Shown: piece after piece, positions 1-64,000 of the stretch
Position numbering within the stretch: the stretch's first letter is position 1
Layout of the letters: each line of letters opens with the position of its first letter
NCBI RefSeq assembly: GCF_019703515.2
Contig: NC_059382.1
Location: 14,487,001-14,551,000 of the forward strand
Length of the DNA: 64,000 bases
Direction of reading: 5' to 3'
Source: Myxocyprinus asiaticus
Taxonomy: Eukaryota; Chordata; Actinopteri; Cypriniformes; Catostomidae
Notes under the pieces: model-generated
Database searches by the model: none
Seen by the model: only the letters and a program-made list of their open reading frames with translations
What the model was told of the DNA's origin: nothing
Position numbers and translations under genes: made by a program

Positions 1-653
1 TTGGTGACAGTGTTTATGTCTTGCCATCTGTTGCATTTTTTTTGTTGCTTAAGGCCCTTTTTTGCAGGATGATTCCACTAAAGTTTGCTGAGTGTGTTTT
101 TGTGCTGGTACCTTGGCTGGTTTAGGGCCCGTCGTGGACAGCTGTCTCCTGAAGCTTTTCATATTTTTCATATTCTGTGTGGTGGTTAGTTCGCAGATGG
201 TGAAACAAGTTATTTGTCGAGCTGTCTTTAACGGCAACCTATTTCTGACATAGTTTGTAGATTGCCGTCTTTTGAGCAACATCCATCTTTTCAAAGCCAA
301 ACTACCTCCATGTGAGTGTGGACGACCCACATCTAGCAATTAAATCTAACGACGTAGATTGTGAGGTTGGTGGTGTCTGTATTGTGTCACCTGGCGCTGT
401 TTGTTCACTCATTTTTAATTTCAGTCATGTATTTTTAGGCAGCTACGCTAGCTTAACTTGTGGTGCGGTGACCATGTATGCTTGTACTAGCACACTGCAT
501 TCTAATAGGCTACATCACGCAGTGAATGCATGGACTCAAGGCGTTTTTGATTGGTTTTTGCAAAGTGAGTGACATACTGGAAAATGTCAGCTCGCACATC
601 GTTAAAACAACAATTAAGATATTATCGTAGATGATACATATCGCACACCCCTA
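1..653 (-). mobile_element. Decayed hAT transposon, terminal part with BED zinc finger
   Basis: On the - strand, about 290-130 reads as a degenerate BED-type zinc finger: a Cys region, then STNNLFHHLRTNHHTEYEKY, which fits the second half of the finger including the two histidines. It has in-frame stops on both sides, so it is not a working gene. The sequence at 636-653 ends in ...TATCGCACACCCCTA, which in reverse is the typical hAT terminus TAGGGGTGTGCGATA. The 8 bases after it (654-661) would be the target-site copy, but the partner lies outside the window. BED fingers sit at the N-terminus of many hAT transposases, so the element runs leftward out of the window. Confidence 0.6.
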
Positions 654-718
654 CCTCACACGCACACACATCTTTGCTGCCTGCCTCAGGATCATGGGCT
701 AACAAATTTGTGTCTCAG

Positions 719-831
719 ATGGTGCAGACCCTGGCCAGTAATGGCGCTAACTCAATCTGGGAACACTCCCTGCTGGATCCAGCACAGGTTCAGAGTGGGC
801 GCAGGAAACCAAACCCACAAGATAAAGTCCA
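719..831 (+). CDS. git1: git1 exon (Arf-GAP domain, part)
   Basis: Acceptor TGTCTCAG before 719, donor GTAAGT at 832; starts in phase 0 and ends with two bases of a codon. It encodes [20 protein letters not shown] and continues through [12 protein letters not shown], the conserved middle of the GIT Arf-GAP fold. The ATG is an internal methionine, not the start: the family has about 62 residues before it. The following intron is about 14.9 kb and full of transposons. Confidence 0.95.
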
Positions 832-3786
832 GTAAGTCTCATCAATCATTTATGCATCATATACCATTATGTAATGAAAGATTGGTAGTATAAATTTGTA
901 ATATGTGTCTATGCAGTATGCAATTGACATTGTTCTGGAGGAGCTCTGTGAAATAGCATAACAGAGACCTACGTCTGCATTAATTCCGATACATTTAAAA
1001 AATGCATTTTCTTTTTCGAAACACTCTCCGTCCACCAGTGTTAATTTTCACAGCAAATTTTGATTTCATTTTAGTCATAGTCTTTTGACTAAAATGCCAT
1101 TTAGTTTGTCATATTTTAGTCATCTGAATTGTTTTAGTTTTAGTCTACTAAATAGCATAAGATTTTAGTCGACTAAATCTACATTAGATTTAGTCGACTA
1201 AAGTCTAACGGGTTTAGTTAAAGTGTATTTACATGCATTATTGAAGGATTTCTCTAGAATTTCCAAACTCATATACTCCTGGAGGAAACATATATAACCT
1301 GTTATTATGAATGTTTTTAAGGTTTGAACGTGCAATACAGACACAGATTTAACTGTTGTGATATATAACATGTCTTTATCTTAAAATTAAATAAAACCAA
1401 GTCTCAAAGAAACAAGAATATGGCCTTGCTTTTTTACAAAAGACAAGTAATTAGATTTGCATTGCTTATAACAACTTGTATATGACATTCTTCATTCTTT
1501 CAAGCAGAAGTGCAACTGTATTGGCTGTAATGCCATTGCACGTATTACCTGAATATAGAAAATTCAACAGTCCTCTGTTAATAATGAAAACAAGTACCAA
1601 GTAACTCAACACAAGTGAAATACATTTGGATTGTGCTCTTTTCTACAGCTAGCACAGGCAGTGTAACAGTTCTACTTCTCAGACTAATGAAATGAAATAT
1701 TGTAAAGGCAGCAATAGCATTAGTGCATACAAGCATGAATCAAAAACAATAACATAGTGAAACAGCATACCAAAATACTTGTGGGTTATGCTTATTTCTA
1801 TATGAAGAACTAAAAATAATTCACTGTTCACTGTTAATTATTTCATCAGTTCTAATTCTCAAATACATTCAAAGAAAAATTGCATAGGCTATAATGTCAT
1901 CAGAGATTGCAACCTTAGTCAGAAGAAGAAAAAAAATCCTGTCTTCAAATATTGGAAACATATGTCTCAAAGGCTGTCAATAGCAGGAAATGCAACCATT
2001 CTAATTCAACATTCTCAACATTAAAATAACAACTGCTAGGCTACAATGCCATTCATGCATGGAACTGAAAATCAACTCCTCTCTCTCAGCATTGACAATA
2101 GAGGTAAGTATCACATTAAACTAAAAAACAGACCAGTAACTTAGAATGAGATTGTGCAGGTTGTTGCTATAGGAAGTGCTGTCAGTAACAGTTCTGTTTG
2201 GTTCGATTCATTTTAAGGAAAGCACTTCGCACCAATGTGACCCGTGCTCTATTGCGCCAGCCTCTAGTGAGGTCACCTGTGACCCTCTCTGCGAAGGCTT
2301 GAGAAGCTGGCATAGCCAACAGGTCTAAACTAGGTTTTAACTAGGACTGCCACAGTGTACGGTGTTACCGGTTTTACTCGGTATAAGGGACAACACCGGT
2401 GTGAAATTTTATACTGGTGGGGGGAACATTATGAATGGAACTTCCAATATCAATACAATAGCCTAACGAATAGAATAGCCTTAAATAAAGAATAGTTGTC
2501 TGATGAAGAGTTTGCGACCCGTGATAAATGAACCTAAATAACGCATTGAAAGCCTGATGTTCTTTACCAACATATCAAATTACACAGGCAGCAAAGTACG
2601 CGCACAGACAGAAGACTGTCTGGCCTTCAGTGTGTATATATATTATATATATACACACTGGCATCCAAAAGTTTGGAATAATATACAGATTTTGTTGTTT
2701 CGGAAGGAAATTAGTACTTAAATTCACCAAAGTGGCATTCAGCTGATCACAAAGTATAGTCAGGACATTAGTGATGTATTTTACATCAGTATCACTATTT
2801 GAAAAAAGTAATTTTTGATCAAATCTAGACAGGCCCCATTTCCAGCAGCCATCACTCCAACACCTTATCCTTGAGAAATCATGCTAAATTGCTAATTTGG
2901 TACTAGAAATTCACTTGCCATTATTTCAAACACAGTTGAAAGCTATTTGGTTTGTTAATGAAGCTTAACATTGTGTTTGTTTTTGAGTTGCCACAGTGTG
3001 CAATATACTGGCATGTCTTAAGGTCAATATTAGGTCCAAAATGGCAAAAAAGAAACAGCTTTCTCTAGAAACTCGTCAGTCAATCATTGTTTTGAGGAAT
3101 GAAGGTTATACAATGCTTAAAATTGCCAAAAAACTGAAGATTTCATACAAAGGTGTACACTACAGTCTTCAAAGACAAAGGACAACTGGCTCTAACAAGG
3201 ACAGAAAGAGATGTGGCAGGCCAGATGTACAACTAAACAAGAGGATAAGTACATAAGAGTCTCTAGTTTGAGAAATAGACACCTCACATGTCCTCAGCTG
3301 ACAGCTTCATTGAATTCTACCCGCTCAACACCAGTTTCATGTACAGCAGTAAAGAGAAGACTCAGGGGTGCAGGCCTTATGGGAATAATTACACAGAAAA
3401 AGCCACTTTTAAAACAGAAAAACAAAAAGAAAAGGTTAGAGTGGGAAAGAAACACAGACATTGGACAACAGATAACTATGGATCTTAACCCCATTGAGCT
3501 TTTGTGGGATCAGCTAGACTGTAAGGTGCGTGAGAAGTGCCCGACAAGACAGCCACATCTATGGCAAGTGCTACAGGAAGTGTGGATTTTTTTATGAGAA
3601 CTTTTTGAAGTATTTTAAGAAGTTCTGAACATATTTTTCAAATTGTAATAGTAATTTTTCATGTTATTAATGTCCTGACTGTACATTGTGATCAGTTGAA
3701 TGCCACTTTGGTGAATAAAAGTACCAATTTCTTTCCATAAGAGCAAAATCTGTACATTATTCCAAACTTTTGGCCACCAATGTGAG

Positions 3787-3837
<51 letters not shown>

Positions 3838-4675
3838 CACACATACATACCTACACAGGTTCGTTACCAAAGAGATGTTGCCCTTCACAACTGTTGTAAA
3901 GCCATCTTTCAAAAAGATGAACAACACACATTTTAATTGCACTTAATTTTTTCCAGTTTCATTTGAATTTTTAGTTGAAATAAATAAAAAATAAAGTTCA
4001 AAGTTTGAAATCAAGGTGTCTTGCGTTATTGTGTAGGCTTAACCCTAACCCTGCTTAACGAAAATTACCCCATAGTACCACCTAGCGTCCAACCAGTGGT
4101 AATTCCGGTGTTAGTCGTTTTTTTTACGTCAACACGGCACCGGTGTGAAAATTATTATATCGTGGCAAGTCTAGTTTTAACCTGTGATAAAAAGTGTCAC
4201 TCTTTGCCAGCTGAAAGTCTTCTCCTGTGTCATCAGTGATGGGTTGTTGTGAAAGCTCTTCCTTATACTTTCTGATCTGCTGCCTCATGCTGGTTGTTGA
4301 GGTCCTTTGTCTAGGCCTTCTGCAGCATTTTGAAAGAAACCGAAAGACTGGCCGCTTTGATAAGGATGGTGCTGCTTCTGGTTCCTCAATATTCTCCTCT
4401 TCTGCATCATCTTCAGATTGATCCTCATGTTGTGTGTGTGTGTGGCAAAGTAAATTTTTTGACCACATACTCCTTTGCCTTTTTCAGCAGTTCCTGAATA
4501 TTGTCATCAGCTACATCAACAAGGGTTTCACAGACAGTAGGGTTGACCAAGCAGGCAGCTGCTGAAGGTGGCGAGAACCTTTCATTGGTTGGATCCAAGA
4601 GCCAAGCAAAACGCTGGTTCACACTTCCTTTCATAGTAGTGGTGCACCGATCAGGAAATTTGAGGCTGATACCGT

Positions 4676-4708
<33 letters not shown>

Positions 4709-7700
4709 GCCCTTTGCCACACTTTTGCAAGTTATATTGTGCAGTTATATATTTATGCCCCACACAGTTAAATTACGGTAGCACTTAACAACATTACTAT
4801 AGTTAACATGATCTAATGAACTTAATGTTAGTGACAACATATACCATTACATTTTTAAAATCAAAAGTTGTGTTAGTTATCATTAATGCACTATGAACTA
4901 ACAATGAACAACTGTAATTTTATTAACTAACATTATAATTAATAAAGGCTGTAAAATATATTGTTCATTGTTTGTTCATGATACTAACTAATGTTAACGA
5001 AAGGAATCTTTTTATAAAGTTACCAAAATTACATTAAAATTACATTAATTGAATTGCTAACATTGGTTTGGAAACAGTTATGACTAGTTCTGTTGTTAAT
5101 ATCAAAAGGTCACTGTGACATATTGGTAAGCAGTAAAAACCATGAGAGCATCACACACAGCAGAGATATGTTCAAAAATAAGAAACATATATCCATAACA
5201 AGCTCTAAAACTGCTCCTGTGAGAAGTCTTTAATACTTATTTGTTTACTGTCTTTACTGTCAAAATGTGTCTATCACTCAACACAACGTCTGATTGTTAC
5301 AACTCACGTTACATCACATATACTCAGATTTGTATTTGCATGTTTATTTGTTGTTAAATTTGTTTTAATACCCATTTGCAGTCCCTTTATCCTCTCCGTG
5401 CTCACAGTGCAGCGAGTCAGAATTACTACCGCAATGACTCTAGAAAATGGGCAACTTAATATGTATAATTCTTACACATTTGTAAAAACAAACCTGCATA
5501 TTGATCTGAATAACAGCATGTCTGAAAGTTTAAATTTGTGAATACTTAGAACTGCCAACAATTCACCACAATTCAGAGTCCACACTGTGCATCAAGGGCT
5601 GAGAAAGCACTCATTCATTTGAGTAGCAGTATGTGTGATTCACTGCGTGCTGCAAAAAAGATTGGCCCTGATTCACCGACTTAAGACGAAGATCGGCCAA
5701 TTAAGATCGGTGGCCAATCGATCGGTGCACCCCTAGTAGCTAGTGTTCTGTTCAAAGTCAGCAAGGTGGCTGAGCAGGTCAAAGAGGGCAGGGACTAGGG
5801 CTGGACGATATATTGAATATTAAATCAAATCAAATCACTTTATTGTCACACAGCCATATACACAAGTGCAATGGTGTGTGAAATTCTTGGGTATAATAAT
5901 ATAACAATATAATTTTGCTGACGATGTAAAATTTACCAATATCATGAATATCGCAATGATTTTAATGTGTTTTAAGTTTCATAAAGAGTGCATCAGTAGA
6001 CTAATTTCACGATCCTTCAGGGCTGCACAATCAATCAAAATAACATAAAAATGGTGAGTTGGTCATGTGATTAGTAATCCACAAAAGGCTGTGATTTAAA
6101 GACAGATAAACACTGTCTGTGTGTGATTCAGAATAAACTGGTGATGCGCTGATCTGTGTGCATGTGCATGGTGGCGCTCTCAGATCAGTTCACGTGAATT
6201 TTGAAATCAAAGTAATGCAGGTTCAAGCATTCGCGCAATTCCAAACATTAGTAACCACAACAAGATATTATACAAATCTACAAACGCGGCATTGTATAAC
6301 AGGAGGAGTTTACAGTGTTTCAGGAAGTGCGGAACATTGTAAACTCAAATACACACTGCCTTTTCTGTCAAATTAAAAGCTCCTTGTGAAGTTGCAGTAA
6401 ATACTGCAGCAATTTCGGTGCCAAAATAAAAGCCCCATGTGAAGATGAAGTAAACAGGACAGAAATATATTACTTTTGTATAAAGCAAATCTAATAATAA
6501 GAATAATAATGATAATTCAGCATTATATTATAATAACCTGACGTGTCCCACAGTAATAATTTAGTTTTATGTAATGTTCAACTGGGGTTTCAAATATAAG
6601 TCAGTGAAGTTGCTTTGCACTCCTTGTTCATTCACAAAAATGTATTGGTAAAAACATTTGAAGGTAAATAATGCTTTTTATTAAGCTAATATATATAATT
6701 TAAATGAAATATAAATATAAAGTGCATATCAATGAAAATGATTGAATTTCATTCTCCCTTGTGTTTATTTAATGAAAAACTAATTATTTTTAAACAGATT
6801 TTCACTTAATGTCTTTAAAATATTGAGTCTACTTGGCTACAGTGGCTGTTTGGATGAAATGATGGTCCCTCTAGTCCTCTAAAAACAAAAACAGCTTTTA
6901 AGCCATTTTAGAGCAAATACATAATTATCGAGATACATATTGAATATCGTAAATAGGCTGAAAAATATCGAGATATAATTTTAAGACATATCACCCAGCC
7001 CTAGCAGGGACCACCCGGTACATGGACATGTTGTCACTCTGGAGGGTTTTAGTATGTTCCGCAAAAGGCAGCAGTAGGTCATGCAATGACGTAAGCTTTT
7101 GCCACTCACTACGGAGCAAGCTGTCCATCCCATGTCATTTGCGATTTAGCAGACTGAGTCTTTCACTTTGAGGAGTCGTGCAACCATGTTGTATGTGTTT
7201 GACCAGCGTGTGAGGCAGTCATTTACAACAATAAGTCCACACTGGTCCGATATCCTCTGCGTAGCAACGAAGGACTTGCGAAAGAGCTTTACCACTGACC
7301 TTGCTTTATCAAGGATTCTCTTGACACATGCCTCCTCCTGCACCATGTGGACCACAAGTTGTAAGGTATGCACCACACATGGTGTCCAGTCCATGTTGAT
7401 ATGATGGTACCTAACAAGAGGAACACAATCAAATAAGCATAAACTATAGAAAAGGTTTTATTTTAACCCTCAAAATCTAATTGATGGAAATATTTTTACA
7501 TGGGATTACAAATACAGTGGAAAAAACAATGATACACCACTAGAGCAGATAGTCCCAACATCAGTCTGCTTTTCATGTGATCATTGACTGTCATGTAAAA
7601 TAATAATAACATAAATAAAAATGGCTCAATGCTGGTCATCAATTTACCGTCTCCATCATTAGAACAAAGTCCTCATCTTCAAACGTTATGACTAGTAATC

Positions 7701-10700
7701 CTGTGCACCCAATCCATTTAGCTGTGGCCTCCTCCTTGGTCTGCTGTTCTTTAGAGTCACTTTTGTGCTTTGAAGCACTTAGAAGAGCTGTTGAAATATT
7801 CTGCTGGGATGCACTAGCTTTATTTGCACTCAGTGGCCCATCCTTGTCATTGGAGGTCTTCTGTACCTGTGAGGTTGAATAAGAAAACAAAAACAAAAAA
7901 CAAAAACAAATCAAGTTCTTCTGATTTTTCTTTCTCTCACTCATACACACGCGCACATATAGTTCCAAGTTGTCTCTATACTACATTTCTGCTCCTTTCT
8001 CCCATCATATGTCTCACATTAAGTGTACTACATTTCTTCAAATGTGCATTCTTTTTGTTACACATTTGTTTCAATGTTAGGACAGTGAAACTTTACATTT
8101 ATTATCTTTAGCATGTCAATCTTTTAATTTACGATCTAAGATAAGCAACTCTGGGTCACTTCTCTAATCAGTACAGGACAGCTATGGTTTCTTTTGGCTC
8201 GTGTTGTATTTAAAGTTTAGCGGAAACACACCAGCTCGGGTTAGCTGATAAAATACAGTTGAAGTCAGAAGTTTACATACACCTTAGCCAAATACATTTA
8301 AACTCCGTTTTTCACAATTCCTGACATTTAATCATAGAAAACATTCCGTCTTAGGTCATTTAGGATCACTACTTTTTTTTTAAGAATGTAAAATGTCAGA
8401 ATAATAGTAGAGAGCATGATTTATTTCAGCTTTTCCTTCTTTCATCACATTCCCAGTGGGTCAGAAGTTTACATATGCTTTGTTAGTATTTGGTAGCATT
8501 GCCTTTAAATTGTTTAACATGGGTCAAACGTTTTTGGTAGCCTTCCACAAGCTTCTCACAATTGCTGGAATTTTGGCCTATTCCTCCAGACAGAACTTGT
8601 GTAACTGTGTTAGGTTTGTAGGCCTCCTTGCTCGCACATGCTTTTTCAGTTCTGCCCACAAATTTTCTATCGATTGAAGTCAGGGCTAAGTGATGGGCAC
8701 TCCAGTACCTTGACTTTGTTGTCCTCAAGCCATTTTGCCACAACTTTGGATGTATACTTTGGGTCATTGTCCATTTGGAAGACCCATTTGTGACCAAGCT
8801 TTAACTTCCTGGCTGATGTCTGAAATGTTGCTTCAATGTATCCACATAATTTTCCTTCCTCATGATGCTATCTATTTTGTGAAGTCCACCAGACCCACAA
8901 CATGATGCTCCCACCCCCATGCTTCATGGTTGGGATGGTTTTCTTCGGCTTGTAAGCCTCACCCTTTTTCCTCCAAACATAACAATGGTCATTATGGTAA
9001 AACAGTTAAATTTTTGTTTCATTAGACCAGAGGACATTTCTCCAAAAAGTAAGATCTTTGTCCCCATGTGTGCTTGCAAACTGTAGTCTGGCTTTTTTAT
9101 GGCAGTTTTGGAGCAGTGGCTTCTTCCTTGCAGAGCAGCCTTTCAGGTTATGTTGATATAGGACTCGTTTTACTGTGGATATAGATACTTGTCTACCTGT
9201 TTCCTCCAGCATCTTCACAAGATCCTTTGCTGTTGTTCAGGCATTGATTTGCACTTTTCACACCAAATTACGTTCATCTCTAGGAGACAGAATGTGTCTC
9301 CTTCCTGAGCGGTATGATGGCTGCGTGGTCCCATGGTGTTTATACTTAAGTACTATTGTTTGTACAGATGAAAGTGGTACCTTCAGGCATTTGGAAATTG
9401 CTCCCAAGGATGAACCAGTCTTGTGGAGGTCCACAATTTCTTTTCTGAGGTCTTGGCTGATTTCTTCTGATTTTCCCATGATGTCACAAAGAGGCACTGA
9501 GTTTGAAGGTAGGCCTTAAAATACATCCACAGGTACACCTCCAATTTAGTACACCTCCTATCAGAAGCTAATTGTCTAAAGGCTTGACATCATTTTCTGG
9601 AATTTTCCGAGCTGCTTAAAGGCACAGTTAACTTAGTGTATGTAAACTTCTGACCCACTGGAATTTTTAAATAGTCAATTAAAAGTGAAACAATCAGTCT
9701 GTAAACAATTGTTGGAAAAATTACTCGTGCCATGCACAAAGTAGATGTCCTAAACGACTTAAATCTGTGGATTGGTTAAAAAATTAGTTTTAATGACTTA
9801 AACCCAAGTGTATGTAAATTTCTGACTTCAACTGTAACGTTAGCTTTAAAAAAAAAAAAATAAATATTAAGTGTGCTTAACTTTGCATGAATTTCGGGAT
9901 GACTCGTCTGCAAATGTCGCTTCAAGTTCGTTGTGTTTTTTCCGGTGATTTTTGCTCCACACGGATTACAAAGGGTCTTGTTTTCCTTGACATCAAATGT
10001 GAAATTTATCCATATGTCTGCTCTTCTCTTTCGCCCAAATGTATGTAGTTGACGTCCCGCCGGGTAGATCAGTACGTTACTATTGAATTGTGTGCATCTA
10101 ACCTCCCTACCACACAAAGAGGTTAGTTCTGATTGGATCTCTTCCCAAATCGTCCCTCTAACATTTTCATCTAGTTTTTATTCATTGACAAAAATGTCAA
10201 TAGATTTTCGTCATAGATTTTGTCATCATAAATTAGTTTTTATTTAGTTATCTTTTTCATCAGTGAAAAAATTTAATTGGCGAAAACTATGACAAATTAT
10301 TTGTCAACGAAATTAACACTGCCGTCCAGACTACTGATTTTAAGCGTTTTCCAAAAGTTGCTCATCCATACTGAAACGTATGAAAACATATTAATCCCCT
10401 TTCCGTGCATGCGAAAAATTGCTGTTGTATGTACTGTCTGAAACGCAATTGTCCTTGTGTTCCGTTGCCCAACACCAATTCTGAGTAAACTTCCTTTTGA
10501 AGGAATGCAATGTTACGGTTGTACAAAGTAACATTTATCTTTAACAACGCTATCAATGTGAATATCAGGCACAAAAGTGTCGCTACAACATGAGATGCCA
10601 CTTTGATTGTTTTGGTTGAATGGATCACATGACTGCATCATATGACAACAAATATGTCATCGTTTTCAGATATATCTGTTTTCCTAGTCTACACTACAAT

Positions 10701-13700
10701 GCGAAGACGGCATTTTCAAATTTATCCACTTGGGAGAGCGTTTTCGAAAAGCTCCGTTTTCGCTGACAAAAATGCAGTCTCAGTGTGGACGGAAGGCCAA
10801 ATAGTAGAAAAACAGATGCGTTTTCAAACGAAAATGTATTAATGTGGACGTGGCCTGAAAGGCAGGAAGGCAAACGTCTGAGATTTTTGAGATTTATTTA
10901 AAATGCAGTGATTGAAAAATAATTAGTTGGAGCTGTGATGCTTTTGGAGCGTTGAGTCACGGTGCTCGCATGGGTGACAAAGATTCGAGTCTGGCCTTAT
11001 TTTTTGCTTTTTGCATTATTTTTATAGCATTTTTATTATTTTTCATTTTATTATTCTATTAAACAATTTCATTATTTTTAATCATTTAATAATTTTTTAC
11101 ATTTATATAAACATTTAATAATATAAAAACAGATTCAGATTTTTCAAAACTAAAACTGTGTATGCACTTCTGCCTTCCCTGGCCCCTACATCTTGACCCA
11201 GAGCTGCATATGGAGGGAGATCCCATCAAGGTAGTTAAAGAACTTAAATTCCAAGGTCTTGTGTGTGAGACAGTAAATTAAATTATATCCCACAAATGAA
11301 AGCCTTGAGGAAAATGTTTAAAACAATGGATATTTTAAAAGTTCTGGCAAAAACAAAATGGAGTGCGGATTCCACTGTTCTCTTATGCCTCTATAGAGTA
11401 TATATAGTTAGATCCCGACTGGATTACGGGAGCATTGTGTATGGCTTGGCAAGGAAATCTTATACACGGACACTAGATACGATACATCATCAGGGAAAAC
11501 GTCTGCCGTTAAGAGCTTTCAGGACCACCCCTGTTCAAAGTCTCTATAAAGAAGCCAGGGAACGCTCTGTCCAGAACAGGCGTCTGAAACTGGCCCTACA
11601 GTATGCGGTTAAACTCTTGGCAAACCAAAATAACTAAGCCTACTTGCCAGTATTCCAACCAGAACGTCTTTATTTATATGAAGCTAGACCTAAGTATATC
11701 ATACCTTTTGGTATATGGATTAAACCATTTTTAGAGAATATGAAAACCAATCTAGACAATTTAAGACATTTTCATTTTTGCCCTATTCCTCCCTGGGCTC
11801 TGAAAAAAATCAACCATTATCTTGACTTTGACTCAACATAAAAAGACAGGAACGCATCCAAATGAATACCAGCAGCAATTTTTAGAGTTAAGGTGTAGTC
11901 TCCCACTTCGTGGAACCGTATTCACGATGGATCAAAAACAGATAACTGTGTATCGGCAGCAGGAGTGATAGGAGATCAGCACTACGGCATTCGAATCCCA
12001 GGTCAAAGCTCCATCTTTACTGCTGAGGCTCGAGCGCTGCTCCTAGCCCTGGAAAATATAGAGAAGTGTCAAGAATGGAATTTCTTAATCGACACAGACT
12101 CCAAGTCTTGCCTCCAAGTGCTCAAATCCATAAAGACTGATCACCCCATAATTGTAAACATTTTATCCAAAGTAGCTCTATTACAGAAGAAAAACTTCTG
12201 TATCCTCTTCTGCTTGGTCCTGGGACATATTGGTTTGGTTGACAACAAGAGTGCAGACATGGCCGCTAAGGAGGCTCTTAACCTGGAAATCTCTGAATGT
12301 CAAATGCCACCCTCCAACCTTAGATCATTTATAAGCACATATATCTAATAAGTGGCAGACGGAATGGGATGAATGCAACAATAACAAGCTACAGTTGGGG
12401 TCAGAAGTTTACATACACTTTGGTTGAAGTCATTAAAAAAAAAATTTAACCACTACACAGATTTTATATTAGCAAACTATAGATTTGGCAAGTCATTTAG
12501 GACATGTACTTTGTGCATGACACAATTTTTCCAACAATTGTTTACAGACAGATTATTTCACTTTTAATTGACAGTATCTCAATTGCAGTGGGTCAGAAGT
12601 TTACATACACAAGTTAACTGTGCCTTTAAGCAACTTGGAAAATTCCAGAAAATGATATCAAGTCTTTAGGCAATTAGCTTCTGATAGGCTAATTGGAGTC
12701 AATTGGAGGTGTACCTGTGGATGTATTTTAAGGCCTGCCTTCAAACTCAGTGCCTCTTTGCTTGACATCATGGGAACATCAAAATCAATCAGCCAAACTC
12801 AGAAAAAATATTGTGGACCTCCACAAGTCTGGTTCATCCTTGGGAGCAATTTCCAAATGCCTGAAGGTACCACATTCATCTGTACAAACAATAGTACGCA
12901 AGTATAAACACCATGGGACCATGCAGCCATCATACTGCACAGGAAGAAGATGCATTCTGTCTCCTAGAGATGAACGTAGTTTGGTGTGAAAAGTGCAAAT
13001 CAATCCCAGAACAACAGCAAAGGACCCTGTGAAGATGCTGGAGGACACAGGTAGACAAGTATCTATATTGATATAAAATGAAAGGCTGCTCAGCAAGGAA
13101 GAAGCCACTGCTCCAAGACAGCCATAAAAAAGCCAGACTACAGTTTGCAAGTGCGGGACAAAGATCTTTTTGGAGAAATGTCCTCTGGTCTGATGAAACA
13201 AAAAAATTGAACTCTTTGGCCATAATGACCATCATTATGTTTGGAGGAAAAAGGGTGAGGCTTGCAAGCCGAAGAACACCATCCCAACTGTGAAGCATGG
13301 GGGTGGCAGCATTATACTGCAGGAGGTACTGGTGCACTTCACAAAATAGATGGCATCACGAGGAAGGAAAATTGTGGATATGTCGAAGCAACATCTCAAG
13401 ACATCATTCAGGAAGTTAAAGCTCTGTCGCAAATGGGTCTTCCAAATGGACAATGTCCCCAAGCATACCTCCAAAGTTGTAGCAAAATGGCTTAAGGACA
13501 ACAAAGTCAAGGTATTGGAGTGCCCATCACAAAGCCCTGACCCCAATCTGATAGAAAATATGTGGGCAAAACTGAAAAAGCGTGTGCCAGCAAGGAGGCC
13601 AACAAACCTGACCCAGTTACACCAGTTCTGTCTGGAGGAATGGGCCAAAATTCCAGCAACTTATTGTGAGAAGCTTGTTGAAGGTATATGTACTGTATAT

Positions 13701-16076
13701 AAACTGTATATATATTCAGCTGTATATGAAATAAACCCCAGTATAAGAAGATTATTCTCTTCAAACTTAAAGTCTAGGCATGATCAAGTCATGCAGGTCA
13801 TCTGGGTCATTCTAGACTCGCACACGGGTTTTTGCTGATTGGTGAAGAATCCTCCATTATGCCTTCCCTGTCAAACCCCTTTTACTACCAAACACATCCT
13901 ACTGAACTGTAACGCCTTTGAAACCATCAGACAGTTATTTTATTCAGAAACATACTTAATGGAAAATTTAGAAAGATATCACCTTGAACGTATTTTAGAA
14001 TTTTTATCTTGTATTAATCTCAAATGTCTTATATAGCTTTGTAAATTGAATATATTTAATGTTTACCTTGTGTTTGCCATGTGAATAGCCTTGTTGCTGA
14101 CATGGCGTTAAGTTATTAAACAAACAATTCCGCTGAGATCAACCGGTGTTTTCTTTTGTGAACGGTTTGTATGTCTCTTACATAAACAAGGGTCAGATAA
14201 TTGTAATTACAATTCAACTCAAACCGTGTATCATGTTGCTGTTTCTAATGAAGTTACCTGCCAACTTATTCACTGAAACATTGTATTTCTTGCATGTCAT
14301 GAGGCCGTTATACCTTAAACTATCAACCGTGACTGTAAAGCCCAAAGGATACTTCAGTTTTGACGCCAACGCAAAGTGTTTGCTTGCAGTCGAATGCTCA
14401 CCTTTCAAAGTATACTTTTGACTGTGCGCGCATACACAGGCAGTTGGCGCATGCACGCTACGACTGCTATGAGATACTGGACTATTTCTCTTTCTTTATC
14501 TTCTGACCTTCTCACATATGCTCTCTTGCCGTGCACATCCACTGTTGTTGTTTTTACCTTCATCTCCTGTTGTTTAGTAAGAATTACTTTTAGCGCTTTT
14601 TTGTGAAAGCAATGACTCAGCTGTGAGTGTTGCCACCTTGTGGCAAAATAATTCCTGGCGCATACACGTACTGCGTATTCAGCGTATGCACGGTTAGAAT
14701 AATCGGGCTGCACCCGTTTAGTGCTCGAGCAATCTGCTAATGACAAAATTAGCATCACGCGTCTTACCGAAGTATAATTTGGGCTTAAAGGGATAGTGCA
14801 CCCAAAAATGAAATATCTCTCATTATTTACTATTTAGGTGTGTATGGCTTTCTTCACCAGAACACATGTGAAGAAAAATATCTCAGCTCAGTAGGTCCTT
14901 AAAATGTAAGTGGATGGTGATCCAATTTTTGAAGCTCCAAAAATCACAGTCAGCCAGCATAAACGTCATCCATACACCTCCAGCTGTTAAATTAATATCT
15001 TCTAAAGTGACACGATTGCTTTTGATGCAAAAAAGATAAATATTAAGTAATTTTTTAACTCTAAATCATGCTTCCGGTCAGAAGCGGTACGTGCGTGTGA
15101 TGTAATCGCATTGGAACACATGAGAACTGACGCACGTGAGTCACAGCCAGAAGAGCAGCACTGTTTCAAGTGAGTAGGAGGAACGCTGTAGAGAAGCTTC
15201 ATTGGTTTTGGTTTAGATCTGTTTTTATCGGTTTATTTACTCACAATGGTGCGTTTGTGTGTTTATCCTGGATGTCTCAACTGAGAGGAGAACGTGAGAT
15301 TACGTCCGTATCATGGCAATGGTAATAAGTCACACGAGAGACCGCGTGATCTCCACCCTCTCGTGAAGCTTTGATTTAGAGTTAAAAAAGTACTTAAATA
15401 TTGATCTTTTTTCGCACCAAAAGCGATCGTATTGCTTTAGAAGACATTAACCGCTGGAGTCGTATCGATGTCGTTTATGCTGACTGTTTGTGATTTTTGG
15501 AGCTCAAAAATAGGATCACCATCAACTTACACTTTAATGACCTATTGAGCTGAGATATTTTTTATAATTTTCTTCAAATGTGTTCTGGGGAAGAAAGTAA
15601 GTCATACACACCTGGGATATCATGAGGGTGAGTAAATAATGAGAGAATTTTCATTTTTGGGTGAATTATCCCTTAAATGATGCAGTCAGGATTATTGAAC
15701 AGGCATCCTATTTCATATTGGATCATTGATTTGACGTTTCTCTCGGTGGTGTTCGTATCTGTTACCTGCAGCCCCACTAAGTCAGAGTTCATTCGCGCCA
15801 AGTACCAGATGTTAGCCTTCGTCCACAAGCTGCCCTGCCGCGACGATGATGGGGTCACCACCAAGGACCTCAGCAAGGTGAGATCGCCCCAAGACATCAG
15901 ATAACTCTTTCTATCTCTGCCTCTCTCTCATTCCATCTTTCCTCTTCGGGTTGTCTCTGCTCCCCACTGCCTGTGCCCTTGCAGGAGGGCCCTTAAAATG
16001 ACATCCTGCTAGTGAATAAATGTGCCTTGCCTCAGTGTTATTGAATGGCCCCAATGAGAAGATTCACAGGAGGTCT

Positions 16077-16110
<34 letters not shown>

Positions 16111-19100
16111 AAGCACACACTCACTTGCTCTCTTGTTCTTGCCTGCAGCAACTGCACTCAAGTGTACGGACAGGAAGTCTGGAGACGTGTTTACGACTGC
16201 TGTCTCTGGGGGCACAAGCCAACTTCTTTCACCCGGTGAGATCTATCGTTTCACACAAGTCCATCTTTGTTCTCTCTGGTGTACTACATCATAACTAAAA
16301 ACTACGTGTATAATACGCATAATGTTCCTTCTGCAGGAAAAGGGCACAACTCCTCTGCATGTGGCCGCCAAGGCGGGGCAGGTTTTGCAGGCTGAGCTGC
16401 TGGTGGTGTATGGGGCAGATCCGGGAGCTCCAGATATCAATGGCCGCACACCCATAGACTATGCCCGGTAACACTCGCACCCACGTTTAACTGAGGACAT
16501 ATCATACCCTTGTATTGTTTTTTTTATATATATAAGTTTAATAATAATTACTGCAGACTAACCCTGACCCTAATCCTACCTTTAAATTAAATCTTGTTAA
16601 AATCAATTTTTAGAATAATTTATGAATCATTTATAACTTTGAAGACATCCATGGATGGGACTTTTTTTCACATTTAGCTAACTTCTGGGGACAGTTTTGT
16701 CCACAGAGTATAGATAAGTAAGCACAAACACACACATGCAATGTTATTAGATGCTCTCTTCACAAATTAGTCTCATACTTGACTACCAGCTATCAATGTA
16801 GTTCACAAATCCACTCATAGCATATGAGATGAGAGGTATTCATTCATGGTTTATAATTAATGGAGGTTTAGAGTGAACTACAGTCTTGTGTTTCATGTGT
16901 GAATGTGTTCTTGCAGGCAAGCAGGACACGTGGAGCTCGCTGAGCGTTTGGTGGAGTGTCAGTATGAGCTCACGGACAGATTGGCCTTCTACCTGTGTGG
17001 CAGACGGCCAGGTGAGCTCACAGCTTTATAGCCATGGTATAGCAGACAGATGCGATCCCAGATTAGGATAAAAACAGCAACATTGTTTGTCTTTTGCGTC
17101 TGTGTTTTTGCAGATCACAAAAACGGACATTATATCATCCCTCAGATGGCCGACAGGTACATTGTGTGTATGTGAGGTGTTTTGGTATGTCTGATTCATA
17201 ATAATAATGTGCTTAAATAAATAATGGCTTTAGAGTGGTATTTATTACCTGTCTTTTTGGATGCTGTGCATGTTATATTCCCCAAAGTTTTTCCTCAGTG
17301 CTGCCCGTACAGGGTAGACACAGTATACTAAGATCAGTTGGCAGGAGGTGTATTTGAGTGTGCTGGCCAGCAGGTTGCGCCACGTGGTCAGTCAGATTGC
17401 ATTAAGGCAAAGAGTGCCCACAGTCTCTATAGAGCCGAACGCCTCAAATGCACCACAGCTTAATGAAACCCATCTGATAGTCTTACTTAACTGACCTGCC
17501 CAAAAGGAGTGTTGACATGGGGTCTATCCCTTTTCTTTCTCTCTACCTGTCTGTCTTCTGCTCACTTTTCGGTCTCGCTCACTCGTTCTCTGTTCTCTCC
17601 ATCTTGCTGCGCTTTTGGAGGCAGAGCTCGCCCTAAGTGCCCAACGCAGAGGTATCTCTCTTTCTTCTCATCCCCCTCTCCATAAACCCTGCTGTCTTTC
17701 TTTCTCACATGGCTTTTATCTGGGTGTGGGTGTCTGGAAGATGATGGAGGATGAAGGATTTGGAGAACACAGCCAAAATCTGAACTGAATGAAAAGTGTT
17801 TATTCCTTTCTATATTTAAAGTCAACATGAAAACAATATTGACCCTATTTACTTACATAGTACATGTTCCTGATCTAATGGTATATGATTCATCTGTGCA
17901 TGTTATTTCAAACAAGTCATGGTAATCTTTCATCGAAATTAAATAGCTTGTTCCAACTCTGAGATGACTTTCCTTTTTGGCTGATGTCATCTAGGCCATG
18001 TAGGCTAATGGTTGATGATAACCAATAAGCCTAATAGCTTATTAGGCTACTGTTGTAGGTATTGCAGCCTTTCTAAAAACCTTTGCAAGAGTTAATGTAG
18101 TAATGTAATACCAGGTAGCATTTGTGAATAACAGTTAACGATAGTAATCAATCATTTAATAAAATAATAAAGCAATAATACCAAAGATATGTAGATTTGA
18201 AAAATAAATATAACTATTGGGATAAGGGGTGTGAATCTTTGGGTTGAAAGCGAACCGATTCAATTCGTGATTCACAGGTTTTTGATTAGATAAAAAAAAA
18301 AATTGGGCAAATTCAAAGCGATTTGGTGCACAATTTGATTAGATTAACGATTCTATTCTGTATTTTTTTTTTTTATGCATTTTATAGGATTCTCTAAATA
18401 CTCCCCTTAATTTGTCTTGGGCAAGAAAAAGAAAGACAGAATACTTTAGATATACTAGAATACTTTAGCAGATGTACACTGCTTTGAGCGTGTTTCACTT
18501 AAGATGCACAAGCTGTCATTTGCTCATGTGATAGTTAGTGGTACCGTCCTGAGGAGAGATCAGACATGAGGTGCTCAAAAGCTGTTCAGAAAACGTTTCG
18601 GTGAGAGAACTGAGAGTGGGGGTGATCCCGTGAAGGGCAACAGAAGGTTGCGCACTCAGGCGCTAGAGTATGATGGTGCACATATCTAATTAAATCACAT
18701 ATGTAACTAATTAAATATTTATATATTTTTTAAATATTGCACACTGTTTTGTCAAATCGTGATTCATTAAAAAAATCTTTAGGATTTTTAAAACAATTAT
18801 ATCAACTCTTGATTCAAACATATTTAGAGAATGATGCATCTAAATCGGAAGGATTAGTAATCAATGCACCGAGAAAACAAGTGAATTTTTACACCCGTAA
18901 TTGGAATACGTCGAGATGATCTCGAGGGCCAACTTGAACTTCAGTGTCTGCCTTCCCACCAAAAAGCCTCCTTAAAAAATGGTGATTGTTTCCAGAAGGG
19001 AGTAGTCATCAACATTAGTACTGCAAACTTGGGTCAGGTTCCATTTTGTTATTGATTGCCTGTTTTTTTAAAACCCAGTCAATTCCTGATTAATAAAATC

Positions 19101-21264
19101 AAGCACTGCCCTTCATTTGTTTTCTTGTTGAATATTCTATTTCACTCAGAATTACTTCAAATTACTAAAGTAAAACCATTGCTAATGTACAAAATGTAAC
19201 AACAGCATGCTGTAATTCACCATGACTATTTGTGTTAAGGCCTAATTTAAGTGTGCAGACCATTAGCGGTTTTGCTAGTAAATTGTGTTCTCCTGCCCTT
19301 TTTCATCTTTTTTGGCTCCCACCCCTTACGCCACACTTCATCCATCCATTTATCCACCTACCCATTTCCACCTCTCTCCTTTCTTCTCTCCTCATCTTTC
19401 TCTGTCCGCATGTCTCCGGCATCCTTTTACTCCTTTGTGTCTTTGTCTCTGCGTAGCCTGGACCTCTCTGAACTGGCCAAGGCAGCCAAGAAGAAGCTTC
19501 AAGCGGTGAGTGATGCAGGTTGAATTACGGACAACATCACGTTACACTGTGTCCTAACCAGGGATGTCACTGTACAACAACAAGCGATACAACATACCAA
19601 TTCCATATTCATCTGAGTTTTTGTTGTAACCGTGAGACAAGGCATTTTGTCGGACGCTTGGCTTCTATTTCAATATTTTCTGTAATGGTTTCAAGCCCTG
19701 CGTCATTTAGTTGTTAGGTAGCATTTTCACTTTCAGGGTGGACCAACAAATTGCTTGTCATTGGAAACTTGTCGTGCCTGGTTAAAACACTGTGTTAAGC
19801 CTTGTTTATACTTTCACCTAGCACTGCAACATGCCCTGTGCGTGCAGGTCTCAGCGCCCCAAGGCGTTTATTCTTGATGCATGCCGCAGTTGCACTCTTC
19901 TCCAAATGACAGACGACAGTGCAGAGAAAATATTAGCTAATCCAGCAAGAAACAGCAGTGTAGAAGTGCTTTGCTGAACTATACTTTTACCTAGCCAGAT
20001 ATGATAATAATAATTCACGTTCGCTGGTCATATGCAAGAGGTGAACAAAGCAAACGCACTTTAGAACCAGTAGTAAGCTATTTAAACTGTCTTTCTGTGG
20101 CTAAACTCAAGTACATAAGTTTACAGATAAGACATTAGTGTTTTATATTTTAGAGCCTAGTCAAGATGATGACTTTCACATTTAAAATAATTGTGTGAAC
20201 TCCAGTTTCACTTAAACACATGTTAAAGGTGCACTCAGTAACTTTTTTGCTTGTCATCTTGGACAACTAGTGGCGTGGATCTTTCAGTCATTGGTGCCAT
20301 TGTAGAAATTCACTATCACAGTCAGCCATGAATAATTTATTCGAAGAATGAACGTTTCCAATAACAGGGTGGTTTCTGAGATTTAGCGAGTAATATTTGG
20401 CTGGTCATGTGATTCTAACATGGCAGCCTCCATGAGTGGATCCTCTCCATGTAGAACAAAACAGCTTTCATAAGGTTGCTGATATGACTAGAGTATCCAT
20501 CTCATGTGCGTGGTAATGATTTTATACATATGTTTCAAAATTACATTTAATTTCTTTAGGATTATAACTTTTTTTTAATGAGGAAAAAATTGCTAAGTGC
20601 ACCTTTAATAAAAATGCTTTTATTTTACACAGTATAAAATGAACAAGTTTTTTTATTAAAAACAAACTTCTTTGAATTTTCTGAGAGCTTTTTTTATTCG
20701 TTGTACAAAAGGTTATGCACAAATAGGCTGTCTTTCTAAAGAACAATTGAGGAGCTGCAATAAGTAATACGTTTTACGCTGGTTGTAGTTTTACGCTGGC
20801 TCAAAAGTGCAGGCACATCTGTCCTGCCCCTTTCCTCGAATTTGTCCAATGGCATGTGCAGGTTCATGCAAAACAGATCCTTGCAAAGGCTAGGTGACAG
20901 CTGCAATGATGTCACTTTCTGCATGCAAGCCCTCTAAACAAGTAGATGCATCAAGTATAATCCAGGTTTTAGCCTATTTTCTCAACAGATTTGTGAAGAG
21001 ATACCATAAACTCTTCAAATGCTTAAAATTCAATAGATACGGTTCGTAGAAGCTTTGAATATTTGAAGTAATTCCCTTAGCCTGTATATTTTCCATATTT
21101 ATTGTCTTGTATTACTTTGGTTTGTCTGCTCCCTGATGTCTTCCTGATGTTTGTGGATGTCTTCCTATTGTGTGCACTGTTTTTGCTGCGCTCTGCGATT
21201 TTTTTTTTTTTTTTTTTTTTTTGTATGGTTTTTCCCTTGATTTCGATTTTAATGCCACATACTG

Positions 21265-21300
<36 letters not shown>

Positions 21301-24300
21301 AAACAGTTAAATAACCGCTTGTTCGAGGAGCTGGCCATGGATGTGTACGATGAAGTGGACCGTAGAGAGAATGATGCAGGTAATACAACTCTCTTCTCCC
21401 ATCTGTTCCTTATCCTCCTCTTTTCTGTCCTTCCAAAGCTCCCTGTCCCTAACTCTCTCTGGTTTACGCTTTCCCTAATGTAGCTGTGGAATGGTCTGGA
21501 TGCGTAGGGACAGTTGTAGCGTGTCTCTGGAGATGCTGTGTTTAGTGTTGTATAAACACTGACTATAGAAGGACTTAAGCAATGCAGTCAGCCTATAGAG
21601 AAGGGAGGGAGAGGAGAGACGCTTAAAGGAGGGTGAAAAGGAGTGAGAGCGAGGGAGTGCCACAGGAATTCTCTCCTCCTCTCTCTCTTTGCTCCCTCGT
21701 TCCTGGTTGTAGAGGCAGAAGAGGTAGCCTGCTGGGATGGCAGACTGAGACTCTGTTGGTAAGCAGGGCTGGGTGCGAGGCAGGGGGCGGCATGCACACA
21801 AACACACACAGAAGCACACACACAAAATGCAGGGGAGGGGGAGATTCTTACTATTTGAAAACTCCAGCTATGGTGCTCTCTAAAAGCTGAACGAGGGTGT
21901 ACCTCAAGGCTATGTCATTGGACCATTCAAGTTTGTATTTGTGTGTAGTTTTCTTTGCAAAGTCATGTTTTTAATGTGTGCATTCTGAGATTACTTATTT
22001 CAGTCATAAATATCTCACCTTCTCTCTCATTTTCTGTTTCTCTCAGTGTGGCTGACAACTCAGAACCACAGTACACTCGTGACGGAACGGAGTGCCGTCC
22101 CCTTCTTACCCGTTAACCCTGAATACTCAGCAACACGCAACCAGGTAATACACACACATACAGCATTTTATTTTTGAACTGCCAATGTTGACATTGCTGT
22201 CAGTCAGCCTGAAAATGGGCCCAGATGTGAGTGATCAGCCCATACTGAAGGGAACAGCAAGAACAGAGTAGCTACTATGTTCCCAAATCTAGAGAACTGC
22301 ATACCTAAACCGCATTTTAAAGCATAGGTGCACACCTAATGCAAAGGCTATTCCAAAAAATAGACAGCGTAATTATGTTGCATTCTAAAAATACAATGTT
22401 TCTGCCAAATTCTAAGGCAGCATACTTTGTAGAAAAGGCAATCCCGAGCTTAGTTTAAAAGTTCATCAAAGATGGTGGAGTAAGCGAGAGAAGGTTGGAC
22501 TATTAAAATATTTTTTATCGATACTTGAAATATTCATTCTATTTCATTAAAGTGATATTTTGGTTCAGTACAAGTTATGCTCAGTTGACAGCCCTTGTGG
22601 CATAATGTTGATTACCACAAAAAATAATTTCAACGACACTCCTTTTCTTTAAAAAAAAGCAAAAATTTTGGTTACAATGAGGCACTTACAATGGAAGTGA
22701 AATGGGCCAATTTTTGGAGGGTTTAAAGGCAGAAATGTGAAGCTTATAATTTTATAGAAGCACTTACTGTACATTAACTCTTCTGTTATCTCGTGTATTA
22801 TTTAAGCTGTAAAGTTGTTTAAATTGTAATTTTTACAGTCGCTTAGGGTTTACGGCATTACGTCATCATGGGAATGTTGTAAAATTGGATATCTCTTTAG
22901 ACAAGTTTATTAAGCGATTTTATCACTCCGAAAATACATGCATATTGTTTTCATCTTGTGGCTATAATATTGAAACAGTGATTATTTTTAATGTTTACAG
23001 AATGGCCCCATTCACTTCAATTTTAAGTGCCTCGCTACAACCCAGATTTTTGCTTTTTTTTTTTTTAAGAAAAGGAGGGACAAGTCAACTTTTTTTGGAC
23101 AACATTATGCCACAAATGCTGTTGATTGAGCTTAACTTGTATTAAACCTGGAATATTCCTTTAAAAATTTACAGTTTTACCCAATATTTCTGTCTGCTAT
23201 GAATTGCTTATTAGAGTATATGCTTATTACTTATGAGTACATTAACACAGTAAGGATGCCTTAGAAGGCAGCTGCTTGTGTAGGCAGTTGACAGAAAGAC
23301 AGCTCACTAGGTTTTGGAACAGAGCTAGAGTTTGCAGATGGGAAGTGAGAAAGTGCAAAGGAGAGATTAAATTGGGCTGCGGCAGAGCAAGAAAGAAAGA
23401 GATGCAAGCAAAGGGCTAAAAATAGAGTTTGTGGCTGTACAAACGACTGAGGCTCAGGTCTGGCCAGCAAACTAACGAATAGAGTGAAAAAAAGACTGAA
23501 AGATGTTTTTCAGCTGCGTTACCACGGCAGATGCACAATGACTCCCTTCCCCTCAGCATTTCCACTGGCATCCTTGCATGACCCTCACCATCACTCTCTC
23601 TACCACTGCTTTAAATAATGCTTTTATACAGCAAGAACACTAAGTGCCTTTACTTGGGGCACATTTCCTGTGGGCTGATTGGCCAGGCTGAGAATTTCCT
23701 GTTCTTGCGTATAAATGATGTTTTGAGAAATGGAAAGAGAGAAACGATGGGAGGACACACACACACAGTGGTCAAGACTTGTTCACAGTGCCACATCGAC
23801 AGTTTACTGTTCCAGCAGACAGAGTTTTTCCAGCCTATAAAATGTCCAAGTCGTTCTGTTTCAGAGTGGACTGTTCTGAGATATACAGCATAATACACTT
23901 TTAAAAAACATTTTTTAATCTGAAACAAGAAGTTAATATGATGTAAAATGAAGAATATATATTTAATTATTCACTATTTTGTGGTAACCAAGCAAATGTA
24001 AGCAAATTTGTGACATTTCACACAAAGAACATTCAGTATTTGGAATATTCTCATCATGCTGGTATAACATGGGGTCTTCAGGTTTTGCATAAATTTGTGG
24101 AGTCCATGTCAGTTGAAGTGTATACTGTCATTTAAAGCAAAAGGGATGCTGAAAATCATGAAAATATTTTAATCAATTCAACTTTGCACTCAAAATGTTA
24201 TGCTGATAATGTAATTTGTAATGAAAATTATTTTGTATTAAATTGGAAAAGAATGCAAAATGGAAGCATTTTCACGTTTTCATGTTTTCACTATATGTAT

Positions 24301-27300
24301 CATTTAAAAGATATATATATTAAAAGCTCAGGTTAAGGGATAGTTCACCCAAAAATGAAAATTCTCTCATGATTTACTCACCCTCATGTCATCCCAGATG
24401 TGTATGACTTTCTTTTTTCTGCAGAACACAAATGAAGATTTTTAGAAGAATATTTCAGCTCTGTAGGTCCTCACAATGCAAGTAAATGGGTGCCAAACTT
24501 TAACTCCAAAATCCACATAAAGGGAGCATAAAAGTAATCCATACAACTCTAGTGGTTAATTCCATGTGTTCAGACACAATATGATAGGTTTGGATGAGAA
24601 ACAGATCAATATTTAAGTCAATTTTTAATCATAAATTCTACTCCCTACCCAGTAGGGGGCGATATGCATGAAGAATGTGAATCACCAAAAACAGAAGAAT
24701 GTAAAAGTGAAAGTGAAGTGGAGATTGACTGAGCAGGAAGGAGAATTTATAGTAAAAAAGGACTTGTATATTGATCTGTTTCTCACCCACAGCTATCATT
24801 CGCTTCAGATGACATTGATTTAACCACTGAAGTCATCTGGAGTACTTTTATGTTGCTCTTATGTGGATTTTGGAGCTTCAACATTTTGGCACCCATTCAC
24901 TTTGAATACACGCATTATATGGACCTACAGAGCTGAAATATTCTTCTAAAAATCTTCATTTGTGTTCAGCAGATGAAAGAAAGTCACACATCTGGGATGA
25001 CATGAAGAGTGAGTAAATGATGAGAGAATTTTCATTTTTGGGTGAACTATCCCTTTCAAACTTGATTGTTCGTCATCTTTTGATTTTCAAGTTTGCAAAA
25101 TGTACCTTAGAATCAAGAACACCCGAAAGAAGTCTGTTGTTTTGTGTGTAGGGGCGACAAAAATTGGCTCGTTTTAATGCGCGAGAATTCGCCACCCTCA
25201 TTATCGACATCCTCAGTGACGCCAAGAGACGACAGCACGGAAAAGGCTTGACAAGCCCCACAGGTGAGACGCCCACACTGCACCATTCATAAACTCGAGA
25301 ACATTTAATAATACAGCTTCAATAAAGAGCAGAATATGAATAGATGTAGCTGAGCCAGTGCAGTTTCGACCCTCTGAATGATTGAAGATGTTATCTTTTT
25401 TGTTTGTTTGTTTTTCAGACCCTCTGGATCTGAGCCAGGCAGATGATGACCAGCACGATTATGACAGCGTAGCATCTGATGAGGACACTGACAGCGAGCT
25501 GACCACACAGAATAACAACAACAACCAGCGAAACAACAGGGCCAAGGTGAGGCCAACAAAACCCTTACTCTGGCATTTATTCATAATACTCAGATACTGG
25601 GTGTTTCCCAGGGGACCACAGAACTCCACCTAAATCTAGAGCAGTGGTAAATTATAGCTATAAAAATATTATTATTTCATAAGTGTGAGGGGTTTATGCC
25701 TTCTCACTCATTTGTCCAGACAGTCTCCATCATTCTATTTGATGAAGCTACTAGGATGAGTGGAGAAATGTCCATACGACAAACATTAAAGGAATAGTTC
25801 ACCCAAAGATTTAAATTGTCATAATCTACTCACTCTCATGCTGTTCCAAACCCTTATGACTTACTTTCTGCTGTGGAACACAAAAGGAAATGTTAGGCTA
25901 AATGTTCCGTCTCATTTACCATTTACTGTCATTGCATCTTTTTTGTACAATACAAGCGAGGTACAGAAGCTAGTGTTATCATGTCCCAGCATGCACTGCT
26001 GGAAGAGCAGCAGCCCTGCCTCATACTTGCAGAATGACATCATCCCCTGTTCAAGGCTGTGATCAGTGAGGCTATTGTTCTGCAGCTGAAGACAGGAAGC
26101 TGAGTGTGAGCATGCACATTCAACAGACAGGAAGTATCATGGCTGAGTGTGGGAGAGCAGAAATAAACCCTCATATTCTTCACTGTCTGACTGAAATACC
26201 AGCTCCAGTAGCACTATGCTGTTTTCATACATATTTCAAATTATTTAATTATTCGTTTTGATTTCAAAACAGTTGACACCCTTGAAATGGTTTTTAACAA
26301 AGTCAGTTTAGAATAAGTTTTAGAGTTTTATTGAAAATAGATCCTACACATTTTTTTATTTATTTTTTTGTTTGTTTTACCTGTTTTTATATTTTAACCT
26401 GGAATTTTATATTATATATTTTTATATTTTAACCTTTGCAATGAAAGTAGCCATAGAAACTGGAATGACGTTACAGACAAACAAACAAAACACCTGACTG
26501 TTAAGGGATATGGTGTTTTTTTAGGACATTTATTTGTAATGCTTTATAATGGCTTTAATTAGGAATTAGGTCATTAAGCTCTATATAAATGTTTGTTTGG
26601 AGCTCATATACATTCAAAACAGAAAATGTATGAATCAATGGTTTGTGACATTTGTATGTCTGTTTAATGATCTTTTGAGCATTATGTAATGCAGTACTAA
26701 TTACTGGTGCATGTTAAATCGCACATCACTATTATTATAGCTCATACTTAGGGTTTGAACGAACCCTTAAGCCCAAGTATTAAACTTTGACTTGTAAAGC
26801 CGGCGTGATACTAGCAGACTCAAAATGACTCTATTTTGGCTGAGGGTGTCACACTTGTCAAGGGTTTTGCTGAGATCTCGCTCTCTTCAGTTGATGCTAT
26901 GACACACTTGTGGATTAAGAATGGTGGAGGGGTGACAAACACAAAGACTCACCGCAACTCTCCATCACTCTGATTCTCTTTCACGTGGAGCTCACCAAAA
27001 TAACAACAGGAGTACTGCGTGAGCATAAACAAGTGTATAAGAGTGATTTAGGTAACTTTACCTTGTAAATGTATGTGACTTTGTATTTATCCCCTGGAGG
27101 CTTGCCATAGAATGCATATGTCCATGAAGCTTTCAGTGAGTGAAGAAATTATGCTCAATTAAAACAGACTGTTGTGACTCTGCTTTCTGAATTCATTAGT
27201 CATTTTATACTATAGACGAAAAAAGCAGGAAAAAAAAAACGCTTCGTGACAGAATCACTTTTGATTACAATCAGCGTTTTTTATTCATTTATTTTTTTTA

Positions 27301-30300
27301 TCCCCTTTTCTCCCAATTTGGAATGCCCAATTCCCACTACTTAGTGTGTCCTCGTGGTAGCGCGGTTACTCACCTCAATCCGGGTGGCGGAGGACAAGTC
27401 TCAGTTGCCTCCGCTTCTTTGACCGTCAATCCATGCATCTTTACGTGGCTCACTATGCATGACACCGCGGAGACTCCCAGCACGTGGAGGTTCATGCTTC
27501 GCTCTGCGATCCATGCACAAATTACCACGCGCGCCATTGAGAGCGAGAACCCCTAATTGCGACCACGAGGAGGTTACCCCATGTGACTCTACCCTCCCTA
27601 GCAACCGGGCCAATTTGGTTGATTAGGAGACCTGGCTGGAGTCACTCAGCACACCCTGGATTCAAACTCGCAACTCCAGGGATGGTAGTCAGCACCCTGG
27701 AGTCGCGTTGCTGAGCTACCCAGGCCCCCACAATCAGCGGGTTTTCTCCCTAATTTGGAATTTGGAAAAGTCCTTGTGGTGGCATAGTGACTCGCCTCGA
27801 TCCAGGTGGCGGAGGACGAATCTCAGTTGCCTCCGCGTCCGAGACCGTCAATCCGTGCATCTTATCACGTGGTTTGTTGAGCGCTTTACTGCGGAGACAT
27901 GGCACGTGTGGAGGCTTCACACTGTTTCACATGGCATCCACGCACAACTCGCCATGCACCCCACCGAGAGCGAGAACCACATTATAGTGACCACAAGGAA
28001 GTTACCCCATGTGACTCTACCCTCCCTAGCAACCGGGCCAGTTTGGTTGCTTAGGAGACCTGGCTGCAATCAGCGTTTTTGATGATATGCAGCTGAGTGC
28101 AAAGCAAATATTCAGAACAGCTTGACGTCTTGCCAGTTCTTCAGTAAAAGAAGCAGCTCATTGGTCATTTGGACCTCAGTGTGCTATTTTTCCCAGGTGC
28201 AGCTGAAATTGAATCTAAGCACAAAAGCAACATTTCGAGCAGAATTTTCCATTATTTTAGTGAATTAGTTGTATTAACCTGAGCTGCAGATATTTGTGCT
28301 TCGCATAAGTGTCCCTGCATTTTGACATCAGACACACTGAAGAAGATCTAAGAAGTTGTCATGTTTATGTATATATCCATTTTTTTTTTTTCAATCTGAC
28401 ATTTTTTTCCCTTTTAAAGCTGCACGTAACCGACAAAGTTTAAACTCTTGTTTTAGCACAGCCGTTGATTGACAAGTGTGGGGAGGCGCTTTGCTGCTCC
28501 CAGAACGCATACAGGAAGGATTAACGTTTTCACCTAAAATGTGATGCCGTCATATGTGTTTTTGACCACATTCATATGTGGTTTTTGTGATCCAATCACA
28601 AAACATTTTAAACCCCGTTTAGACCTGTATTTAGCGCTGACCATGTGACCGGATCACCCGAAACACACCTTTAATACCAGGTGTAAACGGGGTCTTGAAG
28701 AGAACACAAGAGCCCGCCCTGGAGACATAACTATTTTTTTCTTTCATATTGGATCCTTTTTTCCCGTTGCTGGAACAATTAACTCAGCAGGGTGTCCTGA
28801 CGGTCAAGTGATTAACGACCTCCTGCTGGCAGACACTAATGCCCTTTTTGGCAAATTGTCTTACCTGTTGAGTAAAGGTGTGCTAATACTGCTATTTATG
28901 ATTTTTGTCTGACAGATGACAAAACGAGCAAAAATATCCTTGTATTGAAGGATTGACCCAAGCCGTGTCAGGAGACCACGGTATCTAAGGCCACGTACAC
29001 ACTGCAGCTAAATTCGGTTGTCAGTTCACCTTTTAGTGCTTTAATCTTGCTCTGTACACACAGTTCAGCAAAATTTAGGTAGTGACAACCGCATTTTCAA
29101 AAATTCCACGCAGTGTGTACGGAACCGAACTGAACAACTAGTTGTTAATCATCAGTCTCGGGGTAACCTGTACATTACAGTTCAGAACGCGCGTGCACAC
29201 TGTTTAACAACAGGCACTTAGACGCACGTGACCAAAACACAGCGATTCTGTCGACAGCAGCAAACAAAAACGGGTTAAACTGGTGGCATTCATGTTTCAC
29301 AGAAGACACTGCAGCATTTCTATGGCTATACTTGTCAATCATCGCAATTGCGGGAGTCACTCCTGTATTCCGACACACATGGAATGATAATATAGGGGAT
29401 TCACTCCTGCATTTAGATGTGGTTGTCACTTCCAAAACTTTGTAGTGTGTACTTAGCCAATGAGACTTAAAGGGCTCTTTTGACCTGGGCCAGTAAACAA
29501 TCACCCAGAACACCCTTGCAACTGTATGGCATCGCTCAAGAAACACTGAGAATACCTTAGCAATCACGTTTGATTTAACTGTACATTGTGATTTGATTGG
29601 CGATTGTGTTGTGTGTTTTAGAGCATGGATTCGTCTGACCTGTCAGATGGGCCTATCACACTTCAGGAGTATCTGGAGGTGAAGAAAGCACTGGCCTCTT
29701 CAGAGGCCAAAGTTCAACAGCTAATGAAAGTCAACAACAACCTGAGTGAGGAGCTACGGAGGCTTCAGAAGGAGGTACACCAACCCATGTTTTGTCTTTT
29801 CATTTTTAATGAGCTGTGTGCTCTTGTTTTGAAACACGAGAACATGTTTACAAATCCATTTACGGTTGCTGATCACCACTATGTGCTGTGTGCACATCCC
29901 AATGTCATTCTATCAGGTAGAATTTCACACAGATTGATGTTATAAAATGCTTAAAGCTGAAGTGTCATTTTGTTTCTATTTATAAATGTCTTAATATGTA
30001 ACTAAGTCAGCTATTTATAGGTTGATTCCCCCGAAACGTTTAAACACTGTGGCTCTGCTCTGTTTAAGCATCCTGACAAGCCTGACTTGGCAACATTGGC
30101 TTATCCACTGGAAGCAGTTTGGGGCGGGACTATCTATTTGACGACCAGTGGCAGATGGGGGAATGTTCGGGGAACTTCAAAGTCATTATTTTTGTGATTT
30201 CCTTTTGGATTGTTTTACACACTTCAGCTTTAAATTTAAGCAAACCATCACAGACCTGTTTGATTGACCTATCATAAACCATTTATACTGAGAATGAAGC

Positions 30301-33300
30301 CCTTTCTTGTCCAGACAACCTTAAACTTCCTGTCCATCACAATGACACCGTTTTATTGGCCCCAGCATGATGTAGTCCTCCATATTGCAACTGTTGTGTT
30401 TTCTTTGGTCCTTGTGTTTGTGGATGTGTGTGTGACTCCCGGTGATGCCCCTCCATCCCTGTAGATCACGCGGATGCAGTCGGAGAACAGAGTGCTGCGG
30501 GGGGCCCAGGCTGGAGCCGGGGGCACTCTGACTGGAGGTGGTGGCCAAGGGCTGTGGCCCGGTGGGGTAAGGGGTACGGGAGGGGGAGGAGGGGTTGGCG
30601 GAGACTCCGGCCTAATCACACCCTCCGCCCCCCTCCGCCGGGACAGACAAGCCTTCTCTATGTATGAGCCCGTGGTGACCACCCCTAAAGCTCTCACCCC
30701 AGCCCTGGACCCCCTGACCGGCTGCCTGCAGCCTCTCAGCCCCACTGTAAGTGTGAGCATAAGTGGTCGGTCTGACCTTTTTAAACTTCATTTTCCTGGC
30801 GGGGCTCTCTTTTTCTCCCTCTGCTAACCTGAGCCCTCATTGGTGTGCTGCTTCTGCCTGGAGAACTCTGCTTCAAAGTCTGTTTATTCATCACTCACTC
30901 ACTGCTCTCTACTACCACCTTATGGCCAGGCAGGATCAGTGCCTGCTCTGATAACACTCCTTTTTCAAGATATTGGCTGTGAGCTGCCTGCATGATGGTA
31001 TTTTTGGAAGAACATAGACCCCATTTACACCTGACATAAATATTTGTCTCAGGTGATCCTATAACAAGTGGGCAAACTCTTAATTCTGTGTATATGTAAA
31101 TCGTGGAGTGCAAAATGTTCAGAAGACCTACTTACCTGTATCTGATGTTGAGATAAAACAAGGGTTTTATCCTGCATGTTCACATGAGAACTTAGTGTTT
31201 TGCACCAAACAATGGAAGCAAGCTTCTTTATGAGGACATTTCTAGTGTCCCCATAATTCAAATAGCTTAAAAAAACTTACTAAACTATGTTTTTTTGTGT
31301 GTTTTTTTTAATGTTTTTTGTGAGGGTTAGGTTTAGGGGATAGAATCTATAGTTCGTACAGTATAAAACTTATGTCTATGGAGAGTCCTCAAGGATAGCC
31401 GCACCAACGTGTGTGTGTGTGTGTGGACATTCATACATCTGTTGGATGTAGAATTCTAGTCTGTTTGAATGCCTTGTTTTGATTTGCCTTTGCCTTGTTT
31501 TGATTTGCCTTTGCAATTATGTAAATATCCAATGTTTTGGTTATGCAATATTACATTTTTGGGCTATTGCTGACAGTGTGGTATAGTCTTTGTTTTATTA
31601 GCCTTTGTTAATGTATTTGGTGTGTACCTTTGTGCCTGCTTTATTAACTGCACTCTTTTCCAAGTTATTTAATCTGTGAGTGTCTATTTCTTAGGGTTTT
31701 CATTAGTTTAGAGAAGAGGCTGTTATTGCACTGTTAACTGAGTTTAGCTTGTAAGCTTTAAGTGGACTCTTCATGTTCTACAACTGCAATATATACTGTA
31801 GAACTTCTGTACAACTGCAGATTTTCTTTCCTCTAACAGCACGCTGCTGAAATTACTATCAAGGCTTCTCTTTTCTTTTACATTTTTGTTGTTGACTGTC
31901 CATCGGGTTTTCTTGTCATTTTAATCTGATTCTGCTTGTGTTAAGGTGCGAAAGGGAGCCCCTGCAGGGCCAACCCCTTACGGAGGGCCACACCTGTCAG
32001 CCTCCACTGAGGGACGATACAATGTGAGTGCAGTCTCATTCACATGCGAATATAAGAGTATGCATGAGCCGTAATGTGTAACAGATCTCTGTTTATCTTC
32101 TCCAGCCTTCTAAAATGGGAGAGAAATATGGAAGTGGCACAGATAGTGACTATGACAACTCTCAAACATACGACGTCTCCTTTGGGTGAGTATTTGGTGG
32201 TTTTCATACTGTGCACGTTTGCTGTGGTCCAAATCCGAGTGCTATTGTTACTGGCACCCCCCACCATGGTGGAGAACACAACACTGGTCGCTATGTTTGT
32301 GTGTTTTTTATTAATTTTGTGCCATTATGTGCACCTCAGTGAATGCCACTTGCATCTCTGTGCATCACATGCTGTAATTCAGCAGATGAGCGTTGGGAGC
32401 TATGCATTTGCAGCCCTGCTTGTGTTGCACACTTACTCAGGCACATATCACATCACCTCTTCTGTGTCCCACAACGTTCCCCTGCCACTCATATTAACAG
32501 TTTTTTAATGCAAACCGTGCTCTGTTTGGGTCTAAACTGCCAGTGTGAAAGCCCCCTTAGCCACTGTTGCATTTTTGCACTTTACAAATGGCTCGGCTTT
32601 AATTGTTGAAATCACAGTATTTCATATCAAAGTAAAACAACACTCAAAATCCATTTAACTTCTGTAATGTACATGATTTCATCATGTATCTAGTGGCCTG
32701 GCAACCCTAAGCTTAAAAACATCAAAAAAACAAACTTAAAAGCTTAAAAATTGAATGTTTATAATTCTGTGTTAATCTATATTTATTGGTGTTTTGTGGT
32801 AGCGTGAGCCGCAGCAGTGAGGAGGACAGTAGGGGGGATTTTGAAGAGACAGAGGTTGAGCCTGACCCCACTCTGCCCTGCACGGAGGACGTCATCCTCA
32901 AGACGGAACAGGTCACAAAGAACATCCAGGAGCTCCTGAGAGCTGCACAGGAGTTTAAACACGACAGGTAGGATGGACAGTTACCTGTCAAGCTGACTAC
33001 TTTTACAGAGAGCAGACAGGATTAATGAAGGCAAAAAGGCCTAACATCTTTCTTTCTTTGCAGTTTTGTGCCATGCTCAGAGAAGATCCACTTAGCTGTG
33101 ACAGAAATGGCTTCTCTCTTTCCCAAGGTAAATGAGGCTGCAAATGCATCTTGTTATGGCTCTTAAAAGACCCAATGAGTTTCACTTATTTAATATTGAA
33201 ACAGGACATTTATGTGGGTCAAATAGAAGGGCTTATCCTGTTTTAAAATGGCCAACTGGCTGTAGTTACATCACAGCTATGAACCATGATTTGCTACTTG

Positions 33301-34505
33301 CAAGTTGGTTGCATCTGGTATTAGGCAAAGGGGCATTCTTATTCTAGAGAGCATTTCATTGGACAAAAAATGTGTGCAGTGCAAGATGAGTCAAGGAGTG
33401 ACTTGGGGAGTACCCAAGCATATAGATTACTTAAAAGCTAATCGACATTGTCTAAAAACCAAAAAAATAAACTTTTAATTTCATGGGGGCTTTAAAAAGT
33501 CAGGCCCTCTGCCTTATTAAAGGAGTAGTTCACCCAAAATTCTCTCATCATTTACTCACCCTCATGCTATCCCAGATGTGTATGACTTTCTTTCTTCAGC
33601 TGAACACAAAGAGTTTTTAAAAGAATATCTCAGCTCTGTAGGTATATACAATGCAAGTGTATGGCGGCCAGAACTTTGAAGCCCCAAAAAGCACATAAAG
33701 GCAGCATAAAAGTAACCCACAAGACTCCAGTGTTTAATCAGTCTTTTGAAGTGATCCAATTAATTTTGGATGAGAACAGATTACAATATAACTACTTTTT
33801 CACTTAAAATCTTGACATCAGCAGTCTCTTTTCAGGCTCAATTTCACTTTCTAGCGCCATCTAGTGCTCTGCACATGCGTCAAGCACTAGGAAGTGTAAT
33901 CGAGCTTGAAATTATGATCGTGCCTAGAGACTGCAATGGCAAGATGTACAGTGAAAATAAAAGTTATATTATGATCTGTTATCACCCAAAACCGATTGGA
34001 TCGCATCAGAAGACATGGATTAAACCACTGGAGTCGTATGGATTACTGTTATGCTGCCTTTGTGCTTTTTGGAGTTTCAAAGTTTTGGTCACCATTCATT
34101 TGCATTGTATGGACCTACAGAGCTGAGATATTCTTCTAAAAATCTTTATTTGTGTTCTGCAGAAGAAAGAAAGCCAAACACATCTTAGGGTGAATAAATT
34201 ATTCGATAATTTTCATTTTTGGGTGAACTATTCTTTCAAGGTTTTTTTATCCGAGCCTAAATCTGTCTTTTTATTGATCTGTTTCACAGAGGCCGGCATT
34301 GGACACAGTGCGCTCCTCTTTGAAGCTCCTGGCAGCCAGTGCCTCCCGTCTACAGGTGGAGTGTCGCAAAGCGGCTCCCTCCGACTCGTCGGCCAACACG
34401 GTGGACTACCAGCTCCTCACCCAGCAGGTCATCCAGTGCGCCTATGACATTGCCAAAGCTGCCAAACAGCTAGTCACCATCACCACCCGTGAAAAGAAAC
34501 AGTGA
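719..34505 (+). CDS. git1: git1, ARF GTPase-activating protein GIT1 (5' part outside window)
   Basis: Eighteen exons join in frame to 691 codons including the stop; each is listed below. Order of domains: second half of the Arf-GAP domain, three ankyrin repeats, Spa2-homology region ([15 protein letters not shown] and [20 protein letters not shown]), acidic [11 protein letters not shown] motif, leucine-rich coiled coil, a divergent linker, and the C-terminal focal-adhesion-targeting (FAT-like) domain ending TTREKKQ. In the family, GIT1 inactivates Arf6, binds PIX through the Spa2 region, dimerises through the coiled coil and binds paxillin through the C-terminus. It acts at focal adhesions, endosomes and synapses. 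Linker and Arf-GAP residues ([30 protein letters not shown]) match GIT1 better than GIT2. Two upstream coding exons (about 62 residues with the Arf-GAP zinc cysteines) are not in the window. Frame is open throughout, so the gene looks intact. Confidence 0.95.
2654..3784 (+). mobile_element. Tc1-like element, internally deleted (copy 1)
   Basis: Terminal inverted repeats: left CTGGCATCCAAAAGTTTGG, right complement CCAAACTTTTGGCCACC. It inserted in a TA-rich stretch, as expected for TA-targeting Tc1/mariner elements: TA before the left end and a (TA)n run after the right end. The transposase start is at 3041. The central catalytic part is missing. Copy 2 of the same family is at 46714-47886. 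Confidence 0.85.
3041..3597 (+). pseudogene. Tc1 transposase, catalytic core deleted (copy 1)
   Basis: Starts [19 protein letters not shown] with a paired-like helix-turn-helix DNA-binding domain ([19 protein letters not shown]). The frame slips near 3211. The sequence then jumps from RHW/TTDNY (about 3475) directly to [13 protein letters not shown], which in intact Tc1 proteins sits near the third catalytic acid. The first two catalytic aspartates are therefore gone. It ends early at VWIFL. Confidence 0.8.
3787..3836. repeat. (TA)n microsatellite
   Basis: About 45 bases of uninterrupted TA repeat right after the Tc1 copy 1 end. It is the likely target of the insertion. Confidence 0.9.
4637..5737. 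mobile_element. hAT-like MITE inside hAT transposase
   Basis: Left GTGGTGCACCGATC and right GATCGGTGCACCCCT are inverted repeats. Flanks share TAGTA/CTACTA-like sequence, a possible imperfect 8-bp duplication. Contents are AT-rich with a T run at 4678-4704 and a stretch of TTAGT/AACTAA motifs at about 4770-5020. It splits the hAT transposase between 4636 and 5738. Confidence 0.7.
5796..7003. mobile_element. hAT-type MITE with perfect 8-bp TSD
   Basis: Ends TAGGGCTGGACGATAT and ATATCACCCAGCCCTA are inverted. An identical 8-bp duplication, GCAGGGAC, lies at 5788-5795 and 7004-7011. ATATCGA motifs are repeated inside each arm. At 5822-5895 it carries a separate fish interspersed fragment beginning TAAATCAAATCAAATCACTT. 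No coding potential. Confidence 0.85.
8256..9834 (-). mobile_element. Sleeping-Beauty-like Tc1 element, full length
   Basis: Left end CAGTTGAAGTCAGAAGTTTA and right end ...TTCTGACTTCAACTG are inverted. TA duplications lie at 8254-8255 and 9835-9836. A second internal copy of the GTCAGAAGTTTACAT motif at 8460-8475 and its counterpart near 9640-9660 give the inner and outer direct repeats of the IR/DR class, known from salmonid and cyprinid Tc1 elements. Length 1579 bp is normal for the family. It carries a broken transposase on the - strand. Confidence 0.9.
8483..9479 (-). pseudogene. Tc1 (Sleeping-Beauty-like) transposase, frameshifted
   Basis: Start [20 protein letters not shown] at 9479, paired-like HTH with [15 protein letters not shown], then GRR and [34 protein letters not shown] and [12 protein letters not shown] (around the first catalytic Asp, which reads Asn in SNE here). 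The C-terminus is [16 protein letters not shown] and stop at 8483. Several frameshifts, mainly 8800-9000 and near 9218, break the frame. The D-to-N reading at the first catalytic position would itself inactivate it. Confidence 0.85.
10322..10857. mobile_element. Right half of outer MITE
   Basis: Non-coding, continuing the outer MITE after the hAT. It contains repeated GCGTTTTC/GAAAACG motifs (10345, 10740, 10760, 10817) typical of a fish short-element family. No gene. Confidence 0.5.
11200..11637 (+). pseudogene. LINE reverse transcriptase C-terminal fragment
   Basis: From 11296 the frame reads [20 protein letters not shown], followed by [19 protein letters not shown] and [20 protein letters not shown]. 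This is the thumb region after the catalytic palm in I/Jockey-type LINEs. The YxDD box would lie upstream and is absent. It ends in a stop at 11635-11637. Confidence 0.75.
11900..12348 (+). pseudogene. LINE RNase H domain
   Basis: Contains [15 protein letters not shown] (with the RNase H glutamate), [14 protein letters not shown] (with the aspartate) and [19 protein letters not shown] (W/GH-x-G and the final D of ADMAAK). The first aspartate strand upstream (SDG-type) is read near 11930 in another frame. The frame stops at 12346-12348. Confidence 0.75.
12392..13706 (+). mobile_element. Sleeping-Beauty-like Tc1, right end deleted
   Basis: Left end CAGTTGGGGTCAGAAGTTTA with a second GTCAGAAGTTTACATACA at about 12593-12612, the left IR/DR. 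TA precedes it at 12390-12391. The right IR/DR is nearly gone: after the transposase codons for CEKLVEG the sequence goes to GTACTGTATATAAACTG, and TA at 13707-13708 follows. It splits the I-clade LINE coding sequence exactly, proving it inserted later. Confidence 0.85.
12770..13690 (+). pseudogene. Tc1 (Sleeping-Beauty-like) transposase, frameshifted
   Basis: ATG at 12770, then frame changes. Blocks recognised: [20 protein letters not shown] (HTH 1), [32 protein letters not shown] (first catalytic Asp present), [20 protein letters not shown] (second Asp present) and [20 protein letters not shown] (third acid, the Glu of IEN). Frameshifts near 12800, 13000, 13290 and 13350 prevent a full protein. 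Confidence 0.85.
13709..14036 (+). pseudogene. LINE C-terminal segment after the Tc1 insertion
   Basis: Resumes the LINE frame with [20 protein letters not shown] and, from about 13839, [17 protein letters not shown], the Cys-x2-Cys...His...Cys end typical of I-type LINE ORF2. A stop within 13830-13840 breaks it. Confidence 0.7.
14785..15676. mobile_element. TTAA-flanked hairpin MITE, copy 1
   Basis: Begins TTAAAGGGATAGTGCACCC and ends GGGTGAATTATCCCTTAA. The two ~300-bp arms are inverted copies of each other (for example ATTTTTGAAGCTCCAAAAAT near 14925-14945 against the mirror at 15490-15510). A TTAA on each side suits piggyBac-type integration; the superfamily is inferred. Ends about 100 bp before the next git1 exon. 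Confidence 0.8.
15772..15877 (+). CDS. git1: git1 exon (end of Arf-GAP domain)
   Basis: Acceptor CCTGCAG, donor GTGAGA. Encodes [20 protein letters not shown] and then [15 protein letters not shown], the last helices of the Arf-GAP unit leading into the ankyrin repeats. Its phase continues from the CA left by the previous exon to make His. Confidence 0.96.
16078..16108. repeat. (TC)n microsatellite before a git1 acceptor
   Basis: About 30 bases of TC, 40 bases upstream of the acceptor at 16148. It forms a long polypyrimidine tract. Confidence 0.9.
16149..16235 (+). CDS. git1: git1 exon (ankyrin repeat 1)
   Basis: 29 codons, phase 0 at both ends; acceptor CCTGCAG, donor GTGAGA. Encodes [29 protein letters not shown], the first ankyrin repeat. 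Confidence 0.97.
16337..16467 (+). CDS. git1: git1 exon (ankyrin repeat 2)
   Basis: Acceptor TCTGCAG, donor GTAACA. Encodes [44 protein letters not shown]. The [10 protein letters not shown] motif is the ankyrin consensus. Confidence 0.97.
16917..17011 (+). CDS. git1: git1 exon (ankyrin repeat 3)
   Basis: Acceptor CTTGCAG, donor GTGAGC. Encodes [20 protein letters not shown] and [11 protein letters not shown]. Confidence 0.97.
17114..17156 (+). CDS. git1: git1 short exon (43 nt)
   Basis: Acceptor TTTGCAG, donor GTACAT. Encodes (D)[13 protein letters not shown](S), conserved between ankyrin repeats and the Spa2-homology region. Confidence 0.95.
18224..18899. mobile_element. hAT-type MITE with near-perfect TSD
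   Basis: Left AAGGGGTGTGAATCTTTG and right TACACCCGTA ends, flanked by ATTGGGAT (18216-18223) and ATTGGAAT (18900-18907), 7 of 8 matching. Contains GATTCA-rich subterminal motifs. Lies in a git1 intron whose other parts (17157-18215, 18908-19456) show nothing recognisable. Confidence 0.7.
19457..19505 (+). CDS. git1: git1 exon (Spa2-homology start)
   Basis: Acceptor GCGTAG, donor GTGAGT. Encodes [16 protein letters not shown], the start of the Spa2-homology domain that binds PIX and MEK1 in the family. Confidence 0.96.
20223..20608. mobile_element. TTAA-flanked MITE
   Basis: Begins TTAAAGGTGCACTCAGTAA and ends TTGCTAAGTGCACCTTTAA: inverted ends with TTAA on both sides. About 386 bp, no coding. 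Lies in the git1 intron 19506-21306, where nothing else is recognised apart from the T run at 21199-21222. Confidence 0.8.
21264..21298. repeat. (TG)n microsatellite directly before a git1 acceptor
   Basis: About 17 TG units end 8 bases before the acceptor AAACAG (21301-21306). It replaces the normal polypyrimidine tract; a T run lies further upstream (21199-21222). Confidence 0.95.
21307..21379 (+). CDS. git1: git1 exon (Spa2-homology region)
   Basis: Acceptor AAACAG after a (TG)n tract, donor GTAATA. Encodes [24 protein letters not shown]. Confidence 0.96.
22047..22144 (+). CDS. git1: git1 exon
   Basis: Acceptor TCTCAG, donor GTAATA. Encodes [20 protein letters not shown] then [13 protein letters not shown]. 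The [18 protein letters not shown] segment fits GIT1 rather than GIT2. Confidence 0.97.
22548..23164. mobile_element. TTAA-flanked MITE with long inverted arms
   Basis: Left TTAAAGTGATATTTTGG..., right ...GAATATTCCTTTAA. Arms of about 70 bp are inverted relatives, sharing ACAAGTTA, TCA and GTGGCATAATGTTG blocks. Lies in the git1 intron 22145-25151; the intervening 23165-24332 shows nothing I recognise. Confidence 0.75.
24333..25058. mobile_element. TTAA-flanked hairpin MITE, copy 2
   Basis: Starts TTAAGGGATAGTTCACCC, ends GGGTGAACTATCCCTTTCAA. Two arms of about 300 bp fold back on each other around a short centre (about 24620-24770). Ends 93 bases before the git1 exon at 25152. Confidence 0.85.
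25152..25263 (+). CDS. git1: git1 exon (second Spa2-homology repeat)
   Basis: Acceptor GTGTAG, donor GTGAGA. Encodes [20 protein letters not shown] then [17 protein letters not shown]. Confidence 0.97.
25419..25546 (+). CDS. git1: git1 exon (acidic motif, Asn run)
   Basis: Acceptor TTTCAG, donor GTGAGG. Encodes [20 protein letters not shown] then [11 protein letters not shown] and [12 protein letters not shown]. The [11 protein letters not shown] motif is a family hallmark with a Tyr/Ser phosphorylation region; the asparagine run is not in the mammalian proteins as I know them. Confidence 0.95.
25786..25960. mobile_element. TTAA-flanked MITE relative, truncated
   Basis: Starts TTAAAGGAATAGTTCACCC followed by a diverged left arm (CTCACTCTCATGCTGTTCC). 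The second arm is missing. A different subfamily from the other copies. Confidence 0.65.
25961..27267 (+). other. git1 intron stretch, nothing recognised
   Basis: AT-rich intron sequence without a coding frame, tRNA or element ends that I can identify. Confidence 0.5.
27277..27730 (-). mobile_element. tRNA-derived SINE, full copy
   Basis: Read on the - strand, the head (27728-27640) resembles a tRNA gene: box A TAGCTCAGC (27718-27710) and box B GAGTTTGAATCC (27669-27658). The body has repeated blocks such as CCTCCGCCACC. The 3' end is an A-rich/T-rich simple tail at 27277-27300. The left flank CAATCAGCG (27268-27276) and right flank CAATCAGCG (27731-27739) are a direct repeat. The mutated tRNA fold makes this a SINE, not a working tRNA. 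Confidence 0.85.
27740..28066 (-). mobile_element. tRNA-derived SINE, second copy, head missing
   Basis: Matches the body of the adjacent copy (GGCGGAGGAC, ACCCCATGTGACTCTACCC, CTAGCAACCGGGCCA) but stops at GACCTGGCTG, before the tRNA head. This is a 5' truncation for a - strand SINE. Flanked by CAATCAGCG at 27731-27739 and 28067-28075. Confidence 0.8.
28988..29458. mobile_element. Short inverted-end element (MITE)
   Basis: Left AAGGCCACGTACACACTGCA and right GTAGTGTGTACTTAGCC are inverted relatives; a GGTTGTCA block occurs on both sides. No coding frame. The region 28076-28987 next to it shows nothing I can name. Confidence 0.5.
29622..29774 (+). CDS. git1: git1 exon (coiled coil)
   Basis: 51 codons, phase 0; acceptor TTTTAG, donor GTACAC. 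Encodes [20 protein letters not shown], then [31 protein letters not shown]. Leucine/valine heptads make the GIT dimerisation coiled coil. Confidence 0.96.
29951..30233. mobile_element. TTAA-flanked MITE
   Basis: Begins TTAAAGCTGAAGTGT and ends ACACTTCAGCTTTAA: 15-base perfect inverted ends including TTAA. 283 bp, no coding; git1 intron. Confidence 0.8.
30465..30746 (+). CDS. git1: git1 exon (Gly-rich linker, SMYEP motif)
   Basis: 94 codons, phase 0; acceptor CCTGTAG, donor GTAAGT. Begins [13 protein letters not shown], continuing the coiled coil, then a glycine-rich stretch ([30 protein letters not shown]), then [12 protein letters not shown], a GIT1 motif, and [10 protein letters not shown]. 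The linker is GC-rich compared with the AT-rich introns. It contains GTAAGG at 30567, a possible internal donor. Confidence 0.93.
30747..31945 (+). other. git1: git1 intron, nothing recognised
   Basis: No repeat or coding match beyond a short GT run at 31410-31424. Mammalian GIT1 has an extra alternatively used segment (ELEDDAIYSVHVPAG) at this point; I do not see its equivalent here. Confidence 0.5.
31946..32023 (+). CDS. git1: git1 exon (linker)
   Basis: 26 codons, phase 0; acceptor TTAAG, weak pyrimidine tract, donor GTGAGT. Encodes [26 protein letters not shown]; the RKG matches the RKGV of mammalian GIT1. Confidence 0.85.
32106..32185 (+). CDS. git1: git1 exon (linker)
   Basis: Acceptor CTCCAG, donor GTGAGT. 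Encodes [27 protein letters not shown]. The GTDSDYDN motif matches the family (phosphotyrosine region). Confidence 0.93.
32803..32967 (+). CDS. git1: git1 exon (start of FAT-like domain)
   Basis: Acceptor GGTAG, donor GTAGGA. Encodes [73 protein letters not shown] opens the four-helix C-terminal domain. Confidence 0.97.
33064..33127 (+). CDS. git1: git1 exon (FAT-like domain)
   Basis: Acceptor TTTGCAG, donor GTAAAT. Encodes [22 protein letters not shown]. Confidence 0.97.
33517..34239. mobile_element. TTAA-flanked hairpin MITE, copy 4
   Basis: Starts TTAAAGGAGTAGTTCACCC, ends GGGTGAACTATTCTTTCAA. Long inverted arms. It ends 50 bases before the last git1 exon. Confidence 0.85.
34290..34505 (+). 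CDS. git1: git1 terminal exon
   Basis: Acceptor TTCACAG; 71 codons plus TGA at 34503-34505. Encodes [20 protein letters not shown] and ends [25 protein letters not shown]: the paxillin-binding end of the protein. Confidence 0.97.
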   Translation, partial: RPALDTVRSSLKLLAASASRLQVECRKAAPSDSSANTVDYQLLTQQVIQCAYDIAKAAKQLVTITTREKKQ

Positions 34506-37040
34506 CCCACCCACCACAGTGGGGTCTGTCGGGCAGGGCATATAGACTGACTGGGAAAGGGAGAGGAGGAAGACACTATACTGAGAAACTGGTGGATGAT
34601 GGAGAAAGGAAGTGACACACCATAGATAGAAAATGAAAGGGCAGATGGACCAGAATGTTGAGTGTTAGAACGGACGAGTAAAACGATGGGTCTAATGATT
34701 GACAAGAAGGAATTATGGGTGATGAAAAGACAGCGAAAGGTCCATGCAGATGTGGCCACCAGGATGCAGAGATGTGGAATGTTTAGGAGAGGCCAAATGG
34801 AGCAGCTTGTTGTTTCATTACACTCCTGTTCATCTTTCTGTTCTGTGTTTTGAGGATTTTCTCTCTTTGACGCGACAATATGGTCTGTTGTTTGCACACA
34901 GACAACTGTCGTGTGGTTGAATTTCTCTGTCACAAACAGACACAAGTACACAAGCACTCCTACCCTCGCCTGGAGAACCACAATATTTCCTCCTGTATTG
35001 TTTTTTGTTTTTTGTTTTCTTCTCTCTCCTGATCCTTTTTGTATTTTTAAGTGCCACTCCATTGGCTTGTTTCTCTTGGGACAGATGTACTGACTTCTAA
35101 ACGAAACAAAATGAAAAACACTGGATTTATTTTAATGTTTATGACTTTTGTTTTGTATTATTGTTATAATTATCATTGTCCTTGATCTTTTATTTTGAAT
35201 TTTGTTTATTTGGATTATCAGTTTTGTTTAAGTGGAAATCATGCTGAGCTTTGAGAACATTTAACAGGGGTGAACAATAACCTGTTAAACTTAAGCAAAA
35301 CTCTCCCGTCCTCCAGTGTAAAAACACTGGTTCACTCGCAGTGTTTTACTATGTATACTAATTTTGTTTGTCAAAATGTGTTGAACACTAGCCAAAGGAA
35401 CAGAGGGGAGTGAAGACACTACTGTTGCGGATCCCTCTATTTTCTGCGAGCACAAAAACAATGGTTGGGGGTAATTTACGGAAAAGGCTAGCCAGTTCAC
35501 CCTGGCGGAGAGACAGACGGCCCTAGCTCCTCTCATCTCATCTCAACGCCTACATTAGTGGGTTTTTGATCAGTACAATGCAAACGTGTTGGCACAATCA
35601 CCACATTCTTTTCCTCTCCAATTATTAAGGTGGGAAACAAGCCGTTTTATTAAAGACCACCACTACTGGACATCTCTTCTTTCTTTTCTGCACATAAACT
35701 TAATTGACGATTCATCTAATAGCCTTCTTCATTAGCTTAGTGGAGTTAACAACTTTTTAATAAGGACTCTTCCATTCTGGACCAGATTTGTTTTGTTTTT
35801 TTGTTTTGTTTTGTTTTTGTGGTGGTTTTTGTTTTCCATTTGAAAATATTTGCTCTCTGGAGTATTCATGCCTCATGCATTATAATATTTCCTGTTTTAG
35901 ATTGTTTTAATCAATGCATATATGTAGTTAATGTTTATTGATGTAAAATGACCCTTACTATGTTCTATAAGCTACAAGCATGTGAATGTTGATGGTTGAA
36001 GATGACCACTATCAATGTTCTCTTCACTAACATTTCAGTTGCAGTCACAGGGAAAACGAAGATGTCCAACCACTGCATCAGGACCAGTGAACTTTTGTTG
36101 GAGGAATATAGTTGTTCAGAACTAAACTCTGTTGATTTTCAAGGGAGAGGAGTTGAACTGGAGCTTCCAATATGTACGCACACAGATACAAATTTTTCCA
36201 AAGTGAGGCTTGATACCACATCTGCGTTCAAGCCTCATCAAATTAAGTGTTAATTTGAAGAATCCCATCTCAAACTACAAGCCTTAAAACTATGTTGTTG
36301 TTCTTCATATCTGTTCTTTTACTTCCCCTACCAGCCTTAAGTTAAACCATTTTTGTTCATGCCTTTTGTTCTTTTGTTTAACTTTTTCAATATGGTGTAT
36401 GGGATAATGTTAACGTCCCCCAAAATGTGTCAAAAAGATTGTCTAAAAATCTATGATCATTGCCTTTGCACATCTGCGAGACAGTAATTACACAGTAATT
36501 TTGTGAATGCATTTCTTCCACACTAGAAGCACACGGTGAGTAAAAGCGTAGTGGAGGTTTTATTTTTTCCAGATTTTTGTTTTTCCAGTAAATATGTCAG
36601 GATGGTCACTAGGGAATGGTTTATTATGTGATCATTGATATTGGGAGAAAGACCTTTGGCCATTCTTAAATAAGCACTAAATTTAGAAGTGTGTGGGAGA
36701 GGGCGTAATTGCACATTATGGATGTTTTCCCACTCATTCTGCTGTGAATGCATACTTTGCTCACGCATTGCACCAGTAAATTAATTTCTTTAAATTAATA
36801 CACACACACAGGACCACTGTTCTGTAATACGGTTATACTAGTAGTTGCACTGTACTTGTAATGACTGTTCTCTGATATCATACAGTTCTTACATGAGAGA
36901 TCAGCTGATGGGAGAAATTCTTTTAGTAGAGGTTACCTATAAAAAAAAAAAAGAAATTAAAAGACAAAGTAAAACCATTTAAATCGTAATAAAGACTCGC
37001 AAGCTGTACATTTGTAATCAATAAATGGAAAAACTGGATT
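34506..37040 (+). other. git1: git1 3' UTR
   Basis: About 2.5 kb after the stop, T-rich, without coding frames. AATAAA signals at 36988-36993 and 37020-37025 probably mark the end. The piece at about 36656-36712 (TTTGGCC..., AAGCACTAAATTTAGAAGTG, GGGAGAGGG) recurs many times in the downstream array. Confidence 0.75.
37020..37025 (+). terminator. git1: Candidate git1 polyadenylation signal
   Basis: AATAAA, with another at 36988-36993. It is the last pair before the satellite-like array begins at about 37150. Confidence 0.6.
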
Positions 37041-37205
37041 GTTTCTTGTGAATCATTCTTTGTTTTGGGAGTTAAATCAGATAGTGGAATTATTGCAGAA
37101 CAGGAAAAGATCTGTATTAATCTCCATTGTATTTGGCTTTTTCATCTGTCAAGTTACTTAGACATTTAAAAAGAAGCTAACAAGTTACTTTGAAAATTAA
37201 AAGTA

Positions 37206-38190
37206 CAGTTGCAATCAAAATTATTCAACCCCCCCCCTGACCAGCAATACATTGTGGTGATGTGAATTAAAAAACATCAACTAAAACCTCAGTAAACAGA
37301 CAAAGTAAGTTTTTAAAACACATTTGAGTGATTTTGAGAACAAAGAGTTCAATTTACCCACATTTTTAATAAAATAACTAATTCTCTCCACAAGTGTCAT
37401 GTCAAAAATATTCAACCCCCAACATCAAACATTTGTGGAGCATCCTTTATCCTTAATAACAACAAATAAATGTTTTAGGTAAGTGTTCTCAGGCTTCGGA
37501 CACCTCTCTATTAGAATTTTTACAAATTTCTCATGAGCAAAAGCTTCCAGCTCATTGACATCCTTTGGTTTCTGTGCTGTCACTGCTTCCTTGAAATCCC
37601 AACAAAGGTTTGCAATGGGATTTTAATTATGGACTGAAAGGGCCATTCAAGGACATTCCATGACCCATCCCTGAACCAGATTTTAGACAACTTGGAAGTA
37701 TCCTTGGTGTTATTGTCTTGCTGGAAATTCCAGTGATCACAGAGCTTCAATTTACAAACTGAAGGCATCACATTTTTCATGCCAAAATGGCCTGTAATGA
37801 AATAATCTTCTCTATTAGCCTTTGAGACAGCTTATTTTTAATTGCATTTTTTGCATAGAAATACATTTTTGCTTACAACGCCTAAACTTACATTTTAAAA
37901 CTTGAGTGCCATTGCAGATTGACAATTTTGTTTTAAAACAATTACTTGTGTAGCCTTACATATTTAAGAAACAGCTACATGCAATAGGGGTTGAATAATT
38001 ATGACATGGCTTTATTTTTTAAAAATCCTGTTATTTACAAATATTAGGTTATATATTCACACTACGACTTTGAATGTGTCACTCAACTGATATAGATGTA
38101 AAGTTAAAAAAATTCTCTGTCATCAGAAAAGCTTAACTTTGTAAATCCTTACTGTCTTGGGGGGGGGTTGAATAATTTCAATTGCAACTG
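37206..38190 (-). mobile_element. Tc1-like relic inserted in the array
   Basis: Ends CAGTTGCAATCAAAATTATT and ...AATTTCAATTGCAACTG are inverted, with TA at 37204-37205 and 38191-38192. A transposase piece on the - strand (37780-37580) reads HWNFQQDNNTKDTSKLSKIW and then GSWNVLEWPFQSI, the second-aspartate region of Tc1 transposases. The rest of the gene is deleted. Confidence 0.85.
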
Positions 38191-38852
38191 TAACTAGAAA
38201 GTTGCTTTGACATTTAAAAAGTAGCTAACAAGTTACTTTGAAAAATAAAGAGGAACAAGTTACTTTGGGGGAAAATAACTAGAGAGTTCCTTTGAAAAAT
38301 AAAAAGTAACTAGCAAGTTACTTTGGAAAATAACAAGTAACTATTAAGTTAGTTTTAAAATAAAAAGTAACTATCAAGTTTCTTTGTTGTAAGTTTGTAT
38401 TTGATAAGCACTTAATTCAGATGTGAAGAGAGGAAGTCACTGCAAGAAAATTCTTTAATTTGAAAAATAAAAACTAACTAGTGAGTTACTTCGAAAAATA
38501 AATAGTAACTAGCAAGTTACTTGGACATTTAAAAAGTAACTACCAAGTTACTTTGAAAAATAAAAAGTAACTAGTGAGTTACTTCGAAAAATAAATAGTA
38601 ACTAGCAAGTTACTTTGAAAAATTTAAAGTAACTAGCAAGTTACTTAGAAAAATAACAAGTAACTAGTGAGTTACTTTGAAAATAAAAAGTAACTAACAA
38701 GTTACTTTGAAAATAAAAAGTAACTACTGAGTTACTTTGAAAAATAAAAAGTAACTATCAAGTTACTTAGGAGTCATTGCAAAAAAATACTTTGTTTGAA
38801 ATATAAATAGTAACTAGCAATTTGCTTTGCTATATAAAAAGTAACTAGCAAG

Positions 38853-39256
38853 TGCTTATTTCTGTTGTTATTTTAGCTTTTTATTTGCTTTGCTAATTTG
38901 GTTGTGGTGTGCACTTCTCGGCCACAGCACCTTTGATATATAAAAAGTACCTAACAAGGTACTAACAATTTACTTTGATATATTAAGTATAACTATCAAT
39001 TTATTTTGCTAATTTTACTTTGCTCTCCAGGTTCGGACTCAGTAATACAGGGCTGATGAACACTGGTGTCTTTTCCGTTTTCCTGTAGTGCTTCACATTT
39101 GATTTAAAGATGGCCTTGCATGACTTCATGATGTGTTTTGTGATGGTTAATCCCAGCTCTTCAGACTTGCTACACTATATTTGCATCTCAAGCTAATTTG
39201 AACAGGCATAGAACTCTCGCAATGTCTCATTAAGGACAACAGCAGAGTAGATGCAT
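38853..39256. repeat. Higher-order block, copy A
   Basis: Runs from GCTTATTTCTGTTGTTATTT to GAGTAGATGCATAAA. Copies B (39890-40293) and C (41524-41929) are nearly identical with small indels. Contains TTCGGACTCAGTAATACAGG. It does not itself contain the 31-bp unit except at the edges. Confidence 0.85.
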
Positions 39257-39889
39257 AAATAACTATCAAGTTACTTTGAAAAATAAAAAGTAACTAGCAA
39301 GTTACTTTGTTATAAGTTTGTGTTTGATAAGCACTTAATTCAGAAGTGTATGGGAGAGGGAGTCATTGCAAGAAAATTCTTTGAAATATAAAAAGTAACT
39401 AGCAATTCACTTTGCTATATAAAAAGTAACTAGTAAGTTACTTTGATGTATACAAGCATTAAAAGATCTGTGGCCTATACTAAATAAGCACTAAATTCAG
39501 AAGTGTATGGGAGAGGGAGTCATTGCAAAAAAATTCTTTACTTTGTTTAAAAAATAAAAAGTAACTAGTGAGCTACTTCGAAAAATAACAAGTAACTATT
39601 AAGTTACTTAAAAAAAATAAAAAGTAACTACTGAGTTACTTTGAAAATAAAAAGTAATTAGTGAGTTACTTTGAAAAATAAAAAGTAACTATCAAGTTAC
39701 TTAGACATTTAAAACGTAACTAACAAGTTACTTTGATGTATATTAGCATTAAAATAACTTTGGCCAATGTTAAATAAGCACCAAATTCAGAAGTGTATGG
39801 GAGAGGGAGTCATTGCAAAAAAATACTTTGTTTGAAATATAAAAAGTAACTAGCAATTTACTTTTCTATATAAAAAGTAACTAGCAAAT

Positions 39890-40293
39890 GCTTATTTCTG
39901 TTGTTATTTTAGCTTTTTATTTGCTTTGCTAATTTGGTTGTGGTGTGCACTTCTCGTCACAGCACCTTTGATATATAAAAAGTACCTAACAAGGTACTAA
40001 CAATTTACTTTGATATATTAAGTATATCTAACAATTTACTTTGCTAATTTTACTTTGCTCTCCAGGTTCGGACTCAGTAATACAGGGCTGATGAACACGT
40101 GTCTTTTCCTTTTTCCTGTAGTGCTTCACATTTGATTTAAAGATGGCCTTGCATGACTTCATGATGTGTTTTGTGATGGTTAATCCCAGCTCTTCAGACT
40201 TGCTACACTATATTTACGTCTCAAGCTAATTTGAACAGGCATAGAACTCTCGCAATGTCTCATTAAGGACAACAGCAGAGTAGACGCATAAAT
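39890..40293. repeat. Higher-order block, copy B
   Basis: Nearly identical to copy A, with a 2-base loss (GAACACGTGTC where A has GAACACTGGTGTC) and a missing base in the G/T run. Confidence 0.85.
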
Positions 40294-41523
40294 AACTATG
40301 AAGTTACTTTGAAAAATAAAAAGTAACTAGCAAGTTACTTTGTTGTAAATTTGTGTTTGATAAGCACTTAATTCAGAAGTGTATGGGAGAGGAGTCATTG
40401 CAAGAAAATTCTTTACTTTGTTTGAAAAATAAAAAGTAACTAGTGAGTTACTTCGAAAAATAAATAGTAACTAGCAAGTTACTTGGACATTTAAAAAGTA
40501 ACTACCAAGTTACTTTGGAAAATAACAAGTAACTATTACGTTACTTTGAAAATAAAAAGTAACTAGCAAGTTACTTTGTTTTAAGTTTGTGTTTGATAAG
40601 CACTTAATTCAGAAGTGTGTGGGAGAGGGAGTCATTGCAAGAAAATTCTTTACTTTGAAATATAAAAAGTAACTAGCAATTCACTTTGCTATATAAAAAG
40701 TAACTAGTAAGTTACTTTGCTTTATTCAAAGTAACTAACAAGTTACTTTGATGTATACAAGCATATACTAAATAAGCACTAAATTCAGAAGTGTATGGGA
40801 GAGGGAGTCATTGCAAGAAAATTCTTTACTTTGTTTAAAAAATAAAAGTAACTAGTGAGCTACTTCGAAAAATAAAAAGTAACTAGCAAGTTACTTGGAC
40901 ATTTAAAAAGTAACTAAGAAGTTACTTTGCTGTATAAAAAGTAACTAGTAAGTTACTTTGCTTTATTAAAAGTAACTAACAAGTTACTTTGATGTATACA
41001 AGCATTAAAAGATCTTGGCCTATACTAAATAAGCACTAAATTCAGAAGTGTATGGGAGAGGGAGTCATTGCAAGAAAATTCTTTACTTTGTTTAAAAAAT
41101 AAAAAGTAACTCGTAAGTTACTTTGGAAAATAAAAAGTAACTACTGAGTTACTTTGAAAAATAAAAAGTAACTAGTGAGTTACTTCGAAAAATAACAAGT
41201 AACTATTAAGTTACTTTGGAAAATAAAAAGTAACTATTAAGTTACTTTGAAAAATAAAATTAACTAGTGAGTTACTTTGGAAAATAAGTAACTATTAAGT
41301 TACTTTGAAAAATAAAAAGTAACTATCAAGTTACTTAGACATTTAAAACATAACTAACAAGTTACTTTGATGTATACTAGTATTAAAATAACTTTGGCCA
41401 ATGTTAAATAAGCACCAAATTCAGAAGTGTATGGGAGAGGGAGTCATTGCAAAAAAATACTTTGTTTGAAATATAAAAAGTAACTAGCAATTTACTTTGC
41501 TATATAAAAAGTAACTAGCATGT

Positions 41524-41929
41524 GCTTATTTCTGTTGTTATTTTAGTTTTTTATTTGCTTTGCTAATTTGGTTGTGGTGTGCACTTCTCGTCACAGCACC
41601 TTTGATATATAAAAAGTACCTAACAAGGTACTAACAATTTACTTTGATATATTAAGTATAACTATCAATTTATTTTGCTAATTTTACTTTGCTCTCCAGG
41701 TTCGGACTCAGTAATACAGGGCTGATGAACACTGGTGTCTTTTCCGTTTTTCCTGTAGTGCTTCACATTTGATTTAAAGATGGCCTTGCATGACTTCATG
41801 ATGTGTTTTGTGATGGTTAATCCCAGCTCTTCAGACTTGCTACACTATATTTGCGTCTCAAGCTAATTTGAACAGGCATAGAACTCTCGCAATGTCTCAT
41901 TAAGGACAACAGCAGAGTAGATGCATAAA
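41524..41929. repeat. Higher-order block, copy C
   Basis: Nearly identical to copies A and B, with one extra T in the CCGTTTTTCC run. Followed by decayed units and a different repeat fragment (CAGCCAATCAGAATTGAGTA). Confidence 0.85.
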
Positions 41930-42235
41930 CATCAAACAGTTAATAAAACTGACTGGAACTACCTGTGCATTAAATGGTTTTAACACTTACATTCCAGCCA
42001 ATCAGAATTGAGTATTAAAAAATGTTGATGTACACTATCAAGTTACTTTGATATATAAAAACTAAGAAGTTACTATTTTCTTTGATATATAAAATAAACT
42101 AACAAGTTACTTTGATGTATACTGGTAAGTTACTTTGATATGTAAAAATAAACTAGAAAATTACTTTGATATTAAAAAATAAAATAACAAGTTACTAACA
42201 ATGTACTTTGATATATTAAAAGTAACCATTTGCTT

Positions 42236-42270
<35 letters not shown>

Positions 42271-42290
42271 TTATATACACACACACAGTA
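42236..42290. repeat. (GT)n(TA)n(CA)n microsatellite
   Basis: Mixed dinucleotide tract at the decayed end of the array. Confidence 0.85.
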
Positions 42291-42340
42291 ACTAACAAGA
42301 TACTTTGATATAAAAAAGTAACTAACAAGAACCATCTGAC

Positions 42341-44431
42341 GCAAAACAAAGTTCATTCAAATCATTTAACACACAACTCGCCATGGATTATCTTGCTTAT
42401 ACCATGGTCTTTAGCCAACATTGATTAGTTAAAGCTGCCATTGATTTTTGCAGTGCAAATTTAAACTGGAACAATAAAATGGTTAATAAAATGGTTAACT
42501 TTATCTATGGGTCGTTAGAACTAGAGTTCTACCTGTTCTAAATCAAACGCAAAGATCAAGTAGTAACATAAGATTACTTTTATTTGACTGAATTAAACAT
42601 CCCCATTTCCGTTGGGAAAGTATGGAAAACGCTAATAAAAACAAAAAGCAGTGCTTTATAAATTCTATTCACCATGTGCTATATTGAAAGCACTACAACA
42701 ACACATTATCTGATGTTTTACACAATTGTTTTATTTTTGAAAATATACAATATAAACTAATTTCTAATCAGATGATTGCAACACACTCCCAAAGAAACTG
42801 GGACAGTCGAGTGCTTACCACTGTGTATCACCATTTCTTCTAATAACACTTAAGCATTTGGGCACTGAAGACACAAGTTTAAGTTTTGCAAGCGGATTTT
42901 CCACCATTATGCAGGCCAGAAGCACGATTGTATGGGGCTTTCAGTGTCATATATTGCACTTCATAATGTGGCACACATTCTCAATTGGAGACAGGTCAGA
43001 ACTGCATGCAGGTCAATCAAGCACCCGCACTCTCTGCAGGCGTTGTCCTGCTGGAAAATGCAGGGAAGTCCCCAGTAAAGACAGCGTCTGAATGGCAGTA
43101 TATGTTGCTCCAACATTTTTACATATCTTTCTGCATTAATGGTGCCCTAATAGATGCGCAAGTTATCAATGCCATGGACACTGACACACCCCCATACCAT
43201 GACAGACACTGGCTTTTGGACCTGAAGCTGAAAACAGCTTGGATGGTCCTTTTCCTCTTTGGTCTAGAGAACACAAAAGATAATGATATCCTCATTATCA
43301 CCACCCACCACACTGGCCCATACCAAAAAAAAAAACAAAAAAAAAAACTGCCACAAATAATATACATTCTTTTTAATGTCATTCATTTCAGATCATGAGG
43401 CATAATTAAGAAATTACATTTACAATGTATCCAAATCCAGTAAACAGTGTTATATCCAAAGGACAAAGTGGAACAGAACAGCAAAATACTGTTTGAACAA
43501 TTCAGTTCATAATTAAGCCTCATATGACAGCGGCATAATGCATAGCTCAAAACATGTACAAACACATCTCCAATATGACTTTTCGCAACATGATATTAAA
43601 CTCTCCATATATTCCTGTAAACCTTGTTGATTTGATTATCGTAAACCTGCTAATATCACACTATTAAGATTCAGTCCTTTCAAATTTACAAAAAGACCTG
43701 AGAAAAGTGTGACCGAGCTGTAACCCTCCATTACGATAAACCTCATAAGAGGCAGTTTCATTGAGTACGAATTTAAAAAATATATATGCCAAGGGTGGAA
43801 ACACCTGTTGGAGAAACATGTAAACATGTTAACATGCTGGTGATACAAGTAGTGAGGGAATATTCAAAACACGTAAGTGCTGCTGTTCGTCAACTTGTTC
43901 AACAAAAATGCGAACAGAAAATAGGTAAAGACTATGGAGACACTTTCAAAATAAAAGCTTGCAGACATGGCAACACAGTGGGCTGAAGAAAATATTAGTG
44001 TAAAAAACACCTCTGAGGTTTAGCATTTTGTTGCTACACCTCCTTGGTACAGGTGTGAAGAACAGAGAAACTATACTGGAGTGGAGCTTGAGGAGAGAGA
44101 GAGAGAAAGAGAGAGAGCAGCCAATTATACTGCAAAGACTCTCTCCAATACTGCTGCTGTTTGGACAGCATCTAAAAATACAAGGATGACAAAAGAAATT
44201 GAGAGATAAATGTTTAGGTAAATACAGAGATAAACACGGTTTACTACAGTTTAGGATATTCCCTATTGCACATGTCTAATAAGCAGAATGTTCCAATCAC
44301 ACAAAAAAAGGACATTTGAGCCATTGGCCAGTGTTGAGTGGGCGGGGCTCTTGGAACGTCCCTTGTGAGAGAAGCAGTTATTCCTACCAGATATAATAAA
44401 AAAGCACAGCTGTACTCGTTATTCACAAACC
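42341..44431 (-). other. pitpna: pitpna 3' region, end undefined
   Basis: Lies beyond the stop of the - strand gene. The 3' UTR must start at 44431; a possible polyadenylation signal (AATAAA on the - strand) is at 42735-42730, but an older repeat covers 42760-43300, so the true end is uncertain. 43300-44431 contains no element I recognise, with a purine-rich GAGA run at about 44095-44118. Confidence 0.5.
42760..43300 (-). mobile_element. Tc1-like transposase remnant
   Basis: On the - strand 43057-42930 reads QDNA, then (S)DLSPIENVCHIMKCN, the third-acid block (D...PIEN) of Tc1-type transposases. Frames are broken; ends are not identifiable. Confidence 0.65.
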
Positions 44432-44479
44432 TTATTCATCTGCTGCAGACATTCCTTTTACTGGATCCTTCTCTCGCAT
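44432..44479 (-). CDS. pitpna: pitpna terminal coding exon (48 nt)
   Basis: Acceptor ATCAATAG, 15 codons [15 protein letters not shown] then TAA (44434-44432). It lies 3.9 kb from exon 10, with transposons between. Matched by the conserved KDPVKGM C-terminus. Confidence 0.88.
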   Translation of the reverse strand: MREKDPVKGMSAADE

Positions 44480-47400
44480 CTATTGATATAACAAAGGAAA
44501 GAAGTTTAAATCACCTTTATTCATACAATCAACACCATTGATTTTCAAACATTTTAAATCCTCATAAAAAAATCTGCAATAATAACGGCACATCAAGTGT
44601 AACGTTAAAATAAAAAACATACTACATACACTTTTATTCGTAATCTTAAAAATATAAATGATAAATTAAACATTTAAAATAAGCTCTTCTTCATAAATAC
44701 AACATAATACTTCTCCAAAACCTCAATTTTCTTAAAATGTTGTCAAATCTCCAACCAATTCATAATTCAATTCTCAGTCTATTTGCAAAGAATCCCCTCA
44801 ACATAGTCTCTGCATCTACTCCACCCGTTCCCAGTTCTTTTTCTCTTAGTTTTCCAGGTTGCTAGTTTAGGTGTACCCAAAAAATAATTCAGCAGACAAA
44901 GTATAGCCTTTTTTGAAGCTCTATATTTTTCCCCTCCAATAAAAATACTTTCAGAAAACTCTTCACTGAGACCCTCAAACCACCTTGTCAATAACTTAAA
45001 AAGCTCTTCTAATCATGCACATTCCACTGTCTCCTCCTGGTCTCATTTATGAAACACGAACACAATGAATTTTGTTAATCCTTCATAAAACAAAGCAAAA
45101 ATCAATGTAAGAATATATATTGTACACAAATTCGTTCTGCATGCCTGTGAATCGGTCTCCATCATGGGATTTCAAAGTGTCTAAAAGGACTTGTTTCTTG
45201 TTTTACTCACCCATTTTCAATATTTAATGGGGTTTTATTGTGCAAATGTTATCCGTCCTATTTATTGTATCTATTGGTGTTTTAACTCTCTCATTTTAAC
45301 TCATTCTTTTGGATTTATTCAAAGATTTTCTATTTAAGAATGGGTTAATTTGATTTAAATAATGGTATGTTCCTATCAAAAAAGGCGGGAAAATTTCCCT
45401 ATTTAACCCAGCCGCCACTAGGGGAGAGGAAGAAAAGTTAGACAATGAATGTTTGGAGCACATGGACAAGGTTGCTAGCACTGCTTGAGCCCACTATACT
45501 CCGGCCTCCATAGTTTAGGGAGGGGAGTTGGTACTGCTCTTAGTACCAAAAACAGGGCTAGTTTTTAGAGTAGTTTCTTTTTTTTCATGTAACCTTGTTT
45601 TTATGATTGCTTTTAAACACTATTTATTTGCCCATTTTGCACCTCTAATGGATTAAACATCTTTTTGGAATGCCAATGCTTCTCTCTGGTGTGATTCTCC
45701 TTGTGACTGTCTTGGTCCCCATCACAATGCCTTTCATGAATGAGGCCCATTGAACGAACTGTACCTCCGTCCCTTACAGCCTCATTTTTGTTCATCAAAT
45801 TAAAAAACGGTACTCTGACTAAAATCTAATAGTATCATTAACAAGGATTTGTATATACTGTACTGCATAAACCTGATCATAAATGATTGTGGTGAACACT
45901 AGAGGTCTACCGATGTGGATTTTGCAGATACAGTTAATTAAGATGGTGGAAAAGACAGGCGGTTTTAAAAATCGATTTTTTATAGAATGTTAAATAAATG
46001 TCTCAGTCTTTCTTTACTATACCGGGCACAGACATAGACGCTACAAGCGGCCAAATGAATAAAATCCCAGATGCAGTTTATTGTTCAACCAAAATCCCAA
46101 TAAACCAGAAACAATTCAGATTTGGTGCATATTACAGGACTTTTAACTATAAACGAGCCCGAAACACACTGAGGACTCTTGGCTCAATAACCATGATCTA
46201 TTTAGTTAGGCTATTTACCAAATTAAGCTTTTTGCAGCCTATATATTCACCAGATGAAGGGTTTTGTATATGAACGGGGTAAAACAAAAAAAAAAAAAAC
46301 AGGGCCACTATGTTTGATTGCTCATATCTTAAAAAATGCATAAAGGTGTTTTTGGCGTACTTCTATGACTTTTTGTAAACAACAAATTATGTCACTGTGA
46401 CGTTATCGTGAGCAACCACTTACTACAAATAAATAAGCAAATCATTTAGCCAAGTTTTCAATGGCAGCAAATTTAGATGCTCTTTCGCCATGTGGCCCCA
46501 TTTTTTGGGGGGAGCCAAACGATTTATTTATTTGAACAAGTTGTTACTCACAATGACGTCATTACACTGTTGACAAAAATTTGTAGAAGTATGGCAAAAA
46601 TCGTGCAAATGCCTTTATACATTTTTAAGATATGAGCAATCAAACATAGTGGCCCTGGTTTTTTTTGGGGCCAACCTGTATATGTACACTATATATATAT
46701 ATATATATATATACACTGGTGGCCAAAAGTTTGGAATAATGTACAGATTATGCTGTTTTGGAAGGAAATTGGTACTTTAATTCACCAAAGTGGCATTCAA
46801 CTGATCACAAAGTATAGTCAGGACATTACTGATGTAAAAAACAGCACCATCACTATTTGAAAAGTCATTTTTGACCAAATCTAGACAGACCCCATTTCCA
46901 GCAGCCATCACTCCAAGAAAATCGGTACTAGAAAATCACTTGCCATTATATCAAACACAGTTGAAAGCTATTTGGTTCGTTAAATGAAGCTTAACATTGT
47001 CTTTGTGTTTATATTTGAGTTGCCACAGTATGCAATAGACTGGCATGTCTTAAGGTCAATATTAGGTCAAAAATGGCAAAAAAGAAACAGCTTTCTCTAG
47101 AAACTCGTCAGTCAATCATTGTTTAGGAATGAAGGATATACAATGCTTGAAATTGCCAAAAAACTGAAGATGTCATACAAAGGTGTACACTACAGTCTTC
47201 AAAGGACAACTGTCTCTAACAAGGACAGAAAGAGATGTGGAAGGCCAGATGTACAACTAAACAAGAGGATGAGTACATCAGAGTCTCTAGTTTGAGAAAT
47301 AGCTCACATGTCCTCACCTGACAGCTTCATTGAATTCTACCTGCTCAACACCAGTTTCATGTGCAAGAGTAAAGAGAAGACTCAGGGGTGCAGGCCTTAT

Positions 47401-50400
47401 GGGAAGAATTGCAAAGAAAAAGCCACTTTTGAAACAGAAAAACAAAAAGAAAATGTTAGAGTGGGCAAAGAAACACAGACATTGGACAACAGATAATTGG
47501 AAAAGAGTGTAATGGATCTTAACCCCATTGAGCTTTTGCGGGATCAGCTAGACTGTAAGGTGCATGAGAAGTGCCTGACAAGACAGCCACATCTATGGCA
47601 AGTGCTACAGCAAGCGTGGGGTGAAATGTCACCTGAGTATCTGGACAAACTGACAGCTAGAATGCCAAGGATCTGCAAAGCTGTCATTGCTGCTCGTGGA
47701 TGATTTTTTTATGAGAACTCTTTGAAGTAGTTGAAATTGTTTTTCAAATTGTAATAGTAATTTTTCATGTTATTAATGTCCTGACTATATATTGTGATCA
47801 ATTGAATGCCACTTTGATGAAAAAGTACCAATTTCTTTCCATAAGAGCAAAATCTGTACATTATTCGAAACTTTTGGCCACCAGTGTATATATATATATA
47901 TATAAAAAACAAATGGTTTAATGGGATATAAGTTTTATTATCATCCACAAGATATGAAGTTAAGACACAATGTGTGGTGATTAGTCACTTTTTTTCTTTT
48001 TTTTTTTTTTGCGCATGCCCTCGCTTCAATTAAGAACACTTGATTATCTAATCGAAATAACAAATACGCATTGAAGGGAGTATAAAAACATATATGAATA
48101 TTGTCAATCGCCAGCCACTTAGGAACACAGAGAAATAATAATAATTTAAAAAAAACATATCAGCAACTATTAGTGTCAATGTTTGCTAACCATTAGCTCC
48201 AAAAAGCAACTATCAGCACTGATTAATCTGTAAAACCAATATTTCAGTCTACCTCTAGTAAACAATGCTGGCATTACTACATGTAACAATTTAAAAAACA
48301 ATGAGTATTAAAAAAGTATTTCAATGACTTAAGTACCAAAAGTGCTAAAATAACTCACATTATCAAGTTCTTTCTGTGTCTCCTCCTCCATACGACGAAT
48401 GTCCTCCATTGTCAGACCTATCCATTTGTCTAACCAGCAGAAGAGTTGCCTGTGGAAGTTGGTGAACAGTCGCTTCTCTTGCTGAAGTAAAAACCAAAAC
48501 AAACAATGTTTCAGGAGTCACATGGACGTCTTTTTTAAACCAACATTACAAATAGAACCATTAATGGAGCGCCACTGAAACAGCTGCACAAAAGCCACGC
48601 CCTGCAATAAAATGAACAAACACTAACTGTTTATCTTTCTACACTACTCCTCTGTGCAATATCACAGACACTCTGTTGACACAAAATTGAGTCAAACTAA
48701 ACACAGCATTGAATACATCACATAGTTTTATACCTTCTGGATGAATCCTTCCACCTTGTTCTGCAAGCCAAACCATTTGAATTTGACAGTGACTAGTTTA
48801 TAGGCACACATATGAGGGCAATCTGTCTTCTGAGGAAGCTCTTTCTGCAATACAGACACAAAACAGTCAACAATCATCTCCAAGACTACAGAAATGTAGC
48901 TATAAATCTAGAAGAACAAACAGTAAAACAAACCATATACACACCTTCCAGTCAGATCCTAATGGCCCTCTTCCAGTCTTCTGTGATTTAAACGTGGCTG
49001 GATCTTCATCTGGTTTGTAGTCCTGTTAAGGTAGTTCAAAAGTGGGTCAAAAGTGTCAGTGGGTCTCAAAGTAGAACAAAAACATAAATCTGTTTCCTAA
49101 ATGTCTTTTTGTGATGCATCTAAAGTAAAAACTCTATATTTCTTACTTTAGTCTCCACCTGAGACCTGTCGGCAATGTCAATGTGTACTACCTCCACCTT
49201 CTTCCACTGCTCTGGGTCAAGTTTATGAACCTTCGAAACAAACAAATCAAAGAGAAAGAATAAGCACTAAGTAATCAAAACATATTGTTTTTTTGCATAT
49301 GACAATGCAGTGTAGTGTAATTGTTTCCTACATTATCATGGTTAAAGGGATTGTTCACCCAAAAATGAAAATTCTCTCACCATTTACTCACCCTCACGCC
49401 ATCCCAGATGTGTATGGCTTTCTTTCTTCAGTAGCACACAAGCGAAGATTTTTAGAAAAATATCTCCGCTTTGTTGGTCCATACAATGCAAATGAATGGT
49501 GATCACATAAAGGAAACATAAAAAGTAATCCATATGACTCCCGTGTTTAAATCCATATTTTTAGAAGCAATATAACAGGTGTAGGTTAGAAAATTAATAT
49601 TTAAGTGATTTTTTACTCTAAATCTCCACTTTAACTTCACTTTCAGATGTGAAAGTGAAAATAAACAGGCACCACATGTGACTCTTAAATGTAAAAGTGA
49701 AAGTGGAGATTTACAGTAAAAAAAAAAAAAAAGGACTTAAATTTGTATCTGTTTCTTACCTACACCTATTATATCACTTCTGAAGATATGGATTTAACTA
49801 TTGGAGCCTTATGGATTACTTTTATGTTTCATTTATGTGACTTTTGGAGCTGCAAAGGTCTGGTCACAATTCACTTGCATTGTGAGAACATACAGAGCTG
49901 AAATATTCTTCTAAAAATCTTTGTTCTGCTGAAGAAAGAAAGTCATACACATCTGGGATGACATGAGGGTGAGTAAATGGTGAATTTTCATTTTTGGGTG
50001 AACTATCCCTTTATTCAGAGTTTAATGACATTATGTCTGCTGGATACTCACATTTTCCTGTTCACCGAGGTCAGGCTTGTGCCACGTCTCAATCATGACT
50101 AGAAAATTGTCCTTCATGTACTCATTCTACAAGCAAGACACACACACACAATGTATGTTACTTGTACAGTTACTTGTAACTTCTACAGTACAAATTCACA
50201 CAATTCTGGGATTTTTCATAATGAACTCCCACTAGATTGCAGGGCCATTCACACTCTGTGCTGTGTTTCTAATTGATTTTCTATGTAAACATGCGCTAGA
50301 AGGACACCTTTGACTGTTGTGCGGCATCTTGTTTTGATTTTCAGTGCCTTGGACACTGTGTCAAGTTAAAAGAACATCCTGCATTCTGTTCCATTTGTTG

Positions 50401-53400
50401 CGCTGCATCTAACTTTTTGTAGCATAATAATGCGTTTGGTCTGGATGGCCCCTAAAACAACAACATCTGCAACTAGCACACTGTCCTCAACAAGCCCCAT
50501 ACCACAAACAATCCCTAACCTCAAGAATGAATAATAGTAAGGGTGATGCTGATGATTAACTAGTGACTTACAGTAAGTCTCATATACTGTAGTTACACAT
50601 AATAGTCACATAGACTCACCGTAAGAACTGGAATGATGAATGATGACGTATGACGTTGACAACACATGGAAAAGACAAAATACATAGTTTTGAGTTTTAG
50701 CTTATCTATGAGTTCTGTATTTAACAGACAGTTTGTGCTTAATACATGTGACAGTGAAGCGTGTCAATGTGTGTTACTTTCAGGTAAACAGTACTACTGT
50801 GGCCAGTACCTGTGCGACAGTAAGGGTAAGCATTCCAGGCTTTCTCATGGATTCTCATGGCAGATGATGGGGCCAACAACCGTACAAAAGTTGGAACTTT
50901 ACTGCATGAGACAGAGACAGAGAATGTCAGAAGCACAGACAGAAACGGTATTTGAAATGAAAGATCATCATCTCTATTAAGCAAAATGCATGTATGTATG
51001 TGTATTAAAGGGATAATTCACCCAAAAATAAAATTGTCTCATTTACGCACCGTCATGCCATCCCAGATGTGTGACTTTTTTTCTTCTGCAGAACCCAAAT
51101 TAAGATTTTTAGAAGGATATCTCAGCTCTGTAGGTTCATACAATGCATGTGAATGGTGACCAAAACTTTAAATCTCCAAAAATCACAAAATCAGCATAAA
51201 AATAATCCATAAGACTCCAGTGGTTTAATCCATGTCTTCAGAAGTGATATCTTAGTAGTAGATGAGAAACAGATCAATATTTAAGTCATTTTTTTACTAT
51301 AAATCTCCATTTTCTCTTTCACATTCTTTTTGTTTTTTGGCTATTCGCATTCTTCCTGCATATCGCCACCTACTTGTTGGGGCGGGTCAAAGGTGGAGAT
51401 TTAAAGTAAAAAAGGACTTAAATATTGATCTGTTTCTCACCCACACCTATGATATCTCTTCTGAAGACATGGATTTAAGCGCTGCCGTCGTTTGGATTAC
51501 TTTAATGCTGCCTTTATGTGCTTTTTGTAGCTTCAAAGTTCTGACCATCATTCACCTGCATTGTACAGAACTGAAACATTTTCTAAAGCTCTTTGATGGT
51601 GTTCTACAGAAGACAACACACACATCTGGGATGACATGAGGGTGAGAAAATGATGAGAGAATTTTCATTTTTGGGTGAACTATCCCTTTAATAATGTTGC
51701 TTGAGATGAAAAGTTTCTCATACCTCTGCAAGTGGTAGATTTTATGCGTATACTGTCCCTTCTCGCCATCCTCTTTCTCATAGGGCTCATTTTTCAGGAC
51801 CTCCACCCCTTCTCCACCTCCTGTCTCATTCTTACTGGCTTCTGCTACTGAGTACAGCTGGCCAACCTGATACTGTGGATGAAAGAACACACAGTAATGT
51901 TGACTTTACATGGCCATATGCACATTTACAGCCTAACAATCTAGAATAAAGACAGAAACAAAAACATAATGACAGTAAATGTATTATCTCATTGCATTTG
52001 CATTCCACGGCTGAGTGTAGTGCTGGTAGAAAATACAAAAACTCCATAGATCAATAGCTATATATAGGATGGCCTGTCATAAATAAACAACCACAATTAT
52101 AAAGGAAGTACTCAAACCCTATAATCTGGAGACAGACAAGAGAAGGAAACTGGGTTTGTGTCTAATGTTTTAAGCAGATACATGTGCTCCCAGCACCTCT
52201 AGCAGTGACATGCTTCTGCCTGGGGCTCTAACTGAAAGGGTGCCATGACTTTGCCGGTTTTGAGAGGATATGAAAGAAACAAATGTCAAATATCTGGCCA
52301 CTGAATGCCTGACCCAGAGCCTTTCTAAAAATTGTTTTAGAAAGTAACTTAAAAGTAATTAGTAATGTGATTACTTTTTCAATGAAGTAATCAGTAGTCA
52401 GTATCTGATAACAATTTTAGAGAAGATTACTAATTTGCAGTGAATTATTTATTTTGAGTAACTTACCCAACACTGTCACGAAGACATGTGATGTACTTTC
52501 ACGACTAGAAAATAGCCAGCTTACAAGGATGATGACCAAGTGAACAGACTTGCTTCAAAAAGACTGTGATATTTCATTTTTATTTGGAAGTAGACATGGT
52601 TCGGGAACCATGGATCTTGGTTCCGGAAGTAAATTTCCCATTTATTTATTTTTTATAGGGATTTATAACAATTAAATCTGTTATAAAAGAGTTCTTAAGC
52701 CATGAACCAAACCAGCCAGCTCTGAGGTGATTCACATAACAAACTTTGATTTGAAGCAAAAACACATTTTAAAAAATTGGATGAAAAGACAATGGTAAAA
52801 GACCGTGTTTTTCATGAGGCAATGAACTACAATCCCATGAAGCATTGCAAATAACAATGAAACACTGCAATAAATAAATAAATAAAACTACTGATTTAAA
52901 CTTGTTGATTACCATAGAAACACATTTTAAGTTTTTTGCAAAATATTCAGAAATATTCAAATATAGGCCTAGAAGCTGTTTGAGTGTGTTGGGAAAATGA
53001 CTAATTGTGTCATTCACAGTGCATCATGGGAGTGAGCGTTAGAGGTCTGCAACCCGACCTGGGCCCGATGGGACCAGAGAAGATGTCGGGTTCAGGTCAG
53101 TAATTAATGAAAAAATAAACATGACAATAAATATATATGACAATATTTATGCGCTCTCTTTCACAGACATGCATTAACGGACGAGTTAGGGTCCGTTCAA
53201 ACCTCTACTCTGTTTTTCCAAACATGTGCTGGACAGACTTCTTTGACTGTTGCACCACATCTCACTGTTTCGTCATTCTGGCTGCAAAGGGGATTTCAAG
53301 TGACTGTTATACTTGTAACACATGATTCCAGATTGTTCTGCAACAAGCAAAGTTTCAGTGCATGATAAACATTAAACCAATGTCTTTCTCCCTTCTGCTC

Positions 53401-56400
53401 TAGTGTGCTGAGGGTCCGCCATGCCTTGTTAAAGGATAGTTAACCCAAAAAATGAAAATTCTCTTATCACTTATCATCCTCATGCCATCCCAGATGTGTA
53501 TGACTTTCTTTTTTCAGCAGAACACAAATGAAGATTTTTAGAAAAATATCTCAGCTCTGTAGGTCCATACAATGCAAGTGAATGGTGATCAAACCTTTGT
53601 AGCTCCAAAAATCACATAAATTCCACATAAAAGTAATTCATATGACTCCAGTGTTTATATTCATATCTTCAGAAGCAATATAATAGGTGTAGGTGAGAAA
53701 CAGAACAATATTTAAGTCCTTTTTTACTCTAAATCTCCACTTTAACTTTTACTTTCAGATGTGAAAGTGAAACTAAACAGGGACCACTTGTGACTTTCAG
53801 TGGAGATTTAGGGTATGTTTACACGACAACGATGTACTAAAACGGAAACGTTTTTCCTTTGCGTTTTTGAAAAGTTTCGCGTACAGACGACAACGTTGTC
53901 AAAATGATCCGTGTTCACGGATTCGCGAAAACGACTAAAAGCGCTGTATTATGCATGCCAGGCCAGTAGTTGGCGATGTCACTTTGTAAAGAAACACTAT
54001 GCGCCTGCGCACATAAGCATTCTTCCATAGAGCGGTAAATACAAAAAATGAAGATGGCGAAAGCAGAGCAATTTTGTCTGGACAAAATCTTAAGCAGCAC
54101 AGACACAGTCCTGTAGTCCTCCATTGTAGTATTGAATGTCTCGCGCGTTGTTTTGAAGTACTCGCGAGCATGCTTATAGACTGAAGACGTAATATGCGTG
54201 CGCATGACGTCGTCATTTTCACAAATTCGCATTTTTTGTATGTTTACACGGAGACGAAAACGGCATCGTTTTCAAAAACTTGCACTTTGAAACCCGTTTT
54301 CAAAAGTTTGCGTTTTCAGGCCCAAAAACGCTGTTGTCGTGTAAACGAACAGCCAAAACGCATAAAAAGTTTTCCATTTTTAGTTGAAAACATTGTCGTG
54401 TAGACGGCCCCTTAGATTACAAAAAGGACTTACATTTTTATCCGTTTCTCACCCGCACCTATCATATAGCTTCTGAAGATATGGATTTAACCACTGGAGT
54501 CTTATGACTTACTTCAATGTTTCTTTTATGTGATTTTTGGAGCTACAAATGTCTGATCACCATTTACTTGCATTGTATGGACCTACAGAGCTGAGAAATT
54601 CTTCTAAAAATCTTAATTTGTGTTCTGCACATCTGGGATGACATGACGGTGAGTAAATGATGAGAGAATTTTCATTTTTGGGTGAACTATCCCTTTGAAA
54701 CTGTGTATGTTTACTGTTACAATACTGTTACGAATGTTGCCTACGATGCTTCCATAAAATACATCCTATTGCAACAATACTTGCTTGGAAAAGAAATTCT
54801 AAAGACAGTGAGCGATTTTGGGTTCGGGTCAGGTTCAGGGTTAAAATATGACAGGTTACACGGTCTCGGGTATGGGCTGGGTTTGAGTTTCATTTAAGGC
54901 CTGTGCAGACCTCTAATGGGCGGTGACTACAGAGCCCGTTTAGCACGCCTTGTTGGCTGCAATTATTAATGTGCATTATAAGATGAAGATCTGCTGTAAC
55001 AGAGGTGGACAATGATAGGAGTTACATGTCCATTATGTTCTTTTCTTATTTGGTGTGGCATTAAAACTTGCTTGTCGTCTTGTCCCCTAAAAGGCTAAAT
55101 ATAAATAGATAAAGCCCTGTCTTTACAGTGAAGAGTGTGAGGCCTTTCCAATGTGTTCTATGTTTAAAAAATATACAGTATTAAAAACTTCCCATTAAAA
55201 GTTAAAGCACAATGTACACAATTTGTTCACTTTTGAATGCAAATCTGCGGTGTGTTAGACTGGAAATGCCAGAGTAATAAGATTTGTGAGGTAAAGTTAA
55301 GATTGCAGTTTACCATAATATTGCTTTAAAAGTACAATATTGTGCATAATGTGAACTTCCACGCACACTGTCACCTCTGAAACATACCGACATCTACCTG
55401 AAATAAACTTACTCCGAAGCAGGTTATGTTCAGAGAGTAAGTTGCCATGGCTACTAACATACCCTGAAAGTTACCTCAGTTTTTGGAACCAAAAGCTTAT
55501 CCACTTACTCGGTGTAAACGTACCCAGGTAAATCGCTTAACCTGCTTTGCGTATTTGCATAATACCCCTCAGGAGTAAAGAAGCTCTCTCATTCATATAG
55601 ATGGGATCATCACATACGTTTTTAAAACTGTGACTAAATTATACCAGAAAACAACAAAAAAACATTGTACTGATGTACTGGTGGGCGTGTGTAGGCTACT
55701 CGTCGGTCACACATCAGACTCGCTGGCATATGGAGATGAATCATAAATAAAATATCTTTAAATGTCCGCGAAAGTTCAATTTGCCAATATTTGTGCTGTC
55801 TTCGGACCTGTATGAACTTTTCCAGCGTAACGTATGCCTGCAAAATCAACTTCCACAATATAGCATCCCCTGCAAGTTTCCTTTTTCAGTTGGCAGGGTT
55901 GAGTAGATGAATTTGTCATCAATCTTGTGAATATTACACAGCCATTTGTGTAGGTGAATAGAATGGAATGGAACTGCACATGCAAAACTTGTATGCGTTC
56001 TCACTGCTGTTTAGACAAGAGCATCTTCATTGATTTCTTTTACAAACACCATGGTTACAACAAAGATGGTGGCAAGTCATTAAGGTATCCAGGGTTGGGA
56101 CATACTTGCCTATACCAACAAATACTACAACCAGATATGACAAAGCTAAGTCAAATTCAACCTTTGCTTGGTAAGCTGTAGCAGAGAAGGTACACTTGAT
56201 AAAGTCTGATAAGCTCAGTATCGGGTTACAAATAGTTGTGCTCTGCCCATACACAGGCATGCTGCTGAGTAAAGCTAGGCTGCTTTCTAACAAACCTCAG
56301 ATTGTTTGTTTCAATTCATCATTCTGAATGCCTAAATACGCATGTGCACAAAAAAACTAGGCGTAGCCTGGAAAACTGGAGTTTATTCAAAGTTTGACCG

Positions 56401-57718
56401 GTTAGAAGTAGTAAACAAATGCAAAACTGAATTAGAAGCAGATTTTAAAGAACATAAAAGAAGCACTTGTGAGAGCTGAAGACAAAAGACAAAAAAACAG
56501 TGCATACCTCTTCAACAGAAATGGGCAGGACGATTCGGCTGAAAGACAGAAGAGAGAGGCCAAATATTAATCATGGAGTCAGCAAACATGTGTGGTGACC
56601 TTTAAACTGTTCTGATTCAGTCAACCACATTTTTAAATTGCTTTGACACCTTCGTATTCTGGGAGTGACAACAAGACCTTTCAATACTGTTGAAAACAAG
56701 GCGATCCATGTATAATATCCTATAAATAAGAGCATTCATGCTAATAAGCATTGTTACTTGATGCAGCGACTTGACCCCTCTCATGCCACTAACAGCCAGG
56801 TTCTGATAAAGTAGTTTCTAAGACAGTGAGTTTTACTGCATGAGGTGGTTATGAATGAGTTTTATATGGCTGAGATATCAGGTTCATAAACAAATGCTAA
56901 CCTATAGGCCTACACAGTGCATTAGGATTATAGTTTAACACTCTTGAATAAGTGCATACTAATTATTTAGAATTAAAATAGATCTTAACGTAAGAGTATA
57001 TTCAGTTTAAACGAATAAAGGTATCATAAAGTCATCCTGACAGCAATGGCATCACAATGTCATTATGACGTCACCGTAATGACGTCATTGTGACTAATGT
57101 CTTTTCACAGACATTTTATAGGAATTTTACAGAGCAGTGTGCGTGTTATGTGAACCCTATTGATAAAGTATAGTTAGAGGACATTATAATGCATACATAT
57201 GCCATTTATACACTGTACAATTACTTTATGGTCTATATTTGGTCTGGAAGTTTCAAAGTGCACTATGACCTGTAAACCGGTGCATTATGACGCGTGACCG
57301 GCATGTGATAATCACATTCATATTACCTAGTTTTTAAAAAGTAAAAAAAAAAAATAAATAAAAAAAAGAAAGAGAGAGTTGAGCACTTTTTACTTCTTTG
57401 CAAAGCAAAACAGTGAAATCTTTGGGACTCTAATCTGACAGCACTATTTATTACTAAAGACCACTTGGTAAAACGTATAACTGCTGTGTGATAGTAAACT
57501 GATTCGCGCCGAATTAACACATAACATTGAAACAATCATAAAACAACATCAATACTTTATTCATTTATTAAAATCTATTTAAATCCAATTCATTAGTCAG
57601 CAGCCGGCGAAAGTTACCAAATACGCTTTCCAGATTCAAGTTCAAGCCATTTCACTCCTCTGCGGTCACAAAAGTTTATACTATTATACAATATTACTTA
57701 CAATTCCTTTATTAACAT
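44432..57718 (-). CDS. pitpna: pitpna, phosphatidylinositol transfer protein alpha
   Basis: Eleven coding exons join to 816 bases, 271 residues plus stop; human PITPNA has 270. Starts [20 protein letters not shown] and ends [15 protein letters not shown], close to the mammalian alpha C-terminus (MRQKDPVKGM...). Family role: binds one phosphatidylinositol or phosphatidylcholine in a START-like cavity and moves it between membranes, supporting phosphoinositide signalling. Visible hallmarks: [20 protein letters not shown] near the start (lipid-binding loop region), [49 protein letters not shown] and [19 protein letters not shown], the regulatory C-terminal helix. [12 protein letters not shown] and the C-terminus favour alpha over beta. 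All junctions [13 protein letters not shown] has one extra residue compared with human YEKDGEKG. It runs opposite to git1, tail to tail. Confidence 0.9.
44600..45000 (-). pseudogene. LINE fragment, possibly Tx1/L1-like C-terminus
   Basis: The - strand frame from 44991 reads [20 protein letters not shown], then [36 protein letters not shown]. This resembles the segment after the reverse transcriptase in Tx1-type fish LINEs (LLN-x-LLG-x-AK-x-A-x-W/Y-x-S-R). Similarity is by eye only; the frame stops at 44779. Lies in the last pitpna intron. Confidence 0.4.
46300..46659. repeat. Inverted-repeat element with long arms
   Basis: AGGGCCACTATGTTTGATTG followed by CTCATATCTTAAAAAATGCA at 46301-46340 is mirrored by TATGAGCAATCAAACATAGT and GGCCCT at 46631-46656. 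Arms of about 90-120 bp diverge toward the centre. Confidence 0.8.
46714..47886 (+). mobile_element. Tc1-like element, internally deleted (copy 2)
   Basis: Perfect ends CACTGGTGGCCAAAAGTTTG and CCAAACTTTTGGCCACCAGT, with TA on each side inside a (TA)n tract (46690-46713, 47887-47904). Same family and nearly the same internal deletion as 2654-3784. Confidence 0.9.
47073..47703 (+). pseudogene. Tc1 transposase, catalytic core deleted (copy 2)
   Basis: ATG at 47073 ([16 protein letters not shown]), then frameshifted. It reads to [10 protein letters not shown] and then [16 protein letters not shown] and the full tail [20 protein letters not shown]. The middle, with two of the three catalytic acids, is missing. 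It keeps 12 more bases at the junction than copy 1 (NWKRV). Confidence 0.8.
48359..48481 (-). CDS. pitpna: pitpna coding exon 10
   Basis: 41 codons, phase 0; acceptor CTTCAG, donor GTGAGT. Encodes [41 protein letters not shown]. Confidence 0.96.
48734..48844 (-). CDS. pitpna: pitpna coding exon 9
   Basis: 37 codons, phase 0; acceptor ATTGCAG, donor GTATAA. Encodes [42 protein letters not shown] corresponds to the membrane-docking WW loop of the family (W-W in mammals, W-F here). Confidence 0.96.
48945..49022 (-). CDS. pitpna: pitpna coding exon 8
   Basis: 26 codons, phase 0; acceptor TTAACAG, donor GTGTGT. Encodes [26 protein letters not shown]. Confidence 0.96.
49147..49230 (-). CDS. pitpna: pitpna coding exon 7
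   Basis: 28 codons, phase 0; acceptor TTCGAAG, donor GTAAGA. Encodes [28 protein letters not shown]. Confidence 0.96.
49342..50014. mobile_element. TTAA-flanked hairpin MITE, copy 5
   Basis: Starts TTAAAGGGATTGTTCACCC and ends GGGTGAACTATCCCTTTATT. Long inverted arms; it fills most of the pitpna intron between exons 7 and 6 and ends about 38 bases from exon 6 (50052). Confidence 0.85.
50052..50126 (-). CDS. pitpna: pitpna coding exon 6
   Basis: 25 codons, phase 0; acceptor CTTGTAG, donor GTGAGT. Encodes [25 protein letters not shown]. Confidence 0.96.
50241..50454. mobile_element. Short inverted-end element (MITE)
   Basis: Left AGGGCCATTCACACTC and right GGTCTGGATGGCCCCT are inverted relatives. 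Non-coding, in a pitpna intron. Confidence 0.55.
50620..50627 (-). CDS. pitpna: pitpna 8-nt microexon
   Basis: On the - strand: acceptor CATTCCAG, exon TTCTTACG, donor GTGAGT. Combined with the G left by exon 4 it gives GTT CTT ACG = VLT, where the human protein has VIT. Without it the frame between exons 4 and 6 would be lost, because exon 4 ends in phase 1 and exon 6 begins in phase 0. Confidence 0.85.
50810..50901 (-). CDS. pitpna: pitpna coding exon 4
   Basis: Acceptor CATGCAG, donor GTACTG. Encodes (S)[30 protein letters not shown]. Ends with one base of the next codon, requiring the microexon. Confidence 0.96.
51005..51691. mobile_element. TTAA-flanked hairpin MITE, copy 6
   Basis: Starts TTAAAGGGATAATTCACCC, ends GGGTGAACTATCCCTTTAA, with TTAA at both sides. 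Long inverted arms; ends 33 bases from pitpna exon 3. Confidence 0.88.
51724..51872 (-). CDS. pitpna: pitpna coding exon 3
   Basis: Acceptor ATCCACAG, donor GTATGA. Encodes [49 protein letters not shown]. This is the lipid-binding/ beta-sheet region. Confidence 0.97.
51873..53039 (-). other. pitpna: pitpna intron stretch
   Basis: Mostly unrecognised. 52330-52475 carries a fish repeat rich in AAAGTAACTTAAAAGTAATT and ending AGTAACTTACCCAACACTG, similar in wording to the palindromic array units. Confidence 0.5.
53429..54697. mobile_element. TTAA-flanked hairpin MITE, copy 7, split
   Basis: Starts TTAAAGGATAGTTAACCC, ends GGGTGAACTATCCCTTTGAA. Its centre is interrupted by a third element at 53812-54414. 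Confidence 0.85.
53812..54414. mobile_element. Inverted-end element nested in MITE copy 7
   Basis: Left GGGTATGTTTACACGACAAC and right GTCGTGTAGACGGCCCCTTA are inverted relatives; GTTTTCAAAA/AAAACG motifs recur inside. It separates two halves of the central AGATTTA...AAAAAGGACTT of the surrounding element. Confidence 0.7.
54916..56507 (-). other. pitpna: pitpna intron, nothing firm
   Basis: Non-coding. 55370-55580 contains paired GTAAGTTGCC/AACTTACTCC-type motifs suggesting another old element, but I could not define ends. Confidence 0.4.
56508..56538 (-). CDS. pitpna: pitpna coding exon 2 (31 nt)
   Basis: Acceptor CTTTCAG, donor GTATGC. Encodes [10 protein letters not shown] after one base completing Phe. 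Confidence 0.92.
56539..57701 (-). other. pitpna: pitpna first intron
   Basis: Between donor GTAAGT (57701) and acceptor CTTTCAG (56539). AT-rich; a GA-rich/A-rich tract lies at 57340-57380. Nothing else recognised. Confidence 0.7.
57702..57718 (-). CDS. pitpna: pitpna coding exon 1 (17 nt coding)
   Basis: ATG at 57718-57716, then TTA ATA AAG GAA TT and donor GTAAGT (57701-57696). Gives MLIKEF with the next exon. Identified by matching the expected N-terminus and by fitting phase; too short to show as an ORF. Upstream - strand sequence is the 5' UTR. Confidence 0.88.
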
Positions 57719-58000
57719 GTTATCTCCTTCGTGTCCGCGTGAACAACATTCAAAAAGTTTATTGGCAGTTGATTCTCTTCGGTCCTGCCCGCCGCGACTC
57801 GTTTCTGTTCGAGTTCCTGGATTTCTCGTTTATTTAAATTCATTTCCTGAAAGATGTCGCCAGCCACACCCACTGGCATGGAAACCGGGGCTGGAGCGAA
57901 TCTGATTGGTCAAGAGGGAGACACATAGAACTCTGTTTTTTGGCGCCACACCCTGTCTTGATATTTAACTCACGCAAACACTTCACTGGACTAGAGAACG
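57719..58000 (-). promoter_or_regulatory. pitpna: pitpna 5' UTR and probable promoter
   Basis: Immediately upstream of the ATG on the - strand. It is locally richer in CpG (CCCGCCGCGACTC near 57787) than the flanking AT-rich DNA. It has a CCAAT box on the - strand (ATTGG at 57905-57909) and GGCGCC at 57941. No TATA box near a definable start site. The start of transcription is inferred, not seen. Confidence 0.5.
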
Positions 58001-58426
58001 TTAACTCAGGTGCAGTGGTGAAAAAAACTTGTGCGGGTGACAATGTGCCCATGTGGATGCCAGCTTGATGTTCTTGTTCCGCTGGTTTAAAATTTAGGAG
58101 CTTAACAGAAGAGTTTTGGGCGTGAGTGTGTTTTTGGATTTGAATCTAAAGCCGGTCCTGAACCAGACCTGACTTTCCAGTCAATCATTGACTAAGTAGT
58201 ATTTCTCCATTCCACATGAATTTGGGTTCAGCACTTGTTCTACAGCACAATTCTGTGTAGGATACAACAGGACTAAAGGCACACCTTTAGCTTTTTCTTG
58301 TCACAAAATGTATCAAGATCGAAAAAAATAGAGTATTTTTGTTGAATATTGATCGAGCAAGATAATTTGTGTGAAAGGAAATAATAACAGAAGGTTGTTT
58401 TGATTCAAATTATTTAAATATATATA

Positions 58427-58445
58427 TGTGTGTGTGTGTGTGTGT

Positions 58446-58482
<37 letters not shown>
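58427..58482. repeat. (TG)n(TA)n microsatellite
   Basis: TG repeats followed by TA repeats, about 55 bases. Confidence 0.9.
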
Positions 58483-58687
58483 AGATGGAGAGTGGGCCCT
58501 TTACAACACACTTGGGGTAAAAAGCCCCTTGGGGGTTTATAATGATATTGTGTAAAATGTAGGTGCAATAGTTGCAAAATATGTCAACTTAGGCAAATAA
58601 TTTTGAGACAGAAGATGCTTTTTTGAGCAATAAATTAAGATAATGCGTATTCAAAATAATTTAAGAAAAGTATTAAAGGAACCCTTA

Positions 58688-58878
58688 TGGAAAATCCAGT
58701 TTAAGCTGGTAGCTGTGTTTTGGAACATAATAGCTAGCTTCTAGCTGGTCCAAGCTTAGACCAGCTACCAGCTTATCATGCCAGCTAAAGGTGGTCAAGC
58801 TGGTTTTTGGAACATGGTAGCAGGTCGACCAGTTACCATGTTCCAAAACACAGCTACCAGCTTAAGCTGTATTTTCCA
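58688..58878. repeat. Palindromic AGCTGGT element
   Basis: TGGAAAATCCAGTTTAAGCT and GGTAGCTGTGTTTTGGAACA at the left are mirrored by TGTTCCAAAACACAGCTACC and AGCTTAAGCTGTATTTTCCA at the right. It would fold into a hairpin of about 40-bp stem; AGCTGG/CCAGCT motifs fill the loop. Confidence 0.85.
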
Positions 58879-58891
58879 GCAGTGAATAGTA

Positions 58892-59435
58892 ACCAAAAAA
58901 GTTAAATTCTCTTATCATTTACTCACCCTCATGCCATCCCAGATGTGTATGACTTTCTTTCATCTGCTGAACTCAAATGAAGATTTTTAGAAGAATTTCT
59001 CAACTCTTTTGGTCCATACAATCCAAGTGAATGGATGCCAACATTTTGAAGCCCCAAAAATCACATAAATCAGCATTAAAGTAATCCATACAACTCTAGT
59101 GGTTAAATCAATGTCCTCAGAAGCGATATATTACATGTTGGTGAGAAACAGATTCATATTTAAGTCCTTTTTTTACAATAAATTCCCCTCCCTGCTCAGT
59201 CAGTCTACACTTTAACTTTCACATTCTTCTTCTTGTGTTTTTGGTGATTCACATTCTTCATGCATATCGTCCCCTACTGGGCAGGGAGGAGAATTTCTAT
59301 CAAAAAAAGGACTTAAATATTGGTTTTTCTCACCCACACCTATCAAATCACATCTGAAGATATGGAATGAAATAGTGGAGTCGTTTGGATTTATTTTATA
59401 CTCCCATCATGTGCTTTTTAAAGTGTCAAATTGTA
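58892..59435. mobile_element. TTAA-type hairpin MITE, copy 8, eroded
   Basis: Left arm CTTATCATTTACTCACCCTC, ATGCCATCCCAGATGTGTAT and a partial right arm (TCGTTTGGATTTATTTTATA...). Terminal bases are lost on both sides. Confidence 0.7.
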
Positions 59436-60429
59436 ATTTTAATTTTTACCCCAAATACTATAGTTTCACTTATTTGTCAGTTGTTGAAAAACCTTTGATT
59501 TAATTGAACAAAACTGAAAATAATAAATAAGTATTTTGTCTCAAAATAACTGTGATTATTTTAGGGATTTTCATTAGCTACATACATTTGCAACATATTA
59601 AAATTGTTAAGTATTAGATCAAATGACCTAATATTAAATTATTGCAGTGTATAGTGACAAACAGGTGTTTAGGAAAGTCCTTTGGTAGTTGTTGTTGCTA
59701 TTTAGGGTTTTGGGGGAAAATCAAATCAAATGTGCCTTTTACCCTGGGGGGCCTTTATCTCAGGAATGTCGTTCTTTTACTACTATTATTTCATTTTATT
59801 TATATCAATTTAGTTCTAGATTATAGTTTTTATTTGTTTTTATCGAATGCATATCTCCTGACTTTTGTTCACTTAAAACCTTTATCCGCAGATGAAGTCA
59901 ACCCAGTGATTTGAGTCTTTTGATCTGTATAATTCTATTTAGGTTTTCACACGGAATCCTCCCTGCAATGTTCTGGGAAAATTTGTTTATATTTATAATA
60001 AATAAATAAAATAGAACCTAAAGAGAACATACTGTACCTAGAACATTAGGAACTGGTTCCCAAAAATAACCAAATGAAAACCAGGTGCTCACATTAGGGG
60101 AACGTTCTGTTTGCTGAGGAATCCATTCACCTAAAAGATTCATTCTGATTCGTTCAGTGACCATTTCTGCAAATCACACATTTAAAGCTATTTATTTTTT
60201 TATTTTTTTATTTTTTAGTCATTTAATGTGTTTTGTTCCTGAATGAATCCTTTAAGTAAACAAACAATTTTCATTCACTTCCATCATAGACTATTTAGCA
60301 ATGAGGCAGAGCCTTGGCATTAAAATGAATGGGAGAACTTTGGAAAGGCCAATATGACGGATGTAGAAAAGGAAGTCCCGCCTTACAGGTAAAAGAGCCA
60401 TCCACCTTTTAGATACAGACATCGCCTTT
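59436..60429. other. Upstream flank, nothing recognised
   Basis: AT-rich, no coding frame or repeat ends that I can name. Confidence 0.4.
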
Positions 60430-61310
60430 CAGTTGTGTCGACAACACGCAGGCGTAATAGCTGGACCAGCCTGAAAAATAACATTTTTATTCAGGACGAA
60501 CAGGTGCAGCATTTTATGTCCCAGAATTTAAGATTGGAAACTTTGGGAGATTAACGGATGGGACATCAGTGTACACTGCAGAGTTAGTCGCTATTCAGAT
60601 GGCACTTGGTTGGGTTGAGGAAGTGTTGCCAGATAAGGTTGTAATCTGCTTGGATTCAATGGCATCATTCTTAGGCCTTCAAACATTTCAATCATGTCGA
60701 AGTGATATCTTGACAGAAATATTGGTTATTTTATATAGATTAAGGTAGATTGGAAATTTGGTACACTTCATGTGGGTGCCAGCACATGTGGGACTACAAG
60801 GAAACGAAAAAGCAGATAAAATGGCCAAGGAAGCACTTAAATTGTATAACATAAATGTAAAAGTCAATTTAAGCAGGGCAGAAGGAGAACATTTGATTCA
60901 AGAAACTTGCTATAATAAATGGCAAAAGTATTGGGACACATGTCAGAATGGCAGACATTTCCATAAAATACAATGTAAGACAAAGTAAAATCAACCATAA
61001 CTTAAATAGAGAGGATCATATTATATTCACAAGATTAAGAATGGTTCATACTAAACTTAATGCAACAATTCACATCATGGGCAAACAAAACACAGGTCTA
61101 TGTGAAATGTGTCAGGTAATGGAAACTGTGGAACATGTTTTAAGTATACCAAGTATGAACAGGACAGAATAGAATTTATAAGAGAATTACAAGCTTCAGG
61201 ATGCACAGAATTAACTTTATGCAATATCTGAAATATCAGATTAGAAACTGGCAGAATAATAAAAGCGATAAGATTCTTGAGAAACAATAGTCTGAAACAT
61301 AGAATATAGG
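60430..61310 (+). pseudogene. I-clade LINE fragment with RNase H
   Basis: From about 60490: YTAELVAIQMALGWVEEVL, VICLDSMASFLGLQTF, then (60758) MVHFMWVPAHVGLQGNEKAD, KMAKEALKLY. These are the RNase H E, D and WVPAHVG-N-EKAD blocks. 60948-61172 continues with HIIFTRLRMVHTKLN and CEMCQVMETVEHVLS, the C-terminal zinc-knuckle region. Several stops. Ends near a (C)n run at 61319-61332. Confidence 0.8.
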
Positions 61311-61332
61311 TAATCTTCTCCCCCCCCCCCCC

Positions 61333-63217
61333 ATCTTCGTCACACTCCAGCGGTATGCATCTTTGTAGTTGGTTTGCAATCCGCCAGAAAATCCAAAGAA
61401 GAAGAAAATGGCATTTCTCTGAGTGATGTGAGCTACAGACGCACAATTATAACACCGTTGTTGTCAGATTTTACTGCTGATTTGAAATGTGATCTCTAAT
61501 CGTAATCTTGACCAACCAATTTGGAGATTTCTGTTTTTCCCCATTCAAGTAGATAGGAGCTGGAGGACTTTTATGCCACTTGTATCCATAAAAATAGCCG
61601 CTCAGGAGCGTTCCAAAAATGGCCGCTGAGTGGACGGACTTGTCTTAAAAAAAACTTTGCTTCAATGCACTGTCTCATATTTCTCGTTCACTGAAGTCTC
61701 CTTTTTGAAGTCAATGCGCTCTAGTTTGAAGCTTGTGAAGACTGACAACAGCTGATTTTATGTTTTGTATAGTACTACTAGTGCATTTTGTATAGCTGGA
61801 ACAAAAAAAGGTTCGCTCTTGAACAGCTGGTTCCAATTACTCACTCAAAACAGATAATACATGTTAATTTGTCGCTAACTATTGGTGTAAAGAGTAATTT
61901 GCTGAAATGGTCAGTGAAGGAATCGTTTTGGTGAACGGATTCAAGAGACTCAAGACACTGGGATAAATCCAAATGAAATCAGTCCCACCAATTAAAGTCA
62001 CACTGCCATCTGCTGTAAAGTTTATACTGTAATAATCCATCTTAAAAATTCTACATTCAAAGCAGGCGAAATTTTGCAACAGAAATGAACAATTTCATTA
62101 CGCGTTATCAGGAAAACAGTCATCTTGATTTCTAAAGCATATTGCCATTTGCCAGCACGACTAATTTTCACAAACCAGAAATGAGCAAACATTTGTTACA
62201 AATTAAACTCAGTTCTATTTATTTTTCACATATCTGATATTTTGTTTGGACAATTATTCAAAAAAGTCATCATTTGCCATATAGCGATAGAATGAAGTGA
62301 CCCAAAACCCAAATACAGTACATAAACACCCACACAAAAGTAGAAAAACAGTGTACACTTACTGTACATAAAACAGAAATCATCAACAAAGAAGAAAATT
62401 AAAATAATGAACAACTGAATCCTTTAAAAGATAAAATACAATACAGGGAGAAAACATAGGCTTTCCAGCCAATCTATTCCGCTTTTCACCTTTAAGATCT
62501 CCGTGTATGGGCAGCTTGCTCACTCATACATGTACAATGGAATGAAAAATATATATAATAAATCAATATATAAAACCAAAGAAACATTTGACTCTAACTG
62601 TATTGGGAAAAGAATGAAAATTTAAGGTATGGCAGTGAAAAAAGTGCTACTTCTTTCGTTCTGAGAGCAAATGCTTTTCCTCTCACATTCATTATGCTTA
62701 GTACAGTACTGCATTAGAGTGGTATTCACTTGCACTATTTAGGCATGTTCAAGCCAAATGCAGTCCATCCAGGACACACTTCTAGCCTCGATCATGTTGA
62801 ATATTCATATGAAGTGTGACAGACAAAAAGTGGATGGATTTGGGTGGATCTGACCCATTTTTACTGACAGTAACATAAGGGGCCGGCCATAAAAATCAGG
62901 TCACATTTACAGACAACCCATTCAATCCATGATTAAAATGACCCTGGAAATGTTAACAACTTGAAACTATGGGCATATGAAACAGGTTAGATTAAAAGGT
63001 GCCAGCGTGGTCTTTTCAGATACTCTAAGGTTATATATTATGAAAATACTGTTTAAAAAGAACTTCAACATCTTCCAATCAGTCTTTGCAGATCAATATT
63101 TTAGTGATCTATACAATACTGGCTTGCAAATACCCATTAGTAGCTACAAGAATGAGGGTTTTCCAAAGGACCTGTTGTCAAGCATGTCTCAAAAATATCC
63201 CTTTTTATGGTTGTGAG
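61333..63217. other. Upstream flank, nothing recognised
   Basis: No conserved coding frame and no clear element boundaries. Confidence 0.4.
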
Positions 63218-63849
63218 TTAAAGGGATAGTTGACCCAAAAATGAAAATTCTCTCAACATTTATTCACCCTCATCCCAGATGTGTATGGCTCTCTTTGTTC
63301 TGCAGAACACAAATGAAGACTTTTAAAAGAATATCTCAGCACTTTAGGTCCATACAATGCAAGTGGATGGTGACCAAAACTTTGAAGCTCTAAAAAGCAC
63401 ATAAAGGCAGCATAAAAGTAATCCATACTCCAGTGGTTTAATCAATGTCAATAACAGACCAATATATAACTCCTTTTTCACTTTAAATCTTGACATAAGC
63501 AGTCTCCTTGGTAATCATGATTAGAAGCTCGATTACACTTCCTAGTGCCATCTAGCACTCAATGGCAAGATGTACAGTAAAAGAGGAGTTACATTTTGGT
63601 TTGTTCGCACCCAAAACTGACTGGATCACTTCAGATTGCATGGATTAAAGCACTGGAGGATGGATTAATTTTATGCTGCCTATATGTGCTTTTTGGAACT
63701 TCAAAGTTTTGGTCACCATTTACTTGCTTTGTATGAACCTACAAAGCTGAGATATTCTTCTAAAAATCTTTGTGTTCTGCAGAAGAAAGAAAGTCATACA
63801 CATCTGGAATAGCCATAGAAGGTGAGTAAATTATGAACTATCCCTTTAA
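63218..63849. mobile_element. TTAA-flanked hairpin MITE, copy 9
   Basis: Starts TTAAAGGGATAGTTGACCC and ends AACTATCCCTTTAA, with TTAA on both sides. Long inverted arms. Confidence 0.85.
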
Positions 63850-63870
63850 ATTCAAGTTCTTGTCACCACA

Positions 63871-63871
<1 letters not shown>

Positions 63872-63930
<59 letters not shown>
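63872..63930. repeat. (GT)n microsatellite
   Basis: About 28 GT units; a short (CT)n run follows at 63979-63998. Confidence 0.95.
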
Positions 63931-63933
<3 letters not shown>

Positions 63934-64000
63934 AGTAACTAAACAGCCACTACTTGACCAATATAGAAAACAGTTCTATTCTCTCTCTCTCTCTCTCAAG

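Follow-up and report, generated by a model that had tools for sequence, protein, structure and literature searches.

Complex (higher-order) minisatellites are generally known to have a tandem unit of tens of base pairs, a single ancestral intergenic place, degenerate edges, a homogeneous interior and block duplications. The palindromic array at positions 37,150-42,340 of the window (the 64,000-nucleotide stretch of Myxocyprinus asiaticus DNA analyzed here) is alike in all these traits and differs in that its unit is a palindrome, its blocks include a gene 3'-end segment, apparently captured, together with a dispersed repeat, and it resides at two duplicated loci. Its period of 31 falls within the roughly 10-100 bp of minisatellite units and, like them, it is confined to few loci, in this case two places in 2.34 Gb. 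Satellite DNA also shows head-to-tail tandem units and higher-order blocks, but its loci are counted in thousands, whereas this array measures about 4 kb and lies between genes. The term "satellite-like" used in the first-pass annotation was therefore dropped, since two intergenic loci were found and not abundant long arrays at many sites. We consider it probable that the array is an old, locus-private complex minisatellite that decayed on C31 and was re-amplified by block duplication on C39, which holds the window, with no selected function being required.

The array contains dozens of ~31-bp units with the core GTAACT-N4-AGTTAC. All 34 exact-arm palindromes of the form GTAACT(0-8)AGTTAC found in the window are inside the interval and none outside, as are 70 of its 88 fuzzy cores (up to 3 substitutions), while 100 first-order Markov sequences built from the interval gave a mean of 5.1 fuzzy cores and a maximum of 11. 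Tandem Repeats Finder reported period 31 at 38190-38853, 39379-39446, 39546-39736, 40421-40578, 40650-40757, 40844-40992, 41091-41370 and 42127-42196, in addition to higher-order periods, which bears out the tandem units with an inverted-repeat core that had been described before. Counted on 67 cores listed by hand, 1,981 of the 5,191 bp (38%) belong to palindromic units; the remainder comprises a Tc1-like insertion of 984 bp (985 by its exact ends), 1,209 bp of a segment named U, and 1,017 bp of spacers and tail. The left edge (37150-37205, + strand) consists of two degenerate units with cores at 37142 and 37173, and the right edge (42031-42340, + strand) of degenerate units that carry the older linker, TGATATATAAAAA. 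The linker TGATATATAAAA is common to this right edge and to the C31 array, whereas the interior has TGAAAAATAAAAA. Unit lists were chosen by core similarity and then by 30-32-bp spacing. Among 34 units followed by another exactly 31 bp on (28 of them distinct, from a list of 56), the arms were far less variable than the loop and linker, with a mean entropy of 0.19 vs 0.72 bits (p 0.0009 in a Mann-Whitney test over the 28 distinct 31-bp units, an optimistic value because neither positions nor units are independent). This low arm variability runs against a purely neutral unit, which would not predict it. Hairpins were predicted for the array units, in agreement with the hairpin-forming potential proposed earlier. 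No known RNA family matched any part of the window in Rfam at the gathering threshold, the exact unit pattern gave no hits in viral_contigs or genome_contigs, and the literature, judged by titles and abstract openings, offered no account of a git1-pitpna array or of this intergenic region.

The genes on both sides are convergent. The last coding exon of git1 (stop codon at 34503-34505) is within an ORF stretch (34278-34505, + strand) encoding the C-terminal domain, which matched Pfam GIT1_C (6.3e-14) and GIT1 chains in the PDB (best E 2.7e-29). On the minus strand, 44432-44479 encodes 15 residues followed by a stop and is, by its likeness to the C-terminus of PITPNA, the putative last coding exon of pitpna; the ORF with the preceding exon, at 48329-48517, matched IP_trans (2.1e-15) and PITP alpha in the PDB (1.1e-20). 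Between the git1 stop codon and the start of the array there are 2,645 bp, and its end is separated from the pitpna stop by 2,092 bp. It had been placed exactly between the two gene 3' ends, and this is correct insofar as it lies between convergent 3' ends flanked by predicted poly(A) signals, but not directly between the coding ends. The predicted git1 signal is an AATAAA at 37020-37025 (+ strand) with a GT-rich stretch downstream, and by eye the duplicated locus on C31 has a similar arrangement; the two candidate pitpna signals are AATAAA sequences at 42579 and 42730 (42579-42735, minus strand).

The interior is organized in three higher-order blocks on the plus strand. Block A (38191-39258) runs through units, a spacer named S, units, a truncated S and U1; block B (39259-40291) has units, three S copies and U2, and shows 94.4% substitution identity to block C (40292-41929), the longest one, with five S copies and U3. 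Thus, each block terminates in a copy of the ~404-bp segment U (U1, 38856-39259; U2, 39892-40292; U3, 41526-41929; all +). By substitutions the copies are 98.0% (U1-U2), 98.3% (U2-U3) and 99.3% (U1-U3) identical, with two gap events per pair, so the near-identical ~400-bp blocks reported in the first-pass annotation are real. Neighboring units resembled each other (81.2%, 17 pairs) about as closely as units did over all pairs (80.4%), and identical units were spaced 1.27-2.42 kb apart, except for one pair at 0.41 kb; therefore, the recent step copied blocks and not single units. U1 and U2 have in common one new junction to a unit. The left part of a dispersed repeat (41693-42016, +), with ~80% identical copies elsewhere, was amplified inside U. 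This repeat was located in at least 37 other genome places (among the best 40 of 859 candidates scored), and 7 of 9 fetched loci align in one piece beyond the edge of U3. Since its dispersed repeat extends to about 42016, U3 is likely the original copy. A reading of U as a captured coding exon was discarded: a minus-strand frame of 57 amino acids is open in U1, whereas in U2 and U3 it is shifted, no Pfam family was found at E 1 and no homologous protein, and this part of U belongs to the dispersed repeat. The S copies lie, all on the plus strand, at 38406-38447 (shortened), 39329-39370, 39486-39527, 39776-39817, 40362-40403, 40598-40639, 40774-40815, 41031-41072 and 41410-41451. A single-copy relative in the git1 3' end (36648-36713, +), which shows 86% identity to one of the S copies in the array (E 1.65e-15), is read as the putative progenitor of S.

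Occurrence of the same array at thousands of unrelated loci, which in the first-pass annotation would have made its location unremarkable, was not observed. With a 316-bp unit query against the 2.34-Gb genome we obtained 21 matches, 15 in the array and 6 on C31, and at no other place (7 of 7 first-look candidates scored), in a search that passes over words of very high frequency and could have overlooked arrays in decay. The region C31:29255000-29274999 is a duplicated git1-pitpna locus in which a pitpna exon and UTR, an array, the git1 3' end and git1 exons follow the order of the window; the two loci are 79-84% identical with gaps and 88.6-90.0% by substitutions. As the unit array stands between git1 and pitpna at both, it predates the split of the copies. 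The pitpna-side flank (42345-43296) had no match in the fetched C31 region, and for this reason the co-location rests on gene order and the git1 side and not on base-by-base agreement on both sides. The git1 flank of C31 also contains S, 89% identical to the array S, and when the 20-kb C31 region was searched with S by BLAST this was the sole match, with none in the C31 array. This array is decayed, carries the older linker and retains 3 exact palindromes in 5.1 kb. Its arms have a mean match of 0.86, with 1 of 17 exact, whereas in the interior of the window array the mean match is 0.99 and 24 of 29 are exact; the core consensus of the 17 chosen units agrees with that of the interior in each of the 14 arm positions and departs from it in one loop base. 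These comparisons are of hand-picked subsets (17 of the 44 cores on C31, 7 from the right edge and 29 from the window interior), the 17 C31 units having been selected for core likeness. The U copies differ at 0.7-2.0% of aligned bases vs 11.3% in the duplicated git1 flanks (substitutions only), which supports the recent amplification initially proposed and, at equal rates, places it within about the final 7-18% of the time elapsed after the two copies split.

The order of events would be as follows. The ~31-bp palindromic unit with its older linker, present between the two genes at both loci, was already in tandem between the convergent git1 and pitpna genes when the locus came to be duplicated on two chromosomes, an event we infer to be a whole-genome duplication. 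The C31 array would then have decayed, while on C39 the git1 3'-end segment S and the dispersed repeat would have entered the array and the unit type with the interior linker would have spread. Blocks of ~1.0-1.6 kb would have been duplicated by unequal exchange or replication-based duplication to give the three higher-order copies; the three-block structure is directly observed, and we infer the molecular step behind it. The A+T-rich palindromes probably assisted through hairpins on single-stranded DNA, which are predicted structures, and the Tc1-like element would also have inserted in an edge unit. Copy number was read from one assembly. The duplicated loci form a natural pair in which one ancestral palindromic array decayed at one place and was re-amplified at the other. 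Likely single-copy sources of the captured pieces can still be identified, so that the order of events in the rejuvenation of a minisatellite is readable, and any influence on convergent transcription can be compared between two gene pairs in the same cell. Taken as a whole, the earlier interpretation held for the tandem units, the blocks, their recency, the predicted hairpins and the position, but not for the satellite label or the transposon-end source. The age of the array and its sharing with the duplicated locus, the git1 3'-end sequence, the dispersed repeat and the split by the Tc1-like element had passed unnoticed in it.

Among the alternatives, it is unlikely that the array acts as a fail-safe 3'-end zone where git1 read-through RNA meets repeated poly(A) signals and is cleaved before collision with pitpna. 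In 4,205 bp of array the git1 strand has 31 AATAAA and the opposite strand 7, and 100 dinucleotide shuffles gave means of 10.4 (maximum 18) and 5.2 (maximum 11), respectively. This strand bias counts against a minisatellite without function. Sites were scored by an ad hoc count of AATAAA plus GT-rich stretch. Four plus-strand arrangements in the array, 38359-38413 (score 18), 39282-39336 (17), 40315-40369 (18) and 40551-40605 (19), score as high as 17-19, with the predicted git1 site at 19 and the 60 other plus-strand AATAAA in the rest of the window at 16 or less; they are among the 9 of 185 AATAAA on both strands that reach at least 17, and 300 Markov arrays had a mean of 0.19 such sites and a maximum of 3. 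However, only 4 of the 31 array sites combine AATAAA with the GT-rich element and all derive from one arrangement, so that the count represents a single amplified event. The 27 others score 4-12, the array mean (9.0) is near the background (8.5), and four minus-strand sites elsewhere in the window also reach 17 or more, the top score being 22, at 57569. Besides, the C31 homeolog shows no bias (over 3,060 bp, 8 vs 11 AATAAA, with 6.2 and 5.7 as the Markov means) and has S only in its git1 flank; the AATAAA feature is thus not conserved there and is either new or lost. According to PMC6420913, yeast poly(A) sites show an enrichment of inverted repeats in their vicinity, and the likeness consists in A+T-rich inverted repeats near gene 3' ends; those were mapped across a yeast genome, whereas here there is one private array beyond the predicted site. 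It is even more doubtful that, after duplication, the old minisatellite of one homeolog could have been rebuilt from captured git1 3'-end sequence and an AATAAA-creating linker change into an array of poly(A) signals confined to the git1 strand, as a de novo fail-safe termination zone absent at the other homeolog.

Likewise improbable is the derivation of the array by tandem expansion of a transposon end at 52455-52475, which presumably belongs to a hAT-like element. By eye, the units and this end have the 8-base wording AGTAACTT in common, but the best alignment of five units with the 52-kb element covered 32 bp at 72% (E 1.2), so that the origin proposed in the first-pass annotation finds no backing in similarity; elsewhere in the window the units had somewhat closer matches, the best of them at 28381-28430 (E 0.009), but no convincing one. 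The genome-wide unit query gave no third locus, and exact-arm palindromes were absent from 51,480 bp of 16 other loci, which were fetched for other repeats and not at random and cannot test the 52-kb element itself because no CAGTGTTGGG end is among them. A transposon-end origin would lead one to expect a GTAACTANNNAGTTACTTTGATATATAAAAA-like unit as a subterminal repeat in the 52-kb family. According to PMC4079207, Tetris is a foldback transposon able to seed satellites, where inverted-repeat-rich DNA is likewise amplified in tandem; for the present array no dispersed parent element was found.

Very unlikely is a constraint on the arms, as a protein site or required hairpin, that maintains the units: the arms are conserved beside a hypervariable loop and agree with the C31 consensus, taken from units picked by core likeness, but none of the 40 changed arm cells was compensated (348 cells in total, from the 58 of 69 cores that form units in periodic runs), the C31 arms have decayed as described, and homogenization by template switching, according to PMC8604942, can keep arms without selection. 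Upkeep of hairpins by compensatory change was accordingly rejected. Among all 69 listed cores, 5 changes were complementary vs 56 broken, all 5 being in U copies and representing no more than 2 independent events. Loop inversion by template switching was also rejected, as no two of the 13 loop types (56 units) are reverse complements of each other; this other sign of template switching is thus missing.

The insertion that splits the array (37206-38190, minus strand) sits in a unit arm. It is presumably Tc1-like, resembling Tc1/mariner elements in its ~32-bp inverted ends and the TA on both sides; it interrupts the array and is not its source. In Pfam, two of its ORF pieces matched no family significantly, a transposase domain included, and it may be decayed. 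The right part of the element was present in at least 39 other genome places (among the best 40 of 1422 candidates scored), and a 68-bp match to C31 showed 73.5% identity (E 3e-5).

The interval at 37,150-42,340 is occupied by a real, locus-private palindromic minisatellite of old origin that was recently re-amplified. The last coding exon of git1 (stop at 34505; Pfam GIT1_C, PDB GIT1) lies upstream and pitpna (Pfam IP_trans, PDB PITP alpha) lies downstream on the minus strand, with what we take, from its C-terminus, to be its last exon ending at 44432. Because predicted poly(A) signals are found on either side, at 37020 (+) and at 42579 or 42730 (-), the array lies between the predicted transcript ends of the two genes. 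The first-pass annotation had placed it exactly between their 3' ends; the convergent placement holds, but the ends are those of predicted signals.

A tandem-repeat search gave period-31 repeats plus higher-order periods in this interval, self-alignment gave long similar blocks across it, and all 34 exact-arm GTAACT...AGTTAC cores (spacer 0-8) found by a pattern scan of the window fell within it, confirming the tandem palindromic units first proposed between these genes. When the array was parsed by core position, 34 of 82 successive core-to-core distances were exactly 31 bp. Palindromic units make up 38% of the interval (hand list, 67 cores), and the remainder consists of a Tc1-like insertion, U segments and spacers. 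The interior linker is TGAAAAATAAAAA, and the degenerate right edge of the array retains the linker TGATATATAAAAA. The Tc1-like element (37206-38190) has ~32-bp inverted ends with TA on either side and sits within a unit arm; its right part matched 39 other genome places (40 scored of 1422 candidates).

Three consecutive blocks, A (38191-39258), B (39259-40291) and C (40292-41929), are closed by the ~404-bp segments U1, U2 and U3, respectively. As anticipated for near-identical ~400-bp blocks in higher-order repeats, pairwise identity of the U copies, counting substitutions, is 98.0-99.3%, and each pair has 2 gap events; in a MAFFT alignment B and C are 94.4% identical and A is 87% identical to both. 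On its right side, U is made of a dispersed repeat, copies of which (~80% identical) occur at 37 other genome places (40 scored of 859 candidates). Since most compared repeat loci run on past the U3 edge (41929) in one piece (7 of 9, ending between 41967 and 42023), U3 probably represents the original insertion; U1 and U2, which have one new junction to a unit in common, would then be truncated copies. One further locus aligns past this edge solely as a separate inverted piece, and another stops at 41906.

A 316-bp unit query of the 2.34-Gb assembly (345 contigs) gave 21 matches, 15 in the array and six at one place on a second contig, C31 (29,263,458-29,266,432), not the thousands of unrelated loci envisaged as an alternative; 7 of 7 first-look candidates were scored, by a method that skips very common words. 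C31:29255000-29274999 holds a second, inverted copy of the git1-pitpna locus, which runs from the pitpna exon region, last exon and UTR through the array to the git1 3' end and git1 exons. Its identity to the window is 79-84% when gaps are counted and, over five stretches, 88.6-90.0% by substitutions; pitpna-side 42345-43296 had no match in that region. As the array lies in the same gene order at both loci, it predates their separation, which we infer to have been a whole-genome duplication. The C31 interval retains 3 exact palindromes in 5.1 kb, with decayed arms and the linker TGATATATAAAA. This decayed partner, together with captured pieces of traceable source, adds to the interest of the array.

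The spacer S (42-bp core) has nine copies and one truncated copy in the array, and a single copy outside it at 36,648-36,713, in the git1 3' end. By BLAST, the C31 region matched S in the git1 flank only, not inside its array, and did not match the dispersed repeat (41693-42016). Since both loci have S in their git1 flank, it would have entered the array of the window's chromosome from the git1 3' end, or else been lost from the C31 array; we judge the gain simpler. C31 has duplications of its own, so the interval has been rearranged at both loci; they include an additional copy of git1 flank sequence (36886-37148), so flank capture took place at both. This copy, at 8667-8904 of the fetched 20-kb region L033, lies towards pitpna from the C31 array and is 75% identical.

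Divergence among the U copies is 0.7-2.0% of aligned bases, against 11.3% (249/2,199) for the duplicated git1 flanks, in agreement with the recent amplification first proposed. Assuming equal rates, block amplification would date to roughly the most recent 7-18% of the period since the two loci split, although gene conversion could make it appear younger. Because adjacent units show essentially the average similarity of all pairs (81.2% vs 80.4%) and identical units lie far apart (five sets spaced 1.27-2.42 kb, save one pair at 0.41 kb), the last amplification steps must have copied blocks.

The suspected hairpin potential is borne out as a prediction for single-stranded pieces (z -5.3 and -6.0 for 93-nt pieces, -4.4 for a 94-nt piece, -2.0 for one 31-nt unit). 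Loop and linker are far more variable than arms. We do not take arm conservation as selection, because none of 40 changed cells among 58 periodic units was compensatory and the C31 arms have decayed. One palindrome within U, common to all three copies, has both arms changed together and stays palindromic (GTACCT..AGGTAC; 38947-38964, 39982-39999, 41616-41633); a comparable C31 unit reads GTAACT..TGTTAC. Arm-correcting template switching (PMC8604942) would yield such a palindrome-keeping double change.

The interior linker generates AATAAA, which occurs 31 times on the git1 strand and 7 on the other (means of shuffled sequence, 10.4 and 5.2). One arrangement, present in four copies, combines it with a GT-rich stretch scoring 17-19 by an ad hoc count, as high as the predicted git1 site (19); the remaining 27 score 4-12. 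A fail-safe 3'-end role would fit these figures, yet outside the array four minus-strand window sites score at least 17 (top 22), and since the C31 array has neither the strand bias nor an S match, such a role, which we consider improbable, could only be a gain at the window's copy or a loss at C31. Expansion of the transposon end at 52455-52475, the origin first suggested, is weakened, as this end and the unit have one 8-base word in common yet do not align significantly (E 1.2).

In the stretch that separates the array from the pitpna stop, a minus-strand ORF (42961-43146) has a wording suggestive of Tc1 transposase; it gave a Pfam match below cut-off only and no PDB match. Two ~1.2-kb elements (2635-3824 and 46692-47904; 86-88% identical, ~170-bp inverted ends), one of them in the last intron of pitpna, contain one ORF with a weak, below-cut-off helix-turn-helix match. 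A foldback-like family that matches itself on both strands (arms ~300 bp) occupies at least nine places in the window (14785-15677, 24335-25056, 33517-34239, 49342-50013, 51005-51691, 53428-53795, 54412-54696, 58892-59419 and 63217-63836) and is also present near git1 on C31. Finally, an inverted pair (8541-9836 and 12390-13684) is 85% identical over 1.3 kb, and a third copy lies between two array pieces on C31 (L033 6842-8412).
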